The notes under the pieces were generated by a model, which did not search any database, was not told where the DNA came from, and saw nothing but the letters and a program-made list of their open reading frames with translations. Of a DNA stretch of 60,937 nucleotides, positions 1 through 60,937 are shown piece after piece (the first letter of the stretch is position 1; each line of letters opens with the position of its first letter). Origin of the DNA: an uncultured Eubacteriales bacterium (GTDB lineage: Bacteria; Bacillota; Clostridia; Christensenellales; CAG-138); the NCBI GenBank assembly GCA_900319345.1, contig ONNZ01000007.1, positions 1-60,937 of the forward strand. The letters run 5' to 3'. Both the position numbers and the translations under genes were made by a program.

Positions 1-675
1 GTGCAGGGCGCCACGGTGTACGTGACCCTCTTCCCCTGCGACCTCAGCGAGCAGGCGGGGGTGGACGCGTTATTCGCCAAGGCCACGGAGCTCTTCGAGA
101 AGATCGACATCCTCATCTGCAACGCCGGCGCCCCCTACTACGAGCGCTACGACTACGAGGATTGGGCGCGGATCGAGCGGATCTTCCGGCTCAACACCTT
201 CTCCTACATGTACAGCTATTCCAAGTACCTGAACCACCTGAACGGCCGGGAGGGGCACCTGGTGTACACCATCTCCGCCATGGGCGAGATGGCCCTGCCC
301 GGCTACGCCCTCTACGCCTCCACCAAGTTCGCCATGAAGGGCTTCCAGCAGGCCATCCGCATCGAGACCCCCAAGAATCTGAAGATCACCTGCGTGTACC
401 CCGTGTCCACCAAGACCAACTTCTTCGAGGTGGGTGGCGCGGGCCACAAGGTGGAGCAGCCCTTCCCCGTGCAGAGCGCCGAGGGCGTGGCCAAGGCCAC
501 CATCCGGGGCGTGGAGCGGGGCAAGAAGCAGGTCTATCCCTGCCCGGTGTACCTGCCCAGCCGGTTCCTCATGAACCTGCTGCCCCCCGTGCGCCACTTC
601 TACCTCAAGTCCCAGCACAACATGCTCCTTCGTTTCCTGGAGCGCAAGAAGAACGCCGAGAACAAGGATAAATAA
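1..675 (+). CDS. Short-chain dehydrogenase/reductase, 5' end outside window
   Basis: The protein is an NAD(P)-dependent SDR whose N-terminal TGxxxGIG nucleotide-binding segment is missing, so the gene almost certainly begins before base 1; the GTG at base 1 is unlikely to be the true start. Visible SDR landmarks, numbered from base 1, are NAG at 41-43, Ser92 and the YxxxK pair Tyr105/Lys109. The hydrophobic, basic C-terminus resembles membrane-associated SDRs acting on lipids or hydrophobic ketones. It ends 12 bases before a tocopherol-cyclase-like gene and is probably cotranscribed with it and with the first AOR. Substrate unknown. Confidence 0.88.
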   Translation: MQGATVYVTLFPCDLSEQAGVDALFAKATELFEKIDILICNAGAPYYERYDYEDWARIERIFRLNTFSYMYSYSKYLNHLNGREGHLVYTISAMGEMALPGYALYASTKFAMKGFQQAIRIETPKNLKITCVYPVSTKTNFFEVGGAGHKVEQPFPVQSAEGVAKATIRGVERGKKQVYPCPVYLPSRFLMNLLPPVRHFYLKSQHNMLLRFLERKKNAENKDK

Positions 676-687
676 GGGGAGGCGTCT

Positions 688-1827
688 ATGGCAAACATCC
701 ACGATATCACTCGCAACGCCTTCATGCTCCGGGGCCCCCTGGCCAGGAAGGGGTATGACTGGTGGTGGCACTCCCTGACGGCGGAGCATGCCGTCACCGG
801 GGAGAAGAAACCCTTCTATGTGGAGTTTTTCACCTGCAACCCGGCCCGGGCTCAGGAGGAGCCGGTCATCGTCTGGAACGACCCCGAGAAGCAGAAGGCG
901 GGGATCCTGCCCTCCTATCTCATGGTCAACGTGGGCTTCTGGGGAAAGGACCACGGCCAGCTCCACGCCTTCTATCCCTGGAAGGACGTAGAGCTCCACG
1001 CCGACGCCCCCTATTCCATCGCCAGCCACGGCTGCACCTGCTCCGAGACCCACACGGAGGGCTCCGTCACCGTGACCCCCGAACAGGCGCAGGCCCATCC
1101 CGAGTGGATGTGCGACGCGGGGTCCATGTCCTGGAAGCTGGACATCGATAAGAAGATCGCCTTCCACGTGGGCTACGGCGCCAGCAAGTTCTTCCGGGAC
1201 ATCAACGCCTTCGAGATGTTCTGGCACGCCGAGGGCATGAAGACCCTCTACTCCGGCGAGATCGTCCTCAACGGGGAGAAGTATATCGTTCGGCCCGAGA
1301 CCTGCAACGGCTATGCGGACAAGAACTGGGGCGGCGACTTCACCTCCCCCTGGGTGTGGCTGTCCAGCAACGAGCTGAAGAGCCGCATCACCGGCAAGAA
1401 GCTCAACAACAGCGTCTTCAACATCGGCGGCGGCCGACCCAAGGTGGGTCCCGTCGCCCTGGACCGGAAGCTCCTGGGGGAATTCTACTACGAGGGGCAG
1501 GACTACGAGTTCAACTTCTCCAAGTTCTGGACCCTGTCCGGCACCAAGTTCGACTGTTGGGAGACCGAGGACGAGATCCATTGGCACGTGGTCCAGACCA
1601 CCGCCACCGCCAAGCTGGACACCCAGATCGTCTGCAAGAAGGCGGACATGCTGAACATCAACTATGAGGCGCCCACGGGCCTCAAGCGCCACAACCGCCT
1701 GTGGAACGGCGGCAACGGCACGGGTGTGTTGAAGCTCTACAAACGGAACCTCTTCGGCAAGGAGACGCTGATCGACGAGGTGGAGGCCACCGGTATCGGC
1801 TGCGAGTTCGGAGAGTACGATAGATGA
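688..1827 (+). CDS. Tocopherol cyclase-like protein
   Basis: This 379-residue soluble protein has no signal peptide. Its middle (about 207-222, YADKNWGGDF followed by SPWVWL) matches the NWG..F..PW.W hallmark of the tocopherol cyclase-like/AttH-type beta-barrel family, which in plants and cyanobacteria cyclises prenylated quinols. Family members in anaerobes are functionally uncharacterised. Many Trp, Tyr and Asn residues fit a barrel binding a hydrophobic ligand. It follows an SDR and overlaps the first AOR by 4 bases (ATGA), implying coupled translation. I infer handling of a lipophilic aldehyde, ketone or quinol together with its neighbours; real cyclase activity is unproven. Start ATG follows a GGGGAGG ribosome site. 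Confidence 0.62.
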   Translation: MANIHDITRNAFMLRGPLARKGYDWWWHSLTAEHAVTGEKKPFYVEFFTCNPARAQEEPVIVWNDPEKQKAGILPSYLMVNVGFWGKDHGQLHAFYPWKDVELHADAPYSIASHGCTCSETHTEGSVTVTPEQAQAHPEWMCDAGSMSWKLDIDKKIAFHVGYGASKFFRDINAFEMFWHAEGMKTLYSGEIVLNGEKYIVRPETCNGYADKNWGGDFTSPWVWLSSNELKSRITGKKLNNSVFNIGGGRPKVGPVALDRKLLGEFYYEGQDYEFNFSKFWTLSGTKFDCWETEDEIHWHVVQTTATAKLDTQIVCKKADMLNINYEAPTGLKRHNRLWNGGNGTGVLKLYKRNLFGKETLIDEVEATGIGCEFGEYDR

Positions 1828-3806
1828 CCTCCTTCGCGGGGAAGATACTGTGCATAGACTTGACCACGGGCGTCAGCGAGACCCGATCGGTCCCCGAGGC
1901 GGTGTATGAAGCCGTTCTGGCGGGGAAGGGGCTGGCGGCCTGGTATCTCTATGCCCATATCCCTGCAGGAGCGGACCCGCTGGGCCCGGAAAACATCCTG
2001 TGCTTCGCGGCGGGGGCCCTCTGCGGCAGCGGCTCCTTTCTCACCGGCCGCTGGACCGTGGCCTGCAAGAGCCCCCTGACCGGCGGCTGGGGGGACGCCA
2101 ACTGCGGCGGCCTCTTCGCCCCGGCCATCAAGCAGTGCGGTTACGACGCCATCTTCGTTTCCGGCGTGTCGGAGAAGCCCGTGTACCTCTTCTGCGACGG
2201 GCGGAAGGTGGAGGTCCGGGACGCTGCCCCCTACTGGGGATTGGACGCCACGGAGGCGGAGAACGCCCTCCATCGAGACCTGGACCCCGTCTGCCGCAAG
2301 AAACCCTGCGTGGCCTGCATCGGCCAGGCGGGGGAGAAGCTTTCCCTGATCTCCGGCATCTGCAACGAGGGGGGCCGCATCGCCGCCAGGAGCGGCGTAG
2401 GCGCGGTCATGGGCAGCAAGCGGCTGAAGGCCGTCGTTCTGGCGGGCACCAAGCCCATGGGCTGCGCCGACCCGGAGGCCGTCAAGGCCCTGTCCCGGGA
2501 GCTGGGGCGCAAGCTCCTCAAGATGACCATGCCCTCGGGCTTAGGCGTATTCCTGGGCGTAGGCGGCCGGATGATGGGCCACCTCCCGTACCTGCCTCTG
2601 GACGGGTCCCTGACCTCCCTCATGTTCAAGGAGTGGGGCACCCAGGGGAACACGTCGCTAGCCATCACCAGCGGCGACGGCCCCATCAAGAACTGGGGCG
2701 GCACCCCCAGGGACGTGCGGCTCATGGACATGGTCTACAATCCGGAGCACATCAACCGGATCGAGATGGCCAAGTACCACTGCTATTCCTGCCCCCTGGG
2801 CTGCGGCGGGAAGCTGAACATCCGGGGTCGCCAGCACGTGACCTTCGACGACACCCATAAGCCCGAATACGAGACCATCCAGGCCTTCGGGGCCCTGGTG
2901 CTGAACAAGAGCCGGGACAGCATCTACGAGATCAACGAGCTTTTGAATCGTGCGGGCATGGACACCATCTCCGCCGGAAACACGGTGGCCTGGGCTGTGG
3001 AGTGCTATGAAAAGGGCATTTTGACCAGGGAACAGACCGACGGGCTGGAACTCACCTGGGGCAACACGGAGGCCATATTGACTTTGGTCCATAAGATGAT
3101 CGACCGGGAGGGCTTCGGCGACGCCCTGGCCGACGGAGTGAAGCAGGCCTCGGAGAAATTCGGCGGCACGGAATACGCCATGCACGTGGGTGGCCAGGAG
3201 CCCGGCATGCACGACGCCCGGAACGATCCCCAGCTGGGGGTCCACTACGTGGCGGAGCCGGCCCCCGGCAAGCACACCGTGGGCATGGGCATCCAGTACG
3301 GGGCCATGAGCCTCTGTGACATCTGTTCCTGGGCGCCCCCCGCCAAACTCCATTCCAAGAAGGACGATATCGAGGACACCGAGACCATGGCTCTCGTCAG
3401 CAAGGCCAACGCCTGCTACACCATGCTCACCGACGGCGCGGGGGGCTGCTACTACGGCCAGATGATGGGGGTCCACATGTGGAAGCTGGTGGACTATCTC
3501 AACGCCGCCGAGGGCTGGTCCTACGACGGGGACCACTACATGGAGGTGGGTGAGCGCATCCAGACTCTGCGGCAGCTGTTCAACGTGAAGCAGGGCTACG
3601 ATCCCGCCGCCGTGGCTTTGCCCCGGCGCATGGCTGGGGACCCGCCGCTATCTGACGGTCCCCTGAAGGGCATCACCCTCAGGAACCGGGAGCAGGTCAG
3701 CGCCCACTGGAAGGCTTTCGGCTGGGACGAACGGACCGGCGTGCCCCTGCCCGAGACCGTGGCACGGCTGGGGATCCCTGAGCTCCTTTCCCTGGAGGGA
3801 TCATGA
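1824..3806 (+). CDS. Aldehyde:ferredoxin oxidoreductase family tungstoenzyme (AOR 1)
   Basis: AOR-family enzymes oxidise aldehydes to acids, or run in reverse, using a bis-pyranopterin tungsten cofactor, and pass electrons to ferredoxin. At 660 residues it has full family length. The N-terminal pterin domain carries the SPLTGGW motif near 78-84. The [4Fe-4S] ligands are CxxCxxxC at Cys320, Cys323 and Cys327, with a candidate fourth Cys near 540 in a Gly-rich stretch. It overlaps the preceding gene and is itself overlapped by a two-cluster ferredoxin gene, its likely electron partner. A MoaD-like carrier follows. It is divergent from the other two AORs here, so substrates probably differ; the actual substrate is not readable. 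Confidence 0.93.
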   Translation: MTSFAGKILCIDLTTGVSETRSVPEAVYEAVLAGKGLAAWYLYAHIPAGADPLGPENILCFAAGALCGSGSFLTGRWTVACKSPLTGGWGDANCGGLFAPAIKQCGYDAIFVSGVSEKPVYLFCDGRKVEVRDAAPYWGLDATEAENALHRDLDPVCRKKPCVACIGQAGEKLSLISGICNEGGRIAARSGVGAVMGSKRLKAVVLAGTKPMGCADPEAVKALSRELGRKLLKMTMPSGLGVFLGVGGRMMGHLPYLPLDGSLTSLMFKEWGTQGNTSLAITSGDGPIKNWGGTPRDVRLMDMVYNPEHINRIEMAKYHCYSCPLGCGGKLNIRGRQHVTFDDTHKPEYETIQAFGALVLNKSRDSIYEINELLNRAGMDTISAGNTVAWAVECYEKGILTREQTDGLELTWGNTEAILTLVHKMIDREGFGDALADGVKQASEKFGGTEYAMHVGGQEPGMHDARNDPQLGVHYVAEPAPGKHTVGMGIQYGAMSLCDICSWAPPAKLHSKKDDIEDTETMALVSKANACYTMLTDGAGGCYYGQMMGVHMWKLVDYLNAAEGWSYDGDHYMEVGERIQTLRQLFNVKQGYDPAAVALPRRMAGDPPLSDGPLKGITLRNREQVSAHWKAFGWDERTGVPLPETVARLGIPELLSLEGS

Positions 3807-4030
3807 AGAAGCGACCGAAATTCGACTATCTATATTGCGTCAGCTGCGGCATCTGCGCCCAGGCCTGCCCCGTGTCCGCTCTGGGCATGGCGAAGGAGGG
3901 CAAGGCGGGCAAATACCGCAACCTGTTTCCGGAGCCGGTGAAGGAGGGTTGCATCGGCTGCGGGCTCTGCGCCAAGGCCTGCCCCATGGGTGCCATCGAG
4001 ATGGAGGACTATGAAGATGATCCGCGTTAA
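3803..4030 (+). CDS. 2x[4Fe-4S] ferredoxin
   Basis: A 75-residue bacterial-type ferredoxin with two complete CxxCxxCxxxCP motifs: CVSCGICAQACP near the N-terminus and CIGCGLCAKACP after it. It overlaps the AOR 1 stop by 4 bases and the following MoaD-like gene by about 20 bases, so the three are translationally coupled. Inferred role: electron acceptor/donor of AOR 1 in the cytoplasm. Confidence 0.95.
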   Translation: MKKRPKFDYLYCVSCGICAQACPVSALGMAKEGKAGKYRNLFPEPVKEGCIGCGLCAKACPMGAIEMEDYEDDPR

Positions 4031-4253
4031 AGTGTTCCCGCCCTACGGGTGCGACCGCAGCGCCCTGGACGAGCGCTCCTGGATGGAGGTGGAGGAGGGC
4101 AGCACCGTGTGGGACGTGCTGAAGATCATCCGCCTGTCCCCCCTGAAGGCCAAGCTCCTGCTCATGAGCGTCAACGGCGAGCGGGCGTCCCCGTCCCAAA
4201 AACTCAAAGACGGGGACGTGATCGGATTCATCGCCCCCGTCTCCGGTGGATAA
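4011..4253 (+). CDS. MoaD/ThiS-family sulfur carrier paired with AOR 1
   Basis: A small beta-grasp protein of about 80 residues ending in SGG, the C-terminal di-glycine that is adenylated and thiocarboxylated to donate sulfur to the pterin dithiolene. ATG at 4011 or 4017 are both plausible starts; both lie inside the ferredoxin's 3' end. It closes the AOR 1 operon, which converges on moaE only 3 bases later. Two further carriers in the window each follow another AOR. Confidence 0.82.
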   Translation: MKMIRVKVFPPYGCDRSALDERSWMEVEEGSTVWDVLKIIRLSPLKAKLLLMSVNGERASPSQKLKDGDVIGFIAPVSGG

Positions 4254-4256
4254 AGC

Positions 4257-4646
4257 TTATTCGTAAAGCTCCCGCTCCGTGACGCAACTGGTCTTGATCT
4301 CGCCCACCAGGCTTTGGAGGGCGTCGATGACCCGGGGCCGGATGTCGCCCCCCACCAGCACCAGCATGAGCTCCCCGCCTACGGGGACCTCGCCAGCATT
4401 CAGCCAGGCCCGGACATAGAATATGCCGGGCATTTTTTTTGCCCGTTCCACAGCCGCGGCCAGCTTGTCTTCGTCGTAGGAGAAGGCTACCGCCCTGACG
4501 GTCCTGCCCGTGTCCGCACCCTGCCGGACCTTGGCCTTGGGGGTGGACCGGACCACACCGGTGTGGAAGAGGTACATGCCGCACGCCGGGGCGGCAGGGT
4601 CGGCCTTGGCCTCCAGGAGCCATTGATCCAAGGACGGGCGCATCAT
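4257..4646 (-). CDS. moaE: MoaE-like molybdopterin synthase large subunit
   Basis: MoaE pairs with thiocarboxylated MoaD and inserts two sulfurs into precursor Z (cPMP). The 129-residue protein has the family core: a TGVVR segment near 32-36, Tyr/Glu-rich middle helix, AGEVPVGGELMLV strand region and a conserved Lys near the C-terminus (IKTS). The usual second Lys of the KKE tail is replaced (TERE), a divergence worth noting. Start is the first of two adjacent ATGs, 8 bases after AGGAGG, and overlaps the mogA stop (ATGA). It is the last gene of a leftward operon AOR2-moaD-moaA-moaC-mogA-moaE. Confidence 0.8.
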   Translation of the reverse strand: MMRPSLDQWLLEAKADPAAPACGMYLFHTGVVRSTPKAKVRQGADTGRTVRAVAFSYDEDKLAAAVERAKKMPGIFYVRAWLNAGEVPVGGELMLVLVGGDIRPRVIDALQSLVGEIKTSCVTERELYE

Positions 4647-5149
4647 GGCTTCGCCTCCTGGGCGCAGTCCGCGGACCCGGCGGAAGCGAGCATATCGAGG
4701 CCGTGCATAAGGGGGTCCATGACCGCCAAGATGTTCTCCCGGGCGGCTTTCTCGCTGCCGGGCAGGTTCACGATCAGGGTCCGGCCCCGGATGCCGGCGG
4801 CGCTTCGCGACAGGCATCCCCGGGGGGTGATCTTCATGCTGGCCGCTCGCATGGCCTCCGGGATGCCCGGGGTCTCCCGCTCAATGACGGCCTTGGTGGC
4901 CTCCGGGGTGATGTCCCGGGGGGAGAAGCCGGTGCCGCCGGTGGTGAGGACCAGGGAGATGTGGAGCTCGTCGGCGCACTTTTTCAGCTCCCGCTGGATA
5001 TCCTCCCCTTCGTCGGGGACCAGGGCGGTGTAGACCACCTCCAACCCGTACTCCTTCAAAATAGCGCAGAGGGCCGGGCCGCTGGTGTCTGTGCGCTGGC
5101 CCCGGGCGCCCTTGTCGCTGACAGTGATGACGGCTGCCGTGTGCTTCAT
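4643..5149 (-). CDS. MogA/MoaB-type molybdopterin adenylyltransferase
   Basis: A 168-residue MoCF-fold protein that adenylylates pyranopterin before metal insertion. Diagnostic motif TTGGTGFSPRDITPEAT lies near 91-107, and the VITVSDKGARG N-terminus is typical. In AOR-containing organisms MoaB-type enzymes serve tungsten cofactor synthesis. A GGGGAGG ribosome site precedes ATG 5149, overlapping the moaC stop region. It is a middle gene of the leftward cofactor operon. Confidence 0.93.
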   Translation of the reverse strand: MKHTAAVITVSDKGARGQRTDTSGPALCAILKEYGLEVVYTALVPDEGEDIQRELKKCADELHISLVLTTGGTGFSPRDITPEATKAVIERETPGIPEAMRAASMKITPRGCLSRSAAGIRGRTLIVNLPGSEKAARENILAVMDPLMHGLDMLASAGSADCAQEAKP

Positions 5150-5635
5150 TTACTGTTCCTCCCCATGATAATCCCCGTGGACGCCGCCGGTCTTGTCCAG
5201 CAGGCGAATATCCGTGATGCGTACGTCCCGCTGGACGGCCTTGCACATGTCGTAGACCGTCAGGGCCGCCACGGCCGCGGCGGTGAGGGCTTCCATCTCC
5301 ACCCCCGTCTGACCGTCACAGGTGACGCTGGCCTCAATGTCCACGGCGCAGGCCCCCTGGTTCAGGGTCAGCCGCACCTCGATGCCGCTGATCGCCACGG
5401 GATGGCACAGAGGGATCAGGTCCGGCGTCCGCTTGGCCCCCATGATCCCGGCCAGCTGGGCTACGGTGAGTACGTCGCCCTTCTTCATGCCGCCGCTTTC
5501 AATGAGGGCGAAGGTACTTTCGTTCACCAGCACCCGGGCCCCCGCCCGGGCGGTCCGGTGGGTGACGGGCTTGTCGCCCACGTTCACCATCCGGGCCTTG
5601 CCCCTGTCGTCGAAATGGGTGAAATCTTTCTCCAT
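5150..5635 (-). CDS. moaC: Cyclic pyranopterin monophosphate synthase MoaC
   Basis: MoaC converts the MoaA product 3',8-cH2GTP to cyclic pyranopterin monophosphate. The 161-residue sequence has the catalytic KRTPDLIPLCHP block, the GVEMEALTA segment and the C-terminal KAVQRDVRI followed by LLDKTGG. Start chosen at ATG 5635, preceded by AGGAGG at the right spacing; the frame is open upstream but that part is just the coding region of moaA in another frame. It sits between moaA and mogA. Confidence 0.97.
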   Translation of the reverse strand: MEKDFTHFDDRGKARMVNVGDKPVTHRTARAGARVLVNESTFALIESGGMKKGDVLTVAQLAGIMGAKRTPDLIPLCHPVAISGIEVRLTLNQGACAVDIEASVTCDGQTGVEMEALTAAAVAALTVYDMCKAVQRDVRITDIRLLDKTGGVHGDYHGEEQ

Positions 5636-5648
5636 GGTTTTCCTCCTG

Positions 5649-6596
5649 TTATCCGCCGATCCGATCCATGGTTCGCCCCGCCTGGCTGGGGGCGGCATAG
5701 GACAGCTCCCCATGCCAAGGGGGCTTGTGTAAAATGGCCGCTTCGAATTGCCGCCGCATGCCCGCCTCGTCCAGGCCTTTGAGGGGGTACTCCGCCCGTT
5801 GGTGGAGGCAGGGCTTGATCCGCCCATCGGCGGTGAGCCGGATGCGGTCGCATCTGTCGCAGAACTGGCAGCTCAGGGGGCTGATGATCCCCACTTGTCC
5901 CAGGGCCCCGGGCAACGTGTAGAGCCGGGCCACGGGCCCGTCCTCCGGCAGTTTCTCCAACTCCGGCAGCGTCTCCAAAACCACGTCCCCGGGAACGAAA
6001 GCCCCCTGAGTGAGGTCCCCGCCCATGGGCATGAGCTCGATGAACCGCACGTCCACGGGCCAGCGCCGGGTCAGCCCCGCCAGGGCCGGGATCTCGTCGT
6101 CGTTGAAGCCGCCGAGGAGCACGGCGTTGATCTTCACCTTCTCGAACCCGGCGGAAAGGGCCGCTTCCAGCCCCCGGAGGGCGTCGCTTAGGTCCCCGAT
6201 CCGGGTGATATGGGCATATTTGGCAGGGTCCAGGGTATCCAAACTCACGTTCACCCGCCGTACCCCCGCCGCTCGCAGAGACTTGGCGAGCTGGGGCAGC
6301 CGGATGCCGTTGGTGGTGAGGCACAGCTCCCGGATGCCGGGCACCGCCGCCACCTTCTCCGCGATGGAGAGGATGTTTTTCTTCACCAGGGGCTCCCCGC
6401 CGGTCAGCCGCACCTTTTCGATGCCCAGGCTGGCCGCCGCTTTCACGGCCAGCACCGTTTCCTCCTCCGTCAGCATGTCCTCGTGGCGGCGCTTTTCGAC
6501 CCCCTCGGCGGGCATGCAGTACCGGCAGCGGAGGTTGCACAGCTCCGTCACGGACAATCGCAGATAGGTGATGTTTCGGCCAAGAGGGTCCCTCAT
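5649..6596 (-). CDS. moaA: GTP 3',8-cyclase MoaA (radical SAM)
   Basis: This radical-SAM enzyme performs the first step of pyranopterin synthesis from GTP. The N-terminal CNLRCRYC gives the CxxxCxxC cluster; a second cluster is formed by the C-terminal CQFCDRC and later KPC. The protein ends in Gly-Gly, the tail that MoaA needs for radical transfer to the active site. At 315 residues it is normal length. The ribosome site is weak, but the MRDPLGRNITYLRLSVTE start matches the family well. It lies 28 bases downstream of the AOR 2-linked moaD. Confidence 0.97.
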   Translation of the reverse strand: MRDPLGRNITYLRLSVTELCNLRCRYCMPAEGVEKRRHEDMLTEEETVLAVKAAASLGIEKVRLTGGEPLVKKNILSIAEKVAAVPGIRELCLTTNGIRLPQLAKSLRAAGVRRVNVSLDTLDPAKYAHITRIGDLSDALRGLEAALSAGFEKVKINAVLLGGFNDDEIPALAGLTRRWPVDVRFIELMPMGGDLTQGAFVPGDVVLETLPELEKLPEDGPVARLYTLPGALGQVGIISPLSCQFCDRCDRIRLTADGRIKPCLHQRAEYPLKGLDEAGMRRQFEAAILHKPPWHGELSYAAPSQAGRTMDRIGG

Positions 6597-6624
6597 ACCA
6601 GTTTGTCAGGCGCTCCCGTTTTCC

Positions 6625-6840
6625 TCACCCGCCGATGATCAGCGGATAGATCTCCAGCACGTCCCCGTCTCGGAGCACGTGGGCCTCCGTGTCGTCGATG
6701 CTGCGGACCATTTGCCCATTCAGCCGGCAGATCACCGCCTCCTGTCCGTAGGGGGAATAGGTCTCGATGGCCTGGGCCAGGGTGGCCCCGGCGGCCAGGC
6801 GGCAGGGTTCGCCGCAGATGGTGACCCGGATCTCGCTCAT
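6625..6840 (-). CDS. MoaD/ThiS-family sulfur carrier paired with AOR 2
   Basis: A 71-residue beta-grasp carrier ending IIGG, the signature of thiocarboxylate carriers. ATG 6840 overlaps the AOR 2 stop (ATGA), so translation is coupled to that enzyme. Sequence similarity to the carriers behind AOR 1 and AOR 3 is low apart from the fold pattern (LKDGD/LRDGD near the C-terminus) and GG tail, suggesting specialised rather than duplicated copies. Confidence 0.88.
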   Translation of the reverse strand: MSEIRVTICGEPCRLAAGATLAQAIETYSPYGQEAVICRLNGQMVRSIDDTEAHVLRDGDVLEIYPLIIGG

Positions 6841-8603
6841 TTTCCATCCCCCTCCTTTTTCGGCGGCGGAGGCGGCGGGGGCAGGGGCCCCTTCTGGATG
6901 CTCCAATAGGGGCTCTTGGTGGCCGCGGCGGGCACGTGGTACATGTAGTTGCTTTCGCCGCCGTAGAACCGGTCCTGATCGTGGGTGATGCCCGCCTTCT
7001 CGTTGAAAGCGTATTCGAGCTGCAGGATGGCCCGGCCATTGCTGTCGATCATGGACATGTCGGGCCCCTCTTTCATGCCGGCCAAAATGCCGGCCATGCG
7101 GCAGATGGCGGGCCGGGCCTCCTTATTGTAATTCACAGCGGACCAGGCGAACAGGCACATGAAGCAGTCGCAGGTGGCCGTCACCGCCAACGAGTAGTCG
7201 GTCTGCTGCTCCGGGGTCAGGTTGGGGATGTAGGTGGCCGCGGAGCCGGAGGTGTGGTCCGCCCCCATGGGCCCCCGCTCCCAGGACAGGCCGTAGCCCC
7301 GGATGACCCGAGGATCGTAGGCTGCGAAGGCCTGGCGCTTGGACACGGGCACCCGCTGGATCTGCTGCCGGGGCACCCCCAGGGCGTCCGCCACGGCGGC
7401 GCAGCCGTTCTTCAGGATGGGCCCCCACTGGGAATCGGGGTCGAACATGGTGCGGACCATGGCGATGGCCGCCTCCGAATCCCCGAACGCCATGATGCCC
7501 TGGTCCATCATGACGCCCAGGGCGCAGCCGATGTCGATGGTGTCCATGCCGTAGTCGTCGCAGAGCCGGTCCAAGGTGCAGATGGCGTCCGTGTCGAAGA
7601 TGCCCAGGTTGGCGCCGCAGAGGGCCACGGTCTCGTACTCGATGCCGGCGGACAGGTAGTTCCCGTGCTGGTCGCAGTACTCGTTGGAGCAGCGGACGAT
7701 GCAGCCCGGCTGGCAGGGGATGGTGCTCTTGCCCCCATGGTCGATCAGGTTCTTGCGCCACTGGACGGTGCCGATCCGCTCCCAGTCGGGGGTGAACTCT
7801 CCGCTGAAGTTCTTGTAGGGTAAAGCCCCCATCTTGCCCGTGGTGTCCACGCCCGCGGCGGAGCCGTAGAGGGGCATGGTCTGGCCCGTCAGAGGGTTGG
7901 AGGTGACGGCGGCCACGATCTTTTTGTTCAGCTCCCGGAACTCCTTGTCCTGCTCCGGGGTCATGGTGATCTTGTAGGGACGGGCCGCTCGGTCGATGAC
8001 CAGGGCCTTCAGCTTCTTGCTGCCCATGACCGCGCCCATGCCGCCCCGGGCCGCGCCCCGGCAGGGGATGCCGGTGTTGAACTCGGAGCACATGACGGAG
8101 GACACGAGGCCCAGATGCTCCCCCGCGGTGCCGATGGCGGCCACGGCGATCCTGTCGTTGTACTTCTCCCGGAGGGCTTTGCCGATGGGGTAGGTATTCA
8201 TGCCCACGTAGGGGGCGGCGTCCAGGAGCTGGGCGTTGCCCTCCGGGTCGATGTACAGGTACACCCAGTCCTCCGACTGGCCCTCAACCATAATGAGCTT
8301 GACGCCCTGGTCCGTCATGGCCCGGGCCACGTTCCCGCCGGAGTTGGACTCCTTGATGCCGCCGGTCAGGGGGCTCTTGGCGCCGATGGACAGCCGGTTG
8401 CTGGTGGTCAGGATGGTGCCGGAGAAGTAGCCCGTGGCGAAGATCAGGGGGTTGTCTGGGCCCAGGGGGTCGCAGGTGGGGGCGCAGTAGTCGGTCAAAA
8501 ACCGGGCCACGAGCCCCCGGCCGCCGAAGAAACCGTAGTCCTGCTGGCGGAATTCCTCCTCGTGGATCTGCCGGTTGGAAAGGTCGACCTTCAATATCTT
8601 CAT
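6837..8603 (-). CDS. Aldehyde:ferredoxin oxidoreductase family tungstoenzyme (AOR 2)
   Basis: A 588-residue AOR-family protein and first gene of the leftward cofactor operon. FFGGRGL near 25-31 and AKSPLTGG near 75-82 mark the pterin domain. The cluster region is CxxxCxxxC (about 295-303) followed by another Cys at NEYCDQ, a spacing unlike the CxxCxxxC of AOR 1 and AOR 3. The C-terminus is a run of eight prolines then KKEGDGK, an odd tail for a soluble oxidoreductase. A strong promoter lies upstream. Substrate unknown. Confidence 0.92.
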   Translation of the reverse strand: MKILKVDLSNRQIHEEEFRQQDYGFFGGRGLVARFLTDYCAPTCDPLGPDNPLIFATGYFSGTILTTSNRLSIGAKSPLTGGIKESNSGGNVARAMTDQGVKLIMVEGQSEDWVYLYIDPEGNAQLLDAAPYVGMNTYPIGKALREKYNDRIAVAAIGTAGEHLGLVSSVMCSEFNTGIPCRGAARGGMGAVMGSKKLKALVIDRAARPYKITMTPEQDKEFRELNKKIVAAVTSNPLTGQTMPLYGSAAGVDTTGKMGALPYKNFSGEFTPDWERIGTVQWRKNLIDHGGKSTIPCQPGCIVRCSNEYCDQHGNYLSAGIEYETVALCGANLGIFDTDAICTLDRLCDDYGMDTIDIGCALGVMMDQGIMAFGDSEAAIAMVRTMFDPDSQWGPILKNGCAAVADALGVPRQQIQRVPVSKRQAFAAYDPRVIRGYGLSWERGPMGADHTSGSAATYIPNLTPEQQTDYSLAVTATCDCFMCLFAWSAVNYNKEARPAICRMAGILAGMKEGPDMSMIDSNGRAILQLEYAFNEKAGITHDQDRFYGGESNYMYHVPAAATKSPYWSIQKGPLPPPPPPPKKEGDGK

Positions 8604-8648
8604 ACAGTGCCTCCGATCGCCGTCGTCAGGATGAGGTCCTTTGCAGTA

Positions 8649-8677
8649 AGTATAGTTTTTTCTGGCCGCTTTGTCAA
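8649..8677 (-). promoter_or_regulatory. Promoter of the AOR 2-moa operon
   Basis: On the minus strand TTGACA (8672-8677) and TATACT (8649-8654) are separated by 17 bases, a near-consensus sigma-A promoter about 46 bases before the AOR 2 start. It is divergent from the moeB promoter. Confidence 0.85.
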
Positions 8678-8741
8678 ACGCCCCGCGCCTCCTTCGCGCC
8701 CGTTCCGTCGGGGAAGAAGGGCGCTTTTTTCGTCCCCACGG

Positions 8742-8771
8742 TTGACAAGGGAAACGGATGGGTCATATACT
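8742..8771 (+). promoter_or_regulatory. Promoter of the moeB-moeA operon
   Basis: TTGACA (8742-8747), 18-base spacer, TATACT (8766-8771), 33 bases before the moeB-like ATG. A terminator-like GCGCCC/GGGCGC hairpin plus six T (about 8696-8730) lies just upstream, possibly insulating the two divergent promoters. Confidence 0.85.
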
Positions 8772-8804
8772 TTTTTATAACGAAAGAATCGAAGGAGGAC
8801 GGCC

Positions 8805-9485
8805 ATGATCCCGGAGCGATACGCGCGGCAGCAAGCCATCGTGGGCCAGGACGGCCAGGCCCTTCTGGCGCAGAAAAGGGTGCTGATCCTGGGCTGCGGC
8901 GGCCTGGGCGGGAACCTGATCGAAAACATGCTCCGCCTGGGCGTGGGCAGCATTACGGCGCTGGACCCGGATCGGTTCGAGGCGAGCAACCTGAACCGGC
9001 AGCTCCTCAGCACGGAGCCCCTGCTGGGCGCCTCCAAGGCGGAGGCCGCCGCGGTCCGGGCCAAAGCCGTGAACCCGGCGGTGGCCTTCACAGCCCTTGC
9101 CGAGTCCTTTTCGGCGGAGAACGGGGACAGGCTGGTGGCAGGCTGCGATCTGGTGCTGGACGGGCTGGACAACGTGCCGGACCGGCTGCTGCTGGAGGAG
9201 GTCTGCGCCCGGCAGAACGTGGTCCTGGTCCATGGGGCCATTTTGGGGGAGCTGGTCCAGGTGGCGGTGGTGCCGCCGGGCTCCGGCATGCTCCATGCCC
9301 TGTACGCCAACGCCGCCTTTGGGAAGCCCTCCAAGGCCAGCGTCGCCTATACCCCCGCCTGCTGCGCCGCCATCCAGTGCGCCCAGGCCCTGAAGCTCCT
9401 ACTGGGGCAGCGGCCGCCCCTGTGGGGGAAGCTCCTGCAGCTCAATTTAGCCACCATGACAGAGGATATCCTGTCGCTGATTTGA
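8805..9485 (+). CDS. MoeB/ThiF/HesA-family adenylyltransferase
   Basis: An E1-like enzyme that adenylates the C-terminal glycine of MoaD/ThiS carriers. The 226-residue protein has the GCGGLGG nucleotide loop (27-33), the LDPDRFEASNLNRQ metal/ATP segment, and LDGLDN. It lacks the C-terminal zinc CxxC pairs and the rhodanese domain seen in some MoeB proteins. As the only such enzyme visible, it probably serves all three MoaD-like carriers. GGAGG precedes the ATG; moeA follows after 10 bases. Confidence 0.9.
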   Translation: MIPERYARQQAIVGQDGQALLAQKRVLILGCGGLGGNLIENMLRLGVGSITALDPDRFEASNLNRQLLSTEPLLGASKAEAAAVRAKAVNPAVAFTALAESFSAENGDRLVAGCDLVLDGLDNVPDRLLLEEVCARQNVVLVHGAILGELVQVAVVPPGSGMLHALYANAAFGKPSKASVAYTPACCAAIQCAQALKLLLGQRPPLWGKLLQLNLATMTEDILSLI

Positions 9486-9495
9486 GGAGGCGCCT

Positions 9496-10728
9496 ATGCT
9501 GAACGTGATCACCCTGGAGGAAGCCCTGGCGCTGATCCAACGGGAGTTCGTCCCGGCGGCGGCCCCGGAGCGAGTGCCCTTGGGCCGGGCCTTGGGTCGG
9601 ACGTTGGTGGAGGACGTCCTGTCCCAGGAGTACGTGCCGGACTTCGACCGCTCCACCGTGGACGGGTACGCCCTGCGGGCCCGGGACACCTTCGGCTGCA
9701 GCGACGCCATCCCGGCCATCCTGACCCGGCAGGGGTCCATCCGTATGGGGGAGGGGGCCGACTTCGTCCTGCAGGAGGGCTGCTGCGCTTCGATCCCCAC
9801 CGGCGGCGCTTTGCCCCAGGGGGCGGACAGCGTGGTCATGGTGGAGTATACGGAGGACTACGGGGACGGGACCGTGGGCGTGGCCAAGCCCGTGGCCCCC
9901 GGAGAGAACATGATCTTTCGCGGGGACGACGTGGGGCCTGGCAAGCGGTTGCTTCGTCAGGGGCACGTGCTGCGCCCCCAAGACATAGGGGCCCTGGCAG
10001 CCCTGGGCGTCAGCCAGGTGTCGGTATATAGACCGCTGCGGATCGGGATCCTCTCCACCGGGGACGAGCTGGTGCCCCCGGAGCAGGTCCCCGGCCCCGG
10101 CCAGATCCGGGACGTGAACAGCCTTTTGGTACAGAGCCAGCTCACCGCCTTCGGCGTGGAACCTCATTTCTACGGCATCGTGCCCGACGAGGAGGGGCGG
10201 CTCCGGGAGACGGTGGCCCGGGCTTTAGCCGAATGCGACGGGGTCATCCTCTCCGGCGGCAGCAGCGTGGGCGTGAAGGACGCTTCCGCTCGGGTGATCT
10301 CTTCCTTCGGGCCTCTGCTCTTCCACGGCCTCGCCTTGAAGCCGGGAAAGCCCACCATCCTGGGCAAGTGCGGCAACAAGCCCCTCGTCGGCCTGCCGGG
10401 CCATCCGGTGGCTGCTTTCTTCGTGACGGAGCTCTTCGTGCTGCCCCTGCTGGCCCGGCTGGGCGGCAGAGAAGGGCGGCCCCGGTGGCTCACGGCCCGG
10501 TTGACGGAGAACGTCAGCGCCAACCACGGTCGGGCCCAGTACTGCCCCTGCCGCCTCCACCGGGAGGGGGAGGAGCTGTGGGCGGAGCCCATTCGGACGA
10601 AATCGGGGCTCATCACCGCCCTCACGGGGGCGGACGGATACTTTTGCGTGGAACGGGACCGGGAGGGCCTGATGCGGGGCGCCCAGGTCGACGTGTATTG
10701 TTTAGGGGAGGAAGAAGATGGGATTTGA
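9496..10728 (+). CDS. moeA: Molybdopterin molybdenum/tungsten-transferase MoeA
   Basis: MoeA inserts the metal into adenylylated pyranopterin. At 410 residues it is full length: the domain III motif DFDRSTVDGYALRA at 53-66, the MoCF-type GDELVPP and SGGSSVGVKD regions, and a C-terminal domain IV. It overlaps the next moeA by 11 bases. With a tungstate importer downstream, the metal is likely tungsten. Confidence 0.95.
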   Translation: MLNVITLEEALALIQREFVPAAAPERVPLGRALGRTLVEDVLSQEYVPDFDRSTVDGYALRARDTFGCSDAIPAILTRQGSIRMGEGADFVLQEGCCASIPTGGALPQGADSVVMVEYTEDYGDGTVGVAKPVAPGENMIFRGDDVGPGKRLLRQGHVLRPQDIGALAALGVSQVSVYRPLRIGILSTGDELVPPEQVPGPGQIRDVNSLLVQSQLTAFGVEPHFYGIVPDEEGRLRETVARALAECDGVILSGGSSVGVKDASARVISSFGPLLFHGLALKPGKPTILGKCGNKPLVGLPGHPVAAFFVTELFVLPLLARLGGREGRPRWLTARLTENVSANHGRAQYCPCRLHREGEELWAEPIRTKSGLITALTGADGYFCVERDREGLMRGAQVDVYCLGEEEDGI

Positions 10729-12643
10729 GTTCTTGACCAACACGCCCCTGGAGGAAGCCAGGAGATCGTACCTGCAGGCCCTGGAGGCGCTGGGGTTCGC
10801 CAGCGAGCCGGAGACGGTGCCGGTCCAGGAGGCCTGCGGCCGGATCACCGCCCAGGCGGTATACGCCCACGGCTGCGCCCCCCACTACGCGGCCAGCGCC
10901 ATGGACGGCATCGCCGTTCGGGCGGCGGACACCTTCGGGGCCACGGACACCACGCCCGTGGTGCTGACGCCGGATCGGTTCACCGTGGTGGACACGGGGG
11001 ACCAGATCCCCGAGGACTGCGACGCCGTGGTCATGGTGGAGGAGATCGTGCCCCAGGCGGACGGGTCCGTCATGATCCATGGGGCGGCGGCCCCTTGGCA
11101 GCACATCCGCCAAATCGGGGAGGACGTGTGCGCCGGGGAGATGATCCTGCCCGGCTACACCACCGTGTCCCCCGCCGCCATCGGCGCCATGATCGCGGGC
11201 GGCGTGCTGCAAGTCCCCGTCATCCGGCGGCCCGTCGTCGGCATCATCCCTACGGGGGACGAGATCGTGTCCCCCTGCGCCGACCCGGAGCCCGGCCAAA
11301 TCCTGGAATTTAACGGCGCCATCTTCTCCGCCATGGTCCGGGAATGGGGGGCCGAGCCCCGGCTGTATCCCATCGTCCCCGACAAATTCGACCTGATCGA
11401 GGCCGCCCTGGGCAAGGCGGCTGAAGAATGCGACATGGTCCTGCTGAACGCCGGCTCCTCCGCCGGGCGGGAGGACTATTCCGCCGCCGCCATCGGGGCT
11501 CTTGGACAGGTATTCTGCCACGGCCTTGCCATGAAGCCCGGCAAGCCCGCCATCCTGGGGGCCATCGGCAAAAAGCCCGTGCTGGGCGTGCCCGGCTACC
11601 CGGTGTCCGGCATTTTGGTCATCGAGGAGCTGCTCCGGCCGGTGGTGGACCGCTGGTTCCACCGGTGTCCCGCCCTTCGGCCTACCGCCCTTGCCACCCT
11701 GACCCGGCCCGTGGTGTCCGGCCTCAAATACGAGGAGTTCGTCCGGGTCCGCATGGGCTACGTGGGGGACAAGCTCATGGCCTCCCCCCTGAACCGAGGC
11801 GCGGGCGTGGTCTCCTCCTTCATGAAAGCGGACGGCATATTGCGCATCCCCCAGGGCCGGGAAGGCTATGAAGCGGGGGACCAGGTACAGATACGGCTCC
11901 TCAGCCCCCTGGAGAAGCTGAAGAACACCCTGGTGGTCATCGGCAGCCACGACCCCCTGCTGGACGAGGTGGGGAACCTGCTGCATATGGCCGACCCGGG
12001 CCTATATATGAGCTCCTCCCACGTGGGGTCCATGGGCGGCATCATGGCCGTGCGCCGGGGCGAGGCCCACGCCGCCGGGTGCCACCTGCTGGACACGGAG
12101 ACGGGCCGCTACAACGTCTCCTTTCTGCGCAAGTATTTCCCCAACGGCGGGGTGAAGCTGATCCGCTGCGTGGGAAGGAACCAGGGGCTCATGGTGGCCG
12201 CCGGGAACCCCCTGGGCATCCGTTCGTTTTCAGACATCGCCCGGTCGGGCATCCGGTACGTGAACCGGCAGAAGGGCTCCGGCACCCGCATTTTGGCCGA
12301 TTATCTCTGCAAGGAGAACGGCCTCGTTCAGGACAGCATCTACGGCTACGACCGGGAGGAGCTGACCCACACCTCCGTGGCGGCCCAGATCGCCGGGGGC
12401 AGTGCCGACGCGGGCATGGGCATCTATTCCGCCGCCAAGCTCTACGGCCTGGACTTTTTGCCCATCTGCATCGAGGAATACGACCTGCTGATCCCGGACG
12501 GCGCCTACGACACGCCCCTCGTTCAGCGGCTGCTGGCGGTGCTGAAGAGCGACGCCTTCCGGGATAAGCTCATGGACATGGGCGGCTACACCCTGGACCG
12601 CCCCGGCCAGATCATCCCCTACCTGGAAGATGAAGACCGTTGA
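10718..12643 (+). CDS. MoeA fused to a periplasmic-binding-protein-like domain
   Basis: The 641-residue protein carries a complete second MoeA (residues 1 to about 400; SAMDGIAVRA near 63-72, GDEIVSP, MKPGKPAILG) followed by a COG1910-type binding-protein domain (about 408-640; SSHVGSMGG, KGSGTRILADY, SAAKLYGLDFLP). No signal peptide exists, so the binding domain is cytoplasmic and could sense or hand over tungstate/molybdate or bound cofactor. Such MoeA-PBP fusions are known in Clostridia and archaea. The tandem with a plain moeA suggests separate metal specificities or substrates. Its 3' end overlaps the following FAD gene by 14 bases. Confidence 0.92.
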   Translation: MGFEFLTNTPLEEARRSYLQALEALGFASEPETVPVQEACGRITAQAVYAHGCAPHYAASAMDGIAVRAADTFGATDTTPVVLTPDRFTVVDTGDQIPEDCDAVVMVEEIVPQADGSVMIHGAAAPWQHIRQIGEDVCAGEMILPGYTTVSPAAIGAMIAGGVLQVPVIRRPVVGIIPTGDEIVSPCADPEPGQILEFNGAIFSAMVREWGAEPRLYPIVPDKFDLIEAALGKAAEECDMVLLNAGSSAGREDYSAAAIGALGQVFCHGLAMKPGKPAILGAIGKKPVLGVPGYPVSGILVIEELLRPVVDRWFHRCPALRPTALATLTRPVVSGLKYEEFVRVRMGYVGDKLMASPLNRGAGVVSSFMKADGILRIPQGREGYEAGDQVQIRLLSPLEKLKNTLVVIGSHDPLLDEVGNLLHMADPGLYMSSSHVGSMGGIMAVRRGEAHAAGCHLLDTETGRYNVSFLRKYFPNGGVKLIRCVGRNQGLMVAAGNPLGIRSFSDIARSGIRYVNRQKGSGTRILADYLCKENGLVQDSIYGYDREELTHTSVAAQIAGGSADAGMGIYSAAKLYGLDFLPICIEEYDLLIPDGAYDTPLVQRLLAVLKSDAFRDKLMDMGGYTLDRPGQIIPYLEDEDR

Positions 12644-13958
12644 CGTGGCGGTGATCGGCGGCGGCGTCCTGGGATGCTTCGCCGCACGAAACCTGACAAG
12701 ATTTCGGCTGGACGTGGTCCTCATCGAGGCGGCGGAGGACCTGTGCACCGGCGTCACCCGGGCCAACTCCGCCGTGGTGTACCCGGGCTGCGACAACCGT
12801 CCCGGGAGCATGAAGGCCGCCCTGACGGTGCGGGCTAACGCCTCCTTCGATCGCCTGTGCGGGGAGCTGGAGGTGCCCTTCTCCCGCTGCGGGAGCCTGA
12901 TGACGGCCTATGGCCCCCAGGGCGAGGCCGTCCTGCGAAAGAAGCTGGACCAGGGCCAGAAAAACGGCGTGCCGGGGCTTCGGCTCCTGTCCGGCGACGA
13001 GGCCCGGGACAGGGAGCCCATGCTCTCCCGGGCGGTCAGCGCTGCCCTGTGGGCCCCCACCACCGGCACCGTGAATCCCTGGCAGCTGGGCATCGCCGCC
13101 TTCGAGAGCGCCAAGGCGAACGGCTGTGAAACCATGCTCCGCGCCCCGGTGGTCTCCATAGCCAAGGCGGAGGGCCTCTATCGCATCGAAACGACCCGGG
13201 GGGAAGTCGCCGCCCGGGCTGTGGTGAACTGCGGCGGTCTCTATGCGGTGCAAATCCAGGAATTGATCTATCCGTCACCGGTCCGGCTTCGGCTGGACGG
13301 GGCGGATTTTTTGGTATTCGACCCCCTGACGCTCCGGCCCGGCCACATCCTCTTCGAGGAGACGGAGGCGGGGAAGGGCGTCACGGCGGTGCCCTGCCCG
13401 GAGGGGAACCTGCTGCTGGATTCGCCGCCCCGGCCCTATGAGCCCCACTTCGCCACCACCCGGGAGGGCCTGGACACCATCCGAGCCCACGGGGTCCGGC
13501 TGCTGCCCGATCTGGACTTCGGGGCCGTGATCCGCTCCTTCGGCGGCGTTCGGCCCAACCCGGAGGGAGTGGACGGCCGGGACATCCGGGATTTCTGCAT
13601 CCAGCGGCCCGCCCCCACCTTCTGGAGCCTGGTGGGCGTCAAGACCCCGGGGCTCACCTGCGCCAACGAGTTGGGGGCCCTCGTGGCCGGGGAATGCGCG
13701 GCAGTCCTGGGCGCGGAGAGAAACGAAGCTTTTCGCCCGGAGCGACGGGCCATCCATCCGGCCCCGGGTTCGCCCCTCGTCTGCCGCTGCGAGGGCGTGA
13801 GCCGAGACGCGGTCATCGAGGCCATCCGCCGGGGCGCCGTCACCGTGGACGGGGTCAAGCGCCGGGTAGGCGCCGGCATGGGCCGGTGCCAGGGCGCCCG
13901 TTGCGCCTACGAGATCGAACAGCTGTTGAAGGAGTGCGTCCATGGCGGAACGGTATGA
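12630..13958 (+). CDS. FAD-dependent oxidoreductase, GlpA-like, with C-terminal [2Fe-2S] BFD-type domain
   Basis: The 442-residue protein begins with the FAD dinucleotide fold (VIGGGVLGCFAARNL, 8-22) of the DAO/anaerobic glycerol-3-phosphate dehydrogenase group. The C-terminal 55 residues form a BFD-like cluster domain with CRC, then MGRCQGARC. In glycerol-3-phosphate operons the family is followed by a flavin disulfide-reductase-like subunit, as here (17-base overlap). Embedding in a tungsten island suggests it moves electrons between an AOR-linked metabolite and NAD(P) or ferredoxin rather than serving glycerol; that is inference. It resembles L-2-hydroxyglutarate oxidases too. Confidence 0.85.
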   Translation: MKTVDVAVIGGGVLGCFAARNLTRFRLDVVLIEAAEDLCTGVTRANSAVVYPGCDNRPGSMKAALTVRANASFDRLCGELEVPFSRCGSLMTAYGPQGEAVLRKKLDQGQKNGVPGLRLLSGDEARDREPMLSRAVSAALWAPTTGTVNPWQLGIAAFESAKANGCETMLRAPVVSIAKAEGLYRIETTRGEVAARAVVNCGGLYAVQIQELIYPSPVRLRLDGADFLVFDPLTLRPGHILFEETEAGKGVTAVPCPEGNLLLDSPPRPYEPHFATTREGLDTIRAHGVRLLPDLDFGAVIRSFGGVRPNPEGVDGRDIRDFCIQRPAPTFWSLVGVKTPGLTCANELGALVAGECAAVLGAERNEAFRPERRAIHPAPGSPLVCRCEGVSRDAVIEAIRRGAVTVDGVKRRVGAGMGRCQGARCAYEIEQLLKECVHGGTV

Positions 13959-14787
13959 CGTGCTGATCGTAGGCGGCGGCGGAGCGGGCGTCGCCGCGGC
14001 CAAGGCCCTGTGGGCGGCGGGCTGCCGGTCAGCGGCCCTGGTGGAGGAGAAGCCCTGTTTGGGCGGCATCCTTCGCCAATGCGTCCATCCCGGCTTCGGC
14101 CCCGGCCTGGACGGCCGAGCCTACGCCGCCGGCCTGCTGCAGGATTTCCCGCCGGAGTTCCCCTGCTATTTGGGAGCCACCGTCACCGCCCTGGAGCCGG
14201 ATCGGACCGCCGTGCTCTTCGACGGCAGGGAGATCGGCTTCCGCGTGTTGATCCTGGCCACCGGCTGCCGGGAGATCCCCTTTGGCGCCCTCCACGTGGT
14301 GGGGACCCGGCCTCGGGGCGTCTTTACGGCGGGGCAGATGCAGGAGATGATCAACTGCCACGGCTTTGTGCCCCGGGGGCCCGCGGTCATCCTGGGCAGC
14401 GGCGACATCGGCCTCGTCATGGCCTGGCAGCTGCTTCGGCTGGATCTCTCCGTCACCCTGGTGGAGCAGGCGGATCGGATGACGGGCCTCCTGCAAAACC
14501 AGGAGCGGCTGGCGGGGCTGCCCCTTCGGTTCGTTCCCGACGCCACCGTTCGGGAGATCCAGGGGTTCCCGGACCTTACGGGCGTGGTCCTGTCCGACGG
14601 GCAGACGGTCCCCTGCCGGACCCTGCTGTCGGCCGTGGGTTTGAAGCCGGAACGGGAGCTGCTGCCCGCGGGCGTGCCGGAGTGGGCCGTGCTGGCGGGG
14701 AACTGCAGCCGCATCCATCCCCGGATCGAAAGCGTGCTGAGGGAGGGGGAGCAGGCGGCGGGCCAGGCCCTGATGAAACTCCGCTGA
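13942..14787 (+). CDS. Compact FAD/NAD(P)-binding oxidoreductase
   Basis: A two-dinucleotide-fold flavoprotein: FAD site IVGGGGAGVAAA near 9-20 and NAD(P) site ILGSGDIGLVMAW near 151-163, with QCVHPGFG between. At 281 residues it is well shorter than the roughly 420-residue partners usually found beside GlpA-like proteins in Clostridia. The frame is clean and ends naturally, so it is probably a compact version rather than a broken gene. The third, DUF1667-type cysteine-rich subunit usual in such operons is absent. It overlaps the preceding FAD gene. Confidence 0.85.
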   Translation: MAERYDVLIVGGGGAGVAAAKALWAAGCRSAALVEEKPCLGGILRQCVHPGFGPGLDGRAYAAGLLQDFPPEFPCYLGATVTALEPDRTAVLFDGREIGFRVLILATGCREIPFGALHVVGTRPRGVFTAGQMQEMINCHGFVPRGPAVILGSGDIGLVMAWQLLRLDLSVTLVEQADRMTGLLQNQERLAGLPLRFVPDATVREIQGFPDLTGVVLSDGQTVPCRTLLSAVGLKPERELLPAGVPEWAVLAGNCSRIHPRIESVLREGEQAAGQALMKLR

Positions 14788-14803
14788 ATATGGGCTTTCA
14801 CTG

Positions 14804-14832
14804 TTTACTTTCTCCTTTCAAAATGATATATT
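14804..14832 (+). promoter_or_regulatory. Candidate promoter of AOR 3
   Basis: TTTACT (14804-14809), 17 bases, TATATT (14827-14832), 34 bases before the AOR 3 ATG. The stretch is conspicuously AT-rich for this region. Confidence 0.6.
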
Positions 14833-14865
14833 GTTAGCAGATAACGACCTCATGGGAGGTAGCGC

Positions 14866-16794
14866 ATGGCGACGAGATTCGGCGGATATATGGGCCGGGT
14901 GGTCCTGGTGGACCTGACCAGCCAAACCGTGGCGGAGTACCCCTGGACCGACGAGGACAGGGAGAAGTACATCGGCGGCAAGATCATGGCTGCCAAGGTT
15001 TTGAGCGACCATCTGACCGGCCAGGAGCAGCCCTTCTCGGAGGAGAACTGGATCGTGGTCTCCACGGGCCCCCTGACGGGCACGGGCGCGCCCTCCTCGG
15101 GCCGGTTCGATCTCTCCTGCATCTCCCCCCAGACAGGGATCCTCACCTCTTCCAACTGCGGCGGCAGCTTCGGCTATCACTTGAAGAAGGCGGGCATCGA
15201 CGCCCTCATCCTGAAGGGCCGGTGTGAGAAGCATACCTGGCTGGAGATCGACAACGGCCGGTTCACCTTCCACGACGCGGACGAGGACGGGCTCTGGGGA
15301 TTGAAGGTCACCGAGGGCCAGGAGAAGCTGGAATCGCTCCTGGTGAAGCAGTGGGGCGCCCGGCGGGCCTTCGGTCAGCTGATGATCGGGCCCGGAGGCG
15401 AGAACCTGGTCCTCTACAGCGCCGTCCTCAGCGGCGAACGGGCGGCGGGCCGCACGGGCGTGGGCGCGGTGTTCGGCTGGAAGAACCTGAAGGCCATTGC
15501 CGCCACCGGTACCCACGAGATCCGGGTGGCCCATCCCGAAAAGAACGAAAAGTGGAACCAAAAGTGGTTCCAATACCTGCGCAAACACCCTCTCACCGGC
15601 AACCAGCTGCCCCGGATGGGCACGGCGGGCCTGGTCAGCGCCATGCAGATGCGGGGCATGCTGGCCACCAAGAATTACAGCGCCGGTCGGTACGACCAGT
15701 TCGAGCTGGTCAACGGCGAGACCCTGGCGGAGGAGCAGAACATCGTCAACAAGGGCTGCCTCACCTGCCCCATCAAGTGCGCCCGGACCGTGGACGTGAA
15801 GGGCCGGGAGGTGAAGGGGCCGGAGCTGGAGACGTTGGTCCTGCTGGGGGGCGGCATCTGCAACGACAATCTCGGAGACATCCTCCGCTGGAACAACGAG
15901 CTGGACGAGCTGGGCCTCGATACCATCTCCTGCGCCAGCACCATCGCCTATGCCATGGAGGCCAACGAGAAGGACCTCTGGGACAACGGGTTGAAGTTCG
16001 GAGAGACGGCGGGCTTAAGCCAGCTCTTCGAGGACATCGCCCATCGGCGGGGCATCGGGAACGAGCTCGCTGAGGGGAGCCGCCGCCTGTCGAAGAAATA
16101 CGGCGGGGCGGAGTTCGCCATCCAGTCCAAGGGGCTGGAGCTGGCGGCCTACGAGCCCCGGCGGGCCGTGGGCCAGGGCCTTGGGTACGCCGTCAGCAAC
16201 CGGGGCGGCTGCCACCTGAACGGCGGCTACCTGGTCATCTTGGAGGGCCTGGGCCTCTTCACCAACCCCCAGACGCCCCACGCCAAGGCGGACTTCACCA
16301 TGCTCTTTCAGGATCTGATGGAGATGATCTCCGCCACGGGTCAATGTTTGTTCACCTCCTACGGCTTCTTCCCGGGCTTCCTCATCACCCGGCCCAACGG
16401 CGTGGTGACCAAGATCGTCAACGGGGCCATCCCCTTCATCGGCTGGGCCCTGCGGTTCATGAACAAGTGCCCCCGGGCCCTGGCCCTTCATCTGCCCGTG
16501 TTCCAGCAGACGAAGGCCATGATCTACGCCGTGGGCATGAAGATGAACTTCGGCAAGTACATCCGCTGCGGCGAGCGGGGCTACACCCTGGATCGGTGGG
16601 TGTCCACCCGGTTCGGTATCCGCGCCAAGGACGATTCTCTGCCCAAGCGTCTAACGGACGTAGCCCAGGACCCCAAGGATCCCCGGACCAAGGTGCCCCT
16701 GGAGAAGATGAAGAAGACCTACTATCGGGCCCGGGGTTGGGACCAGGACGGGGTGCCCACGGAGCGGACGCTGAAGAAGCTGGGGATCCTGTGA
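14866..16794 (+). CDS. Aldehyde:ferredoxin oxidoreductase family tungstoenzyme (AOR 3)
   Basis: A 642-residue AOR-family enzyme. Pterin-domain features include YIGGKIMAAKVL and SNCGGSFGYH; the usual SPLTGG is replaced by SPQTGI. The cluster ligands are Cys298, Cys301 and Cys305 (CLTCPIKC), with a candidate fourth Cys in ATGQCLF near 491. The gene is followed by its own MoaD-like carrier and a polyferredoxin/iron-alcohol dehydrogenase, so the unit may interconvert an acid, aldehyde and alcohol (AOR plus ADH), a coupling known in acid-reducing anaerobes. GGGAGG precedes ATG 14866. Confidence 0.93.
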   Translation: MATRFGGYMGRVVLVDLTSQTVAEYPWTDEDREKYIGGKIMAAKVLSDHLTGQEQPFSEENWIVVSTGPLTGTGAPSSGRFDLSCISPQTGILTSSNCGGSFGYHLKKAGIDALILKGRCEKHTWLEIDNGRFTFHDADEDGLWGLKVTEGQEKLESLLVKQWGARRAFGQLMIGPGGENLVLYSAVLSGERAAGRTGVGAVFGWKNLKAIAATGTHEIRVAHPEKNEKWNQKWFQYLRKHPLTGNQLPRMGTAGLVSAMQMRGMLATKNYSAGRYDQFELVNGETLAEEQNIVNKGCLTCPIKCARTVDVKGREVKGPELETLVLLGGGICNDNLGDILRWNNELDELGLDTISCASTIAYAMEANEKDLWDNGLKFGETAGLSQLFEDIAHRRGIGNELAEGSRRLSKKYGGAEFAIQSKGLELAAYEPRRAVGQGLGYAVSNRGGCHLNGGYLVILEGLGLFTNPQTPHAKADFTMLFQDLMEMISATGQCLFTSYGFFPGFLITRPNGVVTKIVNGAIPFIGWALRFMNKCPRALALHLPVFQQTKAMIYAVGMKMNFGKYIRCGERGYTLDRWVSTRFGIRAKDDSLPKRLTDVAQDPKDPRTKVPLEKMKKTYYRARGWDQDGVPTERTLKKLGIL

Positions 16795-16807
16795 AGGAGG
16801 TGCGGAT

Positions 16808-17062
16808 ATGGTGCATGTGAAGCTGTTCGGCCTGCTGCGGCTGGACACGGGCCTCAAGGAGCTGAACGCCCAGGCCGCCACGGTGGGGGACCTGTACCCC
16901 ATCCTGCTGGTGGAGGCGAAGCGCGTGAAGCCGTCCACCACGGTCACCGCCAAGGACGTGGACGGATGCGTTATTTTGATCAACGGAAAGCAGGGCAAGA
17001 AGAGCAGCCGCCTGAAGGACGGGGACGAGGTTCTCCTCATGAGTCCGGTGTGCGGAGGGTAG
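16808..17062 (+). CDS. MoaD/ThiS-family sulfur carrier paired with AOR 3
   Basis: An 84-residue beta-grasp protein ending in CGG, following AOR 3 by 13 bases with a GAAGGAGG ribosome site. It is the third carrier in the window, each tied to one AOR. A GKQGKKSSRLKDGDEV stretch precedes the C-terminal strand, as in archaeal and clostridial AOR-linked MoaD proteins. Confidence 0.88.
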   Translation: MVHVKLFGLLRLDTGLKELNAQAATVGDLYPILLVEAKRVKPSTTVTAKDVDGCVILINGKQGKKSSRLKDGDEVLLMSPVCGG

Positions 17063-17066
17063 AGCT

Positions 17067-18737
17067 ATGGGCGCGTATTCCATCGATCCGGCAGCCTGCG
17101 TGGGCTGCACCCTGTGCGCTCGGAATTGCCCGGTGAAGGCCATCGCCGGCAAGGTAAAGGAGCCCCACGCCATCGACCCCTCCGTCTGCGTGGGCTGCGG
17201 CGCCTGCGGCCGCCTGTGCCCCAAGGGGGCCGTGCGAAACGACAGGGGGGAGCCGGTGCAGAAGGTCCCCAAGGCGGAATGGCCCAAGCCCGCGGTGAAC
17301 ACCGCCGCCTGCGCCGGGTGCAGCGTGTGCGTGGAGAACTGCCCCAAGGGGTGCCTGTCCATCACCAAGCCCAAGGAGCGGGGGGACATCCGCACCGTGG
17401 CCGCCCTCACGGACCCGGAAGGGTGTTTGGGCTGCGGCCTCTGCCAAAAGGCCTGTCCCATCGGCGCCATCGTTATGGTCAAGCCCGGCCAGCAGCCGGT
17501 TTTCACAGATACCACACAGCAAGGAGGCAAACATATGCTCAACCGTATTTGGTGCAGGGTGTTTCAGGGATGCATGAAGGTGGGGAACTACTTTTTGGGC
17601 TACCGGATGCCGGAGTACATCGAGGGCCCCGGCAGCATCGCCAAGCTCCCCCAGTTCATGAAGGAGAAGGGGGCCAGGAAGGCCCTGGTGGTGACGGACG
17701 CCAACTTGATGAAGCTGGGCCTGCTGGACAAGATGCTTTCCTCCCTGCAGGAAGCCGGGGTCCCCTACGCCCTGTTCTACGACATCGAGCGGAACCCCAC
17801 CAGCGACAACGTGGAGGCGGGGTACAAGGTCTATAAGGAACAAAACTGCGAATGTCTGGTGGCCTTCGGCGGCGGCGCGCCCATGGACTGCGCCAAGGGC
17901 ATCGCGGCTAAGAGCGTCCACCCCAAGAAGACCGTGGCCCAGCTCCAGGGCATTTTGAAGGTGCATCATAGGATCCCCCTGTTCTTCGCCGTCCCCACCA
18001 CGGCGGGCACCGGCTCCGAGACCACGGTGGCGGCGGTCATCACCGACTCGGCCACCCACCACAAGGCCTCCATCAACGACCCGGCCATCATCCCCAAGTA
18101 CGCCATTTTGGACCCGGAGCTGACCACGGGCCTGCCGCCCTTCGTCACCGCCACCACGGGCATGGACGCCCTCTGCCACGCGGTGGAGGCATACACCAAC
18201 CACACCTACAACACCAAGCTGGAGGATCGGCTCGCCAAGGAGGCGGTGAAGCTCATCCACGAGAACCTGCTGACCGCCTATGAGCACGGCGATGACCTCA
18301 CCGCCCGGCAGAACATGCAGCGGGCCTCCTTCTTCGCAGGCAGGGCCTTCACCCGGGGCTGCGTGGGCTACGTCCACGCCCTGGGCCACACCCTGGGGGG
18401 CCTCTACGGCACGCCCCACGGCTTGGCCATGAGCATCATCCTGCCCCACGTCATGCGGCAGTTCGGGCCCGCGGTCCACGAGAAGCTGGCGGACCTTGCA
18501 GACGTGTGCGGCATGGGCGGCGGCACCCCGGCGGAGAAGGCGGAGCGGTTCATCGCCTGGATCGAGGATATGAAGGTGAAGATGAACATCCCCGCCGGCG
18601 TGGACGTCATCGAGGATAAGGACGTGGAGCAGATCATCACCTGGGCCCTGAAGGAGGCCAACCCCCTCTATCCGGTGCCGGTGATCTGGGGCCGGGAGGA
18701 CATGAGAAAGCTCATCGCCACCGTCCGCAACGCCTGA
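17067..18737 (+). CDS. Polyferredoxin fused in frame to iron-type alcohol dehydrogenase
   Basis: Residues 1-145 hold four CxxCxxCxxxC [4Fe-4S] motifs (CVGCTLCARNC, CVGCGACGRLC, CAGCSVCVENC, CLGCGLCQKAC). Residues 157-556 are a complete group III iron-dependent alcohol dehydrogenase: GGGAPMDCAKG near 270, PTTAGTGSE, and the metal region DALCHAVEAY followed by HALGHTLGG. A consensus AAGGAGG at 17521-17527 sits 7 bases before an in-frame ATG at 17535, so a free 400-residue dehydrogenase is probably also made. The junction codons CAG CAA just before that site are each one base from a stop. Likely partner of AOR 3, reducing aldehyde to alcohol or the reverse. The long protein could alternatively reflect a recent stop loss. 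Confidence 0.85.
   Translation: MGAYSIDPAACVGCTLCARNCPVKAIAGKVKEPHAIDPSVCVGCGACGRLCPKGAVRNDRGEPVQKVPKAEWPKPAVNTAACAGCSVCVENCPKGCLSITKPKERGDIRTVAALTDPEGCLGCGLCQKACPIGAIVMVKPGQQPVFTDTTQQGGKHMLNRIWCRVFQGCMKVGNYFLGYRMPEYIEGPGSIAKLPQFMKEKGARKALVVTDANLMKLGLLDKMLSSLQEAGVPYALFYDIERNPTSDNVEAGYKVYKEQNCECLVAFGGGAPMDCAKGIAAKSVHPKKTVAQLQGILKVHHRIPLFFAVPTTAGTGSETTVAAVITDSATHHKASINDPAIIPKYAILDPELTTGLPPFVTATTGMDALCHAVEAYTNHTYNTKLEDRLAKEAVKLIHENLLTAYEHGDDLTARQNMQRASFFAGRAFTRGCVGYVHALGHTLGGLYGTPHGLAMSIILPHVMRQFGPAVHEKLADLADVCGMGGGTPAEKAERFIAWIEDMKVKMNIPAGVDVIEDKDVEQIITWALKEANPLYPVPVIWGREDMRKLIATVRNA
17521..17537 (+). promoter_or_regulatory. Internal ribosome site and start for stand-alone alcohol dehydrogenase
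   Basis: AAGGAGG (17521-17527), 7-base spacer, ATG (17535-17537), in frame within the ferredoxin-dehydrogenase fusion. The strength and spacing match the genuine starts of neighbouring genes. Confidence 0.72.
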
Positions 18738-18758
18738 TATTTCGACCTTTCGTGGAAA

Positions 18759-18787
18759 CAGGAGCGGCCCCGTCTGCTCCTGCTTTT
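18759..18787 (+). terminator. Terminator after the AOR 3 operon
   Basis: CAGGAGC (18759-18765) pairs with GCTCCTG (18776-18782), followed by CTTTT. It separates the dehydrogenase from the tup promoter. Confidence 0.6.
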
Positions 18788-18808
18788 CGTATCCCCGCCG
18801 AATCTCGA

Positions 18809-18836
18809 TTGACAACGGTCCCGGGTCGTGTATAAT
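18809..18836 (+). promoter_or_regulatory. Promoter of tupABC
   Basis: TTGACA (18809-18814), 16-base spacer, TATAAT (18831-18836): perfect hexamers. Predicted transcript start near 18843 leaves a leader of about 140 bases. Confidence 0.9.
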
Positions 18837-18963
18837 GGTATCGAAAATCAGCCGGGCCGGGAAGCCCCGTTGACGCATACCGTTTCGATACCGGTGGACG
18901 AGCCATATTCGAAGCCTGAACAGCCCTATGTACAGGGCTTTTTCGGCAAGGATATGGCTGATT
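18837..18963 (+). promoter_or_regulatory. Structured tupA leader with inverted repeats
   Basis: GGTATCGAAA (18837-18846), directly after the -10 box, is the exact inverse of TTTCGATACC (18883-18892). AATCAGCC (18846-18853) is the exact inverse of GGCTGATT (18956-18963), which would close a 110-base leader fold just before the ribosome site at 18971. Inside lies AGCCCT/AGGGCT (18922-18939) followed by five T, a terminator-like hairpin. Either a DNA operator, an attenuating RNA leader or both are possible. I do not recognise a known riboswitch class. Confidence 0.55.
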
Positions 18964-18983
18964 GTTTTATAGGAGGAAAGAAT

Positions 18984-20045
18984 ATGAAAAAGATCGTATC
19001 CCTGATGCTGGCCCTGCTCATGCTGGTGGCTCTGGGCGCCTGCGCCAAGAAAGCCCCCGAGGCCGAAGCCCCCAAGACCGAAGCGCCCAAGGCGGACGCC
19101 CCCAAGGCAGAGGCCCCCAAGGCCACCGACGCCCCGGCCGAACCGGCCAAGGCGGACAAGCTGGTGGTCAACACCGTCATCCTGAAGGAAGCTGACGACA
19201 GCATGAAGAACACCTACGCCGTCCTGGCCGTCAACGACAAGGCGCCCTTCGTGGACGCCGATGGCAAGGAAGTGAAGGACGTGGCGTTGAACACCGCGGG
19301 CGCGGACGCCCTCTACCAGTGGCTCAACAGCCAGGAGGCCCTGGATATGGCCGCCGCCTACGGCGTGGAGGAGTTCGGCGCCAACCTGTTCTACGTGCTG
19401 GAGGGCATCCAGCCCTATGCCGGCGAGATCGCTCCCGCCACCGAGGAGACCAAGACCATCCGCCTGTCCACCACCACCTCCGTCAAGGACTCCGGCCTTC
19501 TCGGCAAGCTCCTGCCCGTCTTCGAGGAGAAGTACGGCTACACCGTGGAAGTCTACTCCGCGGGCACCGGCAAATCCATCGCCAACGCCAAGATGGGCAA
19601 CGCGGACATCATCCTGGTTCACGCCAAGAAGCAGGAGGACGCCTTCGTGGCGGACGGCTTCGCCCGTGTGGTGGAGGGTTTCCAGGCCGAGCGCACCCCC
19701 TTCCTGTACAACTTCTTCGTGCTCTGCGGCCCCTCTGAAGACCCGGCCAAGGTAGCGGAGGCCGCCACCGTGCTGGATGCCTTCAAGGCCATCGCCGACG
19801 GCAAGTTCCTGTTCATCTCCCGGGGCGACAAGTCCGGCACCCATACCAAGGAGCTGGCCCTGTGGCCTGAGGAGCTGGGCATAACCGCCGAGGCCGATTC
19901 CTTCAAGGCCTATACCGACTGGTACATCTCCGCTAACGCGGGCATGGGCGCCTGCCTCGTTATGGCGGAGCAGCAGGGGGCCTATATCCTCACCGACAAG
20001 GCCACCTTCCTGAGCTTCGTCGCCAACGACGGCATCATCAAATAA
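18984..20045 (+). CDS. tupA: Tungstate-binding lipoprotein TupA, circularly permuted
   Basis: This is the extracellular binding protein of a TupABC tungstate importer. A lipoprotein signal (MKKIVSLMLALLMLVALGAC, Cys20) is followed by an Ala/Pro/Lys/Glu repeat linker to about 52. The TupA signature LSTTTSVKDSGLL begins only near residue 159, and FISRGDKSGTHTKE follows. The last 85-90 residues normally C-terminal in TupA are absent after ILTDKATFL; matching segments (ILKEADDSMKNTYAVLAVN, then ALYQWLNSQEALDMAA and LFYVLE) instead sit at about 57-133, ahead of the canonical start. ATG 18984 has AGGAGG 7 bases upstream; an earlier in-frame start would lie upstream of the -10 box. Confidence 0.9.
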   Translation: MKKIVSLMLALLMLVALGACAKKAPEAEAPKTEAPKADAPKAEAPKATDAPAEPAKADKLVVNTVILKEADDSMKNTYAVLAVNDKAPFVDADGKEVKDVALNTAGADALYQWLNSQEALDMAAAYGVEEFGANLFYVLEGIQPYAGEIAPATEETKTIRLSTTTSVKDSGLLGKLLPVFEEKYGYTVEVYSAGTGKSIANAKMGNADIILVHAKKQEDAFVADGFARVVEGFQAERTPFLYNFFVLCGPSEDPAKVAEAATVLDAFKAIADGKFLFISRGDKSGTHTKELALWPEELGITAEADSFKAYTDWYISANAGMGACLVMAEQQGAYILTDKATFLSFVANDGIIK

Positions 20046-20060
20046 GGAACGCAGACACCG

Positions 20061-20084
20061 GGCCCCGCGCTCCGGCGCGGGGCC
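20061..20084 (+). terminator. Strong hairpin between tupA and tupB
   Basis: GGCCCCGCGC (20061-20070) and GCGCGGGGCC (20075-20084) form a perfect 10-base-pair stem with a TCCG loop, followed only by TTT. It probably acts as a 3' stabiliser or partial terminator that lets more binding protein than permease be made, as in many ABC importer operons. Confidence 0.65.
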
Positions 20085-20102
20085 TTTAGAAAGGGCCGCC
20101 CC

Positions 20103-20789
20103 ATGAAATCCTCCCTGATCCAGGCCATACAGCTGATCCTGTCCGGCAACGCGGAGCTGATGAACATCCTGAAGGTCACCGCCCGCATGAGCCTGACCAG
20201 CTCCTTGTGCGCGCTGTTGATCGGTGTGCCCATCGGCATATGGCTGGGCTCCCGCCGCTTCTGGGGCCGGGACGCCCTGGTGGTGATCAACCGGACCCTC
20301 ATGGGCACCCCGCCCGTGGTCTGCGGGCTCCTCTTCTACCTGCTGTTTTCGGGGGTGGGGCCCTTCCGGCATTTGAAGCTCCTGTTCACGGTGAAGATCA
20401 TGATCCTGGCCCAGGTGGCCCTCATCACCCCCATCGTGGTGGGGAACATGGAGACCTATACCGCCTCCGTGGCCCCCGGGGTCATGGAGACCGCCAAGGG
20501 CATGGGCTTCCCCCGCTGGAAGACCTTCCTGCTGCTGGGGAACGAGTGCGTCTATCCCATCTTCTCCGCCTACCTGCTGGCCTTCTCTCGGGCCATCGCC
20601 GAGGTGGGGGCCGTGTCCATGGTGGGCGGGGCCATCGCCTGGAAGACCAACGTCATGACCACGGCCATCATGCAGTACACCAACCAGGGCAACTTCAGCC
20701 TGGGCATCGCCCTGGGCCTCATCCTGATGACGGCGTCCCTGATCGTGAACACCGTGCTGACCCTGCTTCAAAAGAGGCTTTCCCAATGA
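20103..20789 (+). CDS. tupB: Tungstate ABC transporter permease TupB
   Basis: A 228-residue inner-membrane permease with about five or six hydrophobic segments. The EAA-type loop region (VMETAKGMGFPRWKTFLL, about 124-141) marks contact with the ATPase. The AEVGAVSMVGG stretch is typical of TupB/ModB. Between tupA and tupC in one operon, overlapping tupC by 4 bases. Confidence 0.92.
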   Translation: MKSSLIQAIQLILSGNAELMNILKVTARMSLTSSLCALLIGVPIGIWLGSRRFWGRDALVVINRTLMGTPPVVCGLLFYLLFSGVGPFRHLKLLFTVKIMILAQVALITPIVVGNMETYTASVAPGVMETAKGMGFPRWKTFLLLGNECVYPIFSAYLLAFSRAIAEVGAVSMVGGAIAWKTNVMTTAIMQYTNQGNFSLGIALGLILMTASLIVNTVLTLLQKRLSQ

Positions 20790-21451
20790 AGATCGCCGCG
20801 TTCACAAAGACATACGGGAAGAAGATGGTGCTGCGCTTCCCCGCCTGCGAGCTTCCCCAGGGGAGGATCGTGGCGGTGATCGGCGCCAACGGCAGCGGCA
20901 AGTCCACCTTGGCCAAGGTCCTCTCGGGCATCGAGCCCTCGGACCAGCGGGTGCGGCCCCTCATGGGCGTCAGCCTGGGGTATCTGCCCCAGAAGAGCTA
21001 CGGGTTCCACATGAGCCTGCGGGCGAACCTGCTCCTGAACGGCGGAGACAAAGCCCTGGCCGCCCGGCGCATGGACGCCTTAAAGATCCGGGATCTGGAA
21101 AAGGCCCGGGCCGATCGGCTCTCCGGCGGGGAGACGGCCCGCATGGCCCTGGCCCGGCTGTTGATGCGGCCATACGACCTGGTGATTCTGGACGAGCCCA
21201 CCGCCGCCATGGATCGAGAGAGCACCCTCCTGGCGGAGCAGCTGGTAAAGGATTACGTGAGGGAGACGGGCTGCACGATGTTGCTGGTGACCCACAGCCT
21301 CCAGCAGGCCCGCCGCATGGCCCAGGAGGTCCTGTTCCTGTACAATGGGACCTTGGTGGAGCGGGGGCCTATCGCCCAGGTTCTCCATCGTCCGGAGCGG
21401 GAGGAGACCCGCCAGTTCCTGGAATTCTACGGCTTCGCCCCGGAGGCCTGA
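20786..21451 (+). CDS. tupC: Tungstate ABC transporter ATP-binding protein TupC
   Basis: A 221-residue ATPase: Walker A GANGSGKST (32-40), signature LSGGETARMALARL, Walker B LVILDEPTAAMD and H-loop LLVTHS. It lacks the C-terminal TOBE/mop domain found in ModC, as expected for TupC. ATG 20786 overlaps the tupB stop (ATGA); the frame is open further upstream inside tupB but has no credible start there. Confidence 0.93.
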   Translation: MKIAAFTKTYGKKMVLRFPACELPQGRIVAVIGANGSGKSTLAKVLSGIEPSDQRVRPLMGVSLGYLPQKSYGFHMSLRANLLLNGGDKALAARRMDALKIRDLEKARADRLSGGETARMALARLLMRPYDLVILDEPTAAMDRESTLLAEQLVKDYVRETGCTMLLVTHSLQQARRMAQEVLFLYNGTLVERGPIAQVLHRPEREETRQFLEFYGFAPEA

Positions 21452-21484
21452 GGGCGCGGCGGATCGACCCATCGTCACAGCTTG

Positions 21485-21513
21485 GAGAAAGCGTCAAGCC
21501 GCTTTCTCTTTTT
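21485..21513 (+). terminator. Terminator of tupABC
   Basis: GAGAAAGCG (21485-21493) pairs with CGCTTTCTC (21500-21508) around a six-base loop, followed by a T run to 21513. Confidence 0.88.
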
Positions 21514-21543
21514 GTATTTTTGGCTCCGCCCGGGCCTAATATC

Positions 21544-21586
21544 TTGACAAACCACCCCGTAGGATTTATTATGAATGTGTTCATAA
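21544..21586 (+). promoter_or_regulatory. Promoter and palindromic operator of the TetR operon
   Basis: TTGACA (21544-21549), 17 bases, TATTAT (21567-21572). A perfect palindrome TTATGAATGTGTTCATAA (21569-21586) overlaps the -10 box, the expected place for repression by the TetR protein encoded 14 bases downstream. Confidence 0.85.
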
Positions 21587-21599
21587 AAGAGGGACGAAC

Positions 21600-22142
21600 A
21601 TGCCTAAGATCATCGAAGATGTGGAGAACAGGATCCTCTGCGCGGCCCGCCAACGGCTGCTGGGGGGAGACCTGTCCTCTTTTTCTGCCCGGGGCATCGC
21701 GGAGGACTGCGGCATCGCCGTGGGCACCATCTACAACTACTATCGGGACAAGGAGAGCATCATGGCGGCCGTCATGGCCCAGGACTGGCAGGCGGAGCTC
21801 ACGAAGGCGGGGGAGAGGATCGACGCCGTCCCCAGCATCGAGGAGGGCGTCCGCTGCCTCTACGAGGCCATGCGCTCCTTCAGCCGGGTCTACGAATCCG
21901 TGTGGGCCTCCTATCCCACGGGGGAGGGCTTCGGAAGCCTGTTTCGGACCCGGCACCGGCAGCTCCTCTCTCAGATCGAGGCGCAGCTCTCCGCCCTCTA
22001 TGCCCGCTTCGGCCCTGTGCCGGAGAAGGGGCAGCGCATCCTGTTGTCCGAGCTCATCCTGGCCGCCAGCCAGCATCCCGAGGTGGGGCCGGAGGACCTT
22101 ATTTCATGTATCCGCGGGGGCGTGGGCTCCCGCACCCTATAA
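21600..22142 (+). CDS. TetR/AcrR-family regulator
   Basis: A 180-residue one-component repressor. The N-terminal helix-turn-helix region (SARGIAEDCGIAVGTIYNYYRDKES, about 35-59) is a textbook TetR pattern; the remaining helices form a ligand-binding domain of unknown specificity. It is the first gene of an operon of flavin, SDR and membrane reductases and most likely autoregulates through the palindrome over its -10 box. It probably senses the hydrophobic substrate of those enzymes. Confidence 0.93.
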   Translation: MPKIIEDVENRILCAARQRLLGGDLSSFSARGIAEDCGIAVGTIYNYYRDKESIMAAVMAQDWQAELTKAGERIDAVPSIEEGVRCLYEAMRSFSRVYESVWASYPTGEGFGSLFRTRHRQLLSQIEAQLSALYARFGPVPEKGQRILLSELILAASQHPEVGPEDLISCIRGGVGSRTL

Positions 22143-22169
22143 TCAGCAAACAAGGAGGAAAACAAGCGA

Positions 22170-23105
22170 ATGTCCACATTCCAGGAGCTGCGAATCGTCG
22201 ATAACTTCTATCAAACGTCCCTGTTCTATCCCATGCCGGCGGTGCTGGTGAGCACCCTCACCGACGACGGGAAGACCACCTGCGGGCCCTACTCCCTGCT
22301 CTCGCCCTTCTACGTGGCGGGGAAGCCCTACTACGCCTTCATGCTGGAGTGCCGCAACTCCTCCAACACCGCCCAGAACCTGATCAAGCACAAGAAGTGC
22401 GTCATCAACTTCCTGCCGGACGACCGCAAGTCCTTCAAGGAGATGGTCCGCCTGGGCTGGCCCGGGGACACCCCCGCCGAGAAGATGAACGACTTCCGCT
22501 TCCACCTGGAGGACGGCCTTCGCAAGGCCGAGGACCCGGAGGGCACCTATCCCCAGGTCATCACCGAGGCGGTCCAGGCTGTGGAGTGCACCTGGGTGGA
22601 CACGTTGGACAACGCCCAGGACGACACGCCCATCCCCGAGGGCATGGACCACTACGAGCTTCCCAAGTATCACGACTTCAACGGCATCACCACCCCCTAC
22701 GGCGCCCACTTCGTGCTGAAAATCGACAAGATCCTCATGAAGGAGCAGTACCGGAACGCCATCATCAACGGCGTCAAGTCCTGGGATTTCCCGCACCTGC
22801 CCGTGGACTACGGCTATCGGGATTCCAAGAACTTCTGGTACCACAAGCACCGGAGGCTCCTCCCTGAGCTCCTGCCCCAGCGCCAGACCACCGTGGCCAG
22901 CGTCCGCTACGCCGCCGACCGGCTCCAGACCGAGGTCCAGTTCACGGACGCGGCTCTCGAGAAGCTGGTGAAGGTGCCCCGGGTGTTCCTGCCCACGGCC
23001 CTCAAGGGCTGCGTCAAGTGGGCCGAGGAGAACGGCGTGAAGGTCATCGACGTGAAGGAGATGGAGATCATCAACGACAAGAGATCGAAAGAAAAGGGGA
23101 AATAA
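22170..23105 (+). CDS. Flavin-reductase-like split-barrel protein
   Basis: A 311-residue cytoplasmic protein. The N-terminal half (MPAVLVSTLTDDGKTTCGPYSLLSPF, then ECRNSSNTAQNL and CVINFLP) matches the FMN-binding split barrel of the flavin reductase-like family, although it is longer than typical 160-200-residue members because of an additional C-terminal half. Such proteins bind FMN and reduce flavin or small substrates. It starts 11 bases after AAGGAGG and is followed after 3 bases by another split-barrel gene. Substrate unknown. Confidence 0.78.
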   Translation: MSTFQELRIVDNFYQTSLFYPMPAVLVSTLTDDGKTTCGPYSLLSPFYVAGKPYYAFMLECRNSSNTAQNLIKHKKCVINFLPDDRKSFKEMVRLGWPGDTPAEKMNDFRFHLEDGLRKAEDPEGTYPQVITEAVQAVECTWVDTLDNAQDDTPIPEGMDHYELPKYHDFNGITTPYGAHFVLKIDKILMKEQYRNAIINGVKSWDFPHLPVDYGYRDSKNFWYHKHRRLLPELLPQRQTTVASVRYAADRLQTEVQFTDAALEKLVKVPRVFLPTALKGCVKWAEENGVKVIDVKEMEIINDKRSKEKGK

Positions 23106-23108
23106 GCC

Positions 23109-23630
23109 ATGAGCGAATTCGTACCGGATTTCCACCATTTCCAGAACTTCTGGATCGAGCAGCAGAAAACGGCTAAGCACATGGATCGGGATGCGGCCTG
23201 GGCCCACATCGAGGGCTTCATCAAGGCTCACAATACCTGCGGCTTCGCCACGGGTTACGGCGACTACATCCGCTGCACCCCCATCGAGTACACCTACATG
23301 GATGGCTGCTTCTGGTTCGTCAGCGAGGGCGGCAGCAAGTTCATCGGCCTCGAAAAGAACCGGAACGTGGGCATGGCCATCTTCGAGTACTACGGCAACC
23401 CCAAGGACTCCCACGGCCTGCAGATCATGGGCAAGGCGGAGTTCTACAGCAACACCTCCGACGAGTTCAAGAAGCTCTTGGCCTTCAAGGGCATCCCCTA
23501 CGACGTGTTGAAGGCCGCCGCGGTGGAGGTGGCCGTGGTCCGGGTGGTGCCCTACCGGTTTGAGATGTACGACACCGACTTCGTGAAGCAGGGCTACGAC
23601 GTGCGCCAGATCGTGGACAAGGAGATATGA
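23109..23630 (+). CDS. Pyridoxamine-5'-phosphate-oxidase-like flavoprotein
   Basis: A 173-residue member of the PNPOx-like split-barrel superfamily, recognisable from CTPIEYTYMDGCFWFVSEGGSKF (about 55-77), then NRNVGMAIFEY and the IMGKAEFY strand. The superfamily includes FMN or F420 enzymes and heme/bilin-acting members such as HugZ, so the name alone does not fix the reaction. It sits between a flavin-reductase-like gene and a bilin-reductase-like gene. Confidence 0.82.
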   Translation: MSEFVPDFHHFQNFWIEQQKTAKHMDRDAAWAHIEGFIKAHNTCGFATGYGDYIRCTPIEYTYMDGCFWFVSEGGSKFIGLEKNRNVGMAIFEYYGNPKDSHGLQIMGKAEFYSNTSDEFKKLLAFKGIPYDVLKAAAVEVAVVRVVPYRFEMYDTDFVKQGYDVRQIVDKEI

Positions 23631-23632
23631 AT

Positions 23633-24289
23633 ATGAAGCTGGATCATTCCGATAGGCTCCTGGCCCAACTTAACGAGCTCTTCGACCTGACTCTCTGCCC
23701 GCCCTCGGAGTACGAGACCTTCCAGATGGTGGGCCTGGACTTCAAGGCCCAGGGCTACGAGTCGGCGAAGCTGGGCCACGTGTCCGTGCAGACCGCCTCC
23801 GGCATGGGCGGCGCCATGGAGATGGAGTCCATGATCGTGAACCCCTTCTCCGTGGACGGGCCCCTGTTCTCCCTGGACCTCATTTCGGCCCAGGGAAAAT
23901 ACACCCTGATGATGGAGCTCTACGACACCCTGGTGGACACCCCCCGGGACGAGGCGCCCTTCCAGGCCATCAAGGACAGGTACGCCCACATCATGGACAT
24001 CCCCCACAAGCCCAACTGGTACGACGACATCCAGTACCACGCTTCCTGTGCCAAGCTGGCCACCCCGGAGCAGGCGGAGGACCTCTCTAAGCTCATCATG
24101 ACCTACGGCCAGCGGTACGTGGAGCTGTTGAAGGACGCCGCCCCCTGCGACGTGCAGCGCAAGCGGGTGAAGGCCGACGCCTATCGGGACGGCCTGTTGA
24201 GCCACGGCGGCCCCGCCACCGACGCCTTCCTCAAGTTCTGGGGCCCGGAGAAGACCGGGAAGCTGTTTACGGAAGTACTTTTTGGATAA
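23633..24289 (+). CDS. Protein resembling ferredoxin-dependent bilin reductases
   Basis: A 218-residue soluble protein I cannot name firmly. By eye its layout follows the phycocyanobilin:ferredoxin reductase/HY2 family: a central GPLFSLDLIS segment aligns with LPLFGCDIV of PcyA, keeping the catalytic-type Asp (Asp82 here), and the C-terminus FWGPEKTGKLFTEVLFG aligns with the PcyA FGEAWAERYMSQVLF tail. The PcyA His88 position is not conserved. These enzymes reduce biliverdin-type tetrapyrroles with ferredoxin. The second ATG is preferred because AAGGAG lies 8 bases upstream of it. Remote homology judged by eye only. Confidence 0.45.
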   Translation: MKLDHSDRLLAQLNELFDLTLCPPSEYETFQMVGLDFKAQGYESAKLGHVSVQTASGMGGAMEMESMIVNPFSVDGPLFSLDLISAQGKYTLMMELYDTLVDTPRDEAPFQAIKDRYAHIMDIPHKPNWYDDIQYHASCAKLATPEQAEDLSKLIMTYGQRYVELLKDAAPCDVQRKRVKADAYRDGLLSHGGPATDAFLKFWGPEKTGKLFTEVLFG

Positions 24290-24322
24290 AGAAAAAGCAA
24301 ATACATCAAGGAGGAAAGAAGT

Positions 24323-25186
24323 ATGAAGGTATTATTGGCAGGAGCCTTCGGCAACCTGGGCTTCGAGATCCTGAAGGTTTTGACTGACAAGGGCTGCGAG
24401 GTCGTGGCCGCCGACTTGAAGGAGCGTCCCGACAATGGTCTCGAGGGCAAGTACACCTTCCAGGCCATCGACGCCACCAACCCCGAGACCCTGAAGGGCA
24501 TCTGCGACGGGGTCGATGTGGTCATCACCACCATGGGCCTCACCACTGCGTCCACCAAATTCACGTCCTACGACATCGACTACCACGGCAACCTGAACCT
24601 GTACAACGAGGCCAAGACCGCCGGCGTCAAGAAGTTCAACTACATCTCCGTCATCGCCTGCGACCAGCCCGGCGCCGAGAAGGTGCCCATGCTCCACGCC
24701 AAGTTCATGCTGGAGAACGAGATCAAGAAGGGCGACATGGAGTACGTGATCTACCGGCCCACGGGCTACTTCTACGACATCGCCAAGGTGTTCAAGCCCT
24801 ACGTGGACAAGGGCGAGATGCAGCTCCTCAAGGGCTATCACGGTGTGAAGGCCAACGTGGTGGACTGCCCCGACTTCGCCAAGTTCATCTACGACCACAT
24901 GCTGGACACCAACAAGCTCTACGAGGTGGGCGGCAAGGAGACCTACACCTACGAGGAGATGGCCAAGATGTGCTTCCGCGCCGCCGGCAAGCCCTGCGTC
25001 ATCAAGGACAGCCCCATCTGGATGTTCGGGCTGCTCGCCAACCTCCCCGCCATCAAGAAGGCCGGCAAGCACGACATCATCCTCTTCTCCAAGTGGACGC
25101 TGTCCCATGACCTGGTGGGCAAGGACGAGACCGGCGAAGGCTCCTTCGCGGAATACATCAAAGAATACTTTGGGAGGAAAGAATGA
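24323..25186 (+). CDS. Atypical SDR, NmrA/divinyl-reductase-like
   Basis: A 287-residue NAD(P)-binding protein with GAFGNLG at 7-13. The pattern YDIDYHGNLNLYNEAKTAGV, then NYISVIA, HAKFMLE and VIYRPTGYFYDI matches atypical extended SDRs, among which the closest pattern I recognise is the 8-vinyl reductase (BciA/DVR) group with its YSIVRPTAFFK motif. No classical YxxxK is seen. It starts after AAGGAGG and overlaps the next gene by 4 bases. Inferred role: NAD(P)H reduction of a C=C or C=O bond in the operon's substrate. Confidence 0.75.
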   Translation: MKVLLAGAFGNLGFEILKVLTDKGCEVVAADLKERPDNGLEGKYTFQAIDATNPETLKGICDGVDVVITTMGLTTASTKFTSYDIDYHGNLNLYNEAKTAGVKKFNYISVIACDQPGAEKVPMLHAKFMLENEIKKGDMEYVIYRPTGYFYDIAKVFKPYVDKGEMQLLKGYHGVKANVVDCPDFAKFIYDHMLDTNKLYEVGGKETYTYEEMAKMCFRAAGKPCVIKDSPIWMFGLLANLPAIKKAGKHDIILFSKWTLSHDLVGKDETGEGSFAEYIKEYFGRKE

Positions 25187-26013
25187 TGTTTACGCTGATC
25201 CCTGAATACATCGGCCAGGTGTGGCCCCTGTTCATGTGGGGCGTCATCATCGTGGCGGCCATCGGCTGCTGCATGGGCTTCAAGGAGTTCGTCTGGTTCA
25301 TGTCCGTGGGCTACGGCTTCGCGGTCATGTGCATCGGCGCCTACCTGCTGATCCTGGGCCTCATCAAGGGGTATCTGACCCCCGCCCGGGGCATCATGGC
25401 GGGCCTGTTCGTGATCTACGGCTACCGGCTGGGGGGCTACATCCTGAAGCGGGAGCTGACCAACGCCGCCTATAAGAAGACGCTGGAGAGCACCGGCTCT
25501 GCCAAGGCCATGCCCATCCCCGTGTCGGCTTTCATGTGGGTCTACTCCATGTTCATGTACACCGCCCAGACCTCCGCCCTGACCTATCGGTTCATCAACC
25601 AGGCCAAGGACAACGTGTGGGTGTGGATCGGCATCGTCATCATGGCCCTGGCCATCATCGGCGAAGCCACCGCCGATCGGCAGAAGTCCGCCGCCAAGAA
25701 GGTGAACCCCAAGCGGTTCTGCGACACGGGCCTCTATAAGTTCGTCCGCTGCCCCAACTACTTCTCCGAGGTCATGTTCTGGGTGGGCGTCACCGTGTCC
25801 GGCATCGGCGCCGTCCAGGGCAAGCAGTGGATCATCGTCCTTATCGCCCTGGCCCTCATCACCTACGTCATGTACAATTCGGCCAGCCGTCTGGAGCTCC
25901 GCCACGAGAAGACCTACGGTCTGGACCCCGAGTACCAGAAGTACTCCGACACGGTCCCCCTGCTCTTCCCCTTCACCAAGCAGTTCCACTCCATGAAGGT
26001 GTACCGGGACTAA
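25183..26013 (+). CDS. DUF1295/steroid 5-alpha-reductase-like membrane protein
   Basis: A 276-residue integral membrane protein with about seven hydrophobic segments. The C-terminal GLYKFVRCPNYFSEVMFWVGV (about 184-204) is the hallmark of the DUF1295/3-oxo-5-alpha-steroid 4-dehydrogenase and ICMT-like superfamily, which reduce or methylate lipophilic substrates. ATGA overlap with the upstream SDR implies coupled expression. Confidence 0.82.
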   Translation: MMFTLIPEYIGQVWPLFMWGVIIVAAIGCCMGFKEFVWFMSVGYGFAVMCIGAYLLILGLIKGYLTPARGIMAGLFVIYGYRLGGYILKRELTNAAYKKTLESTGSAKAMPIPVSAFMWVYSMFMYTAQTSALTYRFINQAKDNVWVWIGIVIMALAIIGEATADRQKSAAKKVNPKRFCDTGLYKFVRCPNYFSEVMFWVGVTVSGIGAVQGKQWIIVLIALALITYVMYNSASRLELRHEKTYGLDPEYQKYSDTVPLLFPFTKQFHSMKVYRD

Positions 26014-26041
26014 GGATCGCAAGCGATAAGGAGGTACCAAG

Positions 26042-26635
26042 ATGACCGTCTCCATGGCGTTGATGGACTTCGTGCCGGTGCTGCTCTTCGGAGCGGCCTG
26101 GCTGATCCTCTATAAGGATCTAAAGAACAAGCTGGACCTTTGCTCCGGCGTGCTGCTGCCCTTGGGGGCCGGGTTGGTGTTCCTGGCCGGGTTCCTAAAG
26201 GCCACCTGGAAGATGCAGAAGGCCTTGGGCGTCCCCGCGGTGGAGCTGTTCAATAAGATGATGTTCCCCACCCAGTCCGTGGGCTTCCTGCTCATGGCGG
26301 TGGGCATGCTGGCCCTCATGTACGGCCAGCGCAAGAGCGCCCGGTCCCTGACCATGGTCTGGGTCATGCTGACGGTCCTGGGGAACCTGGGCGCGTCGGC
26401 GGGCCTGGTGTGGATCGCCAGCAAGGTGAAGAAGGCCGCCGTGCCTCTGTTCATCGTGGCGTTCGTGTGCTCCATGATGATGGGCTACCTCTCCAGCCGC
26501 GACTTCGACCAGGCCTCCATGCACTGGATCGCCCAGAGCGTCAACACCCTGGGCCAGGCCCTGCTGCTCGTCGGCGCGCTGCTGGTCCACAAGGCGGGCC
26601 TTTCCGCCCCCGACGCCCTCAACAAGAAGGCATAA
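26042..26635 (+). CDS. Small polytopic membrane protein, unknown
   Basis: A 197-residue protein with about six predicted membrane segments and a basic C-terminus. I do not recognise the family. AAGGAGG precedes the ATG and it is the last gene of the TetR operon, so it may be an accessory subunit or carrier for the DUF1295-like enzyme. Confidence 0.75.
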   Translation: MTVSMALMDFVPVLLFGAAWLILYKDLKNKLDLCSGVLLPLGAGLVFLAGFLKATWKMQKALGVPAVELFNKMMFPTQSVGFLLMAVGMLALMYGQRKSARSLTMVWVMLTVLGNLGASAGLVWIASKVKKAAVPLFIVAFVCSMMMGYLSSRDFDQASMHWIAQSVNTLGQALLLVGALLVHKAGLSAPDALNKKA

Positions 26636-26642
26636 GAAACCC

Positions 26643-26686
26643 AAGAACGAAAAGGACGCCCCGGAAGGGGCGTCCTTTTCGTTCTT
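26643..26686. terminator. Bidirectional terminator
   Basis: A perfect 20-base inverted repeat (26643-26662 and 26667-26686, loop GGAA) with A- and T-rich flanks serves the TetR operon and the convergent phosphoesterase gene, whose stop codon overlaps it at 26685. Confidence 0.95.
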
Positions 26687-27728
26687 ACCAGGCGTTTTCC
26701 AGGGTGAAGGTGTCCTTCTCCGTATCCTTCTGGTAGTCGTAATCGTCGAACCAGGGGGAGTAGGTGGTCACGTGGAGGGACCGGTCCAGGGGGTCGAAGG
26801 TCAAAATGCGCAGATACCCCAGGCCGTACTTTTTATCGTCCTGGAAGTTGTACATGAGGGCGTGGACGGTGTGGCCGTCCTCGTAGGCCTTCTCCCAGCG
26901 GACGGAGCCGTCGTTGTGGCCGCAGAGGACCAGCTTCACGTTGGGGCAGGGGGCCAGCAGCTCGCTTTCCAGGGTCTTGCCCATGGGGGTCAGATTCCCC
27001 TTGTCCGTCAGGAAGCTGTGGACCAGCAGGATCGCCGGCAGGTCGGCGTGGTCCGTCAGCACCGCCCTGGCCCAGGGGAGATAGTCCTTGTCGGTCTGCC
27101 AGCCGATGCCCAGCAGCAGCACGTCCTCGCCCGCTGCCGTGAAGATGTCGTACCAGCAGACCCCGTCCCGGTAGAGCTGATCCCCCTCGTCGGCGGCGCA
27201 AAACCCGCAGGCCAGGAAGGCGCTGTAGTCCGTCTTGGTGGCCCCCACGTCGTGGTTCCCCGCCACGCACCACAGGGGGAGCCTGCCCTCGATGAGGCCG
27301 ATGGCGGCCTTGGCGTTGTCCCAGTGCCGCTGGGTGTTCCGGTTGTCCACGATGTCCCCGGTCATGAGCACGCCCAGGGCGTTCTGCTCCGCGCAGGTGT
27401 TGGCGATGTAGGCGAAGACCTTGTTGAACACCTTGGGATACCTATAGGCGTAGACCTGGGTGTCGCTGATCCAGTAAAGGCTGAAGGGCGTGGGCACGGG
27501 GGTGGGGGAGGGCGTGGGCGTAGCGGTGGGCGTGGGGGAGGGCGAGGCGGTGGCCTCCGCGACCATATAGTCGGTGACGCGCCCTGAGGCGCTCTGGAGC
27601 TGCACCTCCACCTTCAGCGGCGTCTGCCCCGTTTTGACGGCGGCAGCTGGCTGGGCGTCGCATTGAAGCAGGGGCAGGGACAGGGTGATGAGGATGGTGA
27701 CGAGCAGCACGCGCAACGAACGAAGCAT
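26685..27728 (-). CDS. Secreted calcineurin-like metallophosphoesterase
   Basis: A 347-residue exported protein. An N-terminal hydrophobic signal (LRVLLVTILITLSLPLL) is followed by a Pro/Ser/Thr repeat linker (about 61-83) and a phosphoesterase domain with GDIVDN, GNHDVG, HSFL and GHND metal motifs. The first motif reads ISDTQ, where DxH is usual, so one metal ligand is Gln, a known variation in this superfamily. ATG 27728 has AAAGGGGG upstream; an earlier in-frame ATG would bury the signal peptide. Substrate unknown, probably an extracellular phosphoester. Confidence 0.88.
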   Translation of the reverse strand: MLRSLRVLLVTILITLSLPLLQCDAQPAAAVKTGQTPLKVEVQLQSASGRVTDYMVAEATASPSPTPTATPTPSPTPVPTPFSLYWISDTQVYAYRYPKVFNKVFAYIANTCAEQNALGVLMTGDIVDNRNTQRHWDNAKAAIGLIEGRLPLWCVAGNHDVGATKTDYSAFLACGFCAADEGDQLYRDGVCWYDIFTAAGEDVLLLGIGWQTDKDYLPWARAVLTDHADLPAILLVHSFLTDKGNLTPMGKTLESELLAPCPNVKLVLCGHNDGSVRWEKAYEDGHTVHALMYNFQDDKKYGLGYLRILTFDPLDRSLHVTTYSPWFDDYDYQKDTEKDTFTLENAW

Positions 27729-27959
27729 GGATCGAAGGACCCCCTTTCTGTATGTAAGATCGGAGCACAGCATAGCACACGAAAAAGAGGGAAGGATGGT
27801 TTCGCCAGAGGAAGTCACGGTCAGCACAAACAAGACAGGATAGGGAGGCGGCCCTCTTTTTTCGATTTCCTGCATTTTGCCCCTTGTGTAAACCGGCGTT
27901 TTATGGCATTAATAAAAGAAGGGAGTTTTCCCGAAATATGACCGATAAGGGGAATGGAC

Positions 27960-29279
27960 ATGAAAGGTCTTTTTAACTGGCTGAACAAGACCAAGGTATT
28001 CCGCGACCTGTCGCCGCAGGAGTTCTCTTGGGTGCTGTACGACGTGGGCAACTCGGCCTACACCATGCTTGCCTGCTCGCTGATCCCGATCTGGTTCAAG
28101 GATCTGGCCATCGGCACGAACCCGGGGCAGATCACCGGCGACCAGGCCACCGCCTACTATTCCATCGCCATCTCCATCGTGACGGTCATCGTGGCCCTGC
28201 TGGGCCCGGTGTTCGGCGCGCTGGCCGATCGGAAGGAATCCAAAAAGATCTTCTTCCAGACCACCGTGGCCGCGGGCGTCATCGGGTGCGTCCTCAACAG
28301 CTTCACCTGGAGCTGGATGCTGTTCCTCATCGTCTACGTGCTGACCAAGGTGTTCTATCAGGCGTCCCTGACCTTCTATGACTCCATGCTCAACGACGTG
28401 ACCACCGAGGAGCGCATGGATCAGGTCTCCTCCTACGGCTACGCCTGGGGCTACATCGGCTCCTGCATCCCCTTCCTGGTGGCCATGGTGGCCTACATCC
28501 TCAGCGGCGGCCTCTCCGAGAACCTGATGCTGTTCTCCCCCCTGGTGGGCAAGATCATCGGCTTCGGCGTCACCGCCATCTGGTGGCTGCTGGTGACGCT
28601 GCCCCTCATCCGGAACTATCAGCAGAAGAACTACGTGGAGCACACCCACACCTCTGTGGGCCAGGTGTTCAAAAAGATCTTCGCCACCCTGAAGAAGATC
28701 GCCGTCCAGGACAAGAAGGTCCTGTTCTTCCTCATCGCCTTCTTCCTCTACATCGACGGCGTGGGCACCATCATCGACAACTGCATCAACATCGGCACCG
28801 ATTTGGGCCTGCCCACCGTGGGCCAGGTGGTGTTCCTGCTGGCCACCCAGGTGGTGGCCTGGATCGGCTCGTTGGTCTTCGCCAAGCTCAGCAAGAAGTA
28901 TAAGACCGTGCCGTTGATCCTGGTCTGCATAGCGGGCTACTTCGCGGTCTGCCTCTACGCGCTGACGCTGAAGACCCTGCTCCACTTCGGGATCCTGGCC
29001 TTCGGCGTGGGCTGCTTCCAGGGCTCCATCCAGTCCCTGTCCCGGTCCTACTACTCCAAGATCATCCCGCCCGAGAACTCCGGCGAGTACTTCGGCATCT
29101 ACGACATCTTCTGCAAGGGCGCGTCCTTCCTGGGCTCCGCCGTCATCGCCTGGGTCAAGCTGGCGGGCGGCACCATCAACATCGCCGTGGCCTCCCTGGC
29201 CATCTTCTTCGCCCTGGGCTTCCTGTTCCTGATCATCTCCTCCAAGCAGAAGAGCTTGAACAGAGCGTCCAACGAATAA
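27960..29279 (+). CDS. MFS transporter, UMF1/Atg22-like
   Basis: A 439-residue, roughly 12-segment transporter. The N-terminal WVLYDVGNSAYTML signature is characteristic of the Atg22-like UMF1 family, and the loop between segments 2 and 3 has GALADRKESKK. Family members are linked to amino-acid or peptide efflux. ATG 27960 is preferred over 27954 because AAGGGG lies 7 bases upstream. It precedes an aminopeptidase gene, which fits amino-acid export after peptide hydrolysis (inference). Confidence 0.9.
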   Translation: MKGLFNWLNKTKVFRDLSPQEFSWVLYDVGNSAYTMLACSLIPIWFKDLAIGTNPGQITGDQATAYYSIAISIVTVIVALLGPVFGALADRKESKKIFFQTTVAAGVIGCVLNSFTWSWMLFLIVYVLTKVFYQASLTFYDSMLNDVTTEERMDQVSSYGYAWGYIGSCIPFLVAMVAYILSGGLSENLMLFSPLVGKIIGFGVTAIWWLLVTLPLIRNYQQKNYVEHTHTSVGQVFKKIFATLKKIAVQDKKVLFFLIAFFLYIDGVGTIIDNCINIGTDLGLPTVGQVVFLLATQVVAWIGSLVFAKLSKKYKTVPLILVCIAGYFAVCLYALTLKTLLHFGILAFGVGCFQGSIQSLSRSYYSKIIPPENSGEYFGIYDIFCKGASFLGSAVIAWVKLAGGTINIAVASLAIFFALGFLFLIISSKQKSLNRASNE

Positions 29280-29280
29280 T

Positions 29281-29315
29281 TCAGTCTGCCGAATCCTGCG
29301 GATTCGCCAGACTGA
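29281..29315. repeat. Hairpin array unit 1
   Basis: TCAGTCTG/CAGACTGA outer stem (8 pairs), one C-C mismatch, then CGAATCC/GGATTCG inner stem around a TGC loop. It starts one base after the transporter stop codon. Confidence 0.8.
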
Positions 29316-29337
29316 GGCTCCGCTTTCGCTTCGCTTG

Positions 29338-29382
29338 CAGGTCCCGCTTATACGCCTGCGGCGTACCGGGCAGCGGGACCTG
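29338..29382. repeat. Hairpin array unit 2
   Basis: CAGGTCCCGCT/AGCGGGACCTG outer stem of 11 pairs encloses TACGCC/GGCGTA with a TGC loop, the same loop as unit 1. Stem sequences differ from unit 1. Confidence 0.8.
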
Positions 29383-29387
29383 TAAGG

Positions 29388-29422
29388 TGTGAGATTCACC
29401 GCGCATGTCGCTGAATCTCACA
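29388..29422. repeat. Hairpin array unit 3
   Basis: TGTGAGATTC/GAATCTCACA, a perfect 10-pair stem with a 15-base interior containing a weak GCG/CGC pair. Confidence 0.8.
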
Positions 29423-29429
29423 TATTCGC

Positions 29430-29469
29430 AGCCGCGCGTTCTTCCTTCGCAGATCGCGTGCGCGCGGCT
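29430..29469. repeat. Hairpin array unit 4
   Basis: AGCCGCGCG/CGCGCGGCT, a perfect 9-pair stem with a 22-base interior. It ends 34 bases before the aminopeptidase ATG. None of the four units is followed by a T tract, so they are not ordinary terminators. Confidence 0.75.
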
Positions 29470-29503
29470 ACACCGCGCTTGAGAAACTGGAAAGGAACGA
29501 AAA

Positions 29504-30742
29504 ATGTACACCTTTGAAGACAAACTGAAGGAATACGCCGAGCTCCTGGTCCGGGTGGGCGTGAACGTGCAGAAGGGCCAGGATCTGGTCGTCACCGCTC
29601 AGGTGGATCAGGCCTCCTTCGCCCGCATGTGCGTGAAGGCCGCCTACGAGGCGGGGGCCCGGTCCGTGGTCGTGGACTGGGGCGATGACGCCGTCAGCCG
29701 CATGACCTTTCTGAACGCTGCGGACGACGTGTTCGATTCCATCCCCGAGTATCGGGTCCAATTCAACACGGACTACGCCGAGAAGAACGCCTGCTTCCTG
29801 CGCCTGGTGTCCTCCGACCCGGAGAACCTGAAGGGCGTGGACCCCGGCCGCCTGGAGCGGATGCACCGGGCCTCAGGTCGGCAGATGAAGCGCTATCGGG
29901 AGCTCCTCATGAGCAGCGCCGTCCCCTGGAGCATCGGGGCCCTGGCGTCCCCCTCCTGGGCCAAGCTGGTGTTCCCGGACCTTCCCGAGGCGGAAGCCGT
30001 GGCGGCCCTGTGGGAGAGGATCTTCATGGCCGTCCGGGTCACCGGCGACGGCACCGCCGTGGAGAAGTGGCGGCAGCATCAGGAGAACTTGCAGCACCAC
30101 GTGGAGATTTTGAACGGCTACGCTTTCGACCGGCTCCACTACTACAACGCCCTGGGGTCCGACTTCACCGTGGGCCTCTGCAAGGGGCACATCTGGTGCG
30201 CCGGCGGGGAATTCACGCCCAAGGGCCAGTTCTTCATGCCCAATATGCCCACGGAGGAGGTGTTCACCGCCCCCGATCGGAACCGGTGCGAGGGCGTCAT
30301 CCGCGCGGCCCTGCCCCTCTCAAAGGACGGGAACGTGATCGAAAACATCCGCTTCGTGGTGAAGGAAGGGAAGATCGTGGAGGCCACAGCCTCCCAAAAT
30401 GAGGAGGTCCTCCAAAAGTCCATCGCCGTGGACGAGGGCGCGTCCCGCTTCGGCGAGGTGGCCCTGGTGCCCTACGATTCCCCCATCAGCAATTCCAAGA
30501 CCCTCTTCTACAACACCCTCTTCGACGAGAACGCCGCCTGCCACCTGGCCTTCGGCGAGGCCTATCCCATGACGGTGCAGGGGGCCATGGACATGAGCGA
30601 GGAGGAGCGCCTGGCCGCGGGCCTCAACAAATCCATCACTCACGTGGACTTCATGGTGGGCACGGCGGACCTCAGTATCGACGGCTACACCGCCGACGGC
30701 CGCTGCGTCCCCGTCTTCCGCAACGGCAACTTCGCCTTCTGA
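29504..30742 (+). CDS. M29-family aminopeptidase (AmpS/PepS)
   Basis: A 412-residue cytoplasmic metallo-aminopeptidase. Family marks include GQDLVV near the N-terminus, FMPNMPTEEVFTAPDR (about 244-259), GASRFGEVAL, HLAFGEAY and HVDFMVGT, supplying the expected Glu, Glu, His, His and Asp metal ligands. It trims N-terminal residues from peptides. The start follows AAAGGAACG. It lies downstream of an Atg22-like transporter and a hairpin array that may modulate its expression. Confidence 0.94.
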   Translation: MYTFEDKLKEYAELLVRVGVNVQKGQDLVVTAQVDQASFARMCVKAAYEAGARSVVVDWGDDAVSRMTFLNAADDVFDSIPEYRVQFNTDYAEKNACFLRLVSSDPENLKGVDPGRLERMHRASGRQMKRYRELLMSSAVPWSIGALASPSWAKLVFPDLPEAEAVAALWERIFMAVRVTGDGTAVEKWRQHQENLQHHVEILNGYAFDRLHYYNALGSDFTVGLCKGHIWCAGGEFTPKGQFFMPNMPTEEVFTAPDRNRCEGVIRAALPLSKDGNVIENIRFVVKEGKIVEATASQNEEVLQKSIAVDEGASRFGEVALVPYDSPISNSKTLFYNTLFDENAACHLAFGEAYPMTVQGAMDMSEEERLAAGLNKSITHVDFMVGTADLSIDGYTADGRCVPVFRNGNFAF

Positions 30743-30773
30743 CGGCGATAAATGTAAAAGATCGTTTAACAAT

Positions 30774-30807
30774 GCGGGAATCTCCCTGGGGAGGTTCCCG
30801 CTTTCTT
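30774..30807 (+). terminator. Terminator of the aminopeptidase gene
   Basis: GCGGGAA...TTCCCGC stem (30774-30801, with an inner CTCC/GGAG) followed by TTTCTT. Confidence 0.85.
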
Positions 30808-30834
30808 GAATTTGGGCGTAGGAAAGCGTATACT
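30806..30834 (+). promoter_or_regulatory. Promoter of the YARHG operon
   Basis: TTGAAT (30806-30811), 17 bases, TATACT (30829-30834), 40 bases before the first YARHG-domain gene. Confidence 0.7.
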
Positions 30835-30873
30835 ATTGCCAAAGTATCCTTAGGAATGGGGGGAGAGGGACCC

Positions 30874-32139
30874 ATGGAGCAGGGGAAGAAGAAGACATAC
30901 ACCGTAAAGGACCCGGCCCGGCTGGCCGTCGTGGTGGCGGCTGCTGTGGGCATCCTGCTGCTGGTCCTGGGCTGGGTATTTTTCCTGGGCCGGGTGCGGC
31001 GGCAGACGGCGGATCTGGCGGCCTATACCACCCTGACGCGGACGGGGGAGACCGTCACGGCGGTGCTGGACGTGGACAGCCTTTTGACCGAACTGGCGCT
31101 TCCCGATCCCAGGACCGACCCCAAGGCCGCCCGGAACCCGGCGGTGAAAGCCCTCATGAACATGGAGCTGACGTTGGCCTTCACCGAGGAGCCGGACGTG
31201 ATCGCCGTGACCGCGGACGTGAACGAAGGGGCCCTCAAGCGCAAGGGCATCGTGTTGAAGGAGAGGACCTGGACCGGCCCCGCCAAGGTACTGCCCCGGA
31301 CGGCCCCGGAGGAGCCGATCCTCACCGAGCAGGTGGTGGACAAGCCCAAGACCGTGCTGCGGGAGGGGTATCTGGCCGCCCTGCTGGACGAGGAGGGCAA
31401 GGGGCTGAACCTGGGGCCCGTCTGCGAAAAGGTGCGCTTCGAGCGGGATCGGCTCTCAAAAGAGATATTTGGTAACAACTATGTTACAAGTAAGACGAAT
31501 GTTTGGTTTATAGTATACCCGGAGGGCAGCGAACGGCACAACGCGTACCGGGCCCTCTTCACCCTGGCGGAGACGGGGGAGCCGGAGGTCCGGTCCATCC
31601 GGAACTGCTGCTTCACCGTGGACGTGCTGGACCTCAGCTACCGGGAGGGGACCGGAGTGGGCTTCGCCAAAACGGACGTAGCCATCTACCCCACCTACGA
31701 GGAGGCGTCCAGTTTGGCGGAGTTCACGGCCCAGGGCTGCACCATCACGGAGCTGGCGGGCGGCAGCGCCCAGGGCCCGGACCGGCCCAGCTTCGATTAC
31801 AACGGCTTCGTCCGCTTCGTGGGCCTGCCTATGAGCCATCCTCTGCCCGACGGGAGCCTGTGGTCCCCCAGCTCAGATCCCCTGGAGGAGGACGATCTGT
31901 GGCGGCTGGTGGGCAACGGGGAGTACACCATGGCGGAGCTGCTGGACTATGTGTGCATGGAGATCTACGCCCGCCGCGGCTACACCTTCCCCAACGAGGA
32001 CCAGACGGTCTATCGGCAGCACTTCGATGCCTGCGACTGGTACAGGGCTACTGAGGACGCCCCGGAGCGGTTCATGACCGCCACGGAGCGCGATAACCTG
32101 AATCGGCTGCGTCGGCTGAAGGACCTGCTGGAATCCTGA
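30874..32139 (+). CDS. Membrane-anchored YARHG-domain protein 1
   Basis: A 421-residue protein with one N-terminal membrane segment (about 16-38) and a large outside domain. The C-terminal 70 residues (LLDYVCMEIYARRGYTF, then FDACDWY and ERDNLNRLRRLKDL) are a clear YARHG domain, an extracellular module with a conserved YARxG motif of unknown function. ATG 30874 has GGGAGAGGG upstream; the alternative ATG 30856 lacks good spacing. It resembles the protein two genes downstream, implying duplication. Confidence 0.85.
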   Translation: MEQGKKKTYTVKDPARLAVVVAAAVGILLLVLGWVFFLGRVRRQTADLAAYTTLTRTGETVTAVLDVDSLLTELALPDPRTDPKAARNPAVKALMNMELTLAFTEEPDVIAVTADVNEGALKRKGIVLKERTWTGPAKVLPRTAPEEPILTEQVVDKPKTVLREGYLAALLDEEGKGLNLGPVCEKVRFERDRLSKEIFGNNYVTSKTNVWFIVYPEGSERHNAYRALFTLAETGEPEVRSIRNCCFTVDVLDLSYREGTGVGFAKTDVAIYPTYEEASSLAEFTAQGCTITELAGGSAQGPDRPSFDYNGFVRFVGLPMSHPLPDGSLWSPSSDPLEEDDLWRLVGNGEYTMAELLDYVCMEIYARRGYTFPNEDQTVYRQHFDACDWYRATEDAPERFMTATERDNLNRLRRLKDLLES

Positions 32140-32165
32140 TTGCTACTCTATCGGAGGTACTTGAT

Positions 32166-33011
32166 ATGAAAACGATCCGCACGATCATCGCGACCCTGTC
32201 CGGCGTACTGCTGACCTTCGCCCTGGTGGCCTGGTTCAGCGTCCGTCGAAACGCGGCCTTCATTCAGCGCACCATCTATCAGGGCTTCGACCAGACCTTC
32301 GTGGTGGCCCTGGTCATGGGATGCGCCTTTCTGCTCATCGCCGTGATCCTCACCGTGGCCATCGTCAGCACCGAGAACGACGCGGCGGACGAGGAGGACG
32401 AGGAGCCCATCCGGCAGCCCCGGAGACGGCCCCAGGCCTCGGCGGAGCAGCCCTATCGCCGGGTGACCCGGCCCCAGCCCAAGGCCCAGCTGAAAGCGGG
32501 GCAGGAGGAGGGCTTTGCCCGCCCCAAGGGAAAGGCGGCGGAGCAGCCCAAGCCCAAGAAGCGGGAACGGGCCACGGAGACCCCGGACGACATCGTCATT
32601 CGGCGGGAGGAAGCTCCGGTGAAGAAGGCGAAGAAGCACGCGCACCCGGCGGCGGAGGCTCCGGCAGCGGAGAAAGCGCCTGTGGTGGCGGAAGCCCCCG
32701 CGCCCGTGGAGGAGACGCCGGTGGAAGAAGCGCCGATCGTGGAACCCGTGGCGGCGCCGGAACCTGAACCGGAGTCGGAAGCGGAAGCGGCGCCCGTCCC
32801 CGAGCCGACGGAAGCAGCGAACGAGCCGGCAGAAGCAGCGAACAAGCCGGAACCCGTCCCCGACGGGGCGGAGGAAGCCCCCGAGGCGGCCCAGGAGGCC
32901 CCGGCGGAGGTGCCTGCCCCCGCCCAGGAGGACATGATCCGCTGCGTCTTCTGTGGCGCCAGCGTGGCTCGGGGCGTCCAAGTCTGCCCGAACTGCGGCA
33001 AAAAGATGTAA
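32166..33011 (+). CDS. Membrane protein with Pro/Ala/Glu-rich region and C-terminal zinc ribbon
   Basis: A 281-residue protein with two N-terminal membrane segments (about 5-22 and 46-68), a long basic then acidic Ala/Pro/Glu-rich disordered stretch (about 80-255) and a C-terminal zinc ribbon, CVFCGASVARGVQVCPNCG. The charged region likely faces the cytoplasm. The family is not recognised. It is sandwiched between two YARHG proteins with short spacers and probably belongs to their complex. Confidence 0.78.
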   Translation: MKTIRTIIATLSGVLLTFALVAWFSVRRNAAFIQRTIYQGFDQTFVVALVMGCAFLLIAVILTVAIVSTENDAADEEDEEPIRQPRRRPQASAEQPYRRVTRPQPKAQLKAGQEEGFARPKGKAAEQPKPKKRERATETPDDIVIRREEAPVKKAKKHAHPAAEAPAAEKAPVVAEAPAPVEETPVEEAPIVEPVAAPEPEPESEAEAAPVPEPTEAANEPAEAANKPEPVPDGAEEAPEAAQEAPAEVPAPAQEDMIRCVFCGASVARGVQVCPNCGKKM

Positions 33012-33023
33012 GGGGTAGGACCC

Positions 33024-34574
33024 ATGGATGCGAAAGGAAGACAAACCCTGTTCACGATCCTGACCGTGCTACTGTGCCTGGCGGTGCTGGCGGCGGGGGT
33101 GCTGCTGTGCGTGAACTACTACAGCCAGGGCAGGAACCTGCGGGGCGTGGATATGCGCAAATATGCCAAGGTGGAGATGGAGGACGAGGTGTACACCGTG
33201 TCCGTGGACGCGGACGCCATCGTGAAGGACTTCCACCTGCCCAACCCCAAGACCACCAATCTGGACCTTTCCCGGTTCCCCGACGTGGAGGCCGTCTACT
33301 CCCTCACCTTCCTGGTGACTCCCCGGGAGGAGGGCGGTTGGTCCATCCAGACCGGGAGCGACAGGCCCACGGCCGCCGAGGATCTGCGGCGGGGGGGCCT
33401 GAAGCTGGTGAACACCGAGTGGATCTGGACCGAGCAGGACATGAAGAATGCCTATCGGGACGGCCTCGAATACCCCCGGCGGCTCAGCATGAAGAAATAC
33501 GTGCTCTGCGGCAAGAATACCATGGGCGGTTACGTGCTGACGGTGGACCACGAGCGGATGCTCCGGGCCACGGGCTGGGACCTGCCCGAGGACGAATCCG
33601 TCCGCAAGGCCCACACGGGCTATAAGGCCATCGTGAGCCTGGGCTACTACGTATCGCCCCTGACGGACGGCTTCCTGGTGGAGACCAGCAGCACTCTGGA
33701 GAACGTGTACGCCATGCTCCTCGACAACGGGGTGCGGCTCACGGACACCACCTGGGTCTATTCCCTGGCGGAGGTGGAGGAGCTGTACGCCGAGCAGCAC
33801 GCGGCCCCGGAGGCCACGCCAGCCCCCGAGAGCGAGCCGGACCCGGCTGCTGCGCCTGAAGGGCAGGCGCCCGACGGCGAGCAGATCTTGACCAGCCTCT
33901 ACCACGTGGATCAGACCCCGGTCCGCAAGGCCATCCGGCAGGCCAAGGAGCAGAGGTACGGATCCACCCTCAAGAGCAGCGAGGTCATCGGCAACTGTTT
34001 CGTTGTGGCCAAGACCGACGTGGCGGAGCACGGAAACATCTTCCGGCTGGTGTACGCCATCACCACCGCCGAAGGCAAGGAGTACCTGGTGGCGGACGCC
34101 TTCGACCTGAAGGGGAACGGCCTGCCCATGGGGGACGTGCAGCTGACGGTCACCAAGTCCCAGCAGGAGGCCCTGTCTACGGCCGCCTTCGACGTCGACG
34201 TCTATACCGTCCACGTGCTGACGGAGGGGGCCATGGTCTACGCCGAGGACGGCGGCGCATCGCCTTTCGACGCCGACGGGCTCCTGTTCCCCGACAGTCT
34301 GACGGAGCCGATCGCCGAGGCGGACGTGTGGTCGCTGGCCATCCCGGCAGACAAGACCCTGCTGCAGCTCTTAGGCTACGGGCGCAACGAGATCTTCGCC
34401 CGCTGCGGGAACAAGTTCTCCGATACCAGCGCCTACACCCGGTTCTATTCCAACTACCCCTGGTATCAGCCCAAGGGCAGCGTCAGTTTTAACACCATCA
34501 AGGCAAAGTATCCCGTGGCTGCGGAGAACATCGAGCGCATCAAGGCCATGGAGAGTCTCATCAAAGAAGGATAA
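33024..34574 (+). CDS. Membrane-anchored YARHG-domain protein 2
   Basis: A 516-residue protein with an N-terminal membrane segment (about 8-31), two related extracellular halves separated by a Pro/Ala/Glu linker near 255-290, and a degenerate C-terminal YARHG domain (GYGRNEIFARCGNKF, then FYSNYPWYQPKG). The motif reads FARCG rather than YARHG. Same topology as the first YARHG protein. ATG follows GGGGTAGG. It precedes an ECF sigma-factor gene by 65 bases. Confidence 0.82.
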   Translation: MDAKGRQTLFTILTVLLCLAVLAAGVLLCVNYYSQGRNLRGVDMRKYAKVEMEDEVYTVSVDADAIVKDFHLPNPKTTNLDLSRFPDVEAVYSLTFLVTPREEGGWSIQTGSDRPTAAEDLRRGGLKLVNTEWIWTEQDMKNAYRDGLEYPRRLSMKKYVLCGKNTMGGYVLTVDHERMLRATGWDLPEDESVRKAHTGYKAIVSLGYYVSPLTDGFLVETSSTLENVYAMLLDNGVRLTDTTWVYSLAEVEELYAEQHAAPEATPAPESEPDPAAAPEGQAPDGEQILTSLYHVDQTPVRKAIRQAKEQRYGSTLKSSEVIGNCFVVAKTDVAEHGNIFRLVYAITTAEGKEYLVADAFDLKGNGLPMGDVQLTVTKSQQEALSTAAFDVDVYTVHVLTEGAMVYAEDGGASPFDADGLLFPDSLTEPIAEADVWSLAIPADKTLLQLLGYGRNEIFARCGNKFSDTSAYTRFYSNYPWYQPKGSVSFNTIKAKYPVAAENIERIKAMESLIKEG

Positions 34575-34639
34575 TTTTTTCATCTCCCGCAACCCAAGAA
34601 GCCGTTGCGGAGTGTTGTAGATGAGGAAGGGAGCATGGG

Positions 34640-35152
34640 GTGGAAGAAAGGATCAGACCCGCAGCGGCTGCTACCGTGCCGCTGGAGCTGGACGCCCTCT
34701 ACGAGGCCTATGCCGATATGATCTATCGGCTGGCCCTGGTGCGCACCCGCAACCGGGCGGACGCGGAGGACGTGCTGCAGGACGTGTTCTTTCGGTGCCT
34801 GCGCCGTCAGCCGCATTTCCGGGATCAGGAGCATCAGAAGGCCTGGCTGATCACGGCTGCCATCAATTCCAGCAAGAGCCTTTTGGATCGGGCCGACCGC
34901 CGTCACGGGGTGGGGCCGGAGGCGCTGGAGTTCCTGTCCACCGAGGACGACACGGACAACAGCGTCTACAACGCCGTCATGCAGCTGCCGGAGAAGTACC
35001 GCACCGCCGTGCACCTGTTCTATTACGAGGGATATTCCGTGGAGGAGATCGGGAAGATGACGGACACCAATCCTTCCACCGTGAAGTCCCACCTGCACCG
35101 GGCCCGGGAGGCCCTGCGCACGGTGCTGAAGGAGGATGAGCCGGATGTTTGA
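34640..35152 (+). CDS. ECF-type RNA polymerase sigma factor 1
   Basis: A 170-residue sigma-70-family protein with region 2 (YEAYADMIYRLAL, then DAEDVLQDVF) and region 4 (LPEKYRTAVHLFYYEGYSV, then STVKSHLHRAREALR). The start is GTG 34640, placed 7 bases after AAGGGA. The 3' end overlaps its membrane partner by 17 bases, the classic sigma/anti-sigma arrangement. It probably controls an envelope response including neighbouring YARHG genes (inference). Confidence 0.93.
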   Translation: MEERIRPAAAATVPLELDALYEAYADMIYRLALVRTRNRADAEDVLQDVFFRCLRRQPHFRDQEHQKAWLITAAINSSKSLLDRADRRHGVGPEALEFLSTEDDTDNSVYNAVMQLPEKYRTAVHLFYYEGYSVEEIGKMTDTNPSTVKSHLHRAREALRTVLKEDEPDV

Positions 35153-36944
35153 ACAACAGTATAAACGAGCCAACGACCGGATACATCCCCGGAAGGACCT
35201 GTTGAAGGAAATGGAAGCGAAATGGGCCGCTGAGGAAGCCCATCAGGCGGAGGAGCGCAAGGTCGTCGCCTTCCCCACCTGGGCCAAGTACGCCAGCATG
35301 GCCGCCGGGATCCTGCTCTGCGTGGGCCTTGGCATGGGGTCCGTGCTGCTGTTTAGCCGCAGCCGGGGCATGCAGGAAAAATCGGCCGCCGCCCAGGCCG
35401 AAGCGCCCATGATGATGGCGGAGAGCCGGGTGGAAGCCGTGGAGGAGGAGGCCAAGATCGTCACCGCCACTACCGCCGACATGGCCGCCGACAAGGCCGA
35501 CGCCATGGGCGCGGCGCCCGAAGCCATGTTGGCCGCGCCGGTCCAGGAAGCGCCCAAGGGCATGCATCGGGCCGCGGACGAGGCGGAGGTGGAGGACAAC
35601 CTGCGCTACGGCTTTGCCGACCAGGGTCTGTCGGAGGAGGCTGTGGAGGCGGAGACGGCTGCGCCCCTCGCCAAGGCGGCGAACGCCGTGGAAACGGCGT
35701 ACCCGGCGGGGCAGCTCCTGGCCCGGGACGACCTGTTGACCGTGTATCTGCCCACCACCGACCAGGTCCGGGTGATCCAGTACGCCAATCGGCGGGCGAC
35801 CCTGGTATTCTCCCTGGGGCTGCGGGAGAAGGGCGCCGATATGAAACAGCTGTTCTGGATAGGCGACGAGATGTTGGCCGTCCGGGAACATGCCGGGGAT
35901 ACGGAGCTCTTGCGCTTCGACGTGGCTGACTGGAAAGCGCCCAAGCACCTTAAAAACCTGACCCAAAGCGGGACATTCCTGGGGGCGGGGGAGATGGACG
36001 GACGGCTCTATGTCCTGTCCCTCTACAAAGCCACCGACCAGGAGCCCCGGCCTTGGGTGAACGGGGAGAGGATCGACTTTGCCGACGTGCTGCTGGACGT
36101 GGAGAAGCCCGGGGACGTGTACACCGTACTCACGGTCTACGATCCCGCCCAAAACGATTTGGTTTCCCAGACGGCGCTGCTGCTGGAAGCCGAGGGCGCT
36201 GCGGCCGCAGGGGATCGGCTGTTCCTGTGGACCGGGGCGGAGGCGGCTTCCCTGTACGCCTTCGACCTGGACGGGGACGGACTGAACCTGACGGCGGAGA
36301 TAGAACTGCCCGGCGCCGTCGTGGACGCCGCGGCGGTGGGCGACGGCCTGGGGCTCCTGCTGCAGACGGGAGACGGGGCCGCCCTGCTGACGCTGGACGA
36401 AGAGTTGACTGAGACGGGCACCGTGGCCGCCAAGACGGGCATCGTCCGCTGGGGGCAGGTGTTTGAGGACGGGGCCGCGTTCCTGACAGACAGCGAAATC
36501 CATTGGCTCACCCCAGCGGGGGATCGGGCCCTGGAGGCCGTCGGCGACGGGCTCAGGCGGCTGTCGGAGGATAGGCTGCTGGCGTTCTCAGCGGACGGGA
36601 AGCTGCAGCTGGTCTCCCTGGCCGAAGACGGGCTCAAGACCCTCGGCGCGGCGGACACCCGAAACAGCCTGGCGCTGCTGCTGGAGGACCCCTCTCGGAT
36701 GGATTATGATCCGGCCACGGGGCGGCTGGCGCTCCCCGCGGGGCAGATGGTGTATCAGTATCGGATCAACGACGCCGGGGAGATGGCCCTCTGGGGCTCG
36801 CCGCTGGCCTTCCAGGACCACAACGAAAAGGAGCAGCGGGAGCTCAGATGCCGGATGACGGCGGAAGGGGTGCTGGTCTTCTATAAGAGCGGCGTCATCG
36901 TCTGCAGCCAGACCCTGGAACGGCTGATCGCCGCCCGGTATTGA
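35136..36944 (+). CDS. Membrane protein with beta-propeller domain, putative anti-sigma partner
   Basis: A 602-residue protein: a short basic cytoplasmic N-terminus (1-48), one membrane segment (about 50-72), an Ala-rich Met/Glu linker, then about 400 residues of repeating beta strands matching the secreted Beta_propel family. Position directly after an ECF sigma gene with overlap suggests it binds that sigma factor through its N-terminus and senses outside conditions through the propeller. ATG 35136 or 35145 may start it. Confidence 0.78.
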   Translation: MSRMFEQQYKRANDRIHPRKDLLKEMEAKWAAEEAHQAEERKVVAFPTWAKYASMAAGILLCVGLGMGSVLLFSRSRGMQEKSAAAQAEAPMMMAESRVEAVEEEAKIVTATTADMAADKADAMGAAPEAMLAAPVQEAPKGMHRAADEAEVEDNLRYGFADQGLSEEAVEAETAAPLAKAANAVETAYPAGQLLARDDLLTVYLPTTDQVRVIQYANRRATLVFSLGLREKGADMKQLFWIGDEMLAVREHAGDTELLRFDVADWKAPKHLKNLTQSGTFLGAGEMDGRLYVLSLYKATDQEPRPWVNGERIDFADVLLDVEKPGDVYTVLTVYDPAQNDLVSQTALLLEAEGAAAAGDRLFLWTGAEAASLYAFDLDGDGLNLTAEIELPGAVVDAAAVGDGLGLLLQTGDGAALLTLDEELTETGTVAAKTGIVRWGQVFEDGAAFLTDSEIHWLTPAGDRALEAVGDGLRRLSEDRLLAFSADGKLQLVSLAEDGLKTLGAADTRNSLALLLEDPSRMDYDPATGRLALPAGQMVYQYRINDAGEMALWGSPLAFQDHNEKEQRELRCRMTAEGVLVFYKSGVIVCSQTLERLIAARY

Positions 36945-36952
36945 CTTATTCC

Positions 36953-36980
36953 AAAAACCGACCTGAAAGGGTCGGTTTTT
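36953..36980 (+). terminator. Terminator after sigma pair 1
   Basis: AAAAACCGACC (36953-36963) pairs with GGTCGGTTTTT (36970-36980), ending in a T run. Confidence 0.93.
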
Positions 36981-36982
36981 CG

Positions 36983-37010
36983 TTGCTTTTTCGCGAGGCT
37001 GTGGTACAAT
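36983..37010 (+). promoter_or_regulatory. Promoter of uridine kinase gene
   Basis: TTGCTT (36983-36988), 16 bases, TACAAT (37005-37010), 29 bases before the ATG. Confidence 0.65.
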
Positions 37011-37039
37011 AAAACATATGGACATAAGGGGGAAAGAGT

Positions 37040-37684
37040 ATGATCATCGTAGGCGTGTGCGGCGCGTCCGGCAGCGGCAAGAGCACTTTGGCCCGGCGCA
37101 TCAAGGAGGCCCTGTCCTGCAGCTGTGAGATCATCGGTCAGGACTGCTACTACAAGAGCTTCCCGGAGATACCCTTCGAGCAGCGGGTGCACCTCAATTA
37201 CGACGAGCCCACCATCTTCAATTACGACGAGATGATCGAGGATCTGAAGACCCTGTCCGCGGGCCAGCCCATCACCAAGAAGGGGTACAACTACGCCCGG
37301 CACTTGAGGGAGGACTCCACGGACCTGATCTATCCTCCGGAGGTGCTGATCCTGGAGGGCATCCATATCTTCTACGACAAGCGGCTCTGCGAGATGATGT
37401 CCCTGAAGGTGTACATGCACGTGGATATCGACGTGTGCCTTCTCAGACGTATCTTCCGGGATATCAAGAGCCGGGGCCGGACCATCGAGAACATCTCGGA
37501 GCAGTATCTCGCCACCGTCAAGCCCATGTTCGAGAAGTATATCAAGGAGTATATCAACGACGCGGACTTCGCCATCATGCGGGGCGGCAAGAACAAGATG
37601 GCCATCGACGCCATCACCGCCTACCTTACCACCAAGGTCTTGGCCGAGCGCTTCGAGAAGGAGAAGGCGGAGAAGAACGAATAA
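37040..37684 (+). CDS. udk: Uridine kinase
   Basis: A 214-residue nucleoside kinase phosphorylating uridine or cytidine for pyrimidine salvage. The P-loop is GASGSGKST (8-16); DCYYKSF, LILEGIH and the LID-type RRIFRDIKSRGR follow. Its GGGGGAAAG ribosome site precedes ATG 37040. Monocistronic, flanked by terminator-like palindromes. Confidence 0.92.
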   Translation: MIIVGVCGASGSGKSTLARRIKEALSCSCEIIGQDCYYKSFPEIPFEQRVHLNYDEPTIFNYDEMIEDLKTLSAGQPITKKGYNYARHLREDSTDLIYPPEVLILEGIHIFYDKRLCEMMSLKVYMHVDIDVCLLRRIFRDIKSRGRTIENISEQYLATVKPMFEKYIKEYINDADFAIMRGGKNKMAIDAITAYLTTKVLAERFEKEKAEKNE

Positions 37685-37697
37685 ATCTTTTTCTTTT

Positions 37698-37732
37698 GCC
37701 GCTTTTTCTTTTCTGTGAAAAGAAAAAGCGGC
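37698..37732. repeat. Polypyrimidine palindrome A
   Basis: Perfect 16-base arms GCCGCTTTTTCTTTTC (37698-37713) and its inverse (37717-37732) with a TGT loop, within a wider purine/pyrimidine asymmetry. It follows udk and may terminate it; near-identical arms recur after the next operon. Confidence 0.85.
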
Positions 37733-37804
37733 GCAAAAAGAAAAGCTTAAGAAACATACTGGGCAGTGCTGACATAACATCATATCTTCTTAAAGTTCTT
37801 TTGG

Positions 37805-37830
37805 GTCCCTTTTCTTTCAAGAAAAGGGAC
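37805..37830. repeat. Polypyrimidine palindrome B
   Basis: GTCCCTTTTCTT and its inverse, 12-base arms with a TC loop. It lies about 70 bases before the second ECF sigma gene. Confidence 0.82.
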
Positions 37831-37897
37831 AACTTTTAATCTTTCCTCTGCAAGAAAACCCCGTGCTGCAGCGTATTAGTGTCGAAAGGAGGCGGAC

Positions 37898-38416
37898 ATG
37901 GAAAGAAACAAAGACAAGTATCTAAGCGACAGCGACATCGTCCGCATCGTGGAGACCTATTCGGACATGCTGCTGAGGATCGCCCTCAATCGGGTCAAGA
38001 GCGTCCCGGCGGCGGAGGACATCGTGCAGACCGTCTTCGAGCGGCTCATGCGCCGGCGGCCCATCTTCGAGAGCCGGGAGCACGAGAAGGCCTGGCTCAT
38101 CCGCACGGCGGTGAACCTGTGTTTGACCGACCTAAGGACGGAGAGCCGCCACGGGGAGCTGCCCCTCAACGAGGACATCGCCCAGAGCTACGGGGAGGAG
38201 AGCTACGAGGTCCTGGACGCGGTCCAGACCCTGCCCACCCCGGACCGGTACGCGGTGTATCTCTACTACTACGAGGGCTACGGCGTGCGGGAGATCGGCA
38301 AGCTCCTGAAGGAGCCCGAGGGCACCATCAGCTCCCGGCTCTCCCGGGCCAGGAAGAAGCTCAGAGCCATCTTGGAAGGAGGAAATCATGGAAGACAGAT
38401 ACAGCAGCGCCTTTGA
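37898..38416 (+). CDS. ECF-type RNA polymerase sigma factor 2
   Basis: A 172-residue sigma-70-family protein with region 2 (VETYSDMLLRIAL, AAEDIVQTVFERL) and region 4 (LPTPDRYAVYLYYYEGYGV, then GTISSRLSRARKKL). Similar to the first sigma, including HEKAWLIRTA versus HQKAWLITAA, so likely paralogous. AGGAGG precedes ATG 37898. It overlaps the downstream membrane partner by 29 bases. Confidence 0.93.
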   Translation: MERNKDKYLSDSDIVRIVETYSDMLLRIALNRVKSVPAAEDIVQTVFERLMRRRPIFESREHEKAWLIRTAVNLCLTDLRTESRHGELPLNEDIAQSYGEESYEVLDAVQTLPTPDRYAVYLYYYEGYGVREIGKLLKEPEGTISSRLSRARKKLRAILEGGNHGRQIQQRL

Positions 38417-40073
38417 CGAAGTGCGCGCTTCCGATACATTCAAACAGCGCATGGTGGCGCGGATGCAGGAGCTGAACGAGGCGGAGCCTCAGGAGCGTGC
38501 CCGGCGCACCGTGTCCATCCCCCGGCGGGTGAAGAAGCGGACGCTGACGGTGCTCATCGCGGCGGCCATCCTCCTCATCGGCGGCACGGCCCTGGCCCTG
38601 GGCATCAACGCCATGATCGGCGCCCGGGACCGGGCCCAAACGGCCATCGCCTCCTATCAAGCTGTGTTGGAGGGGAAGGGGCTACCGGAGGGCTCGGCGG
38701 ATCTGCCGGGCAACAGCGTCCCTGCGCCGTCCCCCTACATCACCTACAGCAAATTCCAGGCCGACGAGGACGGCAAATGGCTGCCGGACACCATCCCGGA
38801 CATCGACGTCACCGCCCAGGCGAGCGGGCTGACGGTGCGGCTGGACAGCCTGATCTCCCGAACGGAGTTCGACCAGCTGGCCTGCTATCTCGTGGTGGAG
38901 GGGGCCAAGCCCGTGCCCTACGCTCTGACCGAGCTTCGCATGTCCATCAACGGCGGCGAGCCCCTGAAGACCCGTTCGGAGCTGGAATGGGAGCAGAACC
39001 ACAGGAGTTCCCGTGTCACGCCCCAGCCCGTGGCGGACTGGAACACGGACACCAGCGACACCAACTACCTGACCTTCCCCCTGGCGGGGAACCCCCTCAG
39101 GGCCGGGAATACCTTCACCCTCACCGGCAAGCTGAACGACCAGCCCTTCACCCTGACCTATGAGTTCACCGAGGAGCGGTATGAGGAGCTTAGGCAGACT
39201 CAGCTCCAGGAGGTGAACGCCATCGGCGCGGTGATCAACGCCATCCCCGACGAGACCATCCCCGTAAACGTGACCGGCTGCGGGTATCTGATCGAGGAGA
39301 TCGCCCTGGCGGACCACTTTATCTACTACGTGAGTACCCTGGACCCCGCCTGGCCCGCCGGCAAGGACCACCCCAGCCCGCCCTATGATACCTACGACGA
39401 AGGCCTTTGGGTGGCAGTGGACGGCATGCTCTACGAGGACGAGTTCGTCAGCGCCTCCGACGACGAGAACGGGGTCAACCACGGCATCTACCGGGCCTAC
39501 TTCCCCTACGATGAGAGCAACCTGCCCCAGGTGTCGCTGGTGTCTTTGACGGGCGTCGTCTTCCGGATCGAATGGGCCACAGGCAAGGTGACGGGACCCA
39601 AGGACGAGGCGGAGTACCAGGCCTGGCGCAAGGAGAGCATGGAGCTCAGTGCCCCCGACTACGGCACGGACTATATCGCCCAGGTGGACGCCCGGGCAGA
39701 CACCTTCCGGGTCACCCAGGCCGTGTATCTCAATAACTGGATGGGCTATTTCGGCCTGGCGGTGGAGCCCAACGAGCCCATCGACGAGCCCCTCCACGGC
39801 ATGGACAGGCAGCCGGAGGTGACCTTGAACGGGCTGCGGCTCCCCAACCCCACCAACTATATCCAGACCCCCAACGACTTCATGGGCGGCTATGACCAGA
39901 AAAACAACCGCATCGGCTTCTGGCTTTACGCGCCCGCCCTGCGGCTCCTCCCCGACACCTTCGACGTGACCGTTTCCTACAACGGCAGCTCCGTCACCTT
40001 TACCCTCCACAAGGCGGACTTCCAGCCCGGCGACGCCCAGCACGGGGAGTACCACAAGCTGTTCGGGTTCTGA
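38388..40073 (+). CDS. Putative membrane-bound anti-sigma/sensor protein
   Basis: A 561-residue protein with a short cytoplasmic N-terminus, one membrane segment (about 52-72) and a large extracellular region rich in beta-strand patterns. No catalytic motif is visible. Overlap with the ECF gene and topology match DUF4179-like anti-sigma partners. Its AAGGAGG ribosome site lies inside the sigma gene. The function is inferred from position. Confidence 0.72.
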   Translation: MEDRYSSAFDEVRASDTFKQRMVARMQELNEAEPQERARRTVSIPRRVKKRTLTVLIAAAILLIGGTALALGINAMIGARDRAQTAIASYQAVLEGKGLPEGSADLPGNSVPAPSPYITYSKFQADEDGKWLPDTIPDIDVTAQASGLTVRLDSLISRTEFDQLACYLVVEGAKPVPYALTELRMSINGGEPLKTRSELEWEQNHRSSRVTPQPVADWNTDTSDTNYLTFPLAGNPLRAGNTFTLTGKLNDQPFTLTYEFTEERYEELRQTQLQEVNAIGAVINAIPDETIPVNVTGCGYLIEEIALADHFIYYVSTLDPAWPAGKDHPSPPYDTYDEGLWVAVDGMLYEDEFVSASDDENGVNHGIYRAYFPYDESNLPQVSLVSLTGVVFRIEWATGKVTGPKDEAEYQAWRKESMELSAPDYGTDYIAQVDARADTFRVTQAVYLNNWMGYFGLAVEPNEPIDEPLHGMDRQPEVTLNGLRLPNPTNYIQTPNDFMGGYDQKNNRIGFWLYAPALRLLPDTFDVTVSYNGSSVTFTLHKADFQPGDAQHGEYHKLFGF

Positions 40074-40089
40074 GAGAGATATACTATTT

Positions 40090-40125
40090 GCCGCCTTTTC
40101 TCTTTAGACAAAGAGAAAAGGCGGC
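40090..40125. repeat. Polypyrimidine palindrome C
   Basis: GCCGCCTTTTCTCTTT and its inverse, 16-base perfect arms with AGAC loop, 16 bases after the anti-sigma stop. Related to palindrome A. Confidence 0.85.
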
Positions 40126-40144
40126 GGGAAAAGAGAAACTTAAG

Positions 40145-40180
40145 AAGGGATCACTTTTTTATAGTGATCCCTTTTATTCT
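40145..40180 (+). terminator. Terminator-like palindrome D
   Basis: AAGGGATCACT (40145-40155) and AGTGATCCCTT (40163-40173) followed by TTTATTCTT. It is likely the operon terminator. Confidence 0.82.
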
Positions 40181-40200
40181 TCTTGTGCTTTTCTTTTTCG

Positions 40201-40235
40201 GTTCCTTTTTCTTTTCACTGAAAAGAAAAAGGAAC
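40201..40235. repeat. Polypyrimidine palindrome E
   Basis: GTTCCTTTTTCTTTTC and its inverse, 16-base arms with ACT loop, ending 7 bases before the stop of the convergent SDR gene, which it may also terminate. Confidence 0.85.
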
Positions 40236-40241
40236 AACAAA

Positions 40242-41012
40242 TCACTTTGCGTACAACATCCCAATTAGCTTATTAGCTACTCCGCTGGGCAATATCCGCA
40301 TGAGGACGTTGACCAGGTTGTAGGAAAAGCCCGGAATGTAGAAAGGTTTCACGTGGGGCTTCAGGGCCACCCGGGCGATGAGAGCGCCCACGGTCTCGGC
40401 CGGGACGCCGTTCTGCTCGTCATGCTCCATGCGTTCTACGGAGCGGGCGATGCGGCCGCCGTACAGGCCTTCGGGGTCGTCGATCTTATTGCGGGCGGCG
40501 GTGAAGCCGGTCCTGGTGTCTCCGGGGAGCACGGCGGTGAGGGTGATGCCGAAGGGCGAAAGCTCGTTGGCCATGGCCATGGTATAGGACTGGACGGCGG
40601 CCTTGCTGGCGGAGTACCAGGTCTGGAAGGGGATGGGCACGAACCCGGCCACGGAGCCGGTGTTCACGATCCGCCCGCCTCCCTGGGCGCGCATGGCGGG
40701 GATCACCGCGTTCACCATATTAGCCGTGCCGAAGAGGTTCACGTCCAGCTGCTTTTTCGCAGCCTCCAGGGGCGTCAGTTCCCCGGCCCCGGAGATGCCG
40801 AAGCCCGCGCAGTTCACCAATATGTCGATGCGCTCCTCCTTTTCGAGGACCGTTTGCACGGCGGCCCGGGCGCTCGCCTCATCCGACACGTCGCAGGGGA
40901 TATCCCCATGGCGGCTCAGGGCGTAGACGGTGCATCCCTTTGCCCGGAGGGCGTTCACGGCGGCCAGGCCGATGCCGCTGGTGCCGCCGGTGACGATGAC
41001 CACCTTATTCAT
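40242..41012 (-). CDS. SDR-family reductase coupled to the oxoamine synthase
   Basis: A 256-residue classical SDR: TGGTSGIG (8-15), NCAG (67-70), Ser120, Tyr133 and Lys137. The C-terminal hydrophobic region suggests membrane association. ATG 41012 lies within the 3' end of the upstream alpha-oxoamine synthase gene, 8 bases of overlap. Because that enzyme resembles serine palmitoyltransferase, this SDR is a good candidate for 3-ketosphinganine-type reduction; that assignment is inferred from context. Confidence 0.85.
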   Translation of the reverse strand: MNKVVIVTGGTSGIGLAAVNALRAKGCTVYALSRHGDIPCDVSDEASARAAVQTVLEKEERIDILVNCAGFGISGAGELTPLEAAKKQLDVNLFGTANMVNAVIPAMRAQGGGRIVNTGSVAGFVPIPFQTWYSASKAAVQSYTMAMANELSPFGITLTAVLPGDTRTGFTAARNKIDDPEGLYGGRIARSVERMEHDEQNGVPAETVGALIARVALKPHVKPFYIPGFSYNLVNVLMRILPSGVANKLIGMLYAK

Positions 41013-42183
41013 GATAGACCTCCAACGTGCGCCGGATGGCTTCTGCGGCCTCGTCTAGCAGGGCCTCCGAATGGGTGGCCATCAGGCTGGTCCGCAGCAT
41101 GCACCCGTCCGCCGGGGCGGCGGGGGGCAGGACCGTGTTCACATAGACCCCGTCCTCGTAGAGGGCGTTGGCCACGATCATGGTCCGCTCCGCCTGATAG
41201 GTGAAGATGGGCACGATGGGCGTCTTGCTTTCCCGGATGGCCACGCCCCGGGATTTCAGCGCCGTTCTGAAATACTCGCTCAGCTCGGACAGCCGTTGAG
41301 GCAGCTCCGGGTGCTGCTCCAAATGCCGCAAAGCCGCCAGGGCCGTGGCGCAGCTGGCGGGCGGGATGGAGGCGGAGAAGATGAAGGGCCGGGAGTTGTG
41401 GCGCACGTAATCCACCACTCGCGCGTCCGCGGCCATGTACCCGCCCAGGCTGGCCAGGGACTTGGAGAAGGTGCCCATGTACACGTCCACCTCCTTTTCC
41501 AGCCCGAAGAAGCTGGCGGTGCCCCGGCCGCCCTCGCCGATGGTGCCGAGACCGTGGGCGTCGTCCACCATGACCCGGGCCCCGTACTGCTTGGCGAGCC
41601 GGACGATGCTGGGCAGGTCCGCGATGTCGCCGCCCATGGAGAACACGCCGTCGGTGACGATGAGAGCGCCGGCGCTTTCGGGAACCTGCTGCAAACACCG
41701 CTCCAGATCCGCCATGTCCCCGTGACGGTAGCGGAGCATCTTGCCGAAGCTCAGCCGGGTGCCGTCATAGATGCTGGCATGGTTCTCTCGGTCCAGGATC
41801 ATGTAGTCGCTGCGGCCCACCAGAGCGGAGATGATGCCCAGATTGGACTGGAACCCCGTGGAGAAGGTCATGACCGCCTCCTTGCGAAGGAACCGGGCCA
41901 GTTCGTCCTCCAGCTCCAGATGCAGTGTCAGCGTGCCGTTCAAAAACCGGGAGCCGGAGCAGCCGGTGCCGAACTCCTCCAGGGCGCGGACGCCCGCTTC
42001 CACCACCTCGGGGCAGCTGGTGAGGCCCAGGTAGTTGTTGGAGCCCAGCATGATCCGGCGCTTGCCCTCCATGACGACTTCGGGCCCCTGGCGGGTCTCC
42101 AGAGCGCGGAAGTAGGGGTAGATGCCCTTTTCTCTGTATTGGTCCGCCATGGAAGGGGCGTAGCATTTTGCAAACAGGTCCAT
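41005..42183 (-). CDS. Alpha-oxoamine synthase, serine palmitoyltransferase-like
   Basis: A 392-residue PLP enzyme condensing an amino acid with an acyl-CoA. Lys241 in GTFSKSLAS binds PLP, His135 in ENHASI stacks on the ring, Asp207/His210 follow. The pattern REKGIYPYFR, GSNNYLGLT, GTGCSGSRFLNGTL and GTFSKSLASLGG is closer to Bacteroides-type serine palmitoyltransferase than to BioF or Kbl as I recall them. ATG 42183 has GAGAGGAG upstream. It forms a two-gene operon with the SDR, possibly making a sphingoid base or other aminoketone lipid. Confidence 0.85.
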   Translation of the reverse strand: MDLFAKCYAPSMADQYREKGIYPYFRALETRQGPEVVMEGKRRIMLGSNNYLGLTSCPEVVEAGVRALEEFGTGCSGSRFLNGTLTLHLELEDELARFLRKEAVMTFSTGFQSNLGIISALVGRSDYMILDRENHASIYDGTRLSFGKMLRYRHGDMADLERCLQQVPESAGALIVTDGVFSMGGDIADLPSIVRLAKQYGARVMVDDAHGLGTIGEGGRGTASFFGLEKEVDVYMGTFSKSLASLGGYMAADARVVDYVRHNSRPFIFSASIPPASCATALAALRHLEQHPELPQRLSELSEYFRTALKSRGVAIRESKTPIVPIFTYQAERTMIVANALYEDGVYVNTVLPPAAPADGCMLRTSLMATHSEALLDEAAEAIRRTLEVYHE

Positions 42184-42205
42184 AGATTCGCTCCTCTCAG
42201 AATGG

Positions 42206-42272
42206 TTCAAATATTTGAATGATAATTCAGTATACAGGCAAAGCGGCCGCCTGTCAAACAAAACCTGACAGG
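42206..42272 (-). promoter_or_regulatory. Promoter and palindromes of the oxoamine synthase operon
   Basis: Minus-strand TTGACA (42252-42257), 17 bases, TATACT (42229-42234). CCTGTCA/TGACAGG inverted repeat (42250-42272) overlaps the -35 box, and a perfect 14-base palindrome TTCAAATATTTGAA (42206-42219) lies just after the predicted start. Both look like operators for an unidentified regulator. Confidence 0.75.
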
Positions 42273-42319
42273 CCCGTGAAAATCCTGTCGTAGGAACCCG
42301 ATTTATTTGCCGGAAACCA

Positions 42320-42387
42320 TTGACAAACAGGGATGCAGATGGTATAAACAGTATGATTTCGTTTAGTGATTGTAAACTTGAAGTTTA
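42320..42387 (+). promoter_or_regulatory. Promoter and operator repeats of the cupin regulator/pot operon
   Basis: TTGACA (42320-42325), 17 bases, TATAAA (42343-42348). Downstream, GTTTA (42361), TAAAC (42373) and GTTTA (42383) form overlapping inverted repeats including TAAACTTGAAGTTTA (42373-42387), a likely autoregulatory site. Confidence 0.78.
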
Positions 42388-42400
42388 GAAAGGCTAACGC

Positions 42401-42943
42401 ATGGAGATCGGGAGCAAAATCAAGCGGCTGCGGGTCCGCCTGGGGCTCACCCAGGAGGAGCTGGCGGCGCGCACGGAGCTCACCAAGGGCTTCATCTCCC
42501 AGCTGGAGCGGGACATCACCTCGCCCTCCATCGCCACGCTGATGGACATCCTGGAAGCGTTGGGCACCAACGTCAGCGAGTTCTTCAGCGACCGGGAGGA
42601 CGACGGCGTCATGACCTACGCCGCGGACGATATGTTCATCAAGGCGGACGAGGAAGCGGGGGTGACCATCCGCTGGCTGGTGACCAACGCCCAGCGGAAC
42701 GCCCTGGAGCCCATTTTGGTGACATTGGCCCCCGGCGCGTCCACGGAGCCGGACGATCCTCACGAGGGGGAGGAGTTCGGCTATGTGCTCTCCGGCGTCA
42801 TCACCCTGGTCTCGGGGGAGCAGAAGCGGAAGGTCCGGCGGGGGGACGCATTTTATTTTCGCCCCACCGGGGTACACTATTTGACCAACACCGGCAAATC
42901 GGAGGGGAAGGTGCTGTGGGTGAGCACGCCGCCCTCATTCTAA
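42401..42943 (+). CDS. XRE-family regulator with C-terminal cupin domain
   Basis: A 180-residue PuuR-type regulator. Residues 7-61 form the helix-turn-helix ([19 protein letters not shown]); the second half is a cupin barrel ([16 protein letters not shown], then [13 protein letters not shown]) likely binding a polyamine or related ligand. It precedes potABCD by 31 bases, so it probably represses polyamine uptake in response to intracellular ligand. Confidence 0.92.
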
Positions 42944-42974
42944 TTTTTTCGGGACAAACGGGGAGGAGCAAATC

Positions 42975-44348
42975 ATGGGCAAGAGATTGATCGAACTGAG
43001 GGACGTTTCCAAGGAATACGACGGGGATCTCGCTTTGGATCACGTGAACCTGTATATCAACGACGGGGAGTTTTTGACGCTCCTCGGTCCTTCCGGCTGC
43101 GGCAAGACCACCATGCTGCGGCTCATCGCGGGCTTCATCATGCCCACCACGGGCCAGATTCTGATGAACGGCACGGACATCGCCAAGGTGCCCCCCTACA
43201 AGCGGGAGATCAACACCGTCTTCCAGAAGTACGCCCTGTTCCCGCACCTCAACGTTTTCGACAACATCGCCTTCGGCCTTCGGATCAAGAAGACCCCCAA
43301 GGACCAGATCGAGCAGAAGGTGAACGCCATGCTGAAGCTGGTGAACCTGGAGGGCTACGGCAAGCGCTGGATCGACCAGCTCTCCGGCGGCCAGCAGCAG
43401 CGGGTGGCCATCGCCCGGGCCTTGGTGAACCAGCCCAAGGTCCTGCTTCTCGATGAACCCCTGGGCGCTCTCGACCTGAAGCTCCGCAAGGAGATGCAGG
43501 TGGAGCTGAAGCGCATGCAGCAGCAGCTGGGCATCACCTTTATCTACGTGACCCACGATCAGGAGGAGGCCCTCACCATGTCCGACACCATCGTGGTCAT
43601 GAAGGACGGCGTCATCCAGCAGATCGGCAAGCCCACCGACATCTACAACGAGCCCAACAACCCCTTCGTGGCGGACTTCATCGGCGAGAGCAACATCGTC
43701 CCCGCCGTCATGCTGGAGGACTATAAGGTCCGCTTCAAGGGCCTCACCTTCAAGTGCGTGGACGCGGGCTTCGGCAAGAACGTGGAGGTGGACGTGGTCA
43801 TCCGGCCCGAGGATATCGACATCGTTCCCCCCGAGCAGGCTCGGGTGGTGGGCAAGGTGGTGTCCGTGGTGTTCATGGGCGTCCACTATGAGATCGACGT
43901 GGACTGCGGCGGCTACGAGTGGGTGGTCCATTCCACGGACTACGCCGCCGTGGGCGACACCGTGGGCATCTCCATTCCCCCCGACGCCATCCACGTCATG
44001 AAGAAGACCCGGGAGAGCAACATCTTCGACGCCGAGGTCTGGCCCAGCGAGGGCATGATCTACATCGACAACGTGGGCTTCGCCGCCAATGCCCTGGAGG
44101 GCTACGAGAACAAGGAGATCGCCATGGTGGAGATCGCCCCCGAGAAGGTGCAGATCGTGAACCCCCAGGACGCCAAGCTCACCGGCACCATCAAGAGCTG
44201 CATGTTCCTGGGCACCCACTACCAGATCACCGTCTCCTGCGAGGAGAACGACTGGATCGCCCATTCCGAGGAGTTCATGGAGGACGGCGAGGAGGTGGGC
44301 ATCCTGGTGGACGCTCAGGATCTGATCCTGACGGACAAGAAGGAGTGA
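42975..44348 (+). CDS. potA: Spermidine/putrescine ABC transporter ATPase PotA, extended
   Basis: Walker [10 protein letters not shown] (37-45), [26 protein letters not shown] and YVTHDQ define the ATPase. At 457 residues it is about 80-100 longer than usual. The surplus is a second TOBE-like unit: residues about 276-340 (IRPEDIDIV...[12 protein letters not shown]) are repeated at about 390-455 (IAPEKVQIV...[12 protein letters not shown]). First gene of the pot transporter set. Confidence 0.94.
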
Positions 44349-44353
44349 CGCTC

Positions 44354-45166
44354 ATGAAGCGCAAGTTCTTCGCCTATCCCTATATCGTGTGGATGATCCT
44401 GTTCATCGTGGCGCCCATGCTGTTCATCTTCTATTATGCGGTGAACGTGGGCGGCGAGTGGACCGTCACCAAGGCCTGGGCCACCCTTTCCGACGCCGGC
44501 AAGTGGAACATCCTCTGGACCAGCGTGGTCATGGCCCTCAAGACCACGCTCATCTGCCTGCTCCTGGGGTACCCCATCGCCTACATCCTCTCCAACATGA
44601 AGAAGACCGTGGCGGGCTTTCTGTCTGTCCTCTTCTTCGTGCCCATGTGGATGAACTTCGTGCTCAGGACCTACGCCTGGCAGGCGATCCTCGAATACTT
44701 TTTGCCGAACCTGCTGGGCATGAAGGACGGGACCTTGACCGGCACGGAGGCCGCCGTGCTCATGGTGCTGGTCTATAACTTCCTGCCCTTCATGATCATG
44801 CCCCTTTACAACACCCTGGCGAAGCTCGACAAATCCCTGCTGGAGGCCGCCCGGGACCTGGGGGCCAACGCCTTCACCACGTTCAGGAAGGTGGTGTTGC
44901 CGCTATCCGTGCCCGGCATCGTGTCCGGCATCACCATGGTGTTCATCCCCGCCATCACGGCCTTCACCGTGCCCGCTCTCATCGGCAACGGGAAGTACTA
45001 CCTGTACGGCAACGAGATCGAGCTGGCCTTCAAGACCCTGTCCGGCCAGGGGGACTACGCCATCGGCTCCACGCTCTCGATCATCCTGCTCATCTGCGTG
45101 GTGGTGTCCACCGTCATCATGAACTACTTCGACAAGGATCAGAAACAGGGAGGGCAGATGTGGTGA
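44354..45166 (+). CDS. potB: Spermidine/putrescine ABC permease PotB
   Basis: A 270-residue permease with six membrane segments and the EAA loop (LLEAARDLGANAFTTFRKVVLP, about 158-179). ATG 44354 lies 5 bases after the potA stop, which itself contains the GGAG ribosome site. It overlaps potC by 7 bases. Confidence 0.94.
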   Translation: MKRKFFAYPYIVWMILFIVAPMLFIFYYAVNVGGEWTVTKAWATLSDAGKWNILWTSVVMALKTTLICLLLGYPIAYILSNMKKTVAGFLSVLFFVPMWMNFVLRTYAWQAILEYFLPNLLGMKDGTLTGTEAAVLMVLVYNFLPFMIMPLYNTLAKLDKSLLEAARDLGANAFTTFRKVVLPLSVPGIVSGITMVFIPAITAFTVPALIGNGKYYLYGNEIELAFKTLSGQGDYAIGSTLSIILLICVVVSTVIMNYFDKDQKQGGQMW

Positions 45167-46035
45167 AAAAAATATCTCGTTCCTTCAAATACGTATACCT
45201 GGCGCTGATGATCCTGTTCCTGTACATCCCCATCCTGTACCTGATCGTCTTCTCCTTCAACGATTTCTCCACGGGGCGGCGGATCAGCTACGCGAATTTG
45301 GGGGCCTGGAAGGGCTTCACCCTCCACAACTACACCACCCTCTTCACCGGCGAGGCGGGCCAGGCCCTGCTGCTCACCCTGGAGGTGGCGGGCGTCACCA
45401 GCGTCCTTGCCACCCTCATCGGCACCGCGGCGGCCATCGGCATCTACAGCATGAAGAAGCGGCCCCGGAACCTGATCCTGAACGCGTCCCAGCTGCCCAT
45501 GGTGAACCCGGATCTGGTCACCGGCATCACGTTCATGATGCTCTTCGCCTTCGTGAACACCCTTCTCGTGAAGCTGAGCCTGAAGCAGGTGGGGGACATC
45601 GCGAAGCTGTTGATCGCCCACATCTCCTTCAGCATTCCCTACGTGATCTTCTCGGTGATGCCCCGGCTTCGGCAGAGCTCCGACCTGCTCTACGAGGCCG
45701 CCATGGACCTGGGATGCTCGCCCATGCAGGCCCTCTTCAAGGCCGTGATCCCGGACATCATGCCGGGCATCACCTCGGGCTTCGTCATGGCGCTCACCAT
45801 GAGCTTGGACGACTTCGTGGTCAGCTACTTCGTCAGCGACCTTAAGAGCGTCCTGTCCGTCTACATCTACTCCGCGGCCCGAGGCGCTAAGGGCGTGAAC
45901 CCGGCCCTGGCTACGGTGATATTTATCCCGCTGGTGACGCTGCTGCTGGTGGTGAACCTCAGACGTATCGCCAAGGAGCGGGAGTACGAGATCCAAAACA
46001 GGAAAGTGAAACTGAAGGATAAGGGAGGAAAATGA
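45160..46035 (+). CDS. potC: Spermidine/putrescine ABC permease PotC
   Basis: A 291-residue, six-segment permease with an EAA loop (LLYEAAMDLGCSPMQALFKAVIP). Start is GTG 45160 or the adjacent in-frame GTG 45163, with GGGAGGG just upstream. Partner of PotB in polyamine import. Confidence 0.93.
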   Translation: MVKKISRSFKYVYLALMILFLYIPILYLIVFSFNDFSTGRRISYANLGAWKGFTLHNYTTLFTGEAGQALLLTLEVAGVTSVLATLIGTAAAIGIYSMKKRPRNLILNASQLPMVNPDLVTGITFMMLFAFVNTLLVKLSLKQVGDIAKLLIAHISFSIPYVIFSVMPRLRQSSDLLYEAAMDLGCSPMQALFKAVIPDIMPGITSGFVMALTMSLDDFVVSYFVSDLKSVLSVYIYSAARGAKGVNPALATVIFIPLVTLLLVVNLRRIAKEREYEIQNRKVKLKDKGGK

Positions 46036-46036
46036 A

Positions 46037-47146
46037 ATGAAAAAATGGCTTGCTTTGCTGCTGTGTGCTCTGCTGGTGCTCTCCTGCGTGGCCTGCAAGA
46101 AGCAGGACGCCGCTGAGGAGGAAGAGGCGGATTACAGCTTCGCCGACGGCGATCAGTACGACAAGATCGGCGGCGAGCTCAACGTGCTGAACTGGGGCGA
46201 ATACATCGATCCCGAGCTCATCAGTCTCTTTGAACAGGAGACCGGCGTCAAGGTGAACTATACCGAGATGACCAGCAACGAGGAGATGCTCATCAAGCTC
46301 CGCTCCGCGGACAACCCCTACGATATGTGCTTCCCCTCCGATTATATCATCGAGAAGCTGATCAAGGACGATCTGCTCATGCCCCTGGATATGAGCAAGA
46401 TCCCCAACAGCAAGAACATCGCCGACCGTATGTACGAGGTGACCAACACCTTTGATCCCGGCAACAAGTACTCTCTGCCCTATATGTGGGGCACTGTGGG
46501 CATCCTCTACAACACCAAGATGGTGGACGAGAAAGTGGACAGCTGGGACATCCTCTGGAACGAGAAGTACGCGGAGAAGATCTGGCAGTATGACTCCGTC
46601 CGCGACGCTCTGGCCGTTTCCCTGCTGCGCCTCGGCTACGACATGAACAGCACCAATCCCGATGAGGTGAATCAGGCCAAGGAGGAGCTCATCAAGCAGA
46701 TCCCCCTGCTGAAGGGCTTGGGCACCGACAACATCCGGGCGTCCATGATCAACAACAAGGCGGCCCTCGCCGTGATCTACGCCGGCGACGCCATCCTCTG
46801 CATGGAAGAGAACGAGGATCTGGCCTACGTGATCCCCAAGGAAGGCAGCAACGTCTGGTTCGACAACGTGGTCATCCCCAAGACCGCCAAGAACGTGGAG
46901 GCGGCCCTCGCCTTCATCAACTTCCTGAACGACGCCAATCTCGCCGCCCGGAACACGGAGTTCATTTACTACTCCACCCCCAACCAGGGCGCCATGGACC
47001 GGATGGACGAGGAGCTGGCCGCCAACGAGACCTTCAACCCCTCGGACGAGACGCTGGCCCGCTGCGGCGTGTATCACGATCTGGGCACCGATATCGAGCT
47101 CTACAACAGCGCCTGGGAAGAGTTCAAAACCGCCATGGGCAAATAA
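46037..47146 (+). CDS. potD: Spermidine/putrescine-binding lipoprotein PotD
   Basis: A 369-residue lipoprotein: signal MKKWLALLLCALLVLSCVAC with the modified Cys at 20, then an acidic linker. NVLNWGEYIDPELI, YDMCFPSDYII and PYMWGTVGILYN match polyamine-binding proteins. It captures polyamine for PotABC. GGGAGGAAAATGA precedes the ATG. Confidence 0.94.
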   Translation: MKKWLALLLCALLVLSCVACKKQDAAEEEEADYSFADGDQYDKIGGELNVLNWGEYIDPELISLFEQETGVKVNYTEMTSNEEMLIKLRSADNPYDMCFPSDYIIEKLIKDDLLMPLDMSKIPNSKNIADRMYEVTNTFDPGNKYSLPYMWGTVGILYNTKMVDEKVDSWDILWNEKYAEKIWQYDSVRDALAVSLLRLGYDMNSTNPDEVNQAKEELIKQIPLLKGLGTDNIRASMINNKAALAVIYAGDAILCMEENEDLAYVIPKEGSNVWFDNVVIPKTAKNVEAALAFINFLNDANLAARNTEFIYYSTPNQGAMDRMDEELAANETFNPSDETLARCGVYHDLGTDIELYNSAWEEFKTAMGK

Positions 47147-47149
47147 GCC

Positions 47150-47356
47150 ATGACCGACGAACGCATTTTGCGGCTCAACGAGCTGGCCAAGAAGTATAAA
47201 AGCGGCGTCCCTCTGACCGAGGCGGAGCTCCAGGAACGGGACGCCCTCCGCAAGGAGTACGTGGCCGCCTTCCGGGAGAGCCTCCGTGCTCAACTCGAGA
47301 ACACCTACATCGAGACCCCCGACGGCCGCCGCACCAAGCTCCAGCGGAAAAACTGA
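47150..47356 (+). CDS. DUF896 family protein
   Basis: A 68-residue helical protein with the RLNELAKKYKSG and EAELQERDALRKEY pattern of DUF896 (YnzC-like), small cytoplasmic proteins of poorly known function in Firmicutes. It lies 3 bases after potD and ends at a terminator, so it is the last gene of the pot operon. Confidence 0.92.
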   Translation: MTDERILRLNELAKKYKSGVPLTEAELQERDALRKEYVAAFRESLRAQLENTYIETPDGRRTKLQRKN

Positions 47357-47359
47357 AAC

Positions 47360-47387
47360 AAAAAGTCCTGCAATGCAGGACTTTTTT
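47360..47387 (+). terminator. Terminator of the pot operon
   Basis: AAAAAGTCCTGC (47360-47371) pairs with GCAGGACTTTTT (47375-47386) around AAT; it ends in a T run and can also serve the convergent LysR gene. Confidence 0.95.
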
Positions 47388-47404
47388 ATGCGTCAACAGC
47401 GGTG

Positions 47405-48328
47405 TCAGGATGGCTGCAAAAAGGACAGCTCTTCCTTGAGCAGCGCCAGAAATCGTTTTTCCAGGGGCGTCACAGGCCGACGAGGGTCCCGTAAATATCC
47501 GATGATGAAGCAGGTGTCCGGTATGTCGATATATCGGACGCCGTTCTTTTCCTCATGGGAAGGCGGGAGCTTGGCACACACGCCCCAGGCCTTGGTCCGG
47601 GCGATAAACTGGGTCCGCATGTTCCCGATGTCCACCCGGATATGGCTTCTGGGAAATGCGAAGGGCAGCTGCTGCATGCCGATGACCGGCGGCGGAAGAT
47701 TTGGGTCGCGCCGGTATTCCACCATGGGATATTCCACGAGCTTGTCGAAGGGAAAGGGATCCTCCTGAAGCAACGGGTGGGTCTTGGACAGCTTGACGCT
47801 CAAGGGCAGCCGTGCCAGCGCCTTTAAAACAAGTCCATGTGTATTCAACTGCTCTCTCAGCCGAGCGAGTTCGTTTTCCTTGCCGGGCATGATGCCCACG
47901 AACAGCTCCGCCCGATTCTCGCTCAGGGTGGTGAGGGCCTCCTCCCAGTCGGTGCTGAGGAGAGCCATATCGTATTTTTCAAAATCGTCTCCGTCCATCA
48001 GTTCGGCACAGAGGCTGGTGAAGGCGTTCTCCAGAGGAGAGTAGCGCGGGGCCAGCACCCGGAATCGGCGTTGGGCCTGATCGCTCATGCTGGAAATAGC
48101 AGAACAGTCCTCTGCGATGCGCTTCGCATATCGCACCAGGGCCAGCCCGCGTTCCGTGAACTGCACGCCGCCCGAGGTCCGCACAAGGATATCGAAATCC
48201 AGCTCCTGCTCCAGCTTCCGCACGGCGCTGGAGATGCTGGGCTGGGACACGAATAGGCGCTTGGCTGCCTGGTTGATGGAGCCTGTTTCGTAGATCGCGC
48301 AGATGTACTGCAATTGTTCCAGATTCAT
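47405..48328 (-). CDS. LysR-family transcriptional regulator
   Basis: A 307-residue LysR protein: N-terminal helix-turn-helix (GSINQAAKRLFVSQPSISSAVRKLEQEL, 16-43) and an effector-binding domain. ATG 48328 is preferred, having GAAGGG 7 bases upstream. Divergent from the M20 peptidase and its membrane partners, which it probably controls; the intergenic CCTATAGG (near 48424) and surrounding repeats could be its site. Confidence 0.93.
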   Translation of the reverse strand: MNLEQLQYICAIYETGSINQAAKRLFVSQPSISSAVRKLEQELDFDILVRTSGGVQFTERGLALVRYAKRIAEDCSAISSMSDQAQRRFRVLAPRYSPLENAFTSLCAELMDGDDFEKYDMALLSTDWEEALTTLSENRAELFVGIMPGKENELARLREQLNTHGLVLKALARLPLSVKLSKTHPLLQEDPFPFDKLVEYPMVEYRRDPNLPPPVIGMQQLPFAFPRSHIRVDIGNMRTQFIARTKAWGVCAKLPPSHEEKNGVRYIDIPDTCFIIGYLRDPRRPVTPLEKRFLALLKEELSFLQPS

Positions 48329-48449
48329 GGCATGACCCTTCATATATAATCTATCTTTATACAGTATTTCACGAATTTCCCTTTTTGTCAATTTATCCTG
48401 AAACAAAGGGGATATAGACGTTGCCTATAGGGGTATCGACCTCAGGTAT

Positions 48450-48478
48450 TTGCTGATTTTATGCATGTTTGATACACT
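48450..48478 (+). promoter_or_regulatory. Promoter of the M20 peptidase operon
   Basis: TTGCTG (48450-48455), 17 bases, TACACT (48473-48478), 33 bases before the ATG. The -35 box is weak, fitting an activator-dependent LysR target. Confidence 0.6.
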
Positions 48479-48511
48479 TTTATTGAAAAATGAACGAGGG
48501 GAGATGACGGA

Positions 48512-49711
48512 ATGGACATACCTAAATCGATCCTGGAACAAGCCAATTCGATCAAGAACGACTTGACGGATTGGCGGGAAACGCTGCATCGGCATCCGGA
48601 GCTGGGGCTCGATACCCCGTGGACACAGCAGTTCGTGTGCGATCGCCTTACAGAGATGGGGTATCAGCCCAAGAAGGTGGGCGCCGCTGGATATACCGTC
48701 CTGGTGGGCAAGCCGGGCAGGAAGGTGATCCTGCTGCGGGCGGATATGGATGCACTGCCTCTTGATGAGGTCTCCGGCGAGCCCTTCGCGTCCCAGTGCC
48801 CCGGCAAGATGCACGCCTGCGGCCACGATATGCACACCGCCATGCTCCTGGGCGCCGCGAAACTTTTGAAGGACAACGAGACCCTGCTGGAAGGCCAGGT
48901 CAAGCTCATGTTCCAGTCCGGCGAGGAGATCGGCGAGGGCGCTAAGGACATGGTGGATGCCGGCGTGCTGGAGGATCCCCATGTGGACGCCGCGGAGATG
49001 ATCCATGTGGCGGCGGGCGCGCCGTTCCCCTCCGGCTTGGTATTGGTCCCCCAGGGCGGGACGGGCGCTTCGGCCAGCTGCCGCTTCCGCATGGTGGTCA
49101 CGGGGAAAGGCGGCCACGGCGCCATGCCTGCAGCTTGCATCGACCCCATCACGTCCATCTGCCACATCCATTGCGGCATCGAGGAGATCTTCGCCCGGGA
49201 GGCCGAGCTGTGCGACTTTTTGACCATATCCGTGGGCTCCATACATGCCGGCGACGCTCATAACATTATCCCCAACACCGCCGAGATGCTCGGCACCATC
49301 CGCACCATGTCCCTGGAGAAGATGGAATGGGCGCAAAAGCGTCTTCGGGAGATCGCCGAGGGGATCGGCGGCGCCTATCGGACGAAGGTGGAGGTGGTCT
49401 ATGAAAAGCTCCTGCCGCCGCTGATCGCGGATACGGACCTGGCGGACTGCGCCGGAGAATACATGAAGGAGCTGCTGGGCCCGGGCGCCATGCGGGTGCC
49501 GTCCAGCACTAAGGGTGGAGGCAGCGAGGACTTCGCCTACGTATCCGTGAACGTGCCCTCGGTGCCCATGTTCCTGGCCGCCGGCAACAGCAAGGAGGGG
49601 TATGAGCATCCCGCCCATCATCCGGCGGTGCGCTTCGACGAGCGGGCTCTGCCCATCGGCGTCGCCGCCCATGTCTACATGGCCATTCGCTGGCTCCAGG
49701 AGCACAAATAA
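48512..49711 (+). CDS. M20-family amidohydrolase/aminoacylase
   Basis: A 399-residue M20D-type zinc or manganese hydrolase that deacylates N-acyl amino acids or related amides. Motifs: RADMDALPL, HACGHDMHTAM (metal Cys/His), GEEIGEGAKDM (catalytic Glu pair), and GGSEDFAYV near the C-terminus. It is followed by two membrane proteins, suggesting import of the amide and intracellular hydrolysis. Confidence 0.93.
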   Translation: MDIPKSILEQANSIKNDLTDWRETLHRHPELGLDTPWTQQFVCDRLTEMGYQPKKVGAAGYTVLVGKPGRKVILLRADMDALPLDEVSGEPFASQCPGKMHACGHDMHTAMLLGAAKLLKDNETLLEGQVKLMFQSGEEIGEGAKDMVDAGVLEDPHVDAAEMIHVAAGAPFPSGLVLVPQGGTGASASCRFRMVVTGKGGHGAMPAACIDPITSICHIHCGIEEIFAREAELCDFLTISVGSIHAGDAHNIIPNTAEMLGTIRTMSLEKMEWAQKRLREIAEGIGGAYRTKVEVVYEKLLPPLIADTDLADCAGEYMKELLGPGAMRVPSSTKGGGSEDFAYVSVNVPSVPMFLAAGNSKEGYEHPAHHPAVRFDERALPIGVAAHVYMAIRWLQEHK

Positions 49712-49767
49712 GGGTCCCCGTGTGAACAACACATGAGATACACCAATCAAAACAGGAGGGAAAAAGT

Positions 49768-50475
49768 ATGACCGGAAGTACCATTGCCAAGAGTCCTCTC
49801 TTATATGTGCTGGTCGGATGCGGCCTTCTGGCGATCGTCGCCTATGCGTTGATCTCCCTGCGCAAAGCAAAGAAGTGCTGCCTCGAGCAGGGCATCAGCG
49901 AGGAGAAGATCAAAGAGGTCATCACCTCGACGATCTCAGCGTCCCTTGTGCCCAGTTTGGCCATCCTCATTGGGTTCCTGATCCTGGCGGCGTCCCTGGG
50001 CAGCGTCTGGCCCTGGTGGCGGCTGTCCGTCATCGGCGCGCTCACCTATGAGACCATGGCGGCCAACGCCACCGTGCAGAGTATGGGCGTGGAGATGAGC
50101 AGCCTCCTCTCCGGCCCCGCGGAGAACTTTACCGGCGTCATGCTGGTCATGACCCTGGGCGTGGTCGTGGGACCCATCGTGGTCACCCTGTTCGCCAAGA
50201 AGTATTCCACCGGCCTCATGAAGGCCAAGAACACCAGCGACTGGGGCAATATCGCCATCACCTGCATCCCCATGGCGGTGGTCGCGGTATATATCCCCCT
50301 GCTGCTGTTCTCCAGCATCCCCCATGCCGTCGCGTTCCTGGTGAGCTTGGTGGTGACGGTGGGCTGCGCCATGCTCTCTAAGAAGATCCGGGCCATGGGT
50401 AACTTCACCATCGGCCTCAGCATGATCCTCGGCATCGTGGCGGCTGTAGCTGTGGAATTCCTGCTGAAGAAGTAA
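49768..50475 (+). CDS. DUF5058-family membrane protein
   Basis: A 235-residue protein with about six membrane segments and cytoplasmic positive patches. The pattern matches DUF5058 proteins found beside M20 hydrolases in Firmicutes. AGGAGGGAAAAAG precedes its ATG. It probably forms a two-subunit transporter with the next gene; the substrate is inferred to be that of the M20 enzyme. Confidence 0.78.
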   Translation: MTGSTIAKSPLLYVLVGCGLLAIVAYALISLRKAKKCCLEQGISEEKIKEVITSTISASLVPSLAILIGFLILAASLGSVWPWWRLSVIGALTYETMAANATVQSMGVEMSSLLSGPAENFTGVMLVMTLGVVVGPIVVTLFAKKYSTGLMKAKNTSDWGNIAITCIPMAVVAVYIPLLLFSSIPHAVAFLVSLVVTVGCAMLSKKIRAMGNFTIGLSMILGIVAAVAVEFLLKK

Positions 50476-50490
50476 AGGAGGGGAAAGAAA

Positions 50491-51261
50491 ATGGCTAAAA
50501 AGAACAAGAAAGAAGTCACCGTCTACAACCTTGACCCCTTCGTGGAATGGGCCCATCGGACCGGCCGCGTCTTCATGATCTGCTTCCTGGTCTACGCCAT
50601 CGCTATTCCCGTGATCTGCTGTATCGTGTTCGACGCCTGGCCCAAGCCCGCCGCCATCCTGCCGGGCCTCATGACCGTGCTCATGATGCTGGGCATCCAG
50701 AGCGTCCTGGAGGTGGGCCTGTATACGCCCATCCTGGGGTCCTCCACCTACCTGACCTTCGCCACGGGCAACATCATGAACCTGAAGATCCCCTGCGTCA
50801 TGAACGCCCAGAAGATCGCGGGCGTGGAGACCAACACCACCGCGGGCGACGCCATCGCCTTGATATCCACCTGCGTCAGCTCCATCGTTACCATCGTGAT
50901 CCTCATCATCGGCATGTTCCTCATGGTGCCCCTGCGTCCGGTCCTGGAGTCCTCCGTGGCGCAAAGCGCCAGCAACTATCTGCTGGCGGCGCTGTTCGGT
51001 TCCATCGCCGTGGGCTTCCTGGCCCCTCAGCGCGGCAAGCACGTCATGAAGAACAAGCTGTGGGTCTGCATCCTGCCCTTCGTCCTGACCATGGTCCTGG
51101 CCATCAGCGGGCAGCTCAAATCCTCCATGGCCATGGTCATGATCCTCGTCGCCATCCCCCTCTGCATCATCACCGGCCGCATCCTCTACAAGAAGGGCGT
51201 TATCTACTTCGCCGACACGACGAAGAAGCCCGAGGAGAAGCCCGCGGAAACAGCGGAGTGA
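50491..51261 (+). CDS. Membrane protein, partner of DUF5058 transporter
   Basis: A 256-residue protein with about six membrane segments, a basic N-terminus and acidic/Pro-rich C-terminus. It lies 15 bases after the DUF5058 gene with AAAGGAGGGG upstream. I do not recognise motif-level function; constant pairing suggests the second subunit of the same secondary transporter. Confidence 0.78.
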   Translation: MAKKNKKEVTVYNLDPFVEWAHRTGRVFMICFLVYAIAIPVICCIVFDAWPKPAAILPGLMTVLMMLGIQSVLEVGLYTPILGSSTYLTFATGNIMNLKIPCVMNAQKIAGVETNTTAGDAIALISTCVSSIVTIVILIIGMFLMVPLRPVLESSVAQSASNYLLAALFGSIAVGFLAPQRGKHVMKNKLWVCILPFVLTMVLAISGQLKSSMAMVMILVAIPLCIITGRILYKKGVIYFADTTKKPEEKPAETAE

Positions 51262-51277
51262 TATCTATCCGGTTTAC

Positions 51278-51314
51278 GCAAAAAAGAAAGCCCTCACAGG
51301 GCTTTCTTTTTTGC
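51278..51314. terminator. Bidirectional terminator
   Basis: AAAAAAGAAAGCCCT and its inverse (51280-51294, 51298-51312, CAC loop), extended by GC/GC, with A and T runs on both sides. Confidence 0.95.
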
Positions 51315-51337
51315 ATGTCACTCTTTTGAAAATCGCT

Positions 51338-51810
51338 TTACAGCCTCTGCACCGCGTCCAGGAGGCCCTTCCACAGGGGCAGGCTGGTCTCCCGTTCGCT
51401 GGCCCGATAATAGGCGTGGAAGAAGGTCAGGGACCAGCCCTGGCGGATCACGTAGGATTCGCCCACCATGGGGGTGTTCCCGGCGGTGTAGGTATAGCGG
51501 AAGCCCTTGGCTATCTGGCCGCCGATCTGCCGCTCCAGTATGGTCTCCTTCCGGTAACCGTAGGGGGCCATGGCCCGGTTCACGCTGGCCTCCACGCTGC
51601 TCACGGGGCTGATGAGGTGCAGCAGGAACCCGGCGAAGGCGTTCACATCCTTCCAACCGATGGATACGGCGATGTGGCCCTCCTCGTTGGTCAAAAACAG
51701 GCTTTCGCCCTCGCCCAGGGTGTTCAGCTTTTCACGCTCTGCTTCGGTCAGCGGCCGAAAGCCCTCGGGTAGACCAGCTGGAACCGTTCGTTGATCTTCA
51801 GCTCGTTCAT
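51338..51810 (-). pseudogene. Frameshifted hypothetical gene
   Basis: ATG 51810 opens a frame reading MNELKINERFQLVYP that runs to a stop about 20 codons in, while the natural continuation (EGFRPLTEAEREKLN, then SLFLTNEEGHIAVSIGWKD) lies in the next frame and stays open to 51338. Adding one C in the CCC run (minus strand; GGG at 51767-51769 on the plus strand) restores one 157-codon gene. Thus this is a single-base deletion or a sequencing error. The protein family is not recognised; it has no signal or membrane segment. Confidence 0.8.
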
Positions 51811-51836
51811 CCTTGTATCCTTCTGCGGAACAATTG

Positions 51837-52343
51837 TTACGCTTCCTTCTTTTCTTCCTTCTGCCCGAAGATGCTCCTGTGCCGGAGCAGCACCGTGCAG
51901 AGGAGCTCCCCCAGCACGTAGCAGCTGATGATCTCGCCCACCGCCACGTACACCATCATGAGGGGGATGGGGAGGGTCACGCCATAGCCGTACCGCAGCA
52001 CGAAGGGCACGATGACGGCGTTGGAAAGGACCGTGGGCAGGGGCACAAGCCACCGGTTCTTCCGCAGCAGGTATCCGCCCACCGCGCCGATGAGGGTAGC
52101 AAGGCTCCCGAAGATCACGTCCACCGGGATGGCGCCGCCCAGCAGGTTCCCCAGGACGCAGCCCACGAACAGGCCGGGGATGGCCGCCGGGGTGAACATG
52201 GGCAGGATGGTCAACGCCTCGGAGATCCTGACCTGCATCTCGCCGAAGGAGATGGGGGCGAAGATCACGGTCAGCACCACGTACAGGGCGGCGATGATCG
52301 CGCCTTGGGCTACCTTCAGCGCCGGGGGCCGGTTGTTCTTCAT
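51837..52343 (-). CDS. queT: QueT-family transporter, ECF substrate-binding component
   Basis: A 168-residue protein with five or six membrane segments. GEMQVRISEALTILPMF (about 34-50) is the QueT family hallmark. QueT proteins are S components of energy-coupling-factor transporters for queuosine precursors; the ATPases and T component must be elsewhere. AGGAGG precedes the ATG. Confidence 0.9.
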   Translation of the reverse strand: MKNNRPPALKVAQGAIIAALYVVLTVIFAPISFGEMQVRISEALTILPMFTPAAIPGLFVGCVLGNLLGGAIPVDVIFGSLATLIGAVGGYLLRKNRWLVPLPTVLSNAVIVPFVLRYGYGVTLPIPLMMVYVAVGEIISCYVLGELLCTVLLRHRSIFGQKEEKKEA

Positions 52344-52421
52344 GAAGTCTTCCTCCTCATATCAAAGATGGAGATCACAGTCTGCGCCGGTCGCCATACA
52401 GCGCCGGTCACGATGGTCCCC

Positions 52422-52450
52422 AGTATACCGCCTGTTCCCCCGATTTGCAA
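52422..52450 (-). promoter_or_regulatory. Promoter of queT
   Basis: Minus-strand TTGCAA (52445-52450), 17 bases, TATACT (52422-52427). The 70-base leader contains GACCGGCGC twice (plus-strand GCGCCGGTC at 52384-52392 and 52401-52409) and could fold; no preQ1 riboswitch consensus was recognised. Confidence 0.7.
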
Positions 52451-52519
52451 CTGTTTTATCGATATCTACACTTTTTCTCGTGGCGGCCCTCTTCCCGTGC
52501 CCTTTCTGTCGCCCCGGGA

Positions 52520-52548
52520 TTGTGCTTTCCCGCAAGATTTGGTATAAT
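52520..52548 (+). promoter_or_regulatory. Promoter of the MFS gene
   Basis: TTGTGC (52520-52525), 17 bases, TATAAT (52543-52548). Any translation start upstream of this point is ruled out, supporting TTG 52607. Confidence 0.82.
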
Positions 52549-52606
52549 GCCCCTATCGCAAAGCCCCAGTCTTACCCCATATCGAACCATAGAAGGAGGC
52601 CACACC

Positions 52607-54007
52607 TTGAAGAATCCCATCGACCCCGCCCGGGAGCAGCGGGAGCTTGCTCGGCTCCAGCGGGAGGCCCAGCGGCCCAAAGGCGCCTATTATCTGCTGT
52701 TCACCATGATCGTGCTGACGATCATCTACATCGTGGACGAGATCACCTCCAACGTGAACTCTGCCATGCAGCCCTACGCCCTGTTCGATCTGTTCAAGAT
52801 CGCGTCCCGGAACGTGAACGCCCCGGAATACAGGACCGCCATCAACACCGTGGCCCCCTGGCAGGTGGCCTCCAACCTGTTTTTGATCGTTTCGCCCTTC
52901 TATAAGGCCCTGTCCGACCGGTTCGGCCGCCGCCTGTTCCTCATGATCAACACCATCGGCATGGGTGTGGGCATGCTCGTCGTCATGACCAGCCAGAGCG
53001 TGGTCCAGTACATCCTGGGCATGCTCTTCATGATGTTCTTCACCCCCAACGACATGCAGGTCCTCTACATCATGGAGACCGCGCCCAAGGAGAAGCGGGC
53101 CACCTACAGCTTCGTCGCCAAGGGCATCGCCCTCATCAGCGTGTCGTTGATCGGCGTGCTTTCGAAGGTCTTTTTGAGGGAGGACGTGCCGACCAGCTGG
53201 CGGATGGTGTACCTCATCCCCGTGGTCGTGGCCATCGTGGTGGGCGCGGCTTCCTACCTCCTTATGCGGGAGACGCCGGTGTTCGTGGAGCAGCGGCTGG
53301 CCCTCCTGTCCATGACCCCGGAGGAGCGGCAGGCCCGGGCGGAGGAGGATCGGCAGACCGGCGCCGCCGAGCAGGGCGGCGTGTTCCATGCCCTCAAGTT
53401 CATCTTCAAGAATCGGCAGCTCCGCTGGATATTGATCGCGGGCTTCCTGTTCTTCGCCACCACCTTCTATACCTCCTACTACGCCACGGTGCTGGAGGGG
53501 GCCATGGCCACGGAGCTGGTGGCCGTCGCCCTCATCATCTACCCCCTGGTCAACGGCCTCGTCACCATCGTCAGCGGCTTCTTCTCAGATAAGCTGGGCC
53601 GCAAGAAGGCCTGCCTGATCCTGGGGAGCCTGGCCCTGCTGGGCCTGCTGCTGTTCGTCCTCGCTTGCCGGCTCCAGTGGGGCCCGGTGGCCGCCGGCAT
53701 CTTCTACGGCTGCTCCATCGGCGGCCTCTGGTCCATGTCCGACACCCTGATCCTCACCATGCCCGCGGAGTCCTCGCCCTCCGGCATGCGAGCCTCGGTC
53801 ATGGGCACCATCTCGGTGATGATCGGCGCGGGCATGTTCATCGGCCAGGCGTTGTTCATCGTCCTCCAAAACTTCGTGTCCATGGATATCCTGTTCCTCT
53901 GCATCTGCGTGCCCTTCATGGCCCTGTCCCTGCTGGTCCTCATGACTAAGGTCAAGGAGACCCGCGACGTGGACCTGGACGCCATCACTGCGGATACGTA
54001 TAACTAA
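52607..54007 (+). CDS. MFS transporter with TTG start
   Basis: A 466-residue, 12-segment major facilitator. GRRLFLM between early segments and SDKLGRKKA between later segments are MFS loop motifs. The start is TTG 52607, 7 bases after AAGGAGG (52593-52599), since the only upstream ATGs lie before the promoter. Substrate unknown. Confidence 0.88.
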   Translation: MKNPIDPAREQRELARLQREAQRPKGAYYLLFTMIVLTIIYIVDEITSNVNSAMQPYALFDLFKIASRNVNAPEYRTAINTVAPWQVASNLFLIVSPFYKALSDRFGRRLFLMINTIGMGVGMLVVMTSQSVVQYILGMLFMMFFTPNDMQVLYIMETAPKEKRATYSFVAKGIALISVSLIGVLSKVFLREDVPTSWRMVYLIPVVVAIVVGAASYLLMRETPVFVEQRLALLSMTPEERQARAEEDRQTGAAEQGGVFHALKFIFKNRQLRWILIAGFLFFATTFYTSYYATVLEGAMATELVAVALIIYPLVNGLVTIVSGFFSDKLGRKKACLILGSLALLGLLLFVLACRLQWGPVAAGIFYGCSIGGLWSMSDTLILTMPAESSPSGMRASVMGTISVMIGAGMFIGQALFIVLQNFVSMDILFLCICVPFMALSLLVLMTKVKETRDVDLDAITADTYN

Positions 54008-54029
54008 ACTCACCGGCCTTGCTGCAAAG

Positions 54030-54713
54030 ATGGCGAACCAACTGATCGAAAACCGAACACGGACAGGCATCCTGCTGAACATGCTGCTGGCGGCGGTCAG
54101 CCTGTTCGTGAATGGCTTCGGCATCTATTTGACGATCCAAGCCAACTTGGGGGCGGCCCCCTGGGACGTGCTCAGTCTGGGTCTGTCCAAGACCTTGGGC
54201 ATCCTGTATGGGACCGCATCCGTGGCGGTGTCGTTGACCATCCTGGGGATCGACGTGCTCATGAAGGAGCCAGTGGGCATCGCCATGTTCATCGACGCCT
54301 TCGTGGTAGGCAAGTCGGTGGATTTCTTCAACTGGCTGGCCGTCGTGCCGCCCTGCCGTTCGCTGCTGACCGGGATCCTCGTTATGTTCGTCGGGCTGGT
54401 GATCCTGGCCTATACCCAGTACACCTATATGCTGGCCGCCCTGGGCTGCGGCCCGCGGGACACGCTGCTGGTGGGCCTGGCAAAGCGAATGAAGCGCATC
54501 CCCATCGGCGCCGTCAGCATCGGGCTGCTGGGATCCGCCACACTGATCGGCTGGCTATTGGGCGGGCCTGTGGGCGTGGGTACGCTGATCTGTGCCTTTG
54601 CGGCCGGTCCTATCATGCAGGCTTCGTTCTGGACCGTGCGATTCGACGCCACAGAGGTGAAGCATCAGCGGCTGCAGGAATCCCTGCGGGTGTTCTTGCC
54701 GAAAAGTAGGTGA
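54030..54713 (+). CDS. YitT/YczE-like membrane protein
   Basis: A 227-residue protein with five to six membrane segments. NGFGIYLTIQANLGAAPWDVLSLGL near the N-terminus and GCGPRDTLLVGL fit the YczE/YitT family, whose function is unclear. It starts 22 bases after the MFS stop and is followed 6 bases later by an acetyltransferase. Confidence 0.85.
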   Translation: MANQLIENRTRTGILLNMLLAAVSLFVNGFGIYLTIQANLGAAPWDVLSLGLSKTLGILYGTASVAVSLTILGIDVLMKEPVGIAMFIDAFVVGKSVDFFNWLAVVPPCRSLLTGILVMFVGLVILAYTQYTYMLAALGCGPRDTLLVGLAKRMKRIPIGAVSIGLLGSATLIGWLLGGPVGVGTLICAFAAGPIMQASFWTVRFDATEVKHQRLQESLRVFLPKSR

Positions 54714-54719
54714 CCGGCC

Positions 54720-55193
54720 GTGACTGAGTTCAGACCCATTTTACCGGAGCATGACGCCGCCATGGCGCGGATCGTCTGCAGCGCTCTCAAAGCGCATCAT
54801 TTGGACATTCCCGGCACGGCGTTCTTCGACACGTCGCTGGATCAGCTGAGCGCCTATTATGATCGCCCCGGCCGCTGCTATCATGTGCTGTTGCAGGACG
54901 GGGTTGTCGTCGGCGGCATCGGCGTCGCGGAATTTCCGGGATTTCCGGGCTGCTGCGAGCTCCAGAAGCTGTATCTGGACCGATCGGCCAGAGGACGCGG
55001 GCTTGGATACGAGATGATCCGGCATATCGAGGCGCAGGCCAAGGCCATGGGCTACCGACGGATCTATCTGGAGACCCATACGAATCTGGAGGCAGCGATG
55101 CACGAGTATGAACGATCGGGGTATCGCAGGATCGAGCGTCCCGCCTCCGTCGTCCATTCGACCATGGATCGATTCTATCTGAAGGAGCTGTGA
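54720..55193 (+). CDS. GNAT-family N-acetyltransferase
   Basis: A 157-residue acetyl-CoA-dependent transferase. CELQKLYLDRSARGRGLGYEMI contains the motif A acyl-CoA loop (RGRGLG), and ETHTNLEAAMHEYERSGY is the usual C-terminal signature. Start is GTG 54720. Target amine unknown. Confidence 0.92.
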   Translation: MTEFRPILPEHDAAMARIVCSALKAHHLDIPGTAFFDTSLDQLSAYYDRPGRCYHVLLQDGVVVGGIGVAEFPGFPGCCELQKLYLDRSARGRGLGYEMIRHIEAQAKAMGYRRIYLETHTNLEAAMHEYERSGYRRIERPASVVHSTMDRFYLKEL

Positions 55194-55278
55194 GGGTCGT
55201 GGATCGCGGGAGAGGGGCTGTATTCGGAAGCCCTGAGCTGGGGCATTTGAGAATCGACAAAAAGACAGGAGAAAAAGT

Positions 55279-56652
55279 ATGCGGGTATTGGTATTGAACG
55301 GGTCCCCTTCGGGGGAGGACAGCGTCACGCTGTTCACGGTGAAGTATATCGAGAAGAAGTTCCCCCAGGTGAGCTTCGAGACCCTCCACGTGGGACAGCG
55401 CATCCGGCATTATGAAAAGGGTTTTTCTGAGGCGGCGGAGAAGCTCCGGGCCGCGGACCTCATACTGTTCGCCTACCCGGTCTACACCTTCCTGGTGCCG
55501 GCCCAGCTCCATCGGTTCGTGGAGCTCATGAAGGGGAGCGGGATCGACTTTGCCGGGAAGTACGCCACCCAGATCACTACCTCCAAGCACTTCTACGACG
55601 TGACCGCCCATCGCTTTCTGGAGGACAACTTCGAGGACATGGGCCTGCGCTATGTCCGGGGCCTGTCCGCCGATATGGAGGACCTGCTGACGAAGAGGGG
55701 GCAGGGGGAGGCGGAGGCCTTCTTCCGGTTCGTCCTCTGGCAGATGGAGCGTGGTTTCGCCCAGCCGCCCCGGCAGGGAGCGCCGGAGCCCTTCGCCCCG
55801 ATCGTCCCCGAAAAGGCGGAGGGACCGGTGCCGGAGAAGAAGCCCGGCACAGTGGTCATCGTCACCGACCGGGAGGAGGGGGCGGAGGACGCCCTGGGCG
55901 CCATGATCGACCGGTTCACGGCCCGGCTGCCCTATGAGACCCGCGTCGTCAACCTCAGGACCTTCCCTTTCGCGGGCGGCTGCCTGGGGTGCTTCCATTG
56001 CGCCGCCGACGGCACCTGCGTCTACAGGGACGGCTTCGACACCTATCTTCGGGAGCACATCCAGAGCACCGACGCCATCGTCTACGCCTACTCCATCCAG
56101 GATCATTCCATGGGCTATCGGTTCAAGCTCTACGACGACCGCCAGTTCTGCAACGGACATAGGACCGTCACCATGGGCAAGCCCGAGGGGTATCTGGTGG
56201 ACGGGGCTCTCAGCCGGGAGCCGAACCTTCAGATGCTTATGGAGGCCCGGGCCCAGGTGGGCGGCAACTATCTTGCCGGGATCGCCACGGACGAAGCCGA
56301 CCCAGAGCGGGAGATCGACCAGCTCTGTGAGACCCTGGCCTACGCCATGGAGCACGACTACCAGCAGCCCAAGAACTTCTTCGGCGTGGGCGGCCTCAAG
56401 ATATTCCGGGACCTGATCTACCAGATGCAGGGCCTCATGCGGGCCGATCACAGGTTCTACAAGGCCCACGGCTTCTACGACGACTTCCCCCAGAAGCGCC
56501 GGGGCCGGATCGCGGCCATGTACCTGGTGGGGGCCATGATGAAGAACAAGAAGCTCCAGAAGAAGATGGGCGGCAAGATGACCGAGGGCATGGCCATGCC
56601 CTACAAGAAGGTGATCGAGCAGGCGGAAGCGCCGTCCGGGAAGCAGGAGTGA
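55279..56652 (+). CDS. Two-domain NAD(P)H-dependent flavodoxin/iron-sulfur flavoprotein
   Basis: A 457-residue protein with two flavodoxin-like FMN domains. Domain 1 (1-150) starts VLVLNGSPSGEDS and has YPVYTFLVP. Domain 2 (about 195-330) has CxxCxxCx5C at Cys235, 238, 241 and 247, close to the compact cluster motif of archaeal and clostridial Isf proteins. A C-terminal Lys-rich tail follows. It likely shuttles electrons from NAD(P)H through FMN and a cluster. The next gene starts 5 bases later. Confidence 0.85.
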   Translation: MRVLVLNGSPSGEDSVTLFTVKYIEKKFPQVSFETLHVGQRIRHYEKGFSEAAEKLRAADLILFAYPVYTFLVPAQLHRFVELMKGSGIDFAGKYATQITTSKHFYDVTAHRFLEDNFEDMGLRYVRGLSADMEDLLTKRGQGEAEAFFRFVLWQMERGFAQPPRQGAPEPFAPIVPEKAEGPVPEKKPGTVVIVTDREEGAEDALGAMIDRFTARLPYETRVVNLRTFPFAGGCLGCFHCAADGTCVYRDGFDTYLREHIQSTDAIVYAYSIQDHSMGYRFKLYDDRQFCNGHRTVTMGKPEGYLVDGALSREPNLQMLMEARAQVGGNYLAGIATDEADPEREIDQLCETLAYAMEHDYQQPKNFFGVGGLKIFRDLIYQMQGLMRADHRFYKAHGFYDDFPQKRRGRIAAMYLVGAMMKNKKLQKKMGGKMTEGMAMPYKKVIEQAEAPSGKQE

Positions 56653-56657
56653 CGACC

Positions 56658-57095
56658 ATGAGCTTCGGATGGATCAACGTCTTCGGGGCGATCATCGTGG
56701 TGCTGATGCTGGTTCCGAACGTCGTCTATGCCTTGAAAAACAGGGGCGAGGAGAATCGCTGCACCAACCGTTGGATGAACCTGCTGGAGCAGATCGGGCG
56801 CTATGGCTGCATCGCATTCATGTGGTTCCCGCTGCTGGTGGGGAAGTTCGGCTTTCGAAGCGTGCCGGAGATGACTCTTTACCTGGGCGGCAACGGGGCG
56901 CTGCTGGCAGTATATTGGTTCGTGTACGCCCGGTATCTCAGGGAGAGGACCCGGCGGCGTGCCTTGACCCTCGCTGTGGTGCCCGCCTGTATCTTCCTCA
57001 TGAGCGGGCTGCTCCTACGGCATTGGCTGCTGGTGGTCTTCGCCCTTTTCTTTGCTGTAGGGCATATCTATGTGACCACGCAAAATGTAGCGTAA
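56658..57095 (+). CDS. Small membrane protein, unknown
   Basis: A 145-residue protein with four membrane segments and a basic cytoplasmic loop. ATG 56658 with AGGAGTGACG upstream is chosen over GTG 56649 inside the previous stop. Probable membrane partner of the two-domain flavoprotein; family not recognised. Confidence 0.78.
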   Translation: MSFGWINVFGAIIVVLMLVPNVVYALKNRGEENRCTNRWMNLLEQIGRYGCIAFMWFPLLVGKFGFRSVPEMTLYLGGNGALLAVYWFVYARYLRERTRRRALTLAVVPACIFLMSGLLLRHWLLVVFALFFAVGHIYVTTQNVA

Positions 57096-57181
57096 GCGAT
57101 GCGATATGAGGGAGTATGGTGCACGTCCGTCCGGCTGCCGTCTGGCCGAACAATGTGAGCGATGCCATCATAAAAATAAGC

Positions 57182-57212
57182 CAAGGACCACCCGTTTTGC
57201 GGGTGGTCCTTG
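57182..57212. terminator. Shared terminator between convergent genes
   Basis: CAAGGACCACCCG (57182-57194) and CGGGTGGTCCTTG (57200-57212), 13-base perfect arms with TTTTG loop. It sits between the membrane-protein gene and the convergent DUF3793 gene. Confidence 0.75.
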
Positions 57213-57259
57213 ACTTGGATCAGGAGGGATGGGAGGTTAGCAAAAGCGTCGAGGGTCGA

Positions 57260-57811
57260 TCAGCTGGTGATGATCAGCCGATCGAAGGGCTTGCCCTTCT
57301 TCCATTGCCGATAGTAGGCGTCGGAGCACTTTTTGTACCGGTCGAAGGTCTTGCGGGCGGCCGTTTCGTCGCCGTAGACCTTCCAGAAGCCCACGCACTT
57401 GCAGCCGGTGTTCCTGTGCTCCATGAAGGCGGACACGTCCTCCGGGGGATAGCCCAGGAACAGGCCGATCTCGTGGGGGAATTCGGCCGACTGCCGGAGC
57501 CGGTCCATGAGAGAGACGATGCAGCGGGAGCAGGTTTGAGTGGCGTAGCCCCGGGCCTGCAGCAAGGCACAGGCTATATGGTCGTTCAAATCCGCCTGCA
57601 GCCGGGCAGGGCGAAAGAGGTAGATCATGGCGCTGCCTTTGTTATATTGCAGCGGGATCAGGCGCAACCCCTTGGGGGAGAGGGCTGTGTTCCACCGGCG
57701 CACGTCCTCGATCATCTCCCGCCGGTCAGGGTAGGCGCAGCGAAACAGATTCCCGGTTTTGATGCCTGCCAGGGTGGGCGCGCAATGGCGGATGAGGGTT
57801 TCTTCAGACAT
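57260..57811 (-). CDS. DUF3793 family protein
   Basis: A 183-residue soluble protein. HCAPTLAGIKTGNLF (about 9-23), EIGLFLGYPPEDV and the NTGCKCVGFWKVYGD stretch are diagnostic of DUF3793, a Clostridia family with several conserved Cys residues and frequent linkage to iron or flavodoxin genes. Its promoter carries a GTTAGC-N4-GCTAAC palindrome typical of metal-responsive repressors. Confidence 0.9.
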   Translation of the reverse strand: MSEETLIRHCAPTLAGIKTGNLFRCAYPDRREMIEDVRRWNTALSPKGLRLIPLQYNKGSAMIYLFRPARLQADLNDHIACALLQARGYATQTCSRCIVSLMDRLRQSAEFPHEIGLFLGYPPEDVSAFMEHRNTGCKCVGFWKVYGDETAARKTFDRYKKCSDAYYRQWKKGKPFDRLIITS

Positions 57812-57841
57812 GCGGCGTTCCTTTTATTGTTGTTTCTTGTG

Positions 57842-57892
57842 GTTAGCAACTGCTAACTAATGGTATGATACCATAGTTTTCTCGTTTGTCAA
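57842..57892 (-). promoter_or_regulatory. DUF3793 promoter with metal-type operator
   Basis: Minus-strand TTGACA (57887-57892), 16 bases, TATCAT (57865-57870). The palindromes GTTAGCAACTGCTAAC (57842-57857) and ATGGTATGATACCAT (57860-57874) overlap the -10 and start. The first resembles DtxR/MntR-type iron or manganese operators; this is inferred from motif shape. Confidence 0.72.
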
Positions 57893-57933
57893 TTCAAAGT
57901 TAAATAAATCTTACTAAAGAAAGTTATTACTAC

Positions 57934-57987
57934 TTGAAATCCGTCCATGAAGGAGTATACTATAGGCATCAGTTAGCGACCGCTAAC
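57934..57987 (+). promoter_or_regulatory. Second promoter with the same operator type
   Basis: TTGAAA (57934-57939), 16 bases, TATACT (57956-57961), then GTTAGCGACCGCTAAC (57972-57987). The operator differs from the first at only three positions, so a common repressor probably controls both divergent transcripts. Confidence 0.7.
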
Positions 57988-58023
57988 GCCGGGACGCTTA
58001 TAGAGTGAGGTGAGGAAGCATGA

Positions 58024-58332
58024 TCGTCAAAATCGTCATACGAGGTCGATATCGACCTGCCGGGCTTTGCGAAGGAAGAGATCAAGCTGGAGCTGAACAA
58101 CGGTTACCTCACGATTAATGCCGAAAAAAACCTGGATCAGAACAAGGAAAAGCACGGCAAGCTGATTCGGCAGGAGCGTTATTCGGGCTCGATGCAGCGC
58201 AGCTTCTATGTGGGTGAAGAAATCACGGAGGAGGATGTCAAGGCATCGTTCCAGCACGGCGTGTTGAAGCTGTTGATTCCGAAGAAGGAAAAGAGAGCCC
58301 TACCCGAGAAAAAGACGATCGCGATCGAATAA
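58024..58332 (+). pseudogene. Hsp20 fragment lacking its N-terminus
   Basis: The frame after the stop at 58021 reads YEVDIDLPGFAKEEIK, then GYLTINAEKN, RQERYSGSMQRSFYV and a C-terminal FQHGVLKLLIPKK, a clear small-heat-shock alpha-crystallin domain. The first 40 or so residues and any in-frame start are missing: ATG 58020, with a good GAGGTGAGGAAG upstream, is one base out of frame and stops soon. So it is a truncated, nonfunctional copy, or a gene with both a frameshift and 5' loss. A second hsp20 begins at 60888. Confidence 0.85.
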
Positions 58333-58350
58333 TCGCAAAACAGGCAAATG

Positions 58351-58382
58351 AACAGCCGAGGGATTTCCCCCGGCTGTTTTTT
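58351..58382 (+). terminator. Terminator after the hsp20 fragment
   Basis: AACAGCCG (58351-58358) pairs with CGGCTGTT (58371-58378) and ends in a T run. The next 190 bases to the MarR promoter show nothing else recognisable. Confidence 0.9.
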
Positions 58383-58573
58383 GTTCGACAATCGCTTGGC
58401 GGCGAAAGTTCAGTACACGCTTGGTATATGTTCTTATACCCATAAAAAACCAAGGACATTTCTCTTTGCTGCTGTATAAAACCTTATTTGATGAATCTCA
58501 ACCGGGAATAGAGGGCGTACTGTAGATGACCGGTGAAAGCCCAGGCGGTTTCATCAGATCATAAAAATGACTG

Positions 58574-58627
58574 TTGACAAAAGCAGGATTCTCCTATATA
58601 GTAGCAATATATTACTATATAGGAGAA
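58574..58627 (+). promoter_or_regulatory. MarR promoter and 39-base palindromic operator
   Basis: TTGACA (58574-58579), 17 bases, TATAGT (58597-58602). A 15-base perfect inverted repeat (TTCTCCTATATAGTA at 58589-58603, inverse at 58613-58627, 9-base spacer) covers the -10, transcription start and ribosome site, so binding by the MarR protein would block its own expression. Confidence 0.85.
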
Positions 58628-58632
58628 TTATT

Positions 58633-59070
58633 GTGCGAACCAACGGTGGCTTCCAGATTTCCAAGATCAAACAATTAGGGGACCGGGTGTTTGAGAAAAT
58701 ACTGACAGCCCAGGGAATCGAAGCGTTTAATGGCGCTCAGGGCAGGATACTCTATGTGCTTTGGCAAGAAGACGGAGTGCCGATCAAAACAATCGCAGAG
58801 AGGTGCGGGCTGGCTATTACTTCTTTGACGACGATGCTTGAACGTATGGAAAAATCCGGTTTAATCATCCGTCAGCAAGATTCCGGAGACAAAAGAAAGA
58901 CCCTCATCTTCCTTACCGATAAAGCCAAAGCATTGAAGGAAGATTATGACGCCGTCTCTGACAGGATGAGTGCCATTTTTTATCAGGGTTTTACGGAAGA
59001 GGAGATTCGGAACTTTGAGGAGCATCTGGAAAGAATCCGTTTGAATCTGGAAGGGTGGCAGCCGGAATGA
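58633..59070 (+). CDS. MarR regulator of the radical SAM mobile pair system
   Basis: A 145-residue winged-helix regulator (IKTIAERCGLAITSLTTMLERMEKSGLI, then DKRKTLIFLTDKAK). Start is GTG 58633, 5-6 bases after AGGAGAA; an earlier ATG would lie before the promoter. It overlaps the next gene by 4 bases. The gene order MarR, radical SAM A, radical SAM B matches the 'radical SAM mobile pair' cassette known in Firmicutes. Confidence 0.9.
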   Translation: MRTNGGFQISKIKQLGDRVFEKILTAQGIEAFNGAQGRILYVLWQEDGVPIKTIAERCGLAITSLTTMLERMEKSGLIIRQQDSGDKRKTLIFLTDKAKALKEDYDAVSDRMSAIFYQGFTEEEIRNFEEHLERIRLNLEGWQPE

Positions 59071-59765
59071 GTAAGTGTATCAAAGACCTGATCAAAAACC
59101 TGAATCTTGTGATTGGCTGCCCGGTCGGATGTGATTATTGCTATGCCCGGAACAACTGCCGGAGATTTCATATCACAGATGATTTTTCCAAACCGGAATA
59201 CTACGAGCATAAGCTTAAGATCCTGGAACGGGAAAAACCCGGCAACTGGCTGCTGACCGGCATGAGTGATTTATGCGCATGGAAAGACGAATGGCTTGAG
59301 GCTGCATTTCAGAAGTTGTGGGAGCATCCGCAGCATGAGGCCGTCTTCTTATCTAAGCGGCCGGATCTATTGAAGATCAATACCGACCTTTCCAATGCCT
59401 GGTTTGGTGTGACGATCACCAGAAAATCAGAACTGTGGCGGCTGCAGGCACTGAAGGAGAATGTCCGCGCAAAGCAGTATCACGTGACATTCGAACCGCT
59501 TTTTGATGATCCGGGAGAGGTTGACCTCACCGGGATCGACTGGATCGTGGTCGGTACGATGACCGGCGCAATGAAGAAGAAAGTACATACGGAACCGGCA
59601 TGGGCATACAACCTGACAAAGCAGGCTCACGCTTTAAAGATTCCGGTATTTATGAAGGAAGACCTTGTTTCGATTCTCGGAGAAGAAAACATGATACAGG
59701 AGCTTCCTGATGCATTTAATAAAGTCATGGAGGAACAGAAGAAATGGAACAGCCGGTCAAGGTAG
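59067..59765 (+). CDS. Radical SAM mobile pair protein A
   Basis: A 232-residue radical-SAM-related protein with VIGCPVGCDYCYARNNCRRF near 15-34, giving CxxxCxxC, and a DUF5131/phage Gp37-like layout. LLTGMSDLCAWKDEW and FEPLFDD are characteristic of protein A of the mobile pair. The reaction is unknown. AT-rich codon use differs from the rest of the window, supporting transfer. Overlaps protein B by 22 bases. Confidence 0.88.
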   Translation: MSKCIKDLIKNLNLVIGCPVGCDYCYARNNCRRFHITDDFSKPEYYEHKLKILEREKPGNWLLTGMSDLCAWKDEWLEAAFQKLWEHPQHEAVFLSKRPDLLKINTDLSNAWFGVTITRKSELWRLQALKENVRAKQYHVTFEPLFDDPGEVDLTGIDWIVVGTMTGAMKKKVHTEPAWAYNLTKQAHALKIPVFMKEDLVSILGEENMIQELPDAFNKVMEEQKKWNSRSR

Positions 59766-60652
59766 GCTATGTAGAAACAAAGAGCGTGATGACAAAATCC
59801 AACGCACCACTGGGAGGCTATTCCGTAAATCCCTATGTCGGATGCCCTCATGCCTGCAGATATTGTTACGCTTCTTTTATGAAGCGTTTTACAGGACATA
59901 CGGAAGACTGGGGCACATTCATGGATGTCAAGGAATGGCCTGAAATCACAAATCCGAAGAAATATGCCGGGCAGAAGGTAATTATCGGTACGGTTACCGA
60001 TGGTTATAATCCCTTGGAGGAAACCTTTGGAAAGACCAGAAAGATTCTGGAGGAGCTGAAGGACAGCGGCGCGGATATCCTGATCTGCACAAAGTCTGAT
60101 CTGGTACTCCGCGACCTGGATCTGTTGAAAGAAATCAACAGGAATAACAGACTGACAGTCTCCTGGTCGGTCAACACACTGGATGAAAGCTTCAAGGACG
60201 ACATGGATACTGCCGTCAGCATCGAACGCAGGCTTGCCGCGATGAAACAAATCTATGATGCCGGCATCCGTACCGTCTGCTTCATTTCTCCCGTATTCCC
60301 CGGAATCACGGATATCGAGGCAATCATAGAACAGGCGAAGAATCAGTGTGATCTGGTATGGCTGGAGAATCTGAACCTGCGAGGCGGTTTTAAGAAGACC
60401 ATCATGGATTATATTGCAGAGAAATACCCGGATCTGACGCCGTTGTATGATGAAATCTATAACAAGAAAAACCGCAGCTATTTCGAAGCACTTGAAAAGA
60501 AAGCCGAAGAGATTGCCAAGAAGTACGGCTGCAGGTTCGTGGACAATGAAACTCCCTATGAGAGAGTTCCGCAGGGACATCCCATCATCGTAGATTACTT
60601 CTATCACGAAGAAGTTCGTGGAACCGCAAACAGCGGAAAGAGAAACAAATAA
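59744..60652 (+). CDS. Radical SAM mobile pair protein B
   Basis: A 302-residue radical SAM enzyme of the SPL-like class; YVGCPHACRYCYASFMKRF near 31-49 holds CxxxCxxC. IIGTVTDGYNPLEE is typical of the SPL/radical SAM repair-like branch. Protein A and B are encoded together on mobile DNA, with unknown biological role. Confidence 0.9.
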   Translation: MEQPVKVGYVETKSVMTKSNAPLGGYSVNPYVGCPHACRYCYASFMKRFTGHTEDWGTFMDVKEWPEITNPKKYAGQKVIIGTVTDGYNPLEETFGKTRKILEELKDSGADILICTKSDLVLRDLDLLKEINRNNRLTVSWSVNTLDESFKDDMDTAVSIERRLAAMKQIYDAGIRTVCFISPVFPGITDIEAIIEQAKNQCDLVWLENLNLRGGFKKTIMDYIAEKYPDLTPLYDEIYNKKNRSYFEALEKKAEEIAKKYGCRFVDNETPYERVPQGHPIIVDYFYHEEVRGTANSGKRNK

Positions 60653-60738
60653 GCAATCAAAACAAAATCATCTATCAGTAGGCTTTATCACAGGCAAAAA
60701 ATATGGCAAAGAATGTCACAATAGCTTCACAAGATTTA

Positions 60739-60765
60739 TTAGCACTCTCGCTTGACGAGTGCTAA
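60739..60765 (+). promoter_or_regulatory. CIRCE operator (HrcA site)
   Basis: TTAGCACTC-N9-GAGTGCTAA (60739-60747 and 60757-60765), a perfect CIRCE element, bound by the HrcA heat-shock repressor. Confidence 0.97.
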
Positions 60766-60780
60766 TAAGTGTGCTATAAC
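60752..60780 (+). promoter_or_regulatory. hsp20 promoter overlapping CIRCE
   Basis: TTGACG (60752-60757), 17 bases, TATAAC (60775-60780). Its -35 box lies inside the CIRCE operator. Confidence 0.8.
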
Positions 60781-60833
60781 ATAATCGAACAGAGGAACAG
60801 AGAGGAACGAAAGGGTAAAAGGCCCTAGGTTCC

Positions 60834-60884
60834 AATCACTCCTTCCCCTTGCTCAAAACGGCAGATTTGAGTAAAGGAGTGATT
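60834..60884 (+). promoter_or_regulatory. Leader hairpin masking the hsp20 ribosome site
   Basis: AATCACTCCTT (60834-60844) pairs perfectly with AAGGAGTGATT (60874-60884), which contains the ribosome-binding AAGGAG; CTCAAA/TTTGAG (60852-60857, 60866-60871) pairs inside. It looks like a heat-melting RNA thermometer, but is not one of the named classes by sequence. Confidence 0.7.
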
Positions 60885-60887
60885 AGT

Positions 60888-60937
60888 ATGTTGCCGAGTA
60901 TTTGGAATGAAAACCTGTGGGATGAGTGGTTCGGGTT
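60888..60937 (+). CDS. Hsp20 small heat-shock protein, 3' end outside window
   Basis: ATG 60888 begins MLPSIWNENLWDEWFG, the usual start of Firmicute Hsp20 chaperones. The rest lies beyond the window. CIRCE promoter and leader hairpin upstream fit a heat-shock gene. Confidence 0.75.
   Translation, partial: MLPSIWNENLWDEWFG

Follow-up and report, generated by a model that had tools for sequence, protein, structure and literature searches.

The window, a 60,937-nucleotide stretch of contig ONNZ01000007.1 from an uncultured Eubacteriales bacterium (genome 90% complete), carries a single compact plus-strand unit at 21544-26686, consisting of a promoter over an operator, seven genes and a hairpin. 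The genes encode, in order, a TetR-family regulator, a flavin-reductase-like protein (here labeled FlvR), a PNPOx-family protein, a protein resembling ferredoxin-dependent bilin reductases (FDBRs), an NmrA-type SDR, a DUF1295 enzyme and a small membrane protein (here labeled TM197). All seven ORFs were intact and on the plus strand, with intergenic gaps of -4 to 33 bases. The first-pass annotation had placed six named proteins and TetR in one operon within these limits, and this was confirmed; the promoter match and the hairpin bound the unit. A near-identical operon was found in the MAG RUG13181 (97% for the FDBR-like protein), by its name a rumen MAG. Passages of PMC6785717 trace the RUG series to the rumen of cattle, although RUG13181 itself does not appear in them.

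The promoter match (21544..21572, plus strand, TTGACA-17-TATTAT) is of the sigma-70 type and agrees with 11 of 12 consensus positions. One match in a scan of 5.6 kb was within chance (shuffle mean, 1.2); terminator-like sites in the same scan were beyond chance (9 vs a shuffle mean of 3.8). The promoter match is strengthened by its position and by a perfect palindrome that covers its -10. This palindrome, a predicted TetR-type operator (TTATGAA-TGTG-TTCATAA, 21569..21586), had its arms upstream of the TetR gene in all 11 loci read, including the window, and the arms were also present at a Butyrivibrio locus. The exact core, TATGAAYNNRTTCATA, occurred once per genome in 6 of 8 genomes, always at this cluster, and TTATGAATGTGTTCATAA is the candidate TetR-binding DNA. 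We infer repression by the TetR-family product (180 aa, 21600..22142, plus strand; PF00440, E 2.8e-7), which scored 30.7 bits with TetR_N (cut-off 24). A terminator-like 20-bp hairpin (26643..26686), scored on the minus strand, separates the operon from a converging gene.

Pfam scores for the operon products were judged against the curated gathering scores of the families. TetR_N, PNPOx_N, NmrA and DUF1295 were above cut-off; Flavin_Reduct and Fe_bilin_red were below. FlvR (311 aa, 22170..23105, plus strand; PF01613, E 1.5e-4), a flavin-reductase-like split-barrel protein, scored 22.4 bits (cut-off 27); the same family was matched by all 4 FlvR family members, at best with 1.4e-7. The PNPOx-family split-barrel protein (173 aa, 23109..23630, plus strand; PF01243, E 4.7e-7) passed PNPOx_N with 30.7 bits (cut-off 28.1) as its only family above cut-off. 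At E ≤ 1 it matched nothing in the PDB by sequence, and its gene was confined to this genus among the loci read. The two split-barrel proteins had been tied to HugZ; Pfam showed nothing HugZ-specific for them, and we dropped this assignment.

The SDR (287 aa, 24323..25186, plus strand; PF05368, E 2.2e-11) is of the atypical, NmrA type, with 44.4 bits (cut-off 27). It also passed 3Beta_HSD (29.8 bits, cut-off 22), although it matched NmrA, NAD_binding_10 and Epimerase better. Seven other aligned SDRs were 56-78% identical to it. An earlier likeness to 8-vinyl reductases did not appear to be specific. The Pfam and NCBIfam matches were all to generic NmrA/NAD(P)-binding SDR families, and among the best 60 of 68 PDB matches, which included triphenylmethane reductase, SimC7 and NDUFA9, none was called a vinyl reductase. 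The specific BciA assignment was dropped on these family and PDB matches.

The next gene encodes a steroid-reductase-like membrane enzyme (276 aa, 25183..26013, plus strand; PF06966, E 1.3e-27; PF02544, E 5.8e-6) that exceeded the cut-offs of both DUF1295 (97.2 bits, cut-off 20.4) and Steroid_dh (26.8 bits, cut-off 22.6). Its profile had one PDB match under E 0.01, the 3-oxo-5-alpha-steroid 4-dehydrogenase 7c83, with E 4e-4, best over 32 positions. It resembles DUF1295/steroid 5-alpha-reductase-like membrane enzymes in these families and differs from them in context, as the gene adjoined the SDR gene wherever both were found. TM197 (197 aa, 26042..26635, plus strand) has 5 or 6 hydrophobic segments and was conserved in 9 aligned loci. 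No consistent Pfam family was found in its 9 members, and the window protein reached no family cut-off.

The FDBR-like protein (220 aa, 23627..24289, plus strand) had been said to follow phycocyanobilin:ferredoxin reductase. With Fe_bilin_red (PF05996) it scored 17.8 bits (E 0.0028), below the cut-off of 31, and 16.7 bits in a search of its own genome. Among its relatives, Fe_bilin_red was matched by 14 of 24 (best 9.9e-8) and the NCBIfam model for 15,16-dihydrobiliverdin:ferredoxin oxidoreductase by 6 of 24 (best 1.2e-9). Slowpoke_C was also matched by 5 of the 24 (best 8e-4), and isolated chance matches in Pfam included a toxin helical-domain model (0.0016). A PDB sequence search with the window protein gave an FDBR as the only match under E 10. 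In the PDB profile search, 5 of the 9 rows under E 10 were FDBRs and the other 4 were two polybromo-1 entries (best E 0.029), a ribosomal protein and a designed protein. An HMM built from phage FDBRs only gave E 1 for the window protein and values under 1e-4 for 2 of the 24 relatives. By hhalign, the family aligned with FDBRs at 91.5% probability (P 8.6e-7), collinearly and at full length over 203 columns; 100 column shuffles gave at most 2.3% and reversal gave 0.1%. Judged from these alignments, the product is homologous to FDBRs and belongs to their superfamily, so that a real, though distant, relative of the family is present in a clostridial genome. It is not an FDBR proper, being under the Pfam cut-off and devoid of the second catalytic Asp.

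The central catalytic Asp (Asp99 of GtPEBB, Asp105 of PcyA) was invariant, with D in all 24 relatives and D84 in the window protein. The PcyA His88 column held T in 17 relatives and S in 7 (S68 in the window), which bears out the earlier reading that Asp was retained and His88 was not. The PcyA Glu76 column held M (19), L (3), Q (1) and I (1). At the second catalytic Asp of PEB-forming enzymes (GtPEBB Asp219, PebS Asp206), 20 relatives had G and 4 had N, against Asp in 26 of 31 phage FDBRs; the window protein has the Gly. A C-terminal motif is common to the relatives and the FDBRs.

A single-sequence AlphaFold model had a mean pLDDT of only 40. A model from an alignment including phage FDBRs reached pLDDT 71.6 and pTM 0.76, an alignment that makes its FDBR fold partly circular. 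With the latter model, Foldseek gave 37 PDB matches at E ≤ 0.001, of which 34 were FDBRs (TM up to 0.77, to PcyA) and 3 were others, namely one coproporphyrinogen oxidase and two chains of the chloroplast Orf2971/Ycf2-FtsHi motor complexes, at ranks 7 and 12. RCCR structures were absent among the best 50 matches. A predicted fold unrelated to that of FDBRs, which would have refuted the first-pass annotation, did not emerge, but the sole confident model used an alignment containing them. FDBR, RCCR and coproporphyrinogen oxidase are the enzyme families of this fold and all bind tetrapyrroles, according to part of PMC13193486. Given the two motor-complex chains, proteins other than tetrapyrrole enzymes may also have the fold.

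The gene set recurred in other genomes. In 11 genomes, from 8 families, the FDBR-like gene had operon genes as neighbors. SDR and FDBR-like genes occurred together in 9 of 396 genomes (the FDBR-like gene in 10 and the SDR in 12; Fisher 3.6e-15) and, in a second set, in 5 of 391 (5 with SDR and 13 with FDBR-like, including G562, a 47-residue marginal match; Fisher 1.7e-8). In a sample of the phylum, the FDBR-like gene was found only in the window's own genome (1/299). The orthologue contexts pointed to no characterised pathway. The TetR-SDR-DUF1295-membrane core also occurred without the FDBR-like gene, which is therefore not the constant member of the operon. Three genomes that carry the core, 95, 95 and 85% complete (G142, G338 and G198), had no detectable FDBR-like gene, and neither did the core-bearing plasmid pNP243 of Butyrivibrio fibrisolvens D1, a strain cultured from the rumen. 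In four others (G061, G081, G139 and G314), the FDBR-like genes were located away from the SDR cluster and lacked the operator. At locus L055, SDR and FDBR-like genes are followed by a gene for a [4Fe-4S] protein that weakly matches flavodoxin. Searches of viral contigs for FDBR-like and SDR relatives, and of plasmids for FDBR-like and FlvR relatives, led nowhere. The neighbor of the C17 paralogue, scanned via its L028 orthologue, was mainly PAF-acetylhydrolase-like. Its chlorophyllase match (24.3 bits, cut-off 26) was too weak to serve as substrate evidence.

FDBRs (PcyA, PebA, PebB, PebS, PcyX, HY2; PF05996) have been found in photosynthetic organisms and their phages, and also in some heterotrophs, where the bilin typically comes from haem oxygenase. 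The window protein shares with them the full-length collinear homology, the central Asp and a similar C-terminal region ending in LF. It differs in its Pfam score, the lack of His88 and Glu76, the Gly for the second Asp, its clostridial hosts and the absence of haem oxygenase from the seven genes. Pre-PcyA proteins are FDBR relatives of heterotrophic bacteria, and one enzyme per lineage was demonstrated to be active (Rockwell et al. 2023, PMC10151467). As in these non-photosynthetic hosts, Asp105 is kept (pre-2 and pre-3), and the Thr of 17 of our 24 relatives is that of pre-3 enzymes at the His88 position (PMC10151467), with Ser in the window. Pre-PcyA clusters typically carry haem oxygenase, bilin-binding globins, and V4R and Fe-S proteins or a B12-binding protein (PMC10151467); in contrast, this operon has SDR, DUF1295, split-barrel and TetR genes, and none of its seven genes had a Pfam match to those components. 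The main text of that paper does not name Clostridia, Firmicutes or Bacillota.

Our tentative reading (probability about 0.43) is a substrate-induced pathway for the reduction of an imported unsaturated compound, probably a chlorophyll- or bile-derived tetrapyrrole. The TetR repressor, bound to the conserved operator, would silence a dedicated, substrate-inducible operon. TM197 and the DUF1295 enzyme might hold the exogenous compound at the membrane while the operon products saturate its double bonds, with NAD(P)H used by the SDR and DUF1295 enzymes and FMN by the split-barrel proteins. Reduced ferredoxin would pass electrons through the FDBR-like protein to a tetrapyrrole near D84, which would donate protons. 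The analysis shows the structure of the operon, its conservation and that of the operator, the homology to FDBRs and the invariant Asp; we infer this electron donor, the order of steps and the class of substrate. The likeliest substrate would be a tetrapyrrole not made by the cell itself, either of plant-feed origin (a phyllobilin or a pigment derived from chlorophyll) or a bile pigment. The first-pass annotation is partly supported: an FDBR relative does lie in a co-regulated reductase operon that several families share, and the tetrapyrrole reduction it proposed is plausible. A steroid-type substrate also fits.

The main rival, somewhat unlikely in our view, is the reduction of an isoprenoid lipid such as a steroid, sterol or triterpenoid. 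DUF1295 would then reduce an enone, the SDR would be a dehydrogenase of the hydroxysteroid type, and the FDBR-like protein would have taken on a substrate other than a tetrapyrrole, or a role in binding alone. The DUF1295, Steroid_dh and 3Beta_HSD matches, all above their cut-offs, suit this rival; the short 7c83 match, the core without the FDBR-like gene and the FDBR-fold chains of chloroplast motor complexes agree with it. These families are, however, generic, the SDR scores better with three others, and a steroid role does not explain why an FDBR relative that keeps the catalytic Asp co-occurs so strongly.

Reduction of host bile pigments, in which the FDBR-like protein would act on biliverdin directly, would be a special case of the tetrapyrrole explanation and an alternative to the BilR/BilV bilirubin reductases of gut bacteria. 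We consider it doubtful. Biliverdin is an FDBR substrate, but the sibling genome RUG13181 appears to be from rumen, which bile does not reach. BilR is an Old Yellow Enzyme-family protein. So is BilV, according to PMC13252198, which also states that herbivores excrete both biliverdin and bilirubin. No operon product matched the Old Yellow Enzyme family in Pfam, and the likeness to BilR/BilV lies in reductive tetrapyrrole chemistry of gut bacteria, here a working hypothesis only.

Rather improbable is an oxygen-independent chlorophyll-catabolite pathway of rumen and hindgut Clostridia. In it, an enzyme of the FDBR/RCCR type would work together with a membrane reductase and an SDR that reduces vinyl or enone groups, turning dietary chlorophyll derivatives toward phytoporphyrin (phylloerythrin) or reduced phyllobilins.

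Turnover of endogenous haem, with cell-made bilins or anaerobilin as substrate, is very unlikely. Haem oxygenase is typical of pre-PcyA clusters (PMC10151467), but it was not found (PF01126, E ≤ 0.001) in 19 of 21 FDBR-like genomes, the window genome among them, and was present in 2; this set omits G562 and 5 further members of the genus. The radical-SAM haem opener HutW/ChuW was above cut-off in none of the 21. Its sub-cut-off matches in all 21 were taken for HemN/HemW-type relatives. We therefore rejected endogenous haem as the bilin source. Least likely of all, and hardly credible, is an unrelated small alpha/beta protein with chance or convergent FDBR similarity: the window protein's sub-cut-off Pfam score, its single-sequence model and the phage-only HMM would allow this, but the collinear full-length match far above its shuffles, the best relative in Pfam, the invariant Asp and the shared C-terminal motif counter it.

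It has been argued that the known relatives of the FDBR fold are all ultimately oxygen-dependent (PMC10151467). A conserved FDBR-like gene in clostridial genomes that mostly lack haem oxygenase, inherited together with a regulated reductase operon, is relevant to this argument and to how the fold arose. The chlorophyll-catabolite reading, if true, would place a deep FDBR branch in hosts mostly without haem oxygenase and not known to be photosynthetic. Phytoporphyrin is the pigment behind hepatogenous photosensitisation of livestock, and two reviews, in the parts available, attribute it to gut bacteria or digestion and name no enzymes. If the substrate is chlorophyll-derived, the operon would supply candidate genes for its formation in the gut; if it is a bile pigment, a second enzyme class would be added to gut bilirubin metabolism. 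The cultured strain B. fibrisolvens D1 carries the core module, which makes the proposal testable. The operon suggests an undescribed route by which gut microbes reduce pigments, such as breakdown products of chlorophyll or bile.

The interval 21544-26686 carries a compact operon of seven genes on the + strand. TetR (21600-22142) is followed by FlvR (22170-23105; our label for a flavin-reductase-like split-barrel protein), PNPOx (23109-23630), a gene related to ferredoxin-dependent bilin reductases (FDBR-like, 23627-24289), SDR (24323-25186), DUF1295 (25183-26013) and TM197 (26042-26635; our label for a 197-amino-acid membrane protein). The PNPOx/FDBR-like and SDR/DUF1295 pairs each overlap by 4 bases, and a 20-bp hairpin separates TM197, the last gene, from a converging metallophosphoesterase gene. 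A candidate promoter (21544-21572, + strand) matches 11 of 12 consensus positions, one such site being found in the region against a mean of 1.2 in shuffles. A perfect palindrome, TTATGAA-TGTG-TTCATAA (21569-21586), runs across its -10.

Arms with the consensus ATGAAC-nn-GTTCAT lie 5′ of TetR in the 11 loci, the window included, in which the TetR start was located; five further loci (L208, L021, L047, L048 and L019), where our script did not locate the start, are outside this count. Deviations were a weaker half in L049, one changed base in L204 and a 3-base spacer in L205. The exact core TATGAAYNNRTTCATA occurs once per genome, always at the operon cluster, in six of the eight genomes searched, and the reversed control gave no matches in these eight; the other two (G012 and G338) have copies with one mismatch at the cluster. 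When 35 sequences were scanned with up to 2 mismatches, 16 extra matches lay off TetR promoters against about 9 expected from mononucleotide shuffles, none of them directly upstream of any FDBR-like gene. The regulator appears to be a dedicated one.

Just upstream, a cluster at 1824-21451 contains three aldehyde:ferredoxin oxidoreductase genes (1824-3806, 6837-8603 and 14866-16794), a ferredoxin gene, Mo/W-cofactor genes and the genes of an ABC transporter, perhaps one for tungstate, whose binding protein is PBP-like. Between an oxidoreductase gene and the transporter, the product of 17067-18737 combines an iron-containing alcohol dehydrogenase with an N-terminal ferredoxin region of the multi-[4Fe-4S] type and may be an alcohol dehydrogenase coupled to ferredoxin. 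In RUG13181, a metagenome-assembled genome with a near-identical operon, the aldehyde:ferredoxin oxidoreductase cluster does not adjoin the operon.

The first-pass annotation had seen something real and surprising here, a compact reductase operon with a bilin reductase relative, and its family call was right. Alone, the window protein matched Pfam Fe_bilin_red at E 0.0028, under the cut-off, and its sole PDB sequence match at E <10 was the bilin reductase GtPEBB (6qwq, E 0.0092). Among 24 relatives gathered from genome samples (alignment A2), 14 matched Fe_bilin_red (best 9.9e-8) and six the NCBIfam 15,16-dihydrobiliverdin:ferredoxin oxidoreductase model (best 1.2e-9); a PDB profile search with them gave FDBRs in 5 of 9 rows at E <10. 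When compared profile to profile with 31 phage FDBRs, the relatives reached a probability of 91.5% (P 8.6e-7, 203 columns), against at most 2.3% in 100 column shuffles and 0.1% for the reversed profile. The central catalytic Asp, described as Asp99 in GtPEBB and Asp105 in PcyA (PMC6755814, PMC10151467), is D84 in the window protein and is kept in 24/24 relatives. Unlike PcyA, the relatives have T (n = 17) or S (n = 7) in the His88 column, so that the earlier reading of a retained Asp and a lost His88 was accurate; unlike PebB/PebS, they have G (n = 20) or N (n = 4) in place of the second Asp. A tree of these 24 clostridial sequences and eight phage FDBRs separates the two sets with support 100/99; drawn without pre-PcyA, RCCR or CPO sequences, it does not place the clostridial branch.

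AlphaFold on the sequence of the window protein alone gave no confident model (pLDDT 40, pTM 0.25); an alignment of the window protein, the RUG13181 copy and 21 phage FDBRs gave pLDDT 71.6 and pTM 0.76. Since that alignment held FDBRs, the model supports compatibility with the FDBR fold alone. Against the PDB, Foldseek gave this model 37 matches at E<=0.001, namely 34 FDBRs (PcyA first, at E 2.8e-10, with a TM as high as 0.77), two chloroplast motor-complex chains and one coproporphyrinogen oxidase, with further coproporphyrinogen oxidases below this set. The two chains, from the Orf2971-FtsHi and Ycf2-FtsHi complexes (8xks_P and 8xqw_H; ranks 7 and 12), match about as well as bilin reductases.

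Eleven genomes from eight families (the window's, RUG13181, G214, G077, G012, G011, G640, G694, G609, G692 and G264) have the FDBR-like gene next to one or more other genes of the operon, and a divergent copy adjoins TM197 in G061 and G081. In the order sample, a single-protein search found it in 10 of 396 genomes and SDR in 12 (E<=1e-40), both in nine (Fisher 3.6e-15; 1.1e-13 minus the window genome). For the class sample of 391 genomes the corresponding numbers were 13, 5 and 5 (P 1.7e-8; 5.2e-7 minus the window genome). These P values overstate independence because the genomes are related, and both draws of each sample were assumed, from their equal size and handles, to be identical genomes. 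Within the genus, 9/12 genomes had any match (that in G771 spanning 41 residues), whereas a draw across the phylum yielded a single genome with the gene, that of the window itself (1/299). Other subgroups are solitary or, in 5/6 large genomes (not G634), adjacent to two FAD-type oxidoreductases. These two are similar in L050, L051, L052, L054 and L056 (not L053), Pfam having been run on the L050 pair. In L055 the gene 3′ of the FDBR-like gene encodes a [4Fe-4S] protein that matches flavodoxin weakly, below the cut-off. The window's own genome has a second, divergent paralogue (L018 7927-8562, contig C17), 3′ of a hydrolase gene; the L028 orthologue of that hydrolase resembles PAF-acetylhydrolase and matches chlorophyllase below the cut-off.

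Within the gene set, the FDBR-like gene is a variable rather than a constant member. TetR-FlvR-SDR-DUF1295-TM197 clusters without it occur in G142, G338 and G198 (95, 95 and 85% complete), and searches of these three genomes found no FDBR-like gene; the G198 contig stops just past TM197. Clusters in G061, G081, G139 and G314 also lack it, these genomes having FDBR-like genes at other places. A reduced module (TetR, SDR, DUF1295 and TM197-like; SDR 53% identity) lies on plasmid pNP243 of Butyrivibrio fibrisolvens D1, cultured from bovine rumen (L221 7439-10277), with identical operator arms 5′ of TetR. Six frames of the 16.9 kb of plasmid read contained no FDBR-like gene, and tblastn of a plasmid collection found neither FDBR-like nor FlvR.

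The gene set was undescribed among the matches listed for literature on pre-PcyA, FDBR with Clostridia or gut, gut bilirubin reductases, and bilin reductases of anaerobes in connection with haem oxygenase and Firmicutes. The main text of PMC10151467 and PMC13193486 is without Clostridia, Firmicutes or Bacillota; clostridial sequences could sit in the supplementary trees.

The operon might instead act on a non-tetrapyrrole substrate such as a steroid, with the FDBR-like protein recruited. The motor-complex chains favour this, since with them the fold perhaps extends beyond enzymes that act on tetrapyrroles; they may also represent a non-enzymatic use of it. They slightly raised the odds of this account, the main rival and still the less likely one, and lowered those of a reductive pathway, probably for a tetrapyrrole, from 0.45 to 0.43.

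For that pathway, a good but unproven hypothesis, we infer every catalytic step. The substrate would release the TetR repressor; SDR and DUF1295 would then reduce it at the membrane with NAD(P)H, the split-barrel proteins FlvR and PNPOx would carry out FMN chemistry, and ferredoxin would drive two-electron reductions in the pocket of the FDBR-like protein, with D84 as proton donor. Among 21 tested genomes with FDBR-like genes, two had haem oxygenase, unlinked in both, and none had the radical SAM enzyme HutW/ChuW above cut-off; therefore, the substrate is probably imported. Judged by its name, RUG13181, a sibling of the window genome, is one of the RUG assemblies, which come from cattle rumen. 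The tetrapyrroles of the rumen are mainly plant chlorophyll products. Gut bacteria are described in a review as breaking chlorophyll down to phytoporphyrin (PMC3907879). Taken together, these points weakly favour, for the window genome, a substrate of the chlorophyll type rather than of the bile type.
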